DNA from: Vicia villosa
Lineage: Eukaryota > Streptophyta > Magnoliopsida > Fabales > Fabaceae
NCBI RefSeq assembly: GCF_029867415.1
Contig: NC_081185.1
Location: forward strand, 30,704,245-30,768,244
DNA length: 64,000 nucleotides
Direction of reading: 5' to 3'
In this document: positions 1 to 64,000 of the stretch, in pieces
How positions within the stretch are numbered: position 1 is the first letter of the stretch
Layout: every line of letters starts with the position of its first letter
Notes under the pieces: model-generated
The model's input: only the letters and a program-made list of their open reading frames with translations
Databases searched by the model: none
What the model was told of the DNA's origin: nothing
Position numbers and translations under genes: made by a program

Positions 1-1524
1 GTAATAACATATCATAGTTATATCATTTCACCCAATTGTTTCATATTCAGACAAATCAATCATTCATACATCCACAGATAAACAGACAGTCAACATGTAA
101 CGTATATCATCATGCTATTAACAAATCATGCACATGTATGAAACTGACACTATGCATGTGGTACCAATCATCACCAGTGGAATCATCCACCGACCGATCT
201 AACATCATCCAGATACGGCCCTGCCAGCACAAATTCCACACAATGGGAATTCTGCCCCTCGCTGAATCCTCTCATCATATAGGATTCAACCCATGTTTAT
301 GAATGCATGCAACATATATATATATATATAACATACTTTTATCATCACCATTCTATGAGTAGCATCATCTATACTCATTTTATCATCATCATCATCAATA
401 CTAAGCATGTTCATATATACATTGACATCATTCAATACAATCAATCATCAGTAAACCACAGAATCACATCACGAGGTTTACACAATCTCAAACAACATAC
501 AAACAGGCCTACAAATCGAAAGTTACACATCATCGAACTTTCCAGAAAAATCACAAAACAGAAATTTCACATACAGGAAGTCATACGCGTATCATAGGGC
601 CCATACGCGTCCATACGCGTATCCCCTTGCCTCATACGCGTATCATACGCATCACAACAGAATCAGATTTTGCCTACAAGCAACCTCATACGCGTATCAG
701 TCTTGCCATACGCGTATCACCAGAATAATTTTCCTCTTTCAAAATTTCCATACGCGTATGAGCATCCTCATACGCTCTCATACGCAAAACACCAGTACGT
801 GGTATTTGGGACAGGGCAACTGCGTATCATACGCGTATAGCCCATTGGGAGTGTCCCCCATACACGCGTATGGCACTGTTTCATACGCGAAACACCAGAA
901 AATGCCCAGAACCTGCAGAATTCGTAACAGTCCAAAACCCATTCGTTTTTACTCATACCAGTCCACGATTTTGAGTCTAAAAACCAGAAAAATCACATCT
1001 AAACAGCATACGAATTCGTCTATAACCATAGTATATGATCCCATAATCAATTTCATTCATCATACCCTAAATCTATCAGTTATTAGGGGTTAACAATCCA
1101 AATTCAATGATGAACACAGGTAAAAATTCAGAATATAGAATCAATGGATCCAATCATACTCCTAATCCATACTATCACCCATAATACGATAAAAGAGATT
1201 AAACGGAGAGTCTCCCCTTACCTCAGATAAAAGTCTTAGTTCTTGGTCTCTCCCTCTACAGTTCTCCTTCACGTTCCTTGTTCCCAATTCTGTTCTTTCA
1301 CGTTCTTTCTTTGTTTCCCAATTTCCAATTATTTTATGAAAAATAATAATATTGAGATTAGTGAAAGCTTTACTAAATTACACCCCCTCTTCTTACTAAT
1401 CTCACACATGGCCCAAGTGCCATAAACCATTATTTATTCATTATTTCCTCAAAATCCTTAATAATTCTAATTATTAATTAAATATTCCAATTTAAATTAA
1501 TAATAAAATTATACGGGTGTTACA
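1..1524 (-). repeat. 3' LTR of Tekay-like gypsy element, cut by window start
   Basis: Aligns base for base with the complete LTR at 6057-8020; position 1 corresponds to 6477, so about 420 bp lie outside the window. It ends with GGGTGTTACA at 1524, the inverted counterpart of TGTAACACCC that opens the other copy. I count roughly eight substitutions plus a 22-bp indel (near 860) and small microsatellite length changes against the other LTR, implying a fairly recent insertion. Because the coding region reads on the minus strand, this left copy is the 3' LTR. The target-site duplication on this side is outside the window. Confidence 0.93.
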
Positions 1525-1541
1525 ACTCTCCCCCACTAAAA
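1525..1541 (-). other. Polypurine tract of the Tekay-like element
   Basis: Directly beside the LTR end, the minus strand reads a purine-rich run (AGTGGGGGAGAGT) immediately followed by TGTAACACCC. Position and composition fit the plus-strand primer of an LTR retrotransposon. Confidence 0.8.
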
Positions 1542-1566
1542 GAGTTTTCGTCCTCGAAAACATACC

Positions 1567-4500
1567 TCAGGTAAAAAGTTCTGGATAAGAGTCTTTCATC
1601 TGACTCTCTAGCTCTCAAGTAACATTTCCCTCAGCAGGTCCTCCCCAAGCTACTCTGACCAAAGCTATTTCCTTGCCTCGCAATTGCTTCAGCCTTCGAT
1701 CCTCAATCCTCACAGGTAAAGTCTCAACCGTCAAGTTATCTTTCACCTGTATATCATCTACTTGGATCACATGGGACGGATCTGAAATGTATTTCCTCAA
1801 CTGAGACACATGAAATACATCATGCAAATTTGCAAGCATCGGCGGTAAAGCGATACGATAAGCCACTTCTCCCACTCTTTCAGAAATTTGGAATGGTCCG
1901 ATAAAACGCGGAGTCAACTTCTTGGACTTCAACGCCCGACCAATCCCTGTCATAGGAGTAACTCTCATAAACACATGATCTCCCTCTTGAAACTCAAGTG
2001 TTTTCCTCCTCTTGTCATGATAACTCTTCTGACGACTCTGAGAAGCCTTCATCTTCTCCTGAATCATCTTAATCTTTTCCGTAGTCTGTTGTACAATTTC
2101 TGGACCAATCACAACACTCTCACCAGATTCGTACCAACACAACGGCTTCCTACATCTCCTACCATACAAAGCCTCAAACGGAGCCATACCAATACTCGAA
2201 TGATAACTGTTGTTGTAGGTAAACTCAATCAAAGGCAGATAACTATCCCAAGTACCTCCTTTTTCCAACACACAAGCACGCAACAAATCCTCTAACGACT
2301 GAATCGTCTTCTCAGTCTGTCCATCAGTCTGCGGATGATAAGCAGAACTCAATCTCAGCTTAGTACCCAAAGCTTTCTGCAAACCTTCCCAGAACTTAGA
2401 TGTAAACCTCGGATCTCTGTCTGACACGATACTTGAAGGAATACCATGTAGACTAACTATCTTCTCAATATACAACTGAGCTAGCTTCTCCATTGGATAA
2501 TCCATTCTCACCGGTATAAAATGAGCAGACTTCGTCAACCTGTCTACCACGACCCAGATAGCTTCACAATTTCTGACAGTTCTCGGCAAGCCCGACACAA
2601 AATCCATTGAGATGCTGTCCCACTTCCACTCAGGAATAAACATCGGTTGCATCAACCCAGACGGTTTCTGATGCTCGATCTTTGACTTCTGGCAAGTCAA
2701 ACAAGAATACACAAACTCAGCAATTTCCCTCTTCATTCCCGGCCACCAAAACAACTTTTTCAAATCATGATACATCTTAGTAGCACCAGGATGAATACTC
2801 AACCCACTACGGTGTCCTTCTTCCAAAATACGTTTTCGGAGTTCATCAACATCAGGAATAAAAAACTCTGTCACCCAACTTCAGTATACCATTCTCATCC
2901 ACTCTGAATTCACCACTCTTGTCTTGATTAACCAAAGTCATCTTGTCGACCAATTCGATATCAGCCTTCTACCCTCTCTGATTTCTCCAAGAATACCATT
3001 AGTCAGTTTCAGCATACCCAATTTGACACTAGTAGGAGTACTTTCACACACTAAACTCAAGTCTCTGAATTGTTCAATCAAATCCAATTCCTTCACCATT
3101 AGCATAGACATATGCAAGGTCTTCCTACTCAAAGCGTCAGCAACCACGTTTGCCTTACCCGAATGGTAATTCAAACCAAAATCATAATCTTTCAGAAATT
3201 CTAACCACCTTCTCTGCCTCATATTCAACTCTTTCTGATCGAAGAGATACTTCAGACTCTTATGATCACTGAATACCTCAAATCTCGAACCATACAAATA
3301 GTGTCGCCACAACTTCAAAACAAACACCACAACTGCCAACTCCAAATCATGAGTCGGATAATTCCTTTCATGCACTTTAAGTTGTCTCGACGCATAAGCG
3401 ACCACTTGTTGATTCTGCATCAATACACCACCTAACCCCATCAGTGATGCGTCACAATAAATCACAAATGATTCTGTCGGATTCGGCAAAATCAAAATAG
3501 GAGCACTAGTCAATCTCCTCTTAAGCTCTTGGAATCCTTCTTCACACTTTGCATCCCAAATAAAGGCTTGTCCCTTCCTGGTTAATTTAGTTAACGGCAA
3601 TGCTAACTTTGAAAATCCCTCAATGAACTTTCTGTAGTAACCTGCAAGGCCAAGAAAACTACGAATCTCAGATACTGACTTCGGAGCTTCCCACTGAGAC
3701 ACAGCTTCTATCTTTGTAGGATCAACAGCAATACCATTCTTAGAAATCACATGTCCAAGAAAACTGACTTCTTCTAACCAGAATTCACACTTCGACAATT
3801 TGGCAAAAAGTTGCTTCTCCTTCAACAGTTCTAACACAGTTCTGAGATGCTTTGCATGTTCTTCCTCATTCTTAGAATATATCAGGATATCATCTATAAA
3901 TACCACCACGAACTTGTCGAGATACGGATGAAAAATCCTGTTCATATATTCCATAAAAATACTAGATGCATTAGTAACTCCAAACGGCATCACAGAATAC
4001 TCATAATGTCCATACCTCGTTCTAAAAGCAGTCTTCTGAATATCGTCATCCTTCACACGTATCTGATGATACCCAGACCTCAGATCAATTTTACTAAACA
4101 CACGTGCTCCAACCAACTGATCCATCAAATCATCAATCCTCGGTAATGGATACCGATTCTTGATAGTGACCTTGTTCAATTGTCTGTAATCTACACACAG
4201 CCTCTTTGAACCCTCTTTCTTCTTTACCAGTAACACAGGCGCACCCCACGGCGAAACACTAGGACGAATAAATTTCTTCTCAAGCAATTCCTCTAACTGC
4301 TTCTTCAGTTCAGCCAATTCAGACGACGACATACGATACGGCGCCATTGACACTGGACTAGTTCCCGGAACCAAATCAATAAAAAACTCCACTTCTCTTT
4401 CCGGTGGCAATTCATTCACATCTTCTGGAAAAACTTCTGGAAATTCACACACCACAGGCAATTCGCCACTCACCACTTTCTCCTTCATATTCATCAATGC

Positions 4501-5928
4501 GAACAACATAAACACTGTTGCACCATCTCCGATAGCTTCATTCACCTGTCTAGCTGTCATTTCCAGACTATCAGAACTAACCTCTTCAGGAAAAATCACC
4601 GTCTTCGCAAAACAGTTGATATGAACACGGTTGAATTCCAACCAGTTCATTCCCAGGATTACATCGAGTTGTTTCAACGGAAGGCACACTAAGTCCATCC
4701 TAAATTCTCTACCAGAAATGTCAACCGGACAATTCAAGCATGCAGACGAAGTAGTTACTGAACCCGACGCAGGAGTGTCAATAACCATACTTCCATTTAT
4801 ATCAGATATCTCAAGATTTAACCTCTCAGCACAATCCAAAGAAATAAAAGAGTGAGTTGCTCCAGTATCAATAATTGCAACTAAAGGTGTGCCATAAATG
4901 AAACACGTACCTTTAATCAACCGGTCTTCTGGAGTAGTCTCAGACCCAGTCAAAGTAAAAACCTTTCCTCCCGATTGGTTCTTCTTTGGCTTAGGACAAT
5001 TAGGACTGATGTGACCCTCTTCACCACAGTTGTAGCAAGTCACAACCCTCTTCTTGCAGTCAGCAGCAATATGACCCACTTGGTCACACTTGTAATACTT
5101 CTTCTGATCAACCTTGCATTCATTCCTACGATGTCCCATCTCACCACAATTGTAACATCTGACACGAGCACTGGAATCTCCCCCACTGGGTTTCTTCCAA
5201 TCAACAGGTTTACCTCTACCATATGGCTTACCTCGATCCATATGTTTCTTTCCTTTTCTGTCAACCAACTCGCGAGAGTGAGATGACCTCAGCTTGATGT
5301 TATCTTCCTCAAAAATCCTGCTACAATCTACCAGATCAACAAACCTCCGGATTCTCTGGTACCTGATACCCTGCTTGATCTCATCACGAAGACCATTCTC
5401 AAATTTGACACATTTTGAGAACTCACTGGCCTCATCATCATTGTAATGCACATAGTACCTTGCCAGTTCCACAAACTTAGCAGCATACTCCGGTACTGAC
5501 ATATTACCTTGAACCAGCGCCAGAAATTCAACTTCCTTTCTTCCCCTGACATCTTCAGGAAAATACCTCCTCAGAAATTCCCTCCTGAATACAGTCCAGG
5601 TAATTGCTGTACCACTAGCATCCAGCTCAGTTCTGGTTGACATCCACCAATCATCAGCTTCCTCTGATAACATGTGAGTGCCATATCTCACTTTGAGATC
5701 CTCAGCACAGTCAATGACTCTGAAAATCCTCTCGATCTCCTTAAGCCATTTTTGAGCACCTTCAGGATCATGCGTGCCCTTGAACAATGGAGGATTGTTC
5801 CTCTGGAAACTGTTCAGTTGTCTGTCAGCACCAATCGCAGCTCCATTGGCATTCTCTCCTAGCACACCAGCAATCATGCCCAGAGCCTCAGCGATAGCAT
5901 CATCGTTTCTTCCTCCTCTTCCAGCCAT
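1567..5928 (-). pseudogene. Gag-pol of a Tekay/Del-like Ty3/gypsy chromovirus, disabled
   Basis: One reading frame from the ATG at 5928 gives a gag domain, three zinc knuckles (near 5150-4980), an aspartic protease with [11 protein letters not shown] (near 4860), reverse transcriptase with FIDDILIYS (near 3890), RNase H, and then integrase with an HHCC finger (near 2790-2690) and a C-terminal chromodomain-like tail. The second knuckle lacks its first cysteine (Y instead). Lesions: a 1-base loss near 2972 leads to a stop at 2938; a 1-base gain in a T run near 2855 restores the original frame; and a TGG-to-TGA change at 1615-1617 removes the last ~16 residues of the chromodomain region. An upstream in-frame ATG at 6027 exists, but MAGRGG at 5928 looks like the family start. 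The gypsy assignment is secure; the Tekay lineage is by domain order and sequence feel. Confidence 0.9.
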
Positions 5929-6040
5929 TGTTCTGCTTACACAAACAATCCAGTCAGAACGAAAGTATCGATAAATAACTCGTATTAGTCGCATACACAG
6001 AAAGACTGACACTAAGACTCTGGTCACAACGACCGACTAT

Positions 6041-6052
6041 GCTCTGATACCA
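6041..6052 (-). other. Primer binding site, initiator tRNA-Met type
   Basis: On the minus strand, TGGTATCAGAGC lies four bases inside the 5' LTR end. This is the standard plant sequence complementary to the 3' end of initiator tRNA-Met, and it confirms that the element reads right to left. Confidence 0.92.
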
Positions 6053-6056
6053 CTAT

Positions 6057-8020
6057 TGTAACACCCCTCTAATAACCCGCGGCAGTTAAATAAGTATTAA
6101 TCAGAGTAAACATGCAAGAGGTGTCACAATTCATAAAATGAAGAAAACACACGTCGGTACATATCATGCATTCACTGAAACAACTGAAATTATAACTCAT
6201 TAAATAAAATCATGCTTTACACAGCGGAATTAAAAGCACAGAGTCAACATCCATCATTAATGTATCCGACTCAACTAACAAAGCCAATTAGAGTTATAAT
6301 CAACTCAAAACAAACGTGTTCCTAGTGTTACATCTACCAGAGCATGACACCGACACTATAACTAAAAACCGACTTATGAGCTAATCCTCACCAAGTCGCG
6401 CCGCTATCCTCAATCTGAAAATAACAACAAGTAAGGGTGAGTCTCATCACAGTTAACCAATGTTATTGCATCATAAGTAATAACATATCATAGTTATATC
6501 ATTTCACCCAATTGTTTCATATTCAGACAAATCAATCATTCATACATCCACAGATAAACAGACAGTCAACATGTAACGTATATCATCATGCTATTAACAA
6601 ATCATGCACATGTATGAAACTGACACTATGCATGTGGTACCAATCATCACCAGTGGAATCATCCACCGGCCGATCTAACATCATCCAGATACGGCCCTGC
6701 CAGCACAAATTCCACACAATGGGAATTCTGCCCCTCGCTGAATCCTCTCATCATATAGGATTCAGCCCATGTTTATGAATGCATGCAACATATATATATA
6801 TATAACATACTTTTATCATCACCATTCTATGAGTAGCATCATCTATACTCATTTTATCATCATCATCATCATCAATACTAAGCATGTTCATATATACATT
6901 GACATCATTCAATACAATCAATCATCAGTAAACCACAGAATCACATCACGAGGTTTACACAATCTCAAACAACATACAAACAGGCCTACAAATCGAAAGT
7001 TACACATCATCGAACTTTCCAGAAAAATCACAAAACAGAAATTTCACATACAGGAAGTCATACGCGTATCATAGGGCCCATACGCGTCCATACGCGTATC
7101 CCCTTGCCTCATACGCGTATCATACGCATCTCAACAGAATCAGATTTTGCCTACAAGCAACCTCATACGCGTATCAGTCTTGCCATACGCGTATCACCAG
7201 AATAATTTTCCTCTTTCAAAATTTCCATACGCGTATGAGCATCCTCATACGCTCTCATACGCAAAACACCAGTACGTGGTATTTGGGACAGGGCAACTGC
7301 GTATCATACGCGTATAGCCCATTGGGAGTGTCCCCCATACGCGTATGACCTCATCCCATACGCGTATGGCACTGTTTCATACGCGAAACACCAGAAAATG
7401 CCCAGAACCTGCAGAATTCGTAACAGTCCAAAACCCATTCGTTTTTACTCATACCAGTCCACGATTTTGAGTCTAAAAACCAAAAAAATCACATCTAAAC
7501 AACATACGAATTCGTCTATAACCATAGTATATGATCCCATAATCAATTTCATTCATCATACCCTAAATCTATCAGTTATTAGGGGTTAACAATCCAAATT
7601 CAATGATGAACACAGGTAAAAATTCAGAATATAGAATCAATGGATCCAATCATACTCCTAATCCATACTATCACCCATAATACGATAAAAGAGATTAAAC
7701 GGAGAGTCTCCCCTTACCTCAGATAAAAGTCTTGGTTCTTGGTCTCTCCCTCTACAGTTCTCCTTCACGTTCCTTGTTCCCAATTCTGTTCTTTCACGTT
7801 CTTTCTTTGTTTCCCAATTTCCAATTATTTTATGAAAAATAATAATATTGAGATTAGTGAAAGCTTTACTAAATTACACCCCCTCTTCTTACTAATCTCA
7901 TACATGGCCCAAGTGCCATAAACCATTATTTATTCATTATTTCCTCAAAATCCTTAATAATTCTAATTATTAATTAAATATTCCAATTTAAATTAATAAT
8001 AAAATTATACGGGTGTTACA
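6057..8020 (-). repeat. 5' LTR of the Tekay-like element (1,964 bp)
   Basis: Bounded by TGTAACACCC at 6057 and GGGTGTTACA at 8020, with the PBS adjacent on the left. In element orientation the 8020 end is U3. A TA-rich TATA candidate lies near 6790, and the cluster of ATACGCGTAT palindromes lies a few hundred bases upstream of it. Long ORFs inside this LTR are repeated in the left copy and look like chance frames, not genes. Confidence 0.95.
7058..7390. repeat. Cluster of ATACGCGTAT palindromes in the LTR
   Basis: Nine perfect copies of the 10-bp palindrome ATACGCGTAT plus several half or degenerate copies (for example CATACGCTC, CATACGCGAAAC) within about 330 bp. The matching part of the left LTR (583-890) has seven perfect copies, one having been lost with the 22-bp indel and another altered to TACACGCGTAT. 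The surrounding LTR is AT-rich, so these CpG-containing blocks stand out. The position in U3 suggests a regulatory or binding-site array; that is inference. Confidence 0.85.
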
Positions 8021-8085
8021 AGAGCCGTGGTAAAAGCCGTGGTAATTCCCTCAAGATCTGCTTTGGTCACCGGTTGATCCGCCAT
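8021..8085 (-). pseudogene. Gag N-terminus of a second gypsy element, cut by the Tekay insertion
   Basis: An ATG at 8085 (minus) begins MADQPVTKADLEGITTAFTT, typical of gypsy gag proteins, and is interrupted at 8020 by the Tekay LTR. Bases 8021-8025 would be one copy of the Tekay target duplication; its partner is outside the window. With the PBS at 8120 and the LTR at 8134 it forms the 5' end of a minus-strand element. Confidence 0.7.
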
Positions 8086-8119
8086 AGTTGTTAAGCTACG
8101 AAAAAACAGGAGAAAACCC

Positions 8120-8131
8120 GCTCTGATGCCA
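8120..8131 (-). other. Primer binding site of the second gypsy element
   Basis: Minus strand TGGCATCAGAGC, one base different from the usual initiator tRNA-Met site, two bases from the adjacent LTR end. Confidence 0.75.
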
Positions 8132-8133
8132 AC

Positions 8134-8477
8134 TGACGCAGTCGGAAGCCGCCCAAAGGAATAGCAAGCGCTAAACCTTGAATGAAAACAGGGTTGCAAG
8201 CGCAAACCCTATAGATAAGCTCTGAAGTCCACCAGGAATAAAGAAAAATTTGGATTCTATTATAATAAAAGAGATAATCCTTATGGCCATGCCAAAGGTC
8301 TTTAAATACAGAAAACAAATAAACCCTATTGGGCCTTATGGGCCTTTAATCCAAAACAAAATTAAATAAAGCAAATAAAATAGAAATTGCTTAAATATTA
8401 AAACTAAAATTGCTTAAATATTAAAATGCTTTCCGACGTGCGATTTCTTCTTCGATACGCACAATCCTCCTACATCA
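8134..8477 (-). repeat. Short 5' LTR (344 bp) of the second gypsy element
   Basis: Runs from TGACGCAG to CTACATCA, that is TG...CA, next to the PBS. On the minus strand a TATA-like TGTATTTAAAGACC lies near 8305. The short LTR and gag start recall the Reina group of chromoviruses; the lineage is a guess. The right boundary rests only on the TG/CA rule. Confidence 0.65.
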
Positions 8478-8712
8478 GAAATCCCTATAAAAAGGACGAT
8501 AATCGTCAAATTATGGTACACACTCTTAAAACCCTAACATTTTATCATTTGCCTTGATCAATCATTGATTTGGACCTAAAATTGTTTGACAAATACCCCA
8601 GGTGCATAATCAAACGGAAGCTTCATCGAATGTTGTCATCATATCAAGTTTCCAACTCACTGTTGATATATTTTGGTTCAAACAGATAAGTTGCGCCATC
8701 TGTGGGAATCAC
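8478..8712 (+). repeat. Fragment of a Tat-like gypsy LTR end with PBS-like sequence
   Basis: Contains a TATA box CTATAAAAAGG near 8484 on the plus strand and, at 8690-8706, TTGCGCCATCTGTGGGAA. This resembles the motif found at the LTR/PBS junction of plant Tat-group elements. The remainder of the element is not recognisable. The short LTR at 8134-8477 probably lies within or beside it. Confidence 0.45.
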
Positions 8713-11101
8713 TGTGTATGACATTATCGTTCACTTAAGATAAGATGACGTTTCCCAATGTTAGGAGAGATCCGACCGATCAACAAACAAGGTTCCCCGA
8801 AAAACTCCCTCATTCGCTAGACGTTTGACCATTGGGAACACCTGTCCACCATGAAAGACAATAGTGGATTGAAGGAAAATAACGATAAAAATATGCAACG
8901 ATCTTTTATCCTTAATTAAAAGTTGATCCTTAGGAATGAGCATGATCAGTGATAGAATGTTGATATTTTGTGGAGATTAATCATTGATGGAGAATCCAGA
9001 GAATGATCACGAGCGTTGAATGAACAACAACACCTCTACTCAGTCCACACAAACAATTTGCCTTCAATCTTAATGCCACCTGTTTTGAATGAAAACTGAA
9101 AGAGAAAACACGTCTACGGTTTCAAAAATATAACCACATCAAGTATAAATACTTCAACACAAGAGTTCTATTTATAGAATTACTTGTGTGGAATACAAGT
9201 TGAACAAACTAACTTAAGTGTCTTGTACTTACGATATAATGTATTCCCTTTATATGTGTCATACTTTACAATTCACTATTCTTGTAATGAGCATCTATTC
9301 TTAAATTCCAACTCAATTGACAAATGTCAATATTGTTAGACTCTAAACACCTCCATTCGAATTTGAAATCTAGCATTTATGCATATAAATTTATAATAGT
9401 TCATTTACCAAAAAAAGAACTAAAATAATCAAGAACCATTTTGCGGTTTACTCCATTAAAATAGGAGGTAGAAGTAAAAGGGAATCTGTCTCCCATGCAT
9501 AAGGGGTGCATGTGGTCCTCAAAGCAATACAAACAATAAAGCAAAGGAATGGTGGTGAGTAGAAGTAAATTTAAACTTTGTCTTTGATGGAATCTTAACT
9601 TAAGTGCCACACCACACCACATTCTATGCATTGCATATTACGAGTACTAATCTACTTAAAGACATGCTAGTTCTTTATTACCATCAACTTTTTGTTTTAT
9701 ATTTTGAACTATTTGAGCTAAGAATTAAAGAAGAGTAAATTACAAAGTATTTATATATATTCACCTCATCATAAGTAATGGAGACAAAATCTGTGAGTCA
9801 CCATGCATGTAAGTTAAAGATTAATAAGACTAATTAACCTGCTACCTTTCACTCATATAATTCCAATAATCACACTATTATTATGATGGGGACCGCTTCA
9901 AAAAGGAACATGTGAATATGCAATGCAATGGCATTCCTACAATTACGACAAGAATATGATATGACATGAAGTGGATCCACTGAAAGCGTAAATACAAACA
10001 AACGATAAGAATATAGTATTAAGGTTCGACACACACGAGACATCACAACAATGTCTCAAAACATGATAATGCCACCATACTTTGTTTTCATTATTCCTAA
10101 ATTCAGACAGATAAAATGACAGTAGAGACATACTCCCTCTCCCTCCCATAATTGATTATAAAGTATAAACGGTTTTTTTACCCTAATAACCAACATCTTA
10201 AGCTTTAATACCTTAATACCCAACTTTCTTCCATATAAGATTTTTCATCTCTCGAGGGATTTCAGTTTGAAAGATTAAGCTGGAAAAAATATGGTCGTTT
10301 CACATAGCCCACATTCAAGTCCTTCATATTAAATATTCTTTCAACCATATTCTATACACGTTATCCCCCAATATTTTGTCTCACTTATTGAATTACATCA
10401 TTAGCATTTTGATTTCTATTAACTAAAGACATATTTTGGTAGGAGGCTCATAATCCCATAGTTATTATCCACACTTGGGTTAATGGTATTCACCCATTGG
10501 TTTGTTCAGTAGTTGATATGTGGTTGTTATGTTTTTGATTACCAGGTTAAGTATTATGGAGATCTGATAAGTGGTCATGTTCATCGTCTCATGGTTTCTA
10601 TCATCTATTTTTGTTTGAATGAATGCAACCTATTGAATACATGAACTCTATTTTAGATAAAGTACCGATACCGATACTCATTTCTCAACAAGTTTAGATA
10701 CTTTAATGATTTGAGTACGCTATAATATTGAACACACTGAAATTTAATTACTAAGATTCCTATTTATATTAATTCGAATATAACTGTCTTCTGTTTAGAA
10801 GATGACACATTTTCATCTGTATGCGCTTTGTCTCTCACAAGTCTCCACACGTCCTTTTTTAAGAACGGATAAAGCCAAAATACCGTTATTCACCAATTTC
10901 AAATTTTTCCGTGTTTCAAAATCTTTCTACGTCCCAAAGTAACATAAGCTCGTCACCATGGCTAGCTCTTCGCTAATCCCCAGTTGAAAACATCCAAATG
11001 CTCTGTCGAAGTTAGTCTCTTCTATGAAATATTTTCTTTATTGTCTTGACATCTCTTCCTTAGTGAGCGTCAAATTTGCAGCTAACATATCGACAATACA
11101 T
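8713..11101. other. Spacer without recognisable genes
   Basis: AT-rich DNA with only short frames, none resembling a known protein. A tract near 10133 (CTCCCTCTCCCTCCC) recalls the ends of Stowaway-type MITEs, but no matching inverted end was found nearby. Confidence 0.6.
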
Positions 11102-11320
11102 TGTATGGATGAGACAAGTGGCTTAATGCTTGGGACCATCACACTTGTCCATGTGGCACTTTATTCTCTTTTGTCTTTTTGTTGAGTTAATGATCTTAAC
11201 TCTTTATAAAGGCTTTCAATGGGGGACTATTTCCCATACATTTATTAGCATTTTACTCACTTCCACTTTTTTGTCATTTTGGAACATACTCTTTGTAATT
11301 AATATTCATAAATTACAACA
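11102..11320 (-). repeat. 3' LTR remnant of copia-1 (U3 part only)
   Basis: Similar to 16303-16539 from TGTATGGATG to AATTACAACA. It stops exactly where the right copy continues into a GC-richer stretch and R-U5. The 3' LTR therefore appears cut after U3, or the 219-237-bp block is itself a unit with TG/CA ends. Confidence 0.7.
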
Positions 11321-11335
11321 ATCATCCACTTGTTC
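11321..11335 (-). other. Polypurine-tract region of copia-1
   Basis: Minus strand GAACAAGTGGATGAT precedes the LTR start TGTTGTAATT. The same place in copia-2 reads GAACAAGTGGGGGAT, so the tract has decayed here. Confidence 0.65.
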
Positions 11336-11858
11336 TAATAATGACAAATCCAATTCCATAATATAGAAAGTAAAAGAATGTTAATACAGTTAAGTATCTT
11401 TCGATTTGAACTTAACCTTAGTCAAGACAACACAAAGTCTAATCAGAATGTTAGGTAGCTATGCTTTAAACTGTTATCCCATGTTATTAAACCAACTCTA
11501 CCATACACACACTCTTTAATGGTTCTACGCCTATATCTCTCACCTAACACTATTTATGGCCACGTGCTTTTCCTTTTTCTCATGAATTATTCATGAGAGA
11601 AACTCCAACTTTCACTTTGAAACGACACCATCTCGAAATTCATATAGGTGAAGTTCAATTTATATCTATTTCATGAGATACATATCGTCGATATAGAACT
11701 TCATTTAGAGTTATGAAAAACTCAACTCTCAATATGTAATAGTCAAAATTGTCACAGAATATTGTACAAACATCCAAATCAACGACTTGTTGTTACCTAT
11801 TGAATCTTAGGTTAAGATTTGTTAACTTCAGATTGGGTTGTTATCGTTGTCGGAACCC

Positions 11859-14800
11859 TTATTCAAGGAGTTTCAATCCCATACCTCTCAAGGTAGTCTT
11901 TACTAAATCTCTAACCAGTGGTTTAGTAAATAGATCATCCAAATTATAGCTTGTTTGTATATAAGTTAGTGAAATGATCTCATCCTTAATCAATTTTCTC
12001 ACGAGAGAGAGTCTAAGACCTATGTGTATAGACTTTCTATTGTATACTTCACTTAATGCTCTAGCTAGGGTGACTTGACTGTCACAATGTATCAACACTT
12101 TTGAAACATTTTACTTAGCTAATGAAACCTCCAACAGAAGGTCCATCAACCATTCTGCTTCTATTCCAACAGACGCAAGAGCCACAAAACCCAATTCCAT
12201 GGCTGAGAGAGTAATGCATGTTTATTTCTTGCTCTTCCAAGAAATCACACCTATAGCTAATGTAAATGTCCACCCACTTGTAGATTTATAATCTCCAACA
12301 TTCAATATCCAACTCGCATCGGTATATCCTTCTAATATGACAGGAAACCTACCATAATGAAGGCCAAGATTTTTGGTCTTTAAAAGATAACCGAAAATAA
12401 TAGTTTTTGCCTTCCAATGTTCATCATTTGGATTGTTACTAACTGCAAATGCTATGTCAAGTCTGGTGCATTGTATTAAGTAGATTAGACATCCAATTGC
12501 ACTTGCATATTCCAATTTGGCCACAATTCTTCCATTGTTCTTTTGAAGTTTGACACTAGGATCAAATGGAGTGTTTACTTCCTTAAAGTTGAGGTGTTTG
12601 AACTTATCCAACATTTTCTCAATATAATGTTTTTGATTAAGTTAATAACCCCCACTATTTCGTTTTACTTTGATCCCTGATATAGTGACAACTAACCCAA
12701 GATCTTTCATCTTGAATGTGGAATTTAGAAATCCCTTTGTTTCTAAGAATCCATTCATTTCATTGCTAATGATTAACATGTCATCAACATATAAACACAA
12801 ATATTACAATGTTTCCACGCACTTTGTTTACAAGCATTTGTCTCAAGAATTTGGAATAAACCCATTTGAAAGTATGAAGGAGTCAAGCTTTTGATGCCAT
12901 TGTTTTGATGTCTATTTCAAATCGTATATGGATTTAACAAGTTTACATACCCTTTGTTCATTTCTAGAATGCACGTAACCTTCTGGTTGCTCCATGTAGA
13001 TTTCCTCATCGAGATCTCCATTTAGGAATGTTGTTTTAGCATCCATTTAATGAACAATAAAGTTATTCAAGGAAGCTAGTGCAAACAATATTATAATTGT
13101 CGTTGTTTTTTCTACTGGTGCATATGTGTCAAAGTAACCGACACATTCCTTTTGTCTAAACCCTTTTACTACTAATCTAGCCTTGAAAGTGTTTAATTTA
13201 CCATTCCTATGATATTTTTTCTAAACACCCATTTACACCCAATGTGTCTTGATCCCTTGGGAAGATCGACAATTTTCCAAGTGTGATTTGACATAATTCA
13301 ATCAATTTTGTCTTGGAGAACATCCTTCCAAAAGGAAGAGTCCCTTGAAGCTACCGTTTCTTTATAGGTTTCAGGATCATCCTCCACTTGAAGAATAATA
13401 GGAATATAATGAACATCATTCTTGTAATTTTCTTCAACTAGAAAAAAATAAATAAGTTGAGAATCGACTTCATTTGGTCCTAGATCCTTAGCCTTTTGGG
13501 CCCTTTTACTTATCCTAGGTTCGGGTTGTGTTTCAATATTCCGCGGAGAATCTTTCTCACGAGATTCTTCGGGATTCTCAGGTTCCTTATCTTTTGTGAT
13601 AAGATTTTTGAATAATTCTACATCTCGGGATTCCACAATTACATTAGACTTTGAATTTAAAAGCCTATACACTTTGATGTTGGGTTCATATCCTATGAAA
13701 GCACATCTGATCCCTCGAGGACCTAATTTAGTTCTTTTGGGATCCCTATTCTTGTAATATGCCACACACCTTCACACTAAAGTAACCAATATTTAGTGAT
13801 CTTTCTTTCTATATCTCATATGGAGAAATATCAGTTATTTTCAAAGTAATCATGTTCATTATGTGACATGCGAATAATAACGCCTCACCCCAAAAATTAA
13901 ATGGAAATTCAGAACGCACTAACATAACATTTATCATTTCTTGATATGTTCTATTCTTTCTTTCATCCAGGCTATTTTGTTGTGGTGTACGAGGCACATA
14001 CCATTCATGTATAATGCCATATTCTTCACGATATGCATCAAATTCTGCAGAAAAGTACTCACCGCCTCTATTGCTTCTAAGTACTTTTATACTTTTTCTT
14101 AATTGATTTTCTACTTCTGCTTTATAAGCCTTAAAAGCATTAAAAACATCATATTTATGCTTTAAAAGGTATACATGTGTGAACCTAGAATAATCATCGA
14201 TAAATGTTATGAAATAACGGTTTCCTCCACGGGTCACCATGCCAGTAAATTCACACAAACCATAATGCACAAGATCAAGCACATTTGGTTATCTTTCAAC
14301 ACCTTTGAAAGGTTTCTTGATCATTTTTTATTTAACACATATTTTGCATTTTTCAAAATCATGAATGTTACATGAGATCAATCCGAATTTAATCTATTCA
14401 TAGTACTAATACGAACATGTGCTAATCTAGAGTGCCATAATGAAATAAATTCAAGCATATAAGCAGAATTAAAATTTCATTAATAATATTGGCAGTAGTA
14501 CAAAGTTTAATCATTCCTTCAGCAGAATATCCTTTTCCTACAAATACACATTACAGGTTAATATTGGCGGTAGTACAAAGTTTGATCATTCCTTCATATA
14601 CAAGTCCTCACTAACAAGGTTCTTATTCATGCCGGGGACATGAATTACATTAACAAGAGTGACTTTATTTTCGGAAGTGAAGTTAAGTTTGACGGAACCT
14701 GTTCCAACGACTCTAGATCGTACTTCATTTTCCATTTGTACTTCTTCTCCATCCTTAACTTCAGAGTATGTTTTAAATGCTACTTTGTCATAAGATACAT

Positions 14801-15748
14801 ACTCGGTTGCACATGTGTCATACCACCTCCTTGCATTTTTCCTTTGATTACAATAATTTTGCTCACCGTAGTGATTATTTAATCATCAACATGAACAATA
14901 TTAACCTCTTTTTCGGGCTTGTTGTGCTTGCAGTCTCGAGCATACTGGTCTGATTTGCCGTATACATAGCATCCATTTTTTGTACCCTTTGGTCCACCAG
15001 AAATTTTGAACATGTTATGTTCCTTCTTAAGGCCAACATGGTTCTTCATACCATCATGTTTTGTGTTTTCTTTTGCAGTAACAACATTAACTTTAGAAAA
15101 TCCAGCAGACTCAGATTTTTCTCTATCCTTCATCTCCTCCTCGATTCGAAGGTGTTCTCGAAGTTTCTCCAACGAGAGATCTTCAGAACTATGCAACAAT
15201 TTCTTTCTGTATCCTTTCCATGAAGGTGTAAATTTTGCAATAATTGCACCGGCTTGGAAAGCTTCAGGAATGTCTATTTTTATGACTTTTATTTTATTCA
15301 CGAGAACCTGTAACTCGTGTACTTGTGCAATAATCAGCTTGGAATCCAACATTTTAAAATCAAAGTATTTAGATATTAAATTTTTTTCCATACCTTCTTC
15401 TTCAGCCTTGAATTTGAATTTGAGTGCTTTCCAAATCTCTGTTGCAGATGGAGTATCGGTGTATTGATCATAGAGACGGTCATACATTGTGTTCATAATA
15501 TGTCCACAGTAGAGTAATTCATCTTCCTTTTGTTTCTTTCGTTCCTTTTTCACTTCATCAGTATCGTTTTCTGTTGGTTCTGGAATTGGTTCCAAATCAA
15601 AATCCAAGATATAATGAAGTTTCAGGGTAGTTAAGAGAAACATAATTTTGTCTTGCCAGCGGGTGAAGATTGTTCCATCGAAACGATCCAACTTGACAAA
15701 GTCCTGGTTTATCAATTTGATGCTTTAGACTGAAGCGTCGGTGGCCAT
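11859..15748 (-). pseudogene. Gag-pol remains of copia-1
   Basis: Pieces in order: gag (15748-14879, ATG at 15748 with an in-frame TAA eight codons in) with a zinc knuckle damaged at its second cysteine and histidine; integrase core (14282-13809) with DDYSR, SNRGGEY in place of the usual SDRGGEY, and the QQN...ER motif; a linker (13765-13298); and the reverse transcriptase/RNase H end (12614-12222 and 12098-11859). Many stops and frameshifts separate them, and the region 13297-12615 is coding-like but broken (polymerase start of the family). Clearly a dead copy. Confidence 0.85.
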
Positions 15749-15768
15749 AATTTGACATACTATAAGAC

Positions 15769-16539
15769 TGTTAGATAACCCTTCGAAATTGAATGAATAT
15801 AGGCTTGAATCGTGAATGAAACACTTTCCTTAAAGTATTTCAAGCACTCTCGAATATCTTAGAGTTTTGATGAAGGAATACCCATGATAATTCAGCCTTT
15901 ATAAGTTTGTATAAGACAGATGCAAACTCGAATGCAGTGAAGAGTGTATGAAATTTATTCTAGAGGATATGAGTTTGTTGTTACTGAATTTCTGAATCCG
16001 GAATGAAGTATTTATAGGCCACTTTAGTATTGTTTCACAAGGTAGCGGCCCTTGGTGAAATAATTTTCTTTTTACCAAAAGTTACATTGTTTGGCCTACA
16101 ACAACATATTCTAAGAGTTGCATGTTTTCATTATGCAACAAATGTTGCCACTTTTGAATTCAAAATTCAACACACAAGCAACAACCAAAATAAAAGCAAC
16201 GGTAATAGGCGGCCGACCAGCTACCGACGCCTCCTATAAGCCACCACTATCGCCTCTACACCTTCGGACCCAGTCTCGTAGCCGGTGTTGCGGTTAAGTA
16301 GTTGTATGGATGAGACAAGTGGCATAATATTTGGGACCACCACACTTGTCCATGTTTCACTTTATCCTCTTTTGTCCTTTTGTTGAGTTAATAATCTTAA
16401 CTCTTTATAAAAGCTTTCAATGTGAGTGAATCTTTCTATATGAGACTACTTCCCTTATATTTATTATCTTTTACTCACTTTCACTTTTTTTTAATCATTT
16501 TAGCATACTCTTGATAATTAATATTCATAAATTACAACA
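15769..16539 (-). repeat. 5' LTR of copia-1 (about 771 bp)
   Basis: In element orientation it starts TGTTGTAATT at 16539 and ends TCTAACA at 15769. The R-U5 half (15769-16120) matches the copia-2 LTRs clearly. Between U3 (16303-16539) and R-U5 lies a GC-richer block of about 100 bp (16200-16302) that copia-2 lacks. The sequence beyond the LTR end, GTCTTATAGTAT, is the same short sequence that follows the copia-2 LTR. Confidence 0.7.
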
Positions 16540-17541
16540 TTCTCCATGTGTGAATGAAAAAGCCAACATTACTGGTTTCTAGTTGCTCAAAATAAATACC
16601 CAAGTTTGTGACCCAACATTGGCAAGAAAAACAAGTAGTTAGGTTTTGAATTACACGAGTGTCTTGAACGGATGGTACAAATCCTGGTGGCATACGATAA
16701 GAAGCTAATGTAATGTTTACTCTTCAAATAGGATAATTACTTGCAGAGTAAGTGTCATTGTTAATTTAATGGACCATCAGGTTAATCACTTACCTTTGGA
16801 GATACTTGATCAATATTGTGAGGCATATTAACCTCTTGATAATTTGAATTATCATTTTAATTACTATAAAGATTATGATAAATGCTATTTCTTCGTGGAT
16901 TAGCAATTTTATCATTTCATAAACACATCAAAGTAATTCAAATCAAATTATTTTTAACTTAGTTTTATAGTAGTTTTATCGGAAGTGTCATTTTGTTGAC
17001 TAAAAATATATTTTTTATAAATAAAAAAGCTCGATGAGCAATTTAAAATTTGAGTCAAATCTTATGGGGCTTGTTAGTAAGTTTTTAGTTTGGATATTAC
17101 ACTTTGATGGATTGATTAATAACAATCAAAAGGTCTTATTTTATAATTTTTTACTAGCTGTGGTCTAAAATAAATTTCAATAATTGGGGATAAATATATT
17201 GGGGTTTATAATGAGGCAAAATAATTGACCAATTTCTCATTGCATCCTTACTCTTTCTCTTAGGTTTTATGCGAAATTTCTAAAATTTCTCATGTTTTTG
17301 GAAATACATCTCCGAATACAGCAAATTTTATTTTTTTATAAATAAAATTCAGAGATACATGAGAGAACAATTGCAAACCAACACCAACACCAACATTAAC
17401 ATTGCATTAAATAAAAACATTCATTATATAGATAATCACGATAATAAATTCAACATTACATAACCATTTCATCGGGACATTGCAACATAATGATTATATC
17501 TTCGACGGATCTTTCAATCTTCACATCCACTTCAATCAGAC
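16540..17541. other. Spacer upstream of copia-3
   Basis: No coding frame of note. Near 17300 there is a half copy of the CATCTCCGAA motif seen at MULE-like ends elsewhere in the window. Bases 17537-17541 (CAGAC) are the left target duplication of copia-3. Confidence 0.6.
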
Positions 17542-18032
17542 TGTTGTGAAAAACGATACCAATAACAAAGTATAATAGGGAATTAGAGAGGAGAAGAAGA
17601 ACACAAGAATTGGTTATAACTGCTATTCTTTCACTTTCTCTTAAAACAAGATTACAAGTTTACAAGAATAACAAATAACCTCTCTCACCCTAAATTAGGA
17701 TTTGCAGCTTAGCAATGATGAGAGACTAGTATGCTATTTATAATAAAACCTAACATACTAACTAATGGGATTTTTCAGCAAGGCCCATTACACAAGCCAA
17801 CTTAATAAACAAGCTAACTTAACAAATTAGGGTTTAAACACTAAAACCTAATTTAACATGCTAACAACCCTAGCATCTTCGACATCTGCATGCTAGACCC
17901 ATCTTCGACTACAGCATGCACACTTCGACACCAGCATGTGAACAATCCTTCGACTTCATGCTTAACTCTGTCGAACTGTCGAACCAAGAAGCTACCCTTC
18001 GACAATACTAGAGTTCGATCCAATATCTCACA
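17542..18032 (-). repeat. 3' LTR of copia-3 (491 bp)
   Basis: TGTTGTGAAA to ATCTCACA. By eye only two substitutions separate it from 22062-22552 (GGGATTTT/GGGCTTTT and CTACAGCA/CTACAACA). Confidence 0.97.
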
Positions 18033-18047
18033 AATCTCCACCTTGGA
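18033..18047 (-). other. Polypurine tract of copia-3
   Basis: Minus strand CCAAGGTGGAGATT directly abuts the LTR start TGTGAGATATT, a typical copia arrangement. Confidence 0.85.
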
Positions 18048-18074
18048 CCTAACTCTACAACGTCAAGGAACAAA

Positions 18075-21000
18075 CTAGCTTTCTTCATGCAGCTTTATCA
18101 ACTGCATACAGTGGAAAAACTTGCAACTCGGCAATGTCTTGGTGATCATATCAGCAGCATTGTCTTCAGTCGAAACCTTCAGCACTTGGACTTCTCCACG
18201 CTCGATTACTCCTCTGACAAAATGCAGCCTCACATCAATGTGCTTAGTTCGCTCATGATAGGCTGAATTCTTCGACAGGTGTATTGCACTTTGACTATCA
18301 CATTTAACAGTGATACCTCGACCTTGAAGTTTCAGCTCCTTCGCAAAACCTTCAAGCCACAATGCTTCTTTCACAGCTTCAGTTAGGGAAATATACTCCG
18401 CTTCAGTGGTTGATAGGGCAACAACCTTCTGAAGTGTTGCTTTCCAACTAACTGCAGTGCCAAACATAGTGAAAACATATCCAGAAATAGATTTTCTGGA
18501 ATCAATACAACCTGCATAATTAGAGTCGACATATCCTCCTATTACTGCTTTACTATCTTCACCAAAGGCTCCATCATAAATTAGGACTCTATTGAGAGAC
18601 CCATTTATGTACCTTAAAATCCACTTCAATGCTTGCCAGTGAGCCTTTCTAGGATTCGCCATGTACCTGCTTACAAGACTTACTGCATATGCTATGTCGG
18701 GTCTAGTACAGACCATAGCATACATCAAAGAACCAACTATATTAGCATACGGAATGCTATTTATATAGGCTCTTTCAACATCAGTACTGGGACACTGATC
18801 AATACTCAGCTTGAATTGAGGGTTTGTTGGAGTCACAACTGGCTTCGAATTCGACATACCAAATTTTTTGAGAATCTTTCGTAGATATGCCTCTTGAGAT
18901 AAGCATAACTTCGAATTCTTTCTATCTCTTCGGATGCCAATTCCAAGAATCCTGGAAGCAGCTCCCAGATCCTTCATATCGAACTCCTTATTGATTTCAG
19001 CCTTCACCCTCGTCACATCTTCAACATTGTTGCTTGCTATGAGAATATCATCCACATAAAGCAACAAAATAACAAATGAATTACCAAGTCGAAATCTGAA
19101 GTAAACGCAGTGGTCGAACTGACTTCTAATGAAACTTATGCGTGCCATGAACTTGTCGAATCTCCTATTCCACTGTCGAGGAGATTGTTTCAGCCCATAC
19201 AAAGATCTCTTTAACTTGCACACATAATCTTCCTTCCCCTTTTCGACATACCCTTCAGATTGCCTCATCAGGATCGTTTCATCTAGATCTCCATACAAGA
19301 ACGCAGTCTTCACATCCATCTGTTCCAGTTTAAGATCGAACTGTGCTACCATGGCAAGTAACATTCGAATGGACCTATGCTTCACAACAGGAGAAAACAC
19401 ATCATTGAAGTCGACACCTTCTTTTTGAGTGAAACCCCTTGCAACTAACCTTGCCTTGTATCTTTTCGACGTCACTCCTTCAATTCCTTCCTTAACTTTG
19501 AAAATCCATTTACAGTTGACTAACCTTGCCCTAACAGGTTTCTTGATCAGTTCCCAAGTATGATTATCATGAAGAGATTTCATCTCATCTTCCATGGCTT
19601 TCAGCCATTCAGTCTTATTTCGACTCCTCATAACTTCCTTGTAGTCTCTAGGTTCTTCGTCTAAAACCTCACTTGCAGAGATTAAGGCATAAGCTATAAG
19701 ATCTGCATACCCAAGTCTCTGAGGTGCCTTGATGACTCTTCTCGACCTATCTCTCGACAATAGGTAGTCATCGTCAGTTTCCTCAACTTCCTCAGCATCT
19801 TCTGCTTGTTCTTTGACTTCATAAGGGATATGCAATTCAACATCAACATGCTCCACCTCAATAGGAATCTCTACCTGTTCCAGCTCTTCGTCATATGTTT
19901 CTGTACTTCGATCAACATCATCAGTTTTCTTAAAATCCATTTCAGCTTCATTGAAAACTACATCTCGACTTGTGATACACCTCCTGTGACCTGGCTCTAG
20001 GCACCATAGCCTATAAGCTTTGACTCCTTCTGGGTATCCCATGAACATTCATTTCAGAGCTCTAGGTTCGACCTTGTCTTGCCTAATGTGAGCATAGGCT
20101 ACGGAGCCAAATACTCTCAGTTTGTCGAGATCTGGTGGATGTCTCGACCAAACTTCTTCAGGTGTCTTCATATCTAACACTGTCGAAGGACATCTGTTTA
20201 TCAGATATGTTGCTGTTGAAACAGCCTCAGCCCAGAACACCTTCGTTAACCCCGCACTAGTCAACATGCATCTGACTCTCTCCAAAATAGTTCGATTAAA
20301 CCTTTCAGCCAAACCATTTTGCTGTGGAGTACCTGCAGTAGTTCTATGCCTTGCAATACCAGAGGCAGCACAAAAACTGTCGAATGCCTCATTGCGAAAT
20401 TCAAGGCCATTGTCAGTTCTCAACCTCTTGACCTTTCTGCCAGTCTGATTTTCAACCAGAGTCTTCCAACTTTTGAAATTCTCAAAAGTTTCATCCTTAG
20501 TCTTCTGGATGAATACCCATAATTTTATGGAATAATCATCTACTATGGATAGAAAATACCTTGCTCCTGAATGTGATGGACACCTTGCAGGCCCCCAAAG
20601 ATCAGCATGGATGTAATCAAGGGATCCATGTGTTCTTTGTTTGCCTTTGTTGAACTTCACTCTGCAAGATTTTCCAAGTACACAGGGTTCACAAAACTTC
20701 AGCTTTTCGACTTTGTCTCCACCAAGCAGATTTTGTTTCCCTAATTCGACCAGACCCCTTTCACTGACATGGCCCAATCTCATGTGCCAGATTTCTGTCT
20801 TCGACAAAGGTTTCGTGGCTGCAACATTTGTCGAACCACTTACAACTTCAGCCTCAAGGGTATACAAGCCTTGTTTCTTCACGTCTCTCAAGACTTACTT
20901 CGAACCCTTCATGACTCTTAGGATACTTTTCTCTCCTTGGAAAACATATCCTTTCTTGTCGAATTCACCAAGAGAAAGCAGATTTCTCTTCAAATCAGGA

Positions 21001-22051
21001 ACATACCTGACTTCAGTCAACAACCTTATTGACTCATCATGGAGCTTGAATCTAACAGATCCAATACCTGTAATCTTGCAAGCCTTGTTATTTCCCAGCA
21101 ATACTGATCCACCATCTTGATCACATAATTCCTCGAACAAGTCTTTGTTTGGGGTCATGTGCCAAGTGCAACCTGAATCCATAATCCACTCTCTTCTCGA
21201 GTCACTGATTGAAACCACAAGAATATCAGATGATTCAAAATCATCTTGAACAATGGCTGCATTGCCATTATCCTTACCTCCATGATCTTTCAGGCGTTCA
21301 TGGCACACCTTTCTTGTGTGACCCTCCTTCTTATAATGATAGCATCGAATGCCAGATGCTTCACCACTGTAAGACTTCGACTGACTTTTGCCCTTCTTGT
21401 CGAACTTACCATTCTTTCGCAAGAATTTTCCTTTAACGGCCTAACCTTCACCAACAGTCGAAGATTTATGCTCCTTTCGTTCATTCAAGTCCTTAGAATA
21501 CAAGGTTGATTGAACTTCTTCAAACGTCAGAGACTCCCTTCCATACAAGAGAGTTTCTTTGAAGTGAGCATGTGATCGAGGCCAAGAACACAATAGTAAC
21601 AGCGCTTGATCTTCATCATCGACCTTCACATCAATATTTTCAAGATCAAGAATCAGCTTGTTGAACATATCCAACTGCTCAGCCAACACTTTGTCTTCAA
21701 ACATCTTGAATGAATACAAAGCTTGCTTCAAGTAGAGTCGATTTACCAGCGATTTGGTCATATACAAACTTTCAAGTTTCACCCATAACCCTGATGTCGT
21801 CGTCTCCTTTGATACCTGTCTGAGACCTTATCACCAAGGCTCAACAAAATTGCGCTGTGTGCTTTCTCGATCATATTCGTCTTCTCTGCTGCCGTCAATT
21901 CTGCATTCATGGCTGCCTCTCCCTTCAACGCTTCCAAACAACCCTGCTGAACCAGTAGGGCTTTCATCTTCAAGCGCCACAGACCGAAATCATTCACTCC
22001 GGTGAATTTTTCAATCTCATACTTTGTTGAAGGCATCTTCTCCACGCTCAC
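18075..22051 (-). pseudogene. Gag-pol of copia-3, nearly complete but broken
   Basis: Reads gag from about 22051 (the likely start region, with MPSTKYEIEKF just inside), a zinc knuckle CYHYKKEGHTRKVC (second cysteine replaced by histidine, near 21340), protease with MDSGCTWHM (near 21175), integrase (HHCC near 20800-20660; catalytic DDYS, TDNG, QQNG..ER), and a full-length reverse transcriptase with YVDDILIAS and RNase H (20048-18075, 657 codons open). Lesions: a 1-base loss near 21826, and in-frame stops at 21441 (TAG), 20895 (TAA) and 20049 (TGA). All other frames join in phase. No complete polyprotein can be made from this copy. Confidence 0.93.
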
Positions 22052-22061
22052 CGCATTAATT

Positions 22062-22552
22062 TGTTGTGAAAAACGATACCAATAACAAAGTATAATAGGG
22101 AATTAGAGAGGAGAAGAAGAACACAAGAATTGGTTATAACTGCTATTCTTTCACTTTCTCTTAAAACAAGATTACAAGTTTACAAGAATAACAAATAACC
22201 TCTCTCACCCTAAATTAGGATTTGCAGCTTAGCAATGATGAGAGACTAGTATGCTATTTATAATAAAACCTAACATACTAACTAATGGGCTTTTTCAGCA
22301 AGGCCCATTACACAAGCCAACTTAATAAACAAGCTAACTTAACAAATTAGGGTTTAAACACTAAAACCTAATTTAACATGCTAACAACCCTAGCATCTTC
22401 GACATCTGCATGCTAGACCCATCTTCGACTACAACATGCACACTTCGACACCAGCATGTGAACAATCCTTCGACTTCATGCTTAACTCTGTCGAACTGTC
22501 GAACCAAGAAGCTACCCTTCGACAATACTAGAGTTCGATCCAATATCTCACA
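22062..22552 (-). repeat. 5' LTR of copia-3 (491 bp)
   Basis: Identical to the other copy apart from two bases. A minus-strand TATA box TATAAATAG lies at about 22254-22262. The site next to the LTR is not the usual initiator tRNA-Met complement; it reads AATTAATGCGGTGAG on the minus strand. Confidence 0.97.
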
Positions 22553-22557
22553 CAGAC

Positions 22558-23840
22558 CATTGTAAGAGTGGCAAAACGGCCCGGTTCGCAGAACAATGTC
22601 TGTTTTGCTCGCACTTTTATGCGAGGCGGATTAAGATTTTGGATCTGCATTATCTAATGCGTCTGCTCGATCTATTTTTTTAAGTTTTTACAGACGCAAA
22701 CATTAATATAAATTTTTAAATTTTTAAATTTAAAATAATCCAACTAACTCTACTTTCAATTTTGTTTTTTTAAATAATCAATATTTTAAACTCACACTCT
22801 TAACTAAGCTTAAACTTAAAGATAATACTATATTGATATCTAAAGGTTAAGGGGGTAACTTTTTCTCTAACGAGTGTTGAGTTGATGTTGAGATTTATGG
22901 TGAACTTCACAAAGAGCAATGACTTTTGAATGTCAACTTAGATGGAAAGAAAATGTGATATGGGGTTGGTTTGTTAGAAGAATGCTACACTGACCGGTGT
23001 AATTGTCATGTTGGTTGTTTATTTTTTATTTATGTGTACTTGTCTTGTTCTATTGTACTTCTGAATAATGCTTCTTTGATTATAATTAAAAATAAATAAA
23101 AAGTAAAAATAATTTAAATAAAAAGTAAATATATTAGTGAGTGGGCCCACGCAGATGTTTCTGCAATCTTGCTTCAAATTCTATGCTTGCAGACAGTTTA
23201 AAACAACCAACACCAACAAACCAAGGGAGTACTTGAAAAATTGATTAGGCTGAAAGTCCATTATCAACATCCGGTGTCTGTAGGTTGTTGTTTCCTACAC
23301 CACCAGGCACCATCCAGTCTTCTTCTCTACTCTATCACGCCTCTTGTGCTGTCATTCTCGCATTAAAGCCAAGGACCCCAAATTCACATGATGCATTCAA
23401 TGCTCTTTTATATTATCTTCATCTCAACATTCATTCAATATATCACAAATATTTAATTATTTTAGAATACTATCTCCATTTTTCATTTTCATACAATAAT
23501 TATTATTATTTTTTTAATATGTATGAAAAGTTCAAAACGACTTATAACAATAAATACGAGAAATGTTATTTATAAATTTTTTAAACATTTTATGAAAACT
23601 AATGTTAGTTTATTAATTTTGTCACCTTGAGAGAGAAGACCAACCCATGGGTTAGGAGTGTTAAATATTTAATGACCAAACCAAATGCTACTGTTTTTTC
23701 AACTACTTCCATTCTCAGCCTTCACGTCTACTTATTGTTCATTGTTGCACCATAAATTCTCTCCTTTCTCATTTCACCTCATTCAAGTATTATTATTTTT
23801 TTATTCACTCTTTCTTCTCCTCTTGAATTTGCTAGTTTCA
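22558..23840. other. Spacer and upstream region of the LRR kinase-like gene
   Basis: 22565-22585 (GTGGCAAAACGGCCCGGTT) resembles the end of hAT-type elements, but no inverted partner was found. The last few hundred bases before 23841 are pyrimidine-rich and probably hold the promoter and 5' UTR. An in-frame ATG at 23685 would add 52 hydrophobic residues before a good signal peptide, so it is unlikely to be the start. Confidence 0.55.
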
Positions 23841-26761
23841 ATGAGATATTTCTATTTCTATTTCCATCTCAACCTCTTTCTCCTTTCTTTGTTTTTCTCC
23901 ATCCACACTACTCATCAGCTACAATTCTCTCAAACTCAAGTCCTCCTACAGTTAACAAAGTATCTCCAATACCCTACCTCCTTACAAATCTTCCATAATT
24001 ACAATACTGACCTTTGCACCCTCACTCCATCTCATCACTTGAGTATTAAATGTGAGGGCAATTCAGTAACTGAACTCAAAATCATGGGAGACAAAACCAT
24101 CAAACATGGAAAGGTTTCCAGTTTCAATGGCTTTGCACTTCCAAACCAAACACTTTCCAAATCTTTCTCTATTGACTCTTTTGTCACAACATTGACAAGG
24201 TTAACAACTTTAAGAGTACTTAGTTTGGTTTCTTTAGGAATTTGGGGTCCACTTCCTGATAAAATTCATAGGCTTAGTTTCCTTCAAGTTTTGGATTTGA
24301 GTTCCAATTTCTTATTTGGTTCCATTCCACCAAAGATAGCTACATTGATCAATCTTCAAATACTAACACTTGATGGAAACTATTTCAACACCACAATGCC
24401 TGATTTTTTTGAACCTTTGTCTAATTTAAGTATCTTGAGTTTCAAGAACAATCAGTTAAAAGGCTCATTCCCTATTTCACTATGCAAAATCAAGAGCCTT
24501 ACTGATGTTTCCTTGTCACACAATGAACTATCTGGTGAATTACCGAATCTCACCGCGCTTTCGAGGTTACATGTATTGGATTTGATGGAAAATGGTTTTG
24601 ATTCTGAGGTACCGTTGATGCCGAAATCGGTTGTCACGGTGTTGCTAAGTAGGAACTTGTTCTCAGGTGAGATTCCTAGTCAGTTTGGTGAACTTAGTCA
24701 GCTTCAGAATCTTGATCTTTCGTCGAACCGTCTATCCGGGGTTCCTCCGTCGTCGTTGTTTTCTTTGAGAAACATTAGTTATTTGAATTTGGCAAACAAT
24801 GTGCTAGGTGGTTCAATTCCAAAGAAGCTGAAATGTGGGAGCAAGCTTGGTTTTGTGGATATTTCTGGTAACTTGTTAAGTGGTTTACTTCCTTCTTGTT
24901 TGGAAAGTATATCTGATAGAAGAGTTGTTAGATTTGGTGGAAACTGTTTGTCTGTTAATTCTCAACCTCGGAATCAGAATCAGAATCAGAATCAGAAACA
25001 CGGTTCTTATTGTGAAGAATCTAGTTCAGGAAAGATCAAGTTTTGGAGATGGGAAATTGATGCTGCAATTGCTATCATTGTTGTAGTTTTTCTTTTCTTG
25101 TTAGCTTTTGGAGTTTTCTTTTACAGAAAGTTTCATTCAAGAGAGATTTATAGGCATGAGATGTTGCCAAAGATTGTTCAAGATAATAATAATAACTCGA
25201 CAACAGGAGTTTCCTCTGAACTCCTTGCTAGTGCAAGTAAGTACAAACCCTAAGCAATATTCAGCGTGTTTGGATCGGCTTATTTGAGTTTATCGACTGA
25301 CATAAGCGCTTATTAGACTATTTAGAAGAGCTTCGATAATTAGTAATGTGTTATTTTCTATTTATTTAAGGGTATATTTCTCAAAAAATGAAGCTAGGGA
25401 CACAAACTACTACAACATGTAGACACTTTTCGATTGAAGAGTTGAAAGAAATCACAAGAAACTTCGATCTGTCAACTTATATAGGTGAAGGATCCATAGG
25501 AAAGGTATCGTTCGATTACGCAAAATATTCTTCGATGAATATTGAATAGTTTTCTATAATCATCTGAGTATTTTTGCTTCATTTCAGCTGTACAAAGGTA
25601 AACTAGAGAATGGATCTTATGTGATGATAAGATCATTGGCTCTAAGAAAGAAGTTGTCGATACAAAATCTCAAAGCTAGGTTGGATTTACTCTCGAAGCT
25701 TCATCATCCGAATTTGGTTAGTCTTTTGGGTCATTGTATTGATGGTAGAGGAAAAGAGGGTATTAGTCCCCAGAAACTTCATCTTGTATACGAGTATGTG
25801 CAAAATGGCGATTATCGTACACATTTGTCAGGTTAGTATCACAATTCACAATACAATTTTACGAATGCATAAATTTCATCAGAATGTGCTGTATTGAATG
25901 CTCTATTTAAACATGCAGAATTTTCACTCGATAAGGCGCTAAAATGGTCTGATAGATTATCAATCTTAATCGGAGTTGCCAAGGCGGTTCATTTTTTACA
26001 TACTGGTATGAAACCAGGTTGTTTTAGAAACCAATTAAAGACAAACAGTATTTTACTTGATGAACATCGCTTTCCCAAGCTAAGCGATTATGGTATGTCC
26101 ATAATTGCCGAAGAGATCGAAAATATTGAGGTATTGTTTCTTTCGTTACTTTTCAGATTCTTAACTTTCGTCTGTTGTTTTTTATCCTACATAGAGTGAC
26201 TCCGGTGGTTTCTATGTATTTTACAGGTAAACGGAGAGAAACTAAAATATTGGTATGTCTTAAAATTGGAGTTTTTCTACTTTGGTGCAATAACTTGCAA
26301 CTGAATTGTTAAACACCAACACATTTTTGTACTTTTGATTCTCTTGCAGCTTAAGGGAAGAATTGGAGGATGATGTTTACAATTTCGGATTCATATTGTT
26401 TGAATCACTCGCAGGACCAATTGCAAGTGAGAAAGGAGAAGCGTTTTTTCTTAATGAAAGGGTAAAAAAGCTCTTAAAAATCTCCGCGTCATTTTTCCTT
26501 TTGATTTATCGCTGAAATTCATGACGGTTTTGTGTACCGCAGGCATCGTTTGACAGTCATGATGGCAGAAAAAGAATTGTGGATCCAGTCGTGTTGACGA
26601 GTTGCTGTCAAGAGTCATTATCAATCGTAATATCCATCACAACGAAATGCATTTCTCCACAATCTTCATCTCGGCCTTCTTTTGAAGATGTGTTATGGAA
26701 TTTACAATATGCAGCTCAAGTTCAAGCCTCAGCAGATGCAGAGCATTCTATATCCTCCTAG
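23841..26761 (+). CDS. Probable inactive LRR receptor-like kinase (At3g03770/At1g14390-like)
   Basis: Seven exons inferred from splice sites and frame: 23841-25236, 25371-25504, 25588-25831, 25919-26130, 26227-26252, 26350-26461, 26543-26761. All six introns are GT...AG and phases match, giving 780 residues. Order: signal peptide (about 1-27), LRR ectodomain (about 125-375), an Asn-Gln repeat, one membrane span (about 408-428), then a kinase-like domain (about 490-770). The domain looks catalytically dead: the glycine loop GEGSIGK is present, but the VAIK lysine is replaced (YVMIRSLAL), the HRD-D-N loop reads PGCFRNQLKTNSILLDE, and DFG reads SDYG. The plasma-membrane family with these changes is called inactive LRR-RLKs and probably acts as a scaffold or co-receptor (family knowledge). 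Exon 5 (26 bp) is the least certain. The choice of ATG follows the signal peptide. Confidence 0.93.
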
Positions 26762-28150
26762 GTCACTTGATTGCAATTATAAATGTATAGTTGTTTTACA
26801 GTTTCCTTAATTTTTCTGGAGTTTTGATAGGAAGGATCTAGCTAGGATTCATATACCTTGAAAATAATTAGCCATTGTTTTAGTTAACAAGTTAATCATG
26901 TACCTTGACTGACAAGGAAACTAGCATCGTCTAGCGAGTAGGCATGTAATTCAAAGTTCGGTCCTGATCTCCTAGCAATGGCGCCGCGTTGCCTAGCTAT
27001 GACCTGCAAATTTTTGCAGCAGAACACTGAGAACAACTCCTAACTATGACCTGCAAAAATCCAAAATCATAAATCTCAACCTGATTCTATTTTTAAAATT
27101 AAGCAAATGATCAATTTCTACAACAAGGTGGCCATGAATATAAAGGAATGGGCAATTAATGTCATAGTTTTGGTTTAGAACATGTTGGATCATGAATTTT
27201 GAATAACAATGAATGCATATCTATCTATCATATAAGAAAAGTATATGCTCTGGAAATACCATAATTGTCCTGCTTGCTCACCAATGCACCACGTGGATGT
27301 TTTTGTAAGCTTCCATTCATTTTTGGCTTGGAAAATACTACTGGTTTGAAATATTTGCATATCATACATACTTTTGACTTATTATAATATATATTTTTGG
27401 TTTATAATATTTGCATATCTTACATATTTTGATTTATTATAATATATATTTTTAGTTTGAAAAAATTGCTTATTATTATAATATTTCCTTTCTCCTATCA
27501 TACTTTTTTTCATTTAATGCATTTGTGTTTCTCTTTCTTCACTACCCATCTGTTCTACTTTTTTTTCATTGCCTTCTCTCTTTCTCCACTTCTTGATTAT
27601 TCTTCTTCTTCTTTCATACAAACTCATTGAAAAATGTCCTTTTGCACATTTTCAGACACATATTATGAAAAATGTTGCCTTGTAACATGCAACCGTTATT
27701 CTATTTGTTTTCTGAAGTTTTTTTTTTTTTTGCCTTTCATTAATACTTATTTGTTAATTTTTGCAGATCTAGACTATACTGAGGTGGAAATAAAACTTTC
27801 AGATCTAAAATGAGACCATGTAGCATTTTATGATGTTTTAATTTATCTTCTTCAAGTAACTTTCAAATCTATTTTAATTTTGAAGATTATTTTTTTTTTG
27901 CTTTCATAAATATTTATTTGTTAATTTTTGCATATCTATGACGAGGTAGAATAAAAATTTCCAAAACTAAAATGAGACCGACCATATAGAATTTCATGAT
28001 GGTACATCCAGATATGTTTTAATTTATCTGAAATGAGATACTACTTTTGCTTCATTTTTTATATCATCTGCTATTTGCATGTTTCTAAACTTTTTTTGCT
28101 AAATTATTGTTGGTTTATTAATCTAAATTATTTGTTTGTTTTTTTATCGA
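26762..28150. other. Spacer between the LRR gene and the satellite array
   Basis: Contains the 3' UTR of the LRR gene and AT-rich DNA. Two diverged direct copies of a ~130-bp unit occur at about 27720-27855 and 27890-28035 (both with TTATTTGTTAATTTTTGCA and AAATGAGACC), just before the first satellite unit. No coding potential seen. Confidence 0.6.
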
Positions 28151-31100
28151 TTAACTATTTATGTTTTCATAAAGATCTAAAGAATATACCTAAAGTTTTC
28201 AATAAAAACAACTTGAAGTCACCATAATGTAATGAACCCAATGAAAAGGCAAAAATAATTCCAAGTGCAAATCAAAAATCATAATGTATTGAACAAAAGG
28301 AATCCAACCCCCATTTTTTTTGGCAGAACCTAATAAATGTGTACTACATACACATCCTTCTAAAACAAACTAACGTAAAAATATCTCAACCTTAAAAAAT
28401 CTCTTTCTAAAAGACTAGCTATTAATGGAAATGGAATCAAATTTAATTGGCACGTGGACTCTTAAAATTAGCAAACAAATATTCAACCAATCAGAAATCA
28501 ATTAGAAGTAGCACTAAACATTTCAGCTAATCAGAAATCGACAGCTACTTTATAATTTTATTCTCACTTTGCCCATATGTTACAACTGACATGTGATTCT
28601 CATTTTACACTAACATTGATTTTTTTTCTTTCATTTTTTCACATTTCAATGAAGCGAGAACAATAATCAATTAAAAAGAAGAGATCTGAAATAAGGAAAA
28701 CTCAATTGGAGCAAATCCAAACAGTACGCTAAGGAATAAGAGGACCTGATATTACTGTAATTTTAATGAAGTAAATTTATTAAAATTAAATTGTTAATTT
28801 ACAAATCAATTAACTATTTATGTTTTCTTAGATATCTAAAGAATATACCTAATGTTTTCAATACAAACAGCTTGAAGTCACCATAATGTAATGAACCTAA
28901 TGAAAAGGCAAAAATAATTCCAAGTGCAAATCACAAATCATAATGTGTTGAACAAAAGGAATCCAGCCCCCATTTTTTTTGGCAGAACCTAATAAATGTT
29001 TACTACATACACATTATTCTAAAACAAACTAACAAAAAAAAATCTCAACATTAAAAAATCTATTTCTAAAAGACTAGCTATTAATGGAAATGGAATCAAA
29101 TTTAATTGGCATGTGGACTCTTAAAATTAGCAAACAAAGATTCAACCAATCGAAACTCAATTAGAAGTAGCACCAAACATTTCAGCTAATCAGAAATTGA
29201 CATCTACTTTATAAGTTTATCCTCGCTTTGCCATTATGTGTACGACTTACATGTGATTCTCATCTTACACTAACATTGAATTTTTTTTCTTCATTTTTTC
29301 ACATTTCACTGAAGCGAGAACAATAATCAATAAAAAAGAAGAGATTTGAAATAAGGAAAACTCATTTGGAGAAAATCCAAACTGTACGCTAAGGAATAAG
29401 AGGACCTAATATTACTGTAATTTTAATGAAGTAATTTTATTAAAATTAAATTGTTAATTTGCCAATCGATTAACTATTTATGTTTTCTTAGAGATCTAAA
29501 GAATATACCTAATGTTTTCAATAAAAACAGTTTGAAGTCACCATAATGTAATAAACCCAATGAAAAGGCAAAAATAATTCCAAGTGCAAATCATAAATCA
29601 TAATGTATTGAACAAAAGGAATCCAGCCTCCAATTTTTTTGGCAAAACCTAATAAATGTGTACTACATACACATCATTCTAAAACAAACTAACGTAAAAA
29701 TATCTCGACCTTAAAAAATCTCTTTCTAAAAGACTAGCTATTAATGGAAATGGAATCAAATTTATTTGGCATGTGGACTCTTAAAATTAGCAAACAAATA
29801 TTCAACCAATCATAACTCAATTAGAAGTAGCACCAAACATTTCAGCTAATCAGAAATCGACAGCTACTTTATAATTTTATTCTCACTTTGCCCATATGTT
29901 ACGACTGACATGTGATTCTCATTTTACACTAACATTGATTTTTTTTCTTCATTTTTTCACATTTCAATGAAGCGAGAACAATAATCAATTAAAAAGAAGA
30001 GATCTGAAATACGGAAAACTCATTTGGAGCAAATCCAAACAGTACGCTAAGGAATAAGAGGACCTGATATTACTGTAATTTTAATGAAGTAAATTTATTA
30101 AAATTAAATTGTTAATTTGCAAATCGATTAACTATTTATGTTTTCTTAGATATCTAAAGAATATACCTAATGTTTTCAATAAAAACAGCTTGAAGTCACC
30201 ATAATGTAATGAACCCAATAAAAAGGCAAAAATAATTCCAAGTGCAACTCACAAATCATAATGTGTTGAACAAAAGGAATCAAGCACCCATTTATTTTGG
30301 CAGAACCTAATAAATGTTTACTACATACACATTATTCTAAAACAAACTAACAAAAAAAATCTCAAAATTAAAAAATCTATTTCTAAAAGACTAGCTATTA
30401 ATGGAAATGGAATCAAATTTAATTGGCATGTGGACTCTTAAAATTAGCAAACAAATATTCAACCAATCGAAACTCAATTAGAAGTAGCACCAAACATTTC
30501 AGCTAATCACAAATTGACATCTACTTTATAATTTTATCCTCGCTTTGCCCATGTGTACGACTTACATGTGATTCTCATTTTACACTAACATTGAATTTTT
30601 TTCTTCATTTTTTCACATTTCACTGAAGCGAGAACAATAATCAATAAAAAAGAAGAGATTTGAAATAAGGAAAACTCATTTGGAGAATATCCAAACTGTA
30701 CGCTAAGGAATAATAGGACCTGATATTAGTGTAATTTTAATGAAGTAATTTTATTAAAATTAAATTGTTAATTTGCCAGTCGATTAACTATTTATGTTTT
30801 CTTAGAGATCTAGAGAATATACCTAATGTTTTCAATAAAAACAGTTTGAAGTCACCATAATGTAATAAACCCAATGAAAAGGCAAAAATAATTCCAAGTG
30901 CAAATCATAAATCATAATGTATTGAACAAAAGGAATCCAGCCTCCATTTTTTTTTTGGCAGAACCTAATAAATGTGTACTACATACACATCATTCTAAAA
31001 CAAACTAACGTAAAAATATCTCGACCTTAAAAAATCTCTTTCTAAAAGACTAGCTATTAATGGAAATGGAATCAAATTAATTTGGCATGTGGACTCTTAA

Positions 31101-34100
31101 AATTAGCAAACAAATATTCAACCAATCAGAACTCAATTAGAAGTAGCACCAAACATTTCAGCTAATCAGAAATCGACAGCTAATTTATAATTTTATTCGC
31201 ACTTTGCTCATATGTTACAATTGACATGTGATTCTCATTTTACACTAACATTGATTTTTTTCTTCATTTTTTCACATTTCACTGAAGCGAGAACAATAAT
31301 GAATAAAAAAGAAGAGTTCTGAAATAAGGAAAACTCATTTGGAGCAAATTTAAACTGTACGCTAAGGAATACGAGGACCTGATATTACTGTAATTTTAAT
31401 GAAGTAAATTTATTAAAATTAAATTGTTAATTTGCATGTCGATTAACTATTTATGTTTTCTTAGAGATCTAAAGAATATACCTAATGTTTTCAATAAAAA
31501 AAGCTTGAAGTCACCACAATGTAATGAACCCAATGAAAAGGAAAAAATAATTCCAAGTGGAAATCACAATTCATAATGTATTGAACAAAAGGAATTCAGC
31601 CCCAATTTTTTTTGGCAGAACCTAATAAATGTGTATTACATACACATCATTCAAAAACAAACTAACGTAAAAATATCTCAACCTTAAAAAATCTCTTTCT
31701 AAAAGACTAGCTATTAATGGAAATGGAATCGAATTTAATTGGGCATGTGGACTCTTAAAATTAGCAAACAAATATTCAACCAATCAGAACTCAATTAGAA
31801 GTAGCACCAAACATTTCAGCTAATCAGAAATCGACAACTACTTTATAATTTTATTCTCACTTTGCTCATATGTTACGACTGACATGTGATTCTCATTTTA
31901 CACTAACATTGATTTTTTTTCTTCATTTTTTCAAATTTCACTGAAGCGAGAACAATAATCAATAAAAGGAAGAGATCTGAAATAAGGAAAACTCATTTAA
32001 AGCAAATCCAAACAGTACGCTAAGGAATACGAGGACCTCATATTACTGAAATTTTAATGAAGTAAATTTATTTAAATTAAATTGTTAATTTGCCAATCGA
32101 TTAACTATTTATGTTTTCTTAGAGATCTAAAGAATATACCTAATGTTTTCAATAAAAACAACTTGAAGTCACCATAATGTAATGAACCCAATGAAAAGGC
32201 AAAAATAATTCCAAGTGCAAATCACAAATTATAATGTGTTGAACAAAAGGAATCCAGCCCCCATTTTTTTGGCAGAACCTAATAATTGTGTACTACACAC
32301 ACACACCATTCTAAAACAAATTAACGTAAAAATATATCAACCATAAAAAATCTCTTTCTAAAAGACTAGCTATTAATGAAAATGGAATCAAATTTAATTG
32401 GCATATGGACTCTTAAAATTAGAAAACAAATAGTCAACCAATCATAACTCAATTAGAAGTAGCACCAACATTTAAGCTAATCAGAAAACCACAGCTACTT
32501 TATAATTTTATTCGCACTTTGCTCATATGTTACAATTGACATGTGATTCTCATTTTACACTAACATTGATTTTTTTTCTTCATTTTTTCACATTTCACTG
32601 AAGCGAGAACAATAATCAATAAAAAAAGAAGAGTTCTGAAATAAGGAAAACTCATTTGGAGCAAATTTAAACAGTACGCTAAGGAATACGAGGACCTGAT
32701 ATTACTGTAATTTTAATGAAGTAAATTTATTAAAATTAAATTGTTAATTTGCATATCGAGTAACTATTTATGTTTTCTTAGAGCTCTAAAGAATATACCT
32801 ATTGATTTCAATAAAAATAGCTTGAATTCACCATAGTTTAATGAACCCAATGAAAAGGAAAAAATAATTCCAAGTGCAAATCACAAGTCATAATGTATTG
32901 ATCAGAAGAAATCCAGCCCCTATTTGTTTTAGTAGAACCTAATAAATGTGTATTACATACACATCATTCTAAAACAAACTAATGTAAAAATATCTCAACC
33001 TTAAAAGTTAAAAAATCTCTTTCTAAAAGACTAGCTATTAATGGAAATGGAATCAAATTTAATTGGCATGTGGACTCTTAAAATTAGCAAACAAATATTC
33101 AACCAATCAGAACTCAATTAGATGTAGCACCAAACATTTCAGCTAATCAGAAATCCACAGCTACTTTATAATTTTATTCTCACTTTGCTCACATGTTACG
33201 ACTGACATGTGATTCTCATTTTACACTAACATTGATTTTTTTTTCTTCATTTTTTCACATTTCACTGAAGCGAGAACAATAATCAATAAAAAAGAAGAGA
33301 TCTGAAATAAGGAAAACTCATTTGGAGCAAATCCAAACAGTACGCTAAGGAATACGAGGATCTGATATTACTGTAATTGTAATGAAGTAAATTTATTAAA
33401 ATTAAATTGTTAATTTGCATATCGATTAACTATTTATGTTTTCTTTGAGATCTAAAGAATACACCTAATGTTTTCAATAAAAATAATTTGAAGTCACCAT
33501 AGTGTAATGAATCCAATGAAAAGGCAAAGATAATTCCAAGTGCAAATCCCAAATTCTAATGTATTGAACAAAAGTAATCCAGCCCCCATTTTTTTTTCAG
33601 AACCTAATAAATGTGTACTACATACTCATCATTCTAAAACAAACTAACGTAAAAATATCTCAACCTTAAAAAATATCTTTCTAAAAGACTAGCTATTAAT
33701 GGAAATAAAATCAAATTTAATTGGCATGTGGACTCTTAAAATTAGCAAACAAATAGTCAACCAATCAGAACTCAATTAGAAGTAGCACCAAACATTTCAC
33801 CTAATCAGAAATCCACAGCTACTTTATAATTTTGTTCTCACTTTGCTCACATGTTACGACAAACGTGTGATTCTCATTTTACACTAACATTGATTTTTTT
33901 CTTTATTTTTTCACATTTCACTGAAGCGAGAACAATAATCAATAAAAAAGAAGAGTTCTGAAAAAAGGAAAACTCATTTGGAGCAAATTCAAAAAGTACG
34001 TTAAGGAATACGAGGAACTGATATTACTATAATTTTAATGAAGTAAATTTATTAAAATTAAATTGTTAATTTGCATATCGATTAACTATTTATGTTTTCT

Positions 34101-37100
34101 TAGAGATCTAAAGAATATATCTAACGTTTTCAATAAAAATAGCTTGAAGTCACCATAATGTAATGAACCCATTGAAAGAAAAAATAATTTCAAGGGCAAA
34201 TCACAAATCATAATGTATTGAACAAAAGGAATCCAGCCCCAATTTTTTTGGCAGAACCTAATAAATGTGTACTACATACACATCATTCTAAAACGAACTA
34301 ACGTAAAAATATCTCAACCTTAAAAAATTTCTTTCTAAAAGACTATTTATTAATGGAAATGGAATCAAATTTAATTGGCATGTGGACTCTTAAAATTAGC
34401 AAACAAATATTCAACCAATCAGAACTCAATTAGAAGTAGCACCAAACATTTCAGCTAATCAGAAATCGACAGCTACTTTATAATTTTATTCTCACTTTGC
34501 TCATATGTTACGACTGACATGTGATTCTCATTTTACACTAACATTGATTTTTTTGCTTCATTTTTTCACATTTCACTGAAGCGAGAACAATAATCAATAA
34601 AAAGAAGAGATCTGAAATAAGGAAAACTCATTTAAAGCAAATCCAAACAGTACGCCAAGGAATACGAGGACCTCATATTACTGAAATTTTAATGAAGTAA
34701 ATTTATTAAAATTAAATTGTTAATTTGCATATCGATTAACTATTTATGTTTTCTTAGAGATCTAAAGAATATACCTAATGTTTCCAATAAAAAAAGCTTG
34801 AATTCACCATAGTGTAATGAACCCAATGAAAAGGAAAAAATAATTCCAAGTGGAAATCACAAGTCATATTGTATTGAACAGAAGAAATCCAGCCCCTATT
34901 TGTTTTAGCAGAACCTAATAAATGTGTATTACATACACATCATTCTAAAACAAACTAACATAAAAATATCTCAATCTTAAAAAATCTCTTTCTAAAAGAC
35001 TAGCTATTAATGGAAATGGAATCAAATATAATTGGCATGTGGACTCTTAAAATTAGCAAACAAATATTCAACCAATCAGAACTCAATTAGAAGTAGCACC
35101 AAACATTTAAGCTAATCAGAAATCCACAGCTACTTTATAATTTTATTCTCACTTTGCTCACATGTTACGACTGACATGTGATTCTCATTTTACACTAACA
35201 TTGATTTTTTTTCTTCATTTTTTCACTTTTCACTGAAGCGAGAACAATAATCAATAAAAAAGAAGAGATCTGAAATAAGGAAAACTCATTTGGAGCAAAT
35301 CCAAACAGTACGCTAAGGAATACGAGGACCTGATATTACTGTAATTGTAATGAAGTAAATTTATTAAAATTAAATTGTTAATTTGCATAACGATTAACTA
35401 TTTATGTTTTCTTTGAGATCTAAAGAATACACCTAATGTTTTCAATAAAAATAATTTGAAGTCACCATAGTGTAATGAATCCAATGAAAAGGCAAAGATA
35501 ATTCCAAGTGCAAATCCCAAATTCTAATGTATTGAACAAAAGTAATCCAGCCCCCATTTTTTTTTCAGAACCTAATAAATGTGTACTACATACTCATCAT
35601 TCTAAAACAAACTAACGTAAAAATATCTCAACCTTAAAAAATATCTTTCTAAAAGACTAGCTATTAATGGAAATGAAATCAAATTTAATTGGCATGTGGA
35701 CTCTTAAAATTAGCAAACAAATAGTCAACCAATCAGAACTCAATTAGAAGTAGCACAAAACATTTCAGCTAATCAGAAATCCACAACTACTTTATAATTT
35801 TGTTCTCACTTTGCTCACATGTTACGACAAACGTGTGATTCTCATTTTACACTAACATTGATTTTTTTCTTTATTTTTTCACATTTCACTGAAGCGAGAA
35901 CAATAATCAATAAAAAAGAGTTCTGAAAAAAGGAAAACTCATTTGGAGCAAATTCAAAAAGTACGTTAAGGAATACGAGGAACTGATATTACTATAATTT
36001 TAATGAAGTAAATTTATTAAAATTAAATTGTTAATTTGCATATCGATTAACTATTTATGTTTTCTTAGAGATCTAAAGAATATACCTAACGTTTTCAATA
36101 AAAACAGCTTGAAGTCACCATAATGTAATGAACCCATGGAAAGGAAAAAATAATTTCATGGGCAAATCACAAATCATAATGTATTGAACAAAAGGAATCC
36201 AGCCCCAATTTTTTTGGCAGAACCTAATAAATGTGTACTACATACACATCATTCTAAAACAAACTAACGTAAAAATATCTCAACCTTAAAAAATCTCTAT
36301 CTAAAAGACTATCTATTAATGGAAATGGAATCAAATTTAATTGGCATGTGGACTCTTAAAATTAGCAAACAAATATTCAACCAATCAGAACTCAACTAGA
36401 AGTAGCACCAAACATTTCAGCTAATCAGAAATCGACAGCTACTTTATAATTTTATTCTCACTTTGCTCATATGTTACAATTGACATGTGATTCTCATTTT
36501 ACACTAACATTGATTTTTTTCTTCATTTTTTCACATTTCACTGAAGCGAGAACAATAATGAATAAAAAAGAAGAGTTCTGAAATAAGGAAAACTCATTTG
36601 GAGCAAATTTAAACTGTACGCTAAGGAATACGAGGACCTGATATTACTGTAATTTTAATGAAGTAAATTTATTAAAATTAAATTGTTAATTTGCATGTCG
36701 ATTAACTATTTATGTTTTCTTAGAGATCTAAAGAATATACCTAATGTTTTCAATAAAAAAAGCTTGAAGTCACCACAATGTAATGAACCCAATGAAAAGG
36801 AAAAAATAATTCCAAGTGGAAATCACAATTCATAATGTATTGAACAAAAGGAATTCAGCCCCAATTTTTTTTGGCAGAACCTAATAAATGTGTATTACAT
36901 ACACATCATTCAAAAACAAACTAACGTAAAAATATCTCAACCTTAAAAAATCTCTTTCTAAAAGACTAGCTATTAATGGAAATGGAATCGAATTTAATTG
37001 GGCATGTGGACTCTTAAAATTAGCAAATAAATATTCAACCAATCAGAACTCAATTAGAAGTATCTCCAAAAATTTCAGCTAATCGGAAATCGACAGCTTT

Positions 37101-37357
37101 TTTTTAATTTTATTCTCACTTTGCTCATATGCTACGACTGACATGTGATTCTCATTTTACACTAACATTGATTTTTTTCTTCATTTTTTCACATTTCACT
37201 GAAGCGAGAACAATATTCAATAAAAAAGAAGAGATCTGAAATAAGGAAAACTCATTTGGAGCAAATCCAAACAGTACGCTAAGGAATACGAGGACCTGAT
37301 ATTACTGTAATTTTAATGAAGTAAATTTATTAAAATTAAATTGTTAATTTGCATATT
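28151..37357. repeat. Satellite array: 14 tandem units of about 658 bp
   Basis: Using the anchor TTAACTATTTATG, units begin at 28151, 28810, 29470, 30128, 30784, 31443, 32101, 32760, 33426, 34082, 34736, 35394, 36048 and 36702 and the array ends near 37357; steps are 654-666 bp. Units 1-4 show a two-unit order (2 resembles 4, 1 resembles 3); units 8-10 are repeated as 11-13 (a ~1.97-kb trimer); unit 14 resembles unit 6, including the end of the unit before each. No frame over about 60 codons is kept between units. Each unit has CCAATCA-like blocks and a TATAATTTTA tract. I cannot match it to a named satellite. Confidence 0.97.
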
Positions 37358-38899
37358 TATTTATGTGTTTAATTTGTGTTGAGCAAAAGGAGTTGATTAG
37401 CTTGAATCATGAACATGCTTAAAGATGAATTTTTTGTTAACCCTGAAGCTTAAGGGTGGTTTGTTTAAGTTTAGGCTTAAGTTTTTTATCCAATGTTGTC
37501 TTTGTTTAGGAAATTAAGTTTAAAATTTTTTGATTCTTCATAAGTAAATGAGGGTTTTCACAATAACCATATTGGCTGCACCAAAGTGAAGAAAATCAAA
37601 ACCCTCCAAAGGACAAGTTGTTGTGACCTTCAACAGAAACACCAAAGGGTGGCTGCCATCTCCCCTAAAACCATAGGGATCCTCATCCATCACAATCCTT
37701 CCTGAAAGGTAAATACTCGTGTCAAACAAGCTGAATGTAGGACTAGAGAACATCAAGAAGAATGGGTGGGTTAAGTAGAATTTAAGCCTTTATCCTTTGT
37801 TTCTCAAAACCATGAACGAGACCACGTTACAACCCTCCAAAATCCTAATTGAAGCAGGGTTTGTATGAAAGCATACAAACAGTAAAATCATGTCAAAACT
37901 GACTCGTAATTTATTACTTGTCATTTGTGTTAGTATCAATACAATATTCTGACTAGTAATCAATCTATGTCTTTCTTGACAAATAAAAAACTTTAACTTT
38001 GAGATTAACATGTGAAGCGCATCCTTGTTATCTTTTTCAAACACAATCGTCTCTTATCTGAAAGTAAGTACTTGATACCAAGGAAAGTTCAACAGTGAAA
38101 TTCCATTGAGTAGTCTTACCGGGGCAAAACTTGGTTATCCATGGAGCCAATATCCGAAGAATCCATTAAGTTGAGGAGTTCCTCTCAATCTGGGGAATTA
38201 CATACAATCCGATGATCAACACGGGGGGAAGACCATTGCAAATATCCATGATTCAAGCGCATTAGATTTCTTTTTCAAGAGACTCTGCAGGCTGGGGCAG
38301 ACCAGTAAAAATTCTTTTCTTCATCTTTAATAAAGTATCAGATGTCAAGACAGGTGTCGAGGAGTCAAGTCAAACCCCTTCACCAATACTATCCACAGGA
38401 AATAACATTTCCGCAAGGACACCCTCCATCCATTCCCCCTATCTTGGAAACAAGCATTACATCCATCATGATCATACATATATCATGCATATCATTGCGT
38501 TCTCATAAAGGCCAAAATCCAATCCATCATTGGGAATCTCTAACGCACCAGAGCCTACCCTTTTCATTTCTCCCACAACAATCCAATCATCACCAATGCA
38601 GGGGAATCCACCCTATATTAGTCCCTAAACATAGTACCAGAACTCCATTCAATATATTCCCCACAGAAAGTAGAAACTCTGACCAGTCATTAGTCCACTG
38701 CATACAATCATTACATTGCATTACATCTCCATAGGTGCATAAATCAAAACATGTATGCGAAGCATAAGCCGAATAGATATATATCAAATGAGTTCCTTAC
38801 AAAGCTTTTACTTTATACTCCACCATGTTCACTCAGAGTTACCATTATGGTGTCATCTTCCAAAATCAACTATGTTCATTTGTCTCCAAGCCCAGGTCA
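37358..38899. other. Unassigned region, probably 3' part of a Tat/Ogre-like element
   Basis: No convincing gene. A 72-codon minus-strand frame (37756-37538) is protein-like in composition, but I do not recognise it. The context, immediately upstream of a minisatellite and a PPT/LTR start, suggests decayed 3' untranslated DNA of a plus-strand LTR element, at least from about 38060. Confidence 0.4.
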
Positions 38900-40855
38900 G
38901 ACTGAGTTGTTATATAGTTTCTTTCCAACCCCGAGTTGATGTTTACCTCGTGTTCAACCCAAAGTTGACTTTCTCTCCCTCTCAAGCCAGAGTTGACGGA
39001 TATCCCATCCCTCCAACCCATTGTTTATTTTCTCTTCCTCTCAACCTAGAGTAGACAGTTATCTCCTGTCCAACCCAGAGTTGATTTTTCTTCTCCCTCT
39101 CAACCCAGAGTTCGCGGTTATCTCTTGTTCAACCTAGAGTTGACTTACCCTTCCTCTTTCAACCCAGAGTTGATGTTCATTTCTTGTTCAACCCATAGTT
39201 GATTTTCCTCATTTCTCTTAACCCAGAGTTGTTATCCAGTTTCTTTCCAACCTAGAGTTGATGTTTATCTCTTGTTCAACCCAGAGTTGTTATCCAATTT
39301 CTTTTCAACCCAGAGTTAATTATACTTTCTCTCTCAACCAAGAGTTGATGTTTATCTTTTGTTCAACCCAAAGTTGATTTTCCTTTCTTTCTCAACCCAA
39401 AGTTGATGATTAGTTTCTTTCCAACCCATAGTTTGTATTCTCTCAACCCAGAGTTGTCATCCTATTTCTCTCTCGACCTAGAGTTGATGTTTATTTCTTG
39501 CTCAACGCAAGGTTAATACTTATCCCTTGTTCAACCCAGAGTTGATTTTCCTTTTCATTCTCAACCCAGAGTTGATGGTCAATTTCTTTTCAACCCCGAG
39601 TTGATTTTTCTTCCATGTTCAACCCAAAGTTGATGTTTAAGTCGTTTCCAACCCAGAGTTGATATTCTCTTTTTGACATTCCTGAGTTGTGGATTTATCT
39701 CTTATTCAACCCATAGTTGATGTTTATCTCTTGTTCAACCTAGAGTTGATGTTTATCTCTTGTTCAACCCATAGTTGATGTTTATCTCTTGTTCAACTCA
39801 GAGTTGAATTTCCTTTCTCTCTCAACCCAGAGTGGATATTTATCTTTTGTTCAACCCAGAGTTGTTATCTAACGTATTCATCCCAGAGTTGACTTTCCCC
39901 TTCTTTTAAAGCATGGTTGATTTTTCGTTTTATTTCTCAACCCAGAGTTGAGGGTTATCTCTTATTCAACCCGGAGTTGATTTTCCTTTTCGCTCTCAAC
40001 TCAGAGTTGACAGTTACATCTTATTCAATCCAAAGATGACTTTCCTTTTTTTCTCTCAACCCAGAGTAGACAGTTACATCTTATTCAACCCAGAGTTGAC
40101 TTTCCTTTTTTCTCTCAACCTAGAGTTGATGTCTATATCTTGTTCAACCCAGAGTTAATGTTTATCACTTATCCAACCCAGAGTTGATGTTTATCTCTTA
40201 TTCGACCCAGAGTCAACTTTCTTTTTTTTCTCATCCCAGAGTTGATATTCTTTTTTGACAACCCTGAGTTGTGAATTTATCTCTTACTCAACCTAGAGTT
40301 GATGTTTATCTCTTATTCAACTCAGAGTTGATGTTTATCTCTTGTTCAACTCAGAGTTGAGTTTCCTTTCTATCTCAATCCAGAGTTGATATTTATCTTT
40401 TGTTTAACCCAAAGTTGTTATCCAGCTTATTCAACCCAGAGTTGACTTTCCCCTTCTTTTAACCCAGAGTTTATTTTCCTTTTATTTCTCAACCCAGAGT
40501 TGATGGTTATCTCTTATTCAACCTAGAGTTGATTTTCCTTTTCGCTTTCAACCCAGAGTTGACAGTTACATCTTATTCAACCCAGAGTTGACTTTCCTTT
40601 TTTCTTTCAACCCAGAGTTGATAGTTACATCTTATTCAACCTAGAGTTGACTTTCCTATTTTATCTCAACCCAGAGTTGATGTCTATATCTTGTTCAACC
40701 TAGAGTTGAGACTTTTCCCTTTGACTTTTAACCCAGAGTTGTTATTTGTCTCTCTTTCTCAACCCAGAGTTGGTGTGTATTTCATTTTTAACCCAAAGTT
40801 AATTTTCTCAACTCAGAGTTGATGCATTCTTCCCCAGTAAAGTTGATATCCTTTT
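38900..40855 (+). repeat. Minisatellite of CAACCCAGAGTTGAT units (about 2 kb)
   Basis: Roughly 55-60 diverged units of about 28-36 bp, each with the core CAACCCAGAGTTG followed by variable T/C-rich filler such as TGTTTATCTCTTGTT. The core is an imperfect palindrome (CAAC...GTTG), so each unit could form a small hairpin. Tandem repeats in the 3' untranslated region are known for legume Ogre/Tat elements (family knowledge). The array ends about 140 bp before a PPT-like tract, which fits such a position. Confidence 0.9.
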
Positions 40856-40979
40856 TCCCCAGCGGATCCTATCTTTCTTCAAGCAAATTGTCAGTTTCTT
40901 CTGTATTTAATCCTCTTCTACCTCGAATGCCCGAAAAGCTGATCACAATTCGTGCATTCAGGTTTAAGATGATTAAATA

Positions 40980-41310
40980 GGGCAACTATTGTAACCAAAA
41001 ATTTGCCTTCCTGATTTTTTCTAACCGGCTTAAGATTTGCATTCATTTGCATCTTTTATTAAGGCATTAGCATATTTGCATTTCATTCAAGAAAAATAAA
41101 AAATATATATATGCATACGTTCAATTTCCGCATTTTTTTAATAGTATTTTTGATCATTTTACTAACCTTTTGATTTATAATTTTAATTTTAGAATTCAAT
41201 TTAATTTTAATTTTGGACTTAGAATTATTAAATCGTTTGTACATATATTTTATTATTGTTATTTGTATTGTTCTATTTCTTTTTGTTTTTGTAGGTATAA
41301 TTAATTAAGA
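40980..41310 (+). repeat. PPT and start of a Tat/Ogre-like LTR
   Basis: AAATAGGGCAAC (40977-40988) followed by TATTGTAACCAAAAATTTGCC resembles the PPT and LTR start of legume Tat/Ogre elements. The LTR-like sequence runs to about 41310, where a MULE-like end begins, and seems to resume at 50413. The lineage call is by motif resemblance. Confidence 0.5.
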
Positions 41311-42289
41311 GAATTTCTTTGTACACCCATATAGGATGAAAAACACTCCTGAAAACCCCAAAATACCCTTCCAATATTTCAATATTTTATTTTATTTTGA
41401 AAAAATATTTATTTATAATATAGTTATAATATAATTAGAGTGAGTTATTATTAATAAGGAATAACTTAAATACAAATTGTTATAAATAAGAAATAAAAAG
41501 ATTAAATAAAATTTTAATTTTGTAATAATTTATTTGTCAATTTATTTAAAAATTATAAAAGTAATTACTTTTAAATGGTATATATTTGATATGTGGTTAA
41601 ATTATAAAAGTAATTCCTTTTTTTAAATTATAAAATTAATTTGTCACAACATTATGCAGTTAAAGATTTAATTAATTATATATATTGATAAAAATGGTAT
41701 ATATTTAATTATATATCTTGATTAAAATGGTATATATTTAATTATATATTTTGATTAATACAATTAATTATACTATTAATACAATTGATTCAACTTGATT
41801 TTAATTTTTAACAAATATTGAGTATTTTCAAATATGAATATGCGAAAAATCCCAAGATCAAAAATTGAGTTATTTTGGATATGCATCCCCAAAGGCATAA
41901 CCTTCGGAGATGCACATCCGAAATATATTAATATTTTAGGAATTTTACCGCAGGTTCGTAAGAAGATATATGAGTGTAAAAAGAAATTATCATTAATTAA
42001 AGAGAGGTTTATTTTGGTCCAATTCATTTATTGAAAGACACTTGCAAAGGCCCATTATCATTCTTGATGTTGGTCCAAGTTTCAAGCCCTTTTCCAAGTT
42101 CAATTTTGGGGTCCACCACGCAATGTTTCACGCGTTTTCAATTTGTAGCAAAGAGGAAAATTTCATTCCAAAGTTTTATCAATTCCATTTTTTATGACAT
42201 CACCATTCCATCTTCTGCAAAGTTTCACAAAAGATAGAATATTCAACAAAATTTGCCCAGCTCACCACAATAGTACACGAATTCCTTTC

Positions 42290-42891
42290 TGTTGGTGATT
42301 TTAGTATCATCAATGTATTTTGGTAGTAATGTGATTTATTATAGGCCGATGCAATTATGCGTTAAGCTTGAAACGAGTTAGGGTAGTGCGGAGTGCACGC
42401 TCGTCGAGCCAAACGTGTAATTGAATACGAATAATTGAAACGGGGTTCCAAGGGACGAAGCCCCTGGCGGGATGCGGGGCAGCGCCCCGTCGATGTCCAA
42501 GGGGCAGAGCCCCTGGCGGAGTGCGGGGCAGCGCCCCGTCGGGGTCCAAGGGGTAGAGCAGAGCCCTTGGCTGGGGTCCCGCTTTCTGAACAGTTGTACC
42601 ATTTTCCAACAGACATGACTGTTTTCTGAACAGTTGTGTCTTTTCGGTTTCTGTTATTGATCTCCTATATAAGGAGTCATTTGGCCTCGGTTTTGGTTAC
42701 ACGAAAAACCATACTTTCTCTCTACATTCCTGATCAGTTTTCTTTTGTCAGAAACAGATTGTTCTTCGAGAATTATCCCCACAAAGATTTCGTGAACCCA
42801 GGCAATAATAGGGTCGAAATACTTTGTTCGGAAAGTGTACGAACACGATTCTTCGAAGTTATCCAGGATTATCATACCCAAATTTCTAACA
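42290..42891 (+). repeat. Solo copia-type LTR (602 bp), TSD CTTTC
   Basis: Runs TGTTGGTGAT...TTTCTAACA and is flanked by CTTTC at 42285-42289 and 42892-42896. A TATA box CTATATAAGG lies at about 42666, so U3 is on the left. U3 contains a GC-rich tandem block (42440-42590). Only one LTR is present, as after LTR-LTR recombination. Confidence 0.9.
42440..42590. repeat. GC-rich hairpin repeat inside the solo LTR
   Basis: Three tandem versions of GGGACGAAGCCCCTGGCGG / GGGGCAGCGCCCCGTCG, each with self-complementary halves (GGGGC...GCCCC). Strong local GC rise in an AT-rich region. Long frames on both strands across it are by-products of the repeat. Confidence 0.85.
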
Positions 42892-43776
42892 CTTTCCTCT
42901 CCATAATCCCACAATATCAGCAAAATGTGCCTTCCACTACCAACAAGATTCCTTCTTTCCTCATCCAAATCCCTCACCAATTTCTCTCTTTTACCCTCAT
43001 CTCTCAATCTATATATAAGAGTGTATCATTCACAAGGAAAGAGAGGGAGAAAAGTTGTAAATTATGCTGTAAAATTCAAAGTAAGCTTCCTCCATAAAAT
43101 TTTCAGACTCAACGTAAGACCTTCATAAAAAGTTTTTTCCTGTTTCGCTTGGAACCAAAATCACCTCTGCTTACCTCCCAAAACCTCTACCGAATTTCAC
43201 ACTAAAAAAACAAGAAAAAAGGAGGAAATAAAATGAGCTGAGACTCTGATAAAATCCAAACAACAGTCTCCTCCAACATCTTGCAAATTCATCACATCTC
43301 AGCATCCAACTTCAACAACATTCACGATGCAACTCTACTTCAACTTTCATGAAAACAACGCAAATATGCAACAACGACTTCATATCGTAAACTGAACCAA
43401 TTTCAAATCGCAACAATCATCATCATTAAGTCAATGTCATCTTCATCGACACGAAACCTACGTCGACTCGCAAATTTCGAATTGCAAACTACAACAGCCA
43501 AGCAATCTTCATCAACTATGCAGTTCCTTCAACGGATTTCAATACAACTCCAACGCTACAACACTTTCAGCCATTCCTCCGCAGATCCACTACGATTGCT
43601 ATAGTCAACAACAACACCATTCACCTGTAGACTGAACTCAACAACCACACGCAACGCATCATAAACATCACAACACCTACATACCCAGCAACAACAAATT
43701 CAACGCAAAGCCTCACAACAACACACACATCAAAACGCGATTGATAAGAAGGAGAAGAAGAGACCAAACAATAACT

Positions 43777-44202
43777 TGTTGTAATTATTATAATAGTTGT
43801 TCCAAAATGACAAGAGAAGTGGATTCATGAAGTGTTGTAGAATGAAACCATGCAACTTTTGAAGTGTGTTGGTATAGACTAATTATTGTGACTTTTGGTA
43901 AAAGACATTGTTTTACCAATGGTCGCTACTTGTGAAACAATACCAATGTGGCCTATAAATAATTCATTATGAATTTAGAAAAACATAACACAAAAACACA
44001 AATCCTCTAAAATAAATTTCAAACACTCTTCGCTACATTCGAGTTTTCATCTGTTTTGTGCAAACTCGATAAGGCTGAATTATCCTGGGTATTTCTGCAT
44101 CAAAACTCTAAGACATTCGAGAGTGCTTGAAATACTATAAAGAAAGTGTTTCGTCCACGATTCTAGCCTCGATTCCATTCGGTCTAAATTAAATTTCTAA
44201 CA
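43777..44202 (+). repeat. 5' LTR of copia-2 (426 bp)
   Basis: TGTTGTAATT to TTCTAACA, TATA box CTATAAAT at about 43953. About ten substitutions and an 18-bp deletion separate it from the 3' LTR, so it is older than copia-3. Next to it lies ATCTTATAGTAT, shared with copia-1, in place of the common initiator tRNA-Met PBS. Confidence 0.93.
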
Positions 44203-45515
44203 ATCTTATAGTATTTGTTTAATGGCAACGAGGCTTTTGTTTCAAGTATCGAATAATGAATTATTGTTGTGAACACATTCTGAATATAACAAAGAATCGA
44301 CTCATGAATCCGGTACGTATTTATTGCCTATTCATAGAAATTAGAACATTAAAAATATCATGACATCAAAATTTATGATATGAAAATTTTCTAATAGTTG
44401 ATATGATAGCCAGTTTATTGATATTATGTTTTTTTTAAATGATTAAGAGTTATGGATTCATTGAAATTGAGTTTGAAATAATTTTATATATATGTCAATT
44501 TTAAAAGAGTTTTCAAATGTTGTAATGATGCTTTTCGACGTGAGTAGTAATTGAAGATGTGCCACAATAACACTACGTATCAAACTTGAAGTTGTACAAC
44601 AGTAACATTTTCAAATAAGGGTGTGTTTCACTAACAGACATTACAATTTGAAAACATTATCACTGTAAAATTAAGACAATTTACGGTGATGTAATATATA
44701 CAATGTTGTAAAATAATTAACAATTATTTGTTTCACTGTATTACAATGGTTATATTTTGTTTTATTTTCTATATGTTACACATATATGTTAATTCGGAAT
44801 GAAACATTTTTCATAACGGATTTCTTCGTATGGAATAAAACCTTTTCATGGTGGTGTAAGTATCATAAATGGTGAAAACAAAACGATTTATGTTTTTGAA
44901 TATATAATAAATGAATTCATTATGGATCATAATTTATATAGACATATAAATTTGGAGTTCAATGTAATTATTGAATTATGAGATGTGGAATTTTGATAAC
45001 CTTATCACGAAGGATAAGAAATTCAATATTCCCATAAATGAAGAATCTCATGAGGAAGGTTCTTCACAAATTATTGAAACACAAACCGAAATTAAGTTTT
45101 TCACAGAATTGTTGAAACACATCCTGAACTAAGGATAAGCTAGAGAATCCAAAATGCTAAGCATCTATGACCGAACAAAATCATTTTTCGACTTATTTCT
45201 CTTGTGTAGAAGGATATAGTGAGAGTTTTGTTCGTAAGATTCCTAATATTCTTCAAGTGGAAGATGATCCTAAGATTTTCAAGAAATAACTTCAAAGGAC
45301 TCATCCTTTTGACATGATCTTATCTAAGACGAAATAGATTCAATAATGTTTGTCGATCTATCTAAAGGATAAAAATTCATTGGACGTAAGTGGGTGTTTA
45401 GAAAGAAGTATCATAGTGATGGTACACTAAACACCTACAAGGATAGATTAATGACCAAAGGTTTGGATAAAAGGAAGGTATTGATTATTTCGACACATGT
45501 GCACTAGTAGCAAAC

Positions 45516-46684
45516 TGTTGAAAGTATTTTGGGTAAATATTTTCTAATATATCGTATCCACAGAGACTGAGTAATATTGGTGCCGTTCTATAGTCGAATT
45601 ATAATGAGTTAGTGAAAAGTATTGGTTTTGATTGCTTGTTCTTGAATTGCATATAACAGAATAATAATTGAATGATAAAAAGCTAAAATGAATAACAATG
45701 GTGAATGAATATGTTGAGTTCTAGGGTTCATCAACCTATTCACATGCAATAATCAATTAATCCACAAGTGAACATTATCTAAGTTATTATCTTCATTCAT
45801 CCTCAAAATTGATATTATGTCTAATGATCAATCTAGAACCACCTCTACCGGTATGATATTCGATCTCTCATAATAACTATAAAGATAAAGGGAATTAACC
45901 ACGATGATTTATGAAAACTTCTTCAAAATCTCATCTCTGAGTATTAATCAACAAGTCAATGTAAAAACCTAGGGCAAAAGTATAAACCCTATCTCTCGAT
46001 TGATAGTTCAACAATGATATAAAATAAAAGCAAGGTTTTTCATTGATAATAAAGCTTAAACAATTGTTCACAGGAATTAATCAAAGTAATTGCGTCTTCA
46101 TAGGTTAACTACTACCTTAAATTCAACACAATGGGGTTTAGCTCTCCATAGTCATGAAGAACACACAAGATTTCATGGAAGGATTCATCTTCATCAAGGG
46201 AATGTCTTCAATTGATGTTGAATTATTCGTCGGAAGTTGTTTTCTGCTCTGGAATAGGATTGCTCGCTAAAATTCATTCACCAAAGATCTCCCTCTTATT
46301 AGGATTAGGGCTTCTATTTATAACAATTTATCCTTGTAACGCAACCATCGCGCCTCGGCACGTATTGGCGCGGCGTGAACCCTAGTCAGAAGGGATTGCG
46401 CGTCTCGCTCCTTATTGGCGCGGCTCGGCCTTTGTTTCACCTTCCTTCTTTGTGATTCTTCCTCTCTAGAAGCTCTACACCTGCGTGTTTCTTCGCCTTT
46501 ACTTCTAAACTTCAATATCTGCACAAATAACACCCAAAGTGACGCAAGTTGTTCCACAATTAGCATTGAACCTCTAAAGATCAATTCTAACCATAAAATC
46601 CTTAAAAAGCACAAGATATGTTCACTTTCAGCTCAAAAGGTAGTTAATTTGACAAATGAAAACACTACTAATTCACTCCTAACA
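45516..46684 (-). repeat. Solo LTR (1,169 bp) nested in copia-2, TSD CAAAC
   Basis: TGTTGAAAGT...CTCCTAACA with CAAAC on both sides (45511-45515, 46685-46689). A minus-strand TATA box (TTATAAATAGAAG, near 46315) and the minus-strand end GATACGATATATTAG...TTCAACA suggest it reads on the minus strand. The copia-2 frame is open across the empty site, confirming the boundaries. The family is not identified. Confidence 0.9.
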
Positions 46685-46942
46685 CAAACACAATGAAAAT
46701 TAGGGTTTCATTTGCATTAGTTTCTTTGCATGACCTTATTGTTCATCAAAAGGATGTCATAACGACATTCTTAAATGGAGATCTCGGTGAGGAGATTTGA
46801 ATGGAGAAACCGGAAGGTTATATACTTCATGGTAATGAACAAATAGCGTGTAAGCTTGTCAAATCCTTGGAAGGATTAAAATAGGAACCAAAATAATGAC
46901 ATAAAAAGTTTGACTTTGTCATTGCAAAGTTCACAAATTAAA

Positions 46943-47290
46943 GGGGAGACACACAAGTTATGGGGAGAATTTTCAATATTATCAAAACAAGAATTTAAAG
47001 AGTTTGTCATCATCAAAAAGGGGGAGATTGTGAAGAATATATCTTATATTTAGTTTTGATGAAGACAAAGTTTATCAAAGAAGAAAAGGATCAAAAGTGT
47101 CATGCACATCAATGATGTAGTTGATCAAGAAGGTTGAACATAGAAGTTCAAGAGAAGATTTGAGAGAAGTGAACATAACTAAGGTACTCATTGCAATTCA
47201 TACTATTTATTTTAAATTGCTCATAATTTTATCTCTCACTTCATCTAGAAACCTTCTTGCATCATCATGCATGATTATCTAAAAACCTTC
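46943..47290 (+). repeat. Fragment of another copia element (PPT plus LTR start)
   Basis: CATCAAAAAGGGGGAGAT followed by TGTGAAGAATATATC at 47029 is the PPT/LTR junction typical of large copia elements such as the SIRE group. It interrupts the copia-2 reverse transcriptase between pieces near 46930 and 47340. Right boundary uncertain. Confidence 0.5.
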
Positions 47291-48952
47291 TTCATTTAAT
47301 TCTTGTGATAAGTGTTTGTACACAAAGTTGTGTAAGATTAATGTGATATTCCTTTGTCTCTATGTTGATTACATGTTGATCATTATCAAAGAGATGAATG
47401 GAATCTTAGAAACAAAGAGGTTTCTAGCTTCCACAACCAAGATGAAAATCTTGAAATAGTGGACACTCTTTTCGGTCAAACTAAAGCGAAAGAGTGGGGG
47501 TTTAAAACATAGTCAAACACACTATATTGAGTAAACTTCCACATTCAAGATAAAATATCTTGGACTAGTTGACACTCTTTTGGGGATCAAAGTAATGCGA
47601 AAATAGTGGGGGTTATCAACTTAGTCAAATACACTTTGTTGAGAAAGTTCTTGATAAGTTCAAACTGTCACATTTCAAGAAAGTGAATATTTAATTTGAT
47701 CTTAGTGTCAAAATAATGATGAAAGATTTGTGGTCATATTAGAATACGCAAGTGAAATTGGTTTTCTAGTGCAATGTATTATATCTGACATAGCATTTGC
47801 AATTAGAAAATGAGTAGATTTACCAACAATCCAAATGGTGAGCATTGGAAGCCCATCACAAGGATTTTTTATCACAAGGATTTTGATTCTTTTAAAAACC
47901 AAAGTCTTGACCTCCATTATGGTAGGTTTCCTGCCATATTAGAAGGATATACCAATATGAGTTGGATATCGAGTGCTGGAGATCATAAATTTACAACTAA
48001 GTGGATATTTACACTAGTTGGGGTGATATTTCTTGGGAGAGCAAGAAATAAACATGCATCACTCTCTTGACCATGGAGCCATAGTGTGTGGATCTCACTC
48101 CCGTTGGTCAAAGAAGTTGAATGGTTTATGGACCTTCTATTGGAAATTCCATTGGCTAAAAGCAAGTTTCAATGGTGTTAACACAATGTGATAGTCAAGC
48201 CAACTTAGCAAGAGAATTCAGATAAGTGTAAAATGAAAAGTATGGGCACTGAGGCCTTAGACATTCTTTCGTGAGAAAATTGATTAAAGATGTAATCATT
48301 TCATTCACATATATACGATTGATCTAAAATTTGAATAATTGATTTACTAAACTACTGGCCTGGGATTTAGTAAAGACAACCTCGATAGGTGTGAGGTTGA
48401 AACTCTTTGAATAAGCGTTCCGAAAATGATAGCAACCCAATCTGAAGTTAATACATCTTAACCTAAGATTCAATGGATAACAACAAGTCGTTAATTTGGA
48501 AGTTAGTGCAACATTTTGTGACAATGTTGACTATTACATAATTAAGGGTTGAGTTTTTTATAAAAAAAAAAAACTCTTAATGAAGTTCTATATCGAGGAG
48601 GATATGTATCTCAAGAAATAGATACAAACTGAACTTCACCTATATGAATTTCAAGATGGTGCCGTCTTAAAGTGAGAGTTAAATTTTCTCTCATGAAAAA
48701 TTCATGAAAACAGGAAAAGCACATGGCCATAAACAGTGCTAGGCGAGATATGTAGGCGAAGAACCTTTAAAGAGTGTGTGTATAGTAACGTTGGTCTGAT
48801 CACATGGGATAACGGTTCAAAGCATAGCTACCTAACGTTCCGATTAGGCTTTGCGTTTTCTTTACTAAGGTTAAGTTCAAATCGAAAGATACCTAACTGT
48901 ATTAACACTCTTTTGCTTTCTACTTTCTGGAATTGATCTTGTCATTATTAGA

Positions 48953-48965
48953 ACAAGTGGGGGAT
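48953..48965 (+). other. Polypurine tract of copia-2
   Basis: AACAAGTGGGGGAT lies directly before the 3' LTR start TGTTGTAATT; the same context exists, mutated, in copia-1. Confidence 0.8.
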
Positions 48966-49409
48966 TGTTGTAATTATTATAATAGTTGTTCCAAAATGAC
49001 AAGAGAAGTGGATTTGAAAAATGTCAACACTTCATGAAGTGTTGTAGAATGAAACCATGCAACTTTTGAAGTGTGTTGTTATAGACCAATTATTGTGACT
49101 TTTGGTAAAAGACATTGTTTTACCAATGGTCACTACTTGTGAAACAATACCAATGTGGCCTATAAATAATTCATTATGAATTTAGAAAAACATAACACAA
49201 AAACATAAATCCTCTAGAATAAATTTCAGACACTCTTCGCTACATTCGAGTTTTCATCTGTTTTGTGCAAACTCGATAAGGCTGAATTATCCTGGGTATT
49301 TCTACATCAAAACTCTAAGACATTCGAGAGTGCTTGAAATACTATAAGGAAAGTGTTTCGTTCACGATTCTAGCCTCGATTCCATTCGGTCTAAATTAAT
49401 TTTCTAACA
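48966..49409 (+). repeat. 3' LTR of copia-2 (444 bp)
   Basis: Matches 43777-44202 and keeps 18 bp (around 49016-49033) that the 5' copy lost. Followed by TSD TAACT. Confidence 0.93.
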
Positions 49410-50502
49410 TAACTCACAACAGCTCACGCATCACATCAGCCAACAAAACCTTCAACAAATTCTTAACAAACGCAGTGAATCCATCATGCACAAGCAAGAA
49501 GAAAAACGTAGCAGCTTCACCAACCTACGTTTGACTCAATCAATAATTCTGCAACACAAATCCAACTTGCACCAATAACACTCTTATTCCTTGATTCAAC
49601 GATTCTTGAACAACATCCATCAGCATCGTCGCATCGATATCGTCATCATCGACGCGACAAAGCAAGCCAGACCTGCACACAATAATAACAGAAACGCCAT
49701 CGTTCACAACAATGCCAACTTGCAAGCCATAAATTTAACGCATCATGCAACATCTCTTCAACGATTCTTCTCTGATTCGGTACCATGAATTTCCATTTTC
49801 TTTAGCATATTCTTTTGATTGCTTGCACTTGATGTCATGTTTTTTTTTGCGTTGCTTTGTTTGATTGGCACGAATCGTTCTTATTTCGGGGAAAGAGTTA
49901 TTTGTTATCGTTGCACTTGATCTCTTTTATTTTAAATTTTTGTTGAATAATTATTAATGTATTTATTTTTTATATAATCATAATTTTTCTGTATTAGTTA
50001 TAATTTTAGTAATTATTAATATGAAATTTATAAAAAACTAATTAAATTTTTATGAGTTTTATTTTTAAATTTATAGTTGGAATTAGAATAGAAATATCAA
50101 CAGTATAATTATCATTATTATTATTCATAAAACTTATAAATTATATCAATTTTATGATATCTGAATTAATTAATATCTCAAATTATATCAATTTTATTGT
50201 TGTGCATATCTGAAAGAAACCTTTGACCATTTTTTGGGGTTTTTTCGGATATGCATATCCGAATTAACCAAGATCCCTATTTATTTGGGTGTTTTCGGAG
50301 ATGTATCTCCGAATTAACCAAAATTCCAGTTTTTTTGGAGATGCATCTCCGAAGGGTATTTTGGGGTTTTCAGCAGGGGTTTTCACCCCATTGGGGTCTA
50401 TAAAGAAATTTTATCCTCTTATTTGTTTCAAATGCATTATGGGCCTGTAGAAACCATAGCCCAGCGAAATTGCCATGTATACACCCCTCGTCAGACTTTA
50501 AT

Positions 50503-52542
50503 GAAAATTTTACTTTGTACCCCTACTGTTGCCTTTGTACCCCTACAATTTTTTAAAAATGGAAATTTTACCCTTTAAAGTTTTTATCCATTTTACTTCT
50601 TACTATTCACCCAAAAAGTAAAAAAAATCAGAAAACTACACCCCTACGCACTGCATTTCTGGAACTCTTTCTGCAAGTCATCCGGTACGTAAAATAACAA
50701 ATCAGAACTCATTCACCAAGACTTTCGGTTTACATGAGATGTATTCCGAAAGACTTCATACAAGTGTTCTGAAAAGGTGGAATTCAAACCGGAACACTTT
50801 GATGAAGTCTTCCGGAGCACATTTCATGTAAACCGGAAGTCTTTTTCCAAGTCTTCCGGGGGTGTTTCCGGTACTCTTTACTTAAGTCTTCCGGAATGGC
50901 TATGCATTTTTTTAATTTTTTCGCTTTTTTCCAGGTATGGAAATTCCTGTCCAGATTTGTCAAAAAAATGAGAGAACTGTAGATACAACTGATATTTTCA
51001 CAACTTCTCAAAAATTTGTCACACGAGAAGAGGTTGTCCGATGGATTAAAGAGATTGGAATCAACAATAAAGTAACTGTTATTATCACTCGTTCGGACAC
51101 CGAAACAGGCAAGAGAGGAGAAGCAACAAAGTGATAATTGGTTGCGATAAAGGGGGGAAATACAAGTAAAAGTGATACTCAAAGTGCGACTAAGAGACGT
51201 GGATGTCCATTCAAAATCAGGTCGACTCCAGCAAAAGATGGATCTGGATGGAAGGTTGATGTTAATTGTGGAGTTCATAATCATGGATTACCAGATAGAT
51301 TAGAAGGTCATTCCTTTGTTGGTAGGTTGACCGCAGATGAGAAGCAGCCTGATGTTGATTTTACAAAGAGACATGTTCTGCCTAGACACATATTGATTTC
51401 CTTGCATGAGCGAGATCCTAAAAATGTTACTCGGATCACGCAAATATACAAGCATAAGAGTGTGATAGAAGCAGAGATAAGAGGTCCAAGAAGTGAGATA
51501 CAACATTTGCTTAAGCTTATAGAGGAGGCAAACTATATTTATTGGAGTAGGAAAAGAGATGATTCGGAAGTTGTGAGAGATATTTTTTGGGCTCATCCAG
51601 ATTTGGTGAAGTTGCTGAATCTCTTTCCAACTGTCTTGATTATGGACGCCACATATAAGACAAACAAATATAGACAACCTCTGTTTAAAATAGTTGGCAT
51701 GACATAGACCGAGTTGACATTTGCTGTTGCATTTGCTTATATGGAGTGTGAGCAGACAGAAAGTTATTGTTGGGTCTTGGATAAGCTGAAGCAATTGTTT
51801 GTGAAGAAAGATCTGGGTCCACAAGTGATTTTGACGGATATAGATCTTGCTTTGATGAAAGCATTTCAATTTGTGTTTCCCACGACGCATAATTTGCTAT
51901 GTCGATTTCACATTAACAAAAATGTTGGGATGAAATGCAAGGAATACATGGTGAAAGATATGCAAGAGACGATAAACACATTGTGGAGAGATGTTGTATG
52001 GGCTCGTAATGAGGTTCAGTATGGTGAATGGTTGCAATATCTTGAGCAAGCATGCTTTGCTTGTAGTGACTTCCTCGATTACGTGAAAAACACTTGGTTG
52101 ATTCCATATAGGCAAAGATTTGTAGGCGCATGGATTGATCGAGTGCTTCATTTCGGTAACACCACGACTAATCGGTATGTCATAATTTTGTCTTTTTAGT
52201 ATGTATTAATTTTTACGATGTTATTTTTTTGGTATACTTACTTTGTTTTATTTTTAGGGTTGAGTCTGCACATTGGAAGCAAAAGCGGAAGAGTTACCTG
52301 AAGTGTTCCGATGAGCTTTCATGTAAACCGAAAGTGTTCCGGTTTGTTTGAGCTGTGAACCAGAACTGTTGCGAAAAGTGTTTCGGTTTGTGAAATTTTA
52401 AATTTATCAGAGTGTTTTCGGTAACAAAGGGTGAAAAGAGGAAAATGAAAAAAAATTACTTATTTATACGAGGGTAATTTGGTCCAAAAATTTTAACTGT
52501 ACGGGTACAAAGACAATAGTAAGGGTACAAAGTAAAATTTTC
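50503..52542 (+). mobile_element. MULE with FAR1-type transposase remains, TSD GACTTTAAT
   Basis: 2,040 bp. Terminal inverted repeats of about 70 bp start GAAAATTTTACTTTGTACCC at both ends and are flanked by a perfect 9-bp duplication, GACTTTAAT (50494-50502 and 52543-52551), the Mutator hallmark. Inside the ends are several CCGGAAGTCTT / AAGTCTTCCGG motifs and the sequence TTCATGTAAACCGGAAGT in direct and inverted copies (about 50731, 50823, 52319), which could be transposase binding sites. It sits within the presumed Tat/Ogre LTR. Confidence 0.97.
50937..52330 (+). pseudogene. MULE transposase with FAR1 DNA-binding domain, broken
   Basis: Pieces: N-terminus (50937-51134, MEIPVQICQKNE...), FAR1-type domain with KRRGCPFKIRSTPAK (near 51195) and NHGLP, then the MULE transposase core with MDATYKTNKYRQP (near 51643), LTDIDLALMKAF (near 51830) and CRFHINKNV (near 51900). 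A frameshift near 51110-51140 separates the first two parts and an in-frame TAG at 51705 interrupts the core. After NTTTNR (52173) a GT...AG intron (about 52174-52258) leads to VESAHWK, after which the gene is lost; the C-terminal SWIM finger is absent. Not functional as it stands. Confidence 0.9.
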
Positions 52543-52551
52543 GACTTTAAT

Positions 52552-53894
52552 TCAAATATATATTAGGCCTCTGATGCTTCAGCCCAACGAATTTACTATT
52601 ATACACCCTGCCAGCGCTTCACTCATCCCCAAGACTATTTGTTTCTAATTTGGGTCATTGACTATGGGCCAACGCCCTGTTTCTTCCAGCACCCCCCTCT
52701 TTTAGTTATTTTGTTAGCCCAATTACTTTAGTTTATTTTATTATTTATTAGTTTTTATTTATTATTTCTTTTATATTCATGATATTTAAAATAAAAACAA
52801 AAACATGTTATATTTATTTGTCATATTAAAAATATCCAAAATATTTTATTTACAATTAGATTTTTATTCTCTTTATTTAATATTAAAAACCTAAAAATAT
52901 GTTTTAAGTTTAGCTTTTTGATTTTCTCTTTTTAATTAAAAATCCCAAAAATATTAGGTAGATGTGCATAACAATATTGGGACTTAGGATTTCCCCTTTC
53001 ATATTACAATTAGACTTTCACTTTCTCTTTTTCTTTTTCAACTTTCAAAACACTCTAAGCATATTCAAATTCTTAAGGAAGAAAGCATTCAGATACCCAC
53101 ACCTTATGAGGGATCATCTGGTGTGCTATCCATTAAAAAAGAACAACAAACAAAATCTTAAAAAACACTCTAATTCTATTCGATAAATAAAGGAAAATTA
53201 TTCAGATACCCCCACCTTATGAGGGACCATCTGATGTACTCTCCTAAGCAAAAGTATTTAGATACCCCCACCTTATGAGGGACCGTCTGATGTACTCTCC
53301 TAAACAAAAGTATTCAGATACCCCCACCTTATGAGGGACCATTTGACTTACTAACCTCTAAAAAACACTCAACAAACAATTCTCATCTCTCTTGCCTTCA
53401 GGGCTTTCTTCCCCATAATCGGACATGTTACTTCCTTTCTATCGCAGACAGGTAACGCATAAGACTCCATCCAGCGAGCAGCTATCCTAATGCGAATGTA
53501 ACTTCGTCCAATAAAAAACACAAACACAAAAAAAAATATTGAGCCAAACTATGGCGCTCTGATTCCTCAAAAAGGATACGTAGGCATTAGGTCGCGGGGC
53601 CTAAGCGAGCATAATTTTGTAAATATTCCTTCTTTTCTGTTTATTTTCTTTTTCCACTTTTTGCGTGCATATTCCCTTAGCACTAGGCTTTAGACTCTTA
53701 GATAACACACCCTTAAATTAGAAGCAAGCTTGAGTTGATCCTGTGGAGTACCACAGACGTGAGGGGTGCTGATACCTTCCCCTTGCGTAACCGACTTCCT
53801 TACCCGATCTTTGGTCGCAAGACCTTTTTTTTATCAGTTTCTTTCTTATGGGTTTTCTCGATATTTTCCCTTCCCATGATTGGGATAAAAAAAA
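52552..53894 (+). repeat. 3' part of a Tat/Ogre-like LTR
   Basis: Contains GTGGAGTACCACAGACGTGAGG, GCTGATACCTTCCCCTTGCG and GGGATAAAAAAAATTGGTGGCGACT, a succession characteristic of legume Ogre/Tat LTR ends. It includes a 56-bp minisatellite (53201-53368). With 40988-41310 and 50413-50493 it would make one LTR of roughly 1.75 kb after removal of the two DNA transposons. The join is an inference. Confidence 0.6.
53201..53368 (+). repeat. 56-bp minisatellite in the LTR
   Basis: Three tandem units beginning TTCAGATACCCCCACCTTATG at 53201, 53257 and 53313, with a degenerate fourth near 53085. Confidence 0.92.
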
Positions 53895-53910
53895 TTGGTG
53901 GCGACTTTGT
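53895..53910 (+). other. PBS-like site after the LTR
   Basis: TTGGTGGCGACTTTGT. Many legume Ogre/Tat elements have a closely similar GGTGGCGACTCC sequence at the primer site (family knowledge). If real, an element body begins here and runs right, but no coding region follows. Confidence 0.45.
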
Positions 53911-54240
53911 TGTTCTAGGCTATTATTTTTCGCGAGCGTGCGACACTTCCATAACCTTCTCAACACAAGGATTATCATCCTAATCATCATAAAAAATCTC
54001 AACTGCAAGTGCATCCAATAACTCTCTGGATTTCTCGACTAACAAATAACAAGTTAGTTATTTTCATCTCTATATATAGAGAGAAGGCTCCAAATTGAGG
54101 TAACAAGTTTCAAATTCAATTTCATTTCTTTCTTCTTCCTCACATACTAACTTGAGCATTGGAGTGCTAACTTTGTAGCCCGCTCTTCTCAATCGCATAC
54201 GGAGTTGCTATCTGTCATATTGTTGTTCTTCCTCTTATTT

Positions 54241-54500
54241 AGGGTTAAATATGAAATTCCCCTGTAATGTTAGCGAGATTCGGTTTACCCCCTATAAAAA
54301 AATTGGATTCCTCCTTGTAATGTTAAGATTTTGTGTCTTTGTCCCCTCAGTTAACCAAATGGCATGGAACCTTCATTTTTTCTTAAGTGGCATGTCCACG
54401 TGGATTTTATTTTAACTTTTATTTACTTATTAATTTTTTTACGAGGGGGGTATATCAAAATTTGCTAACATTGCAGGGGGTAAAATATATATATTTATTT
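54241..54500. mobile_element. Small inverted-repeat element (MITE-like)
   Basis: 54247-54305 and the reverse complement of 54433-54495 share AAATAT...CCCCTG-AATGTTAGC...TACCCCC-AAAAAAATT. The total of about 250 bp with arms of about 55 bp suits a MITE. Target duplication not resolved. Confidence 0.6.
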
Positions 54501-54501
54501 T

Positions 54502-55655
54502 TTTGGATATAAAACATTGAAAAAACATGAAAAATGATACCAATGGGCTTTGAACTCAGGATCATAACCTTCCTCATGCAATGACACCTTACCACTAGGC
54601 TAACTACTTCAACTTATTAATAAATTTGTATAAGGTCTTGAATGGTCAATAAATAAAGGATTTATACTAGAGTTAATTTGGATTTGAGTTTTTTCATTTT
54701 CATCCTTAACCTCCTTTTACCAGAAGCAACAGCCGGAGCCATCAAATTCGCTTCCTTTCTTTTCATCTTACTATAAATAAACAATACTAAACTACGCACA
54801 CACATGTCAACTGCAAAGTAATCCCCAACAACAAAAGGCACAACCATTTCCATAGGAAGGGTGACCCATTTCCGAATATTTTTAGGGTTCAATCTCTTGT
54901 AAAGTTAACTAACATAGTAAATGAAAAACACCCATAATAGATAAGCTAGTACCATCTCATAGCCTACCACAAAAGGATATTATTTATGGAGATTATGGTG
55001 AGTACTCCATAACTGCACATGATAACCATATTGGAATACTTTCTTTTATAAAGAATTCATCGCAGGTAAGATCGTTTGGAGTCTCGTTTTAGTTATCATT
55101 TGTAACTGAAACTGTTATGTGATTCCTCCTTTTCACCCAGACTTGAAAATGTAAGGCACTAAAATATATAACTTTGATAAAATTGTAGAGTCCATCACCA
55201 AGGATTAATGCAATGGAAATAAAAACCTCGCACCATGAAAATAAAAGGAGGTTGGGGATGGAAATGAAAAAGCTTAAACCCAAATTAAAGTTTGTAAAAA
55301 AAGATCTTGAATGATCAACAAATCAAGGATCTCTATTAGAACTAATGTGTTTTGAACCCAAGACCATAGCCTTCCTCACGCAATGAACCTAGGAGGAATC
55401 AAATTGGTACTATTCCTCTTGCACCATGAAAGTAAAAGGAGGTTGAGGATGAAAATGAAAAAACTCAAATACAAAGTAACTTTAATATAGATCCTTGATT
55501 TGTTGATCATTCAAGACCTTGTACGAATTTATTAATAAGTTGAAGTGGTTAGCCTAGTGGTAAGGTGTCATTGCATGAGTAAGACTATGGTTCTGAGTTC
55601 AAAATCCATTGTTACCATTTTTCATGTTTTTCAATGTTTTATATCCAAAATTAAA
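54502..55655. repeat. Large inverted repeat with tRNA-like boxes
   Basis: 54502-54725 matches the reverse complement of 55430-55655 closely. Both arms hold tRNA-like promoter boxes: plus strand TTAGCCTAGTGGTAAGGTG (55549-55567, A-box-like) and GGTTCTGAGTTCAAAATCC (55589-55607, B-box-like), and the mirror pair on the minus strand at 54603-54585 and 54565-54547. Partial copies lie in between (55195-55400). These look like tRNA-derived SINE-like sequence, not tRNA genes. Confidence 0.65.
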
Positions 55656-56092
55656 AAAAAAGGGATGATAGCTATTTTGCCCCTGCCATATGGGCGAGGT
55701 TTGAAAAAAACCCCGTAAAAAAAGTTTGGATTCGCCCCCTAACATATGAAGATTCTCCTGTTTTGCCCCCTCAAGAAATCCAATCATCAGAATTATTGAC
55801 GTGACAACCTTTTTTTAATGCTTTTTTATTTTTTACTATAATTTTAATGACGTGGTTGACTTAGTTGGATTTTTTATTATTTTTTATTTATTTTAATTCC
55901 ATGTGACATTTTTTTATTATTATTTTATTGCTTGATTGTTAAAAGGCTAAATATGAAAGCTAAATTTTTTGTCTCCCATGAGTATTGAACACATGACCAT
56001 AAAATTTCATTTAGAAAAGAAATATAGTTTTGTACATACTTTTAAATTTTTATATATTATAAAACATAAATATATTTTTTTTTAATATATTT

Positions 56093-56097
<5 letters not shown>

Positions 56098-56174
<77 letters not shown>
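56098..56174. repeat. (AT)n microsatellite
   Basis: An uninterrupted run of about 38 AT dinucleotides. No function inferred. Confidence 0.97.
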
Positions 56175-56176
<2 letters not shown>

Positions 56177-56185
56177 ACACAGACA

Positions 56186-58150
56186 TCCCCAAAACTACTT
56201 TAGGGTTCTAGCCGCACGAGCCCATCAAATAGGTTTTTGTAAAATTGGCGCACTATTAGTCGATAGCTTGCATATTATTGTATCATCCACGATCGATCAC
56301 TCCGTGAACCACCTTCGATCGATATCTGTTTGAAGATTCAAAATTTTGAATCTTCTAAATCCGGGTAATCCTTTATTTCTACTTAATTGTTTATGGCTTA
56401 TTGAATATCTTTAAATCTTATCTTGTTTTGTTGTCTAATATATTTGTGTTTGTCGTATGAAAATAAAAGAGCGATTATTTCCATTTAAAACTTGGATTTA
56501 TTTTGAATTTGGGTAATCAAGATTTTGTTACAATATATTTCACAACTACAAAGAGATAATAGATTGTTTAATTGAAAAATAATACAATAATTTTTATAAG
56601 GAATAATTTATATAATTTTGAATTTTAAGATCTTAATTTAATAAAATAAATATGGTAGCATAAGAATTTGCTTATTCTTAACATATTGAAAACTTTATGT
56701 AATTTAGTTTCAGGATCTTAAATTTATGCCACTATTAATTATTTATCATATGGTTGATCTATTTAATTGTATTAGGATACATATTGCTTAATTGAATGTG
56801 TGTTGTTTGTGTAAATTGTTTGACATGTTAAGTGATATATGGTTATTAGATTATGAAAGGGTAGACCTGTCTTGATATGATGAGATAATGGATGATTGTA
56901 TCATAAGAGAAATGTTGGGATAAATAAGATGATATAATGGAATGGCACTCAATCTATATGGATAATATGAAATAAATAAAATAATGATAATAGGACTTGG
57001 TATTACTTAGTGATGGAGTGACCATGACTTGAAATATCATGTAAATTTGCGTTAGAATTTTAAAGTCCATAGTCGTGTGTATGAGTACACAAGACTGATT
57101 TGTTGGCCTCGTCCCTTTGGGGATTTTTATCAGTAAAATGGTCAGTGTTTGGACCAACTTTCAATGGAAATAGTCTTATAACACATTGACTATATGATAA
57201 GTATAATGGCGTTGATCTAGGTAACTGTGAGGACGTTTGTGGCATGTGGTCAAGAGATATTTGACTATACTAATCGGGAGGATATCATTGATAATGTTAA
57301 AAGCTAATGTTTTCATATGGTAATGAACTCATTAAACAGTTAAGTTTGATATGCGATATATATACTTTAGGATTATTTTCTTATGTGATTACTTGTGTAT
57401 GTAAAATATATGTTCCTATTTTACTTCATATCTCTACTTTTATACTTGTAAATAAAACATAGCATCTACAATTTCTTTGTATATATGGTATGTTCTTTGG
57501 AATTTCAGATGGCTGGTCATTTCCCACCTACTTTCCCAACTGATCCAAGGCATGCGCTTTGGAATGATTTACTGAACGTATATCAAGACGACGGTGGTAT
57601 TTGGAATTTTGATGATGCTGAAAGCACAAATCCTTTTATGATAAGAGTGACTTATGTGTACAGAAGTTCTGGCACTGAAGACACAATCATAGAAACCCCA
57701 ATGCGCATTACTCAAGAGTTAACATGTCACCAGGCATGGGATATCCATCGCAATATTCATGAACCTATGCCAGAAAACTTGGGCAGGAGGCGAGTGGGTG
57801 GAATTGGTCGCTTATATAGACGACGGTTTAGTCTATTTTACCAGCACATCATGGAATGAGACAACTACTTAGGGATCAATCCTCTAATCCATCTAATCCT
57901 TAGGGTGCAGTCTCATGGTGGTGAAATGGCGACTCTGATAAGCAATGTTGTATCTTGTCATTATAACTAGTGTAATGTCCTTCCTTTTTTACTGTTGAGT
58001 TTTTTTATGTATTTGGGTTGATTTGATACATTTTATATGTTCTATTTAACTTGCATGGCAGAGCCACAAACATCTTCTCCTGGCTTGGTGCTTTTTATGC
58101 ATACATATGTGATGTTTTTATCTATATAACTGGTTTAAGTTTATTCCCAT
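56186..58150 (+). CDS. Candidate gene for a 116-residue protein of unknown function
   Basis: The coding part is 57509-57859 (MAGHFPPTFPTDPRHALWND...), in frame with a good splice acceptor (TTTGGAATTTCAG) directly before the ATG. A likely non-coding first exon (about 56186-56364, less AT-rich) ends CCGG|GTAATC, giving a 1.1-kb AT-rich intron in the 5' UTR. The product is acidic at the start (DDGGIWNFDDAE) and ends basic (RRRVGGIGRLYRRR); no signal peptide or membrane span. I recognise no family. The intron, spaced structure and non-random composition favour a real gene; it could also be a fragment captured by a mobile element. Extents of the UTRs are guesses. Confidence 0.5.
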
Positions 58151-58831
58151 TTTGATAAAGTAATTAAGACAAGTAAGTTTGGTTGCACCAAAGGGACAAC
58201 AGAGTGTCTCATGAAATGTTTGTACATGGAAGAAGAGGAGAAAGAGTTAATGAACAGGGTATTCATATGAGTTTGTAGAAGGGAATAACAATAAAACCAA
58301 AGGTATATTTATACACCTTTGAGTTTATTTTGTTGAATCCTCTACTCTCCTAAGAAAGAAAGAACCATTTAATAAAATGCAGAAATGAATTCTTTCATGC
58401 TGAGTTTTTGATTTTCTTTCCTTTGAATAAATATCCTCCTTAAATAATATATCTTGTAGCTCACAATATCCAGAGGTAATGATTTTATGTTTATTAAAGG
58501 TCATGTTTCATGCGGATTTTTTGTTTTGAAATTTGGAAAAATAAAAGACTTTTTCTTTACCCACCTCCCTATGGGGGTCACCCCCAGCGAAATTTCCAAC
58601 TTACCCCTGCTTCGGAGATTCATCTCCGAAGTAATTTTTTTTTTTAGATTTTTTTAGATTTCGGAAATGCATCTCCGAAAACACCAAAAAATTGGTGTTT
58701 TCGGAGATGCATTTCTGAAATGCATCAAAATTCATTTATTTTTTACAATCAGGTAAGAAAACCACTACAGGACAAAAATTGTAATCAACCTGATTAGAAA
58801 TTTCGAAGTGCCTTTTCTTTCTCCCCCACCA

Positions 58832-59210
58832 CTCTTAGACGGTTACCTTCTAAGAAATGTGGTAACACTTTCCTACTTAAAAGTCAGCTCTCTCACCCAT
58901 TTTTCTTCCAATCACATCCAAAATCATTTCCGATCCTTACTCTTTTCCTCTACTCACACATTTTCTCTCTCTTGTAACCGCTTTCATCATAATATCTCGC
59001 CGCGGTTGAGGAAACCATCCCGAAAATTGTCGGAGTCAAGCATCTCCTGCACATTCTCAACAATCATCCGTCAGTGCTGCAGGATCAGGCCGTGGTTGTG
59101 GTGGCCATGGCTCTCGCGGTGGACGTACCGCCGGTTCTTCCTCCTCCTACTCCTACATATGTTGCAGCTCCAGTTGTTCGTCCACCTGTTGCAGCGCCGT
59201 TTCTTTTTAA
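58832..59210 (+). pseudogene. ARGONAUTE (AGO5-like) 5' end, copy 1
   Basis: Aligns with copy 2 from CTTAGACGGTTA through the promoter/5' UTR (TATA-like CCTACTTAAAAG) into the coding start, and stops at about 59210 after the proline-rich part. The start codon is ATA (in ATAATATCTCGCCGC), and a TGA follows four codons later (GGTTGAGG), so no product can arise. The shared first line of the protein (SRRGGGN) and GRG-rich stretch identify it with copy 2. Confidence 0.85.
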
Positions 59211-59445
59211 AAATATAGCACTCTATATATTTATATCTACTATTTAATTTTTTGTATTCCAAAATAATGCAATAGTAGTAATAAAGTGGATTTTGGAAAA
59301 AATGATAAATATATCAAATAAATGATAGTAAATATTCACCATTACAGGAGTCATTCTTATCGTTAATTAAGAACTCAAACGATCTTTGTCCTAATACGTA
59401 ACAAAAATTGGGAAGCTCCACAGCCACGCGCTAATTCCATTTTGT

Positions 59446-60176
59446 TACTTAGACGGTTAACTTCTAAACACTTTCCTATTTAAAAGATTCTCACCCATTT
59501 TTCTTTCAAAATATCCCAAATCATTTTCGATCCTAAGTCTTCTTCTTTGCTTTAACGTTTTCTATCTCTTGTTACTGCTTTCATCACAATATCTCGCCGC
59601 GGTGGAGGAAATCATCCCGAAAATCGCTGGAGTCAACCATCTCCTGCACATTCTCAACAATCATCCGTCAATGCTTCAGGATCAGGCCGTGGTGGTGGTG
59701 GTCGTGGCTCTCGCGGTGGACGTACCTCCGGTTCTTCTTCCTCCGGACATCCACCTCCTCCGTCATATGCTCCGGCCCCAGTTACCTCTCCTCCATCTGT
59801 TGTTGCAGCTCCGGTTGTTCGTCCATCTGTTTCAGCGCCGTTTGTTCCATCTGTCGCAGCGCCGGTTGCTTTCTTGAGTTCGGCTCTAATTTCCATCGAG
59901 AGCCTGACTGCCGAAGTTAATCAGAAGGCTACTCTAGAGTCGGCTCAATCATCTCAGAAGGCGGTTAGGTTCCCTAACCGACCTGGTTACGGTCAATTGG
60001 GAAGGAAAATTCAAGTTCGTGCTAATCATTTTCAGTTGCGAGTGGTTGATAAGGATCTATACCACTATGATGTAAGTATAGTTTGCTCATAAGTTTTTTG
60101 TTGTTGTATATTATGTTGGTAAGTTACAATGTGGTATGGGTTTCTAGAGGATCAGGACTTTCTAACCTGTTGCAGC
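59446..60176 (+). pseudogene. ARGONAUTE (AGO5-like) 5' end, copy 2, with exon 1
   Basis: An open frame of 161 codons runs from an ATA in the start position (59589) to a splice donor GAT|GTAAGT (60071). It encodes a Gly-Arg-rich and proline-rich N-terminus and then the ARGONAUTE signature VRFPNRPGYGQLGRK...VRANHFQLRVVDKDLYHYD. The exon end after HYD matches the ARGONAUTE gene structure as I know it. About 140 bp of upstream DNA (TATA-like CCTATTTAAAAG, 59481) is also captured, and intron-like DNA follows to about 60176. Start codon lost, no later exons. AGO5 versus another AGO is by resemblance of LYHYDVSI and is not certain. Confidence 0.88.
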
Positions 60177-60537
60177 GTCTCCTCCATCGTCTTCATCCGA
60201 TTAAATAAAGCGAATTGTTCTTGTTTGTTATTTTTCTTCTGTCCAGACCTTATTTCGGAAGTGCATTTCCGAATTCCTCCAAGGGGGGTGAATTCGGAGA
60301 TGAACTTCCGAATTCACCAATTTTCTGAAAATTAACCATATTTCGGAGATGCATCTCCGAAATTAATATTTTTCATTAAAATATTCACCTTTTCGGAGAT
60401 TCATTTCCGAAAACACTTTTTTTTCCAATAAAAGTACGTTTTCGGAAATGAACTTCCGAAATAAGGGGTATTTTTGTAAATTCGCCAGAGGTGACCAAGA
60501 AGGTTAGGAGGTTGGTTAAGAAATTTTCAAATAAAAT

Positions 60538-60649
60538 TTAGTTTTAACTTTAAGTGTTAAATTTTAATTGTGAATTATAAATCTTAGTTTTTAGTTTCAA
60601 TTTTAAAGCCACTCTATTGACCAATATTTCTTTGAAATTGAATTTCTGT
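60538..60649 (+). other. 5' UTR of the LINE
   Basis: AT-rich 112 bp between the Pack-MULE flank and the first good ATG of ORF1. The true LINE 5' end is not marked by a visible target duplication inside the window. Confidence 0.4.
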
Positions 60650-62623
60650 ATGGATTGGCAAAAGAGTAAGGGCAAGAGGGTTTTCAAACACATCACTCCG
60701 CGTTGGGACGTTTTCCCATTTGGGGGCCGGAAGTTATCAGGGGAGGCAGCGACTAGGTGTTCCTCCATCTTTTTCTCAGATTTTCCAGATAGAGTGAACG
60801 CAAGGGACATTTTCAGTTTGTTTGGATGTATCGGGGATGTTTATGAAGTGGTGATTTCACCCAGGAGGAACAAGTGGGGGAAGAGGTTTGGCTTTGCGAG
60901 ATTTAAGGAAGTCGATGACGTTCGTGGGCTGGCGATTAAATTGGACAATGTAGTCATTGATGGAGCTAAGATACATGCTAATCAACCGAGGTTCGAGAGA
61001 TTCACAGGTGCTGGTGGGGCTTCTGCTGGTAAGCCAACGGAGTTTGAGACGCATCGCAATAATGTGTTGCCTTTCGTTAGGAAGAAAAAGTGGGATCCGG
61101 GGGTCAGGAGAAGAACTTTTGCTGAGGTGCTTAATGGTGAGGAAGCGAAGGTAGGTGAGGAGGTTCCGAAAGTTGTGTTGAAGTTTTCTTCGTCTCCAGA
61201 GGCCATGGTCAGATTCGCCAAGGCATATGTAGGGAAGGTAGTGAACGCAGGTATGACATATAACATCCAAACTTGCTTCGAAACTGAGGGCTATTTCTCT
61301 ATTAAGGTGACGCCGTTGGGCGCGAATTTATGTTTATTGGAAGAGGTAGAGGAAGGTGATATAGAGGCTCTGATTAGGGAAGGTGAGAGCTGGTGGAAAC
61401 AGTGGTTCACTGAGATCAGGAAGTGGAGGAAAGAGGATGTAGACGAAGAAAGGGTAACTTGGTTAAGGGTGTTTGGCGTTCCTAGCCATGTTTGGGGCTT
61501 CGAATTCTTTGAGTTTCTTGCTAACAGGGTGGGTTCCTATATTTGTTCTGATGAAAACACCATGAAGGCAGTGAGTCTTGATGTTGCCAGGATTATGGTC
61601 AGATCACATTGTACGAAGGTATTAAATGAGGAGGTTTGCGTTATGATCGATGGGGCTCCATTCACCATCAAGATCATGGAGGACTATCAAGGTCCTCTTA
61701 GAATTAACCTTCAAAACTCAGGTCTGGAACCCGCAGCTTTGGATGCTTCAGATTCTGAGGAGGATTGGTTTCAGAAGCTTAGTGGGGATAGGGATGTAAG
61801 TTCTCTGGATAATTCTTTTACTGGCTCTGTCGACGGTGCCGAGAAAGAGTTGGATATCTTGCTAGAGCCTATAGTGTCGCAACAGGCTCGTGAGACGGGA
61901 GGGATGGACATTGGGATACCTAGTGAGGGTGGGAGCAAGGGGTGTAATTCGTCTTCTTCTGTGAAAGATCTTGTGGAGGAGGTTCCTTCTAGCTTCGATG
62001 AGGCAATTGGAGAGGCGTTGAAGAAGAAAGTCGCGGTTAAGGGGAAGGAAAGTGCTGGTAGCAGTTTGCAAGTCATGGAGGTATTAGCTCGTCCTGTAGT
62101 GAGCTGTTCTATGGATACGGTGTTTAGGATGGATGGTCCTCATAATGATATAACAGCCCCCTGTAAGGTGTTGGAGAAGGCAAGATGTGGAGTGAAAGTT
62201 AAGAATAAAGTTTTAGTTGATTTGGTAGGTCCTCTTTCAATTAAGAAGAAGAGGTTGAAGAAACGTTTGCTAAGCGAACAACCGGATGTCAGGAGCAGCC
62301 TAGCTGCCGAAGCTGATGGAGGGGCAGGAAAAGATGAATTAGTGTTATCTCCTTTACATGAGGATGCCGGTGAGGATTTCTCAGCGGGTGCGGTGCTTTG
62401 TAGTGATCCTATCTCAGATGGCGATATGATTAACTGTAACAATAGATTTTGGGAAAATACGGAATCTAACGTGGGAGCAAAGACATGGGAGGAGATTTGC
62501 AAATTGAGTGTGGTTAGTTTAAATAGTAATTTTGAACACAAAAAGAAGCTGGATGATTTGGAGAAGTTGGATAAAGCCAGATTGGTTAGCAAGAAGGAGA
62601 TTAAAAAAGGGGTTTTATGTTAA
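60617..62623 (+). CDS. LINE ORF1 (RRM and DUF4283-like protein)
   Basis: Open for up to 668 codons; the more natural start is the ATG at 60650 (MDWQKSKGKRV), giving 657. It has an N-terminal RRM (RNP2-like IFFSDFP, RNP1 KRFGFARF; about residues 35-115) and a DUF4283-like region with WLRVFGVPSHVWG, followed by a long acidic, serine-rich tail. No CCHC knuckle is seen. Plant L1-type LINE ORF1 proteins bind the element RNA and act with ORF2 in target-primed reverse transcription (family knowledge). Intact within the window. Confidence 0.9.
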   Translation: MTNISLKLNFCMDWQKSKGKRVFKHITPRWDVFPFGGRKLSGEAATRCSSIFFSDFPDRVNARDIFSLFGCIGDVYEVVISPRRNKWGKRFGFARFKEVDDVRGLAIKLDNVVIDGAKIHANQPRFERFTGAGGASAGKPTEFETHRNNVLPFVRKKKWDPGVRRRTFAEVLNGEEAKVGEEVPKVVLKFSSSPEAMVRFAKAYVGKVVNAGMTYNIQTCFETEGYFSIKVTPLGANLCLLEEVEEGDIEALIREGESWWKQWFTEIRKWRKEDVDEERVTWLRVFGVPSHVWGFEFFEFLANRVGSYICSDENTMKAVSLDVARIMVRSHCTKVLNEEVCVMIDGAPFTIKIMEDYQGPLRINLQNSGLEPAALDASDSEEDWFQKLSGDRDVSSLDNSFTGSVDGAEKELDILLEPIVSQQARETGGMDIGIPSEGGSKGCNSSSSVKDLVEEVPSSFDEAIGEALKKKVAVKGKESAGSSLQVMEVLARPVVSCSMDTVFRMDGPHNDITAPCKVLEKARCGVKVKNKVLVDLVGPLSIKKKRLKKRLLSEQPDVRSSLAAEADGGAGKDELVLSPLHEDAGEDFSAGAVLCSDPISDGDMINCNNRFWENTESNVGAKTWEEICKLSVVSLNSNFEHKKKLDDLEKLDKARLVSKKEIKKGVLC

Positions 62624-64000
62624 TAGGCTCTTTTAATATTAGGGGAGGGGGAGGTATGCTGAAAAGGAGGAGGATAAACAAGATAATTATGAAGGGGAAG
62701 GCTGAGATTTTTCTCATTCAAGAATCAAAGCTCGAGGTTGTTGATAGTAGGCTGATTGGCTCTTTATGGCAGAAGGAGGAGGTTGGGTGGTCTTTTTCGG
62801 GCGCTGATGGCAGTAAAGGGGGGTTGATCACAATGTGGAAAGCTAATCTTTTTGAGGAAGTATTAAGTTTCAAGGGGGACGGTTACCTGGGTGTGAAGTT
62901 ACGTTGCAGAGGCCGCTGTTTTTACGTGGTCAACATCTACTCGCCGTGTGACTGGCAGCAGAAAAAGGAGCTGTGGAGTGAAATTCTGAGGCTGAGGGTG
63001 ACATTTTCGGACGCTGCTTGGGTTTTAGCCGGGGACTTCAACGCTGTTGGCAATATTCAAGAGAGGAAGGGGGTTTCGGCTTGCTGTAGGAAGACTGAAA
63101 TGGATGGTTTTTCTAGCTTTCTGGAAATGGTGGATTTAGTGGATTTACCTTGCAAGGGCAAACGTTTCACTTGGTATAGCGGCAATGGAAGTTCTTGTAG
63201 TAGGATTGACCGGTTTTTGGTGTCGGAGGAGCTGATTTCGGAATGGGGTTTAGTTAGTCAGTATATCGCGAACAGGGACATATCGGATCACTGCCCGGTA
63301 TGGTTAGTGGTGGACAAGGAAGATTGGGGACCTAAGCCGTTTGTTTTCAATAATGGGTGGTTTGATAACAAATTGTTTCTCCCGTTTGTAGAGTCCGTGT
63401 GGATGTCTTTGGAGGTGAGTGGGAGAGGAGACTATGTTTTAAAGGAGAAAATGAGAATGCTAAAGGATAGAATTAGGAAGTGGAACATAGAAGTGTATGG
63501 GAAAATTGATTTGGATATTAAGGAGGATGTTAATACTATTAACGTGGAGGATGAGTTCTTGGTTAATTGCAATTTGGAGCTTACGGAGGAAGCGGTCAAA
63601 AGAAGAAGTGAAGCCATAAGCCGGTTTTGGACTAACTTGAGAATAAAAGAGAATTTTCTTTTTCAGAAATCAAGGCTAAAATGGGATAATCATGGGGATG
63701 ATAATAGTCGTTACTTCCATAGTGTTATGAAGGAGAGAAGGAGGAGGAATTACATTGGTTCTTTGTCTACGAATACGGGTGTTCTTAAGGAGGTTTGTGA
63801 GGTTAAAGAGGAGGTAAGGCGCCATTTTTCCGAAAAATACGAAGAATGTGATTATGATAGACCGGTTTTGGATGGAATCTTTTTTGAGAAGTTGGAAGTT
63901 TCGAAGGCCGAAGGGTTGGAGGCTCCATTTTCGGATGAGGAGGTTAAGAATGCGGTTTGGAGTTGCGAAGGAAATAAAAGTCCCGGGCCGGATGGTTTTA
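62617..64000 (+). CDS. LINE ORF2, endonuclease and start of reverse transcriptase (partial)
   Basis: From ATG 62617, overlapping the ORF1 stop by 7 bases (ATGTTAA), the frame is open through 64000 (461 codons) and runs off the window. It holds an intact APE-type endonuclease: SFNIRG, LIQESK (catalytic Glu), NIYSPCD, LAGDFNAV, SRIDRFLVS and SDHCPV are all present. It then enters the reverse transcriptase with GNKSPGPDGF at the last bases. No stop or frameshift is seen, so this LINE may be recent. Confidence 0.93.
   Translation, partial: MLIGSFNIRGGGGMLKRRRINKIIMKGKAEIFLIQESKLEVVDSRLIGSLWQKEEVGWSFSGADGSKGGLITMWKANLFEEVLSFKGDGYLGVKLRCRGRCFYVVNIYSPCDWQQKKELWSEILRLRVTFSDAAWVLAGDFNAVGNIQERKGVSACCRKTEMDGFSSFLEMVDLVDLPCKGKRFTWYSGNGSSCSRIDRFLVSEELISEWGLVSQYIANRDISDHCPVWLVVDKEDWGPKPFVFNNGWFDNKLFLPFVESVWMSLEVSGRGDYVLKEKMRMLKDRIRKWNIEVYGKIDLDIKEDVNTINVEDEFLVNCNLELTEEAVKRRSEAISRFWTNLRIKENFLFQKSRLKWDNHGDDNSRYFHSVMKERRRRNYIGSLSTNTGVLKEVCEVKEEVRRHFSEKYEECDYDRPVLDGIFFEKLEVSKAEGLEAPFSDEEVKNAVWSCEGNKSPGPDGF

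Follow-up and report, generated by a model that had tools for sequence, protein, structure and literature searches.

A Pack-MULE-type element of Vicia villosa carrying captured AGO5 5′ DNA in two decayed copies

In a 64,000-nucleotide stretch of Vicia villosa DNA (contig NC_081185.1, positions 30,704,245 to 30,768,244; the window, whose first letter is position 1), we found a 1,982-bp element at 58547–60528. Its ends, which carry TTCGGA...TCCGAA palindromes, are related in inverted orientation, and between them one AGO 5′ region occurs twice, as partial copies in direct orientation (58834–59205 and 59448–59846). The element is real, of Pack-MULE type and loaded with AGO5 cargo: ordinary in kind, striking in what it carries. 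Classification as a non-autonomous Mutator-like element of the Pack-MULE type, with foldback-like palindromic ends, captured AGO5 5′ DNA and two decayed direct copies, is in our judgement very probably correct. Gene capture by MULEs is routine; here, the cargo (the AGO5 promoter region and first exon) comes from the machinery that silences transposons. The first-pass annotation had proposed a Pack-MULE with captured and duplicated ARGONAUTE 5′ DNA, a proposal well supported by the ends, the flanking repeat, the captured intron and database proteins that combine AGO5 with the element end, leaving aside whether the duplication arose inside the element.

The 5′ terminal inverted repeat region spans 58547–58721 (plus strand) and its 3′ counterpart 60340–60528 (minus strand). 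Alignment of 58552–58721 with the reverse complement of 60340–60523 gave 124 identical bases out of 166 ungapped positions (75%), with 22 gap positions. When flanks and palindromes were excluded, the outer ends (58547–58610 versus 60461–60528) scored 34, which none of 1,000 mononucleotide shuffles matched, only narrowly above the best shuffle at 30; the outermost 20 bases agree at 15 positions. An 8-bp direct repeat, AAATAAAA, borders the element on the left (58539–58546) and on the right (60529–60536). This repeat sets the left edge one base further out than the extent first annotated (58548..60528), which otherwise holds. The chance of a shared 8-mer in flanks matched for A-richness was 0.0012 with fixed ends and 0.0083 when either end could shift by a base; as the repeat is A-rich and only 8 bp long, it gives modest support as a probable target-site duplication. 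An empty insertion site was not observed.

hAT elements likewise make 8-bp duplications. The element could be another terminal-inverted-repeat element, such as a hAT, or a foldback element rather than a MULE, and the flanking repeat of 8 rather than 9 bp and the imperfect outermost match (15/20) would suit such an origin. We consider it unlikely given the long modular ends, the gene capture, the database protein P0063 and the MULE transposase remains in the window (both below), and legume MULEs with modular foldback ends have been described (MuTAnT, PMC4486113). MULE terminal inverted repeats are often hundreds of bp long and their target-site duplications measure 8–11 bp (PMC6446971), and both hallmarks, inverted repeats and a duplication in this range, are found here.

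Eight 20-bp palindromic modules of the TTCGGAgaTGcATcTCCGAA type lie within the element ends. Three are on the left (58611–58630, 58660–58679 and 58700–58719) and five on the right, of which 60254–60273 and 60293–60312 belong to a stretch of element body (60145–60339, plus strand) common to the database proteins P0016, P0063 and P0064, and 60342–60361, 60392–60411 and 60441–60460 to the 3′ terminal region. With up to three mismatches allowed, the module pattern matched 26 times in the window, that is, at 13 places on both strands, against 0.04 matches expected. Its presence outside the element (8 of the 13 places fall inside) would be in keeping with a decayed AGO5 pseudogene locus that happens to lie between unrelated end-like repeats. 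That explanation is highly unlikely, as the ends match one another and share a flanking repeat, and P0016 and P0064 each combine AGO5 DNA with the 3′ end seen here. The pattern had no exact match in viral contigs, and the exact 20-mer occurred in no paper of the literature searched.

Eight kilobases away, 50160–50440 aligns with the left end of the AGO5 element (score 94; 0 of 1,000 shuffles as good, best 32). The outer part of this stretch, without palindromes, aligns weakly (score 25; 0 of 1,000 shuffles, best 22). Judging from these alignments, we take it to be another element whose ends are built alike, at about 50.2–50.4 kb. The first-pass annotation had made its reading depend on inverted ends in other copies, and like ends are present here, at least locally. 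No flanking repeat of the 50160–50440 stretch was seen by eye. Palindromes also occur near 17.3 and 41.9 kb, but these places were set aside, their alignments to the element ends being weak (scores 35 to 46, no control).

Remains of a MULE transposase lie at 51138–52196 (PF10551; the second piece gave E = 6.8e-15, and the first, at 1.5e-4, stayed below the cut-off), enclosed by inverted arms at 50503–50550 and 52495–52542 that are 90% alike. The stretch 50440–52620 is a decayed MULE transposase element (PF10551). Just outside its arms, at 50458 and 52581, an AGCCCA(G/A)CGAA-type motif stands in direct orientation, as if the whole were nested in an older element; by eye, the AGCCCAGCGAAATTGCC stretch at 50458 resembles CCCCCAGCGAAATTTCC near 58581. 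Ahead of the transposase open reading frame (ORF) and in frame with it, with two stops between, is a stretch beginning MEIPVQ (50937–51131), which had no match to a Pfam transposase family. Inside the AGO5 element itself, no transposase was found among stop-to-stop ORFs of at least 70 amino acids, as judged by length and by eye; the Pfam scan among the element ORFs covered the copy-2 AGO frame and returned ArgoN and one chance match.

The two segments had been annotated as copies of one ARGONAUTE promoter and exon 1, and they are indeed identical at 315 of 354 aligned ungapped bases, in direct orientation. Copy 1 (58834–59205, plus strand) consists of upstream DNA and a partial exon 1, with ATA at 58992, a stop at the sixth codon and indels, including internal deletions. 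An AT-rich spacer (59206–59447) separates it from copy 2, which begins with upstream DNA and a 5′ leader (59448–59588, plus strand; TATTTAAAAG at about 59478 is TATA-like by eye). Then follows an exon 1 remnant (59589–60071, plus strand) with ATA for ATG and no Met in the open frame; the 161 open codons and splice donor first ascribed to copy 2 were found again, the frame running to a GTAAGT. This frame stayed open in 1 of 2,000 mononucleotide shuffles. An extension of the duplication upstream of 58834 and 59448 was rejected: the spacer has no significant similarity to the 109 bp before copy 1 (414 of 500 shuffles as good). Just before copy 1, 58777–58827 (plus strand) resembles the N-terminal part of P0007, an AGO5-like protein of V. 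villosa (14 of 17 residues), and may be either AGO-upstream DNA or element DNA common to the P0007 locus.

Copy 2 matched 46 of 5,895 candidate proteins at E ≤ 1e-3. Its best full-length matches were AGO5 of V. villosa (P0017; E = 8.4e-62, 79% over 99% of 164 residues), pea (P0018; E = 3.2e-61, 70%) and Vicia faba (P0019; E = 4.2e-52, 65%). Residues 126–163 matched the Argonaute-4 entry 6oon_A (4.3e-6), and Pfam ArgoN scored 27.4 bits against a cut-off of 30.9, with the first 27 of 142 profile positions present. From these similarities, we regard the AGO identity of copy 2 as beyond chance and assign the gene to AGO5. The ranking of the AGO5 matches points to a host in the Fabeae, probably vetch-like. 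The parental AGO5 is absent from the window, where the tblastn matches of V. villosa AGO5 (E ≤ 1) were the two copies only. In viral contigs, 550 pattern matches to the AGO frame yielded no confirmed relative, and Rfam had no match at gathering score anywhere in the window.

Exon 1 of copy 2 ends in GAT followed by the donor GTAAGT, after which about 70 bp of intron 1 are kept (60072–60144, plus strand). Within these, 60097–60144 resembles the intron read-through of a pea-like AGO5 fragment, P0002, with 13 of 16 residues matching (E = 4.3e-5 in the window); none of 500 shuffles did as well in the matching frame, whereas the two remaining frames, with 61 and 194 of 500, are not significant. Because the start of intron 1 is present, the captured DNA is genomic, ending near 60144. 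The element thus carries part of a known protein-coding gene of the host, AGO5, including intron DNA. An open stretch seen by eye at about 60141–60210 on the minus strand had suggested a further captured gene; this was rejected, as the stretch is element body common to P0016, P0063 and P0064.

In comparison with the AGO5 genes of the Fabeae (V. villosa P0017, pea P0018 and V. faba P0019), the exon 1 sequence is shared and the copy-2 frame ends at the donor where AGO5 intron read-throughs start, but the element copy is truncated and lacks both ATG and the PAZ, MID and PIWI domains. The 178-residue open stretch around it (59556–60092) contains no Met. As they lack a start codon and retain no more of the N domain than its first part, the element copies cannot make AGO5.

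The link between AGO5 DNA and the element end recurs in database proteins. Used as a query against proteins, copy 2 matched 16 of 858 candidates. One of these proteins, P0016, contains SRGGRTSGSSSSGHPPPPSY of AGO5, about 60 residues without a clear AGO match and then 90 residues like 60232–60501 (59%, E = 1.6e-23). Searching with P0016 in turn retrieved P0016 itself, P0063 and P0064 (3 of 173 candidates). P0064 starts with MWYEFLEDQD at 60129 and runs into the 3′ modules, matching 60129–60468 (E = 2e-34), although no more than about 15 bp of it fall within the AGO5-intron match. P0063 carries the element 3′ region 60150–60288 (E = 3e-7), and its front part aligns with the MEIPVQ stretch at 50937–51131 (score 47; 0 of 500 shuffles as good, against 273 and 204 of 500 in the other frames). 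The N terminus of P0063 may on this one weak alignment be transposase-like; against Pfam, P0063 had no transposase family match, and P0001, P0003, P0016 and P0064 had no Pfam match at all. An AGO5 exon piece (P0016), an AGO5-intron tip (P0064) and a possibly transposase-like N terminus (P0063) thus each precede the same element 3′ end, which supports the Pack-MULE-type reading. As a count of related sequences, these three proteins stand beside the one further element with like ends in the window.

Of the 354 aligned bases, 39 differ between the copies; the upstream part accounts for 21 (among 140 bases) and the coding part for 18 (among 214). These 18 coding differences fall on codon positions 1, 2 and 3 in numbers of 11, 3 and 4, which is not the third-position pattern of a constrained gene. 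CpG-type changes make up 6 of the 21 transitions between the copies, a count without an enrichment statistic. An Arg-Arg pair of P0001, P0003 and P0017–P0020 reads Cys-Arg in copy 1 and Arg-Trp in copy 2; in each case a C-to-T change at a CpG, confined to that copy, accounts for the difference, and such changes would be compatible with methylated DNA. The copies remain identical over runs of 33 and 22 bp.

Both copies have ATA in the same context, AATATCTCGCC, at 58992 and 59589, as first annotated. At this codon, where both copies read I, the AGO5 proteins of V. villosa, pea, V. faba and red clover (P0017–P0020) start MSRRGGG, and the parental codon was therefore ATG; the first-pass annotation had asked whether the start of the parental AGO gene is ATG, and all four proteins inspected begin with Met. 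The further claim that the ATG was lost before the duplication fared less well. Taken alone, the ATA in both copies suggests a single loss, but copy 2 has derived residues of P0001 and P0003, which start with M: all three share T-S after GGR and V-S-A after RPS, and P0016 also has T-S. Copy 1 retains T-A and V-A-A, like V. villosa and pea AGO5, and has R-P-P in common with P0007. (The RPP and VAA sites of P0007 and P0017 were read from the sequences, as the MAFFT rows misplace them.) One residue conflicts, the Cys in GRGCGG common to P0003 and copy 1. Either ATA may have arisen twice, or the copies may have exchanged sequence, or P0001 and P0003 may stand off the line of descent, or a few residues mislead.

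The V. villosa 'argonaute 5-like' protein P0007 also bears on the order of events. Within its 171 amino acids, the N-terminal stretch like 58777–58827 (E = 2.4e-4) is followed by a copy-1-type RPPVAA exon-1 stretch, by exon 2 and then by a 13/13 match, in a shifted frame, to 59729–59767 of copy 2 (E = 0.007). Because pieces of the copy-1 and copy-2 types follow one another in P0007 as they do in the element, the paired arrangement is perhaps older than the insertion of the AGO5 element, and the duplication may predate it. The P0007 gene model looks chimeric, as if assembled from two AGO5 5′ pieces, and could represent a pseudogene or a wrongly annotated element. We therefore weighed a donor in which the AGO5 copies already stood in tandem, a duplicated AGO5-like locus that the element captured or now surrounds. 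Both piece types in order in P0007 and the different closest relatives of copies 1 and 2 at most of the telling residues argue for such a donor, whereas P0007 is a single predicted gene model that may itself be an element copy and the characters are few, with the Cys in conflict. A tandem donor is a real possibility, though less likely than not.

For the Pack-MULE-type element, the course of events was very probably as follows. The element captured the genomic 5′ end of AGO5, from the upstream region through exon 1 into the beginning of intron 1. Its movement presumably depended on a MULE transposase supplied in trans. At present it is most likely a silenced pseudogene passenger. As a weaker possibility, read-in transcripts from both ends could form double-stranded RNA over the AGO5 segment.

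An effect on the intact gene, raised in the first-pass annotation, by which small RNAs from the element act on AGO5 and weaken a component of silencing as a decoy or anti-silencing effect, would draw on several observations. Rice Pack-MULEs are transcribed, and on two chromosomes 248 of 475 annotated Pack-MULEs match transcribed regions, sense and antisense about equally (PMC1808428); in Arabidopsis cells associated with reproduction, AGO5 binds small RNAs that derive from transposons (PMC10980394); and the two copies share the identical runs given above. However, the AGO copies are direct, not inverted, and the inverted ends enclose the AGO5 DNA but do not contain it. The palindromic ends account for 17 of the 19 inverted pairs found, stems in the minimum-energy RNA fold of 58834–60144 reach at most 13 bp without interruption, and the decay appears neutral. 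A simple hairpin source is unlikely because the AGO5 DNA is outside the inverted ends and the longest stem is so short; an RNA effect would need antisense transcription or an RNA-dependent polymerase. We consider such an effect very improbable. Bolder still, and with a very small probability, a transposon family of vetch-like legumes may turn its AGO5 promoter and exon 1 sequence into a weapon acting through RNA: transcripts from both directions would yield small RNAs, or methylation aimed at the promoter, and the resulting damping of AGO5 would aid transmission of the element. If small RNAs of the element match AGO5, a transposon would be regulating part of its own silencing system; if there are no such small RNAs, the element is an instructive example of neutral decay in captured DNA.

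The window as a whole is AT-rich (35% G+C) and contains other mobile elements of plant type. A LINE-like ORF1 with RRM and DUF4283 domains (60644–62620) starts about 115 bp past the AGO5 element. On the minus strand, 1618–6036 is the coding region of a Ty3-type LTR retrotransposon (gag, protease, reverse transcriptase, RNase H and integrase by Pfam), and 13298–15724 and 18075–21440 are two Ty1/copia-type coding regions (Pfam matches for three ORFs). A long ORF at 23676–25253 has leucine-rich repeats and, by eye, a C-terminal hydrophobic stretch and is receptor-like. Two 200-bp arms (54521–54720 and 55432–55631), 711 bp apart, form an inverted repeat that is 90% complementary.

Among the closest known systems are the Pack-MULEs of rice and other plants (PMC4858842, PMC1808428, PMC6446971), with which the element shares a non-autonomous nature, MULE-type ends, a genomic host-gene fragment and no transposase found inside; it differs in its cargo, AGO5 as two direct partial copies, and in ends made of palindromic modules. 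No title among the literature listed for Pack-MULE and argonaute matched an AGO-cargo Pack-MULE, a statement confined to that list, and in PMC1808428 the word argonaute occurs in the reference list only. The MuTAnT or foldback-type elements of Medicago truncatula are likewise legume MULEs with long terminal inverted repeats of foldback modules, but their quoted terminal-repeat mask begins GGGGTTTGC, unlike the ends described here, and they have a TA-repeat target and a 9-bp target-site duplication (PMC4486113); the term 'capture' is absent from the text of that paper. The VANDAL/Hiun MULEs with the anti-silencing protein VANC (PMC6446971) share with our element a MULE cargo that bears on silencing, although VANC is a working protein, whereas the AGO5 element holds only an untranslatable fragment.
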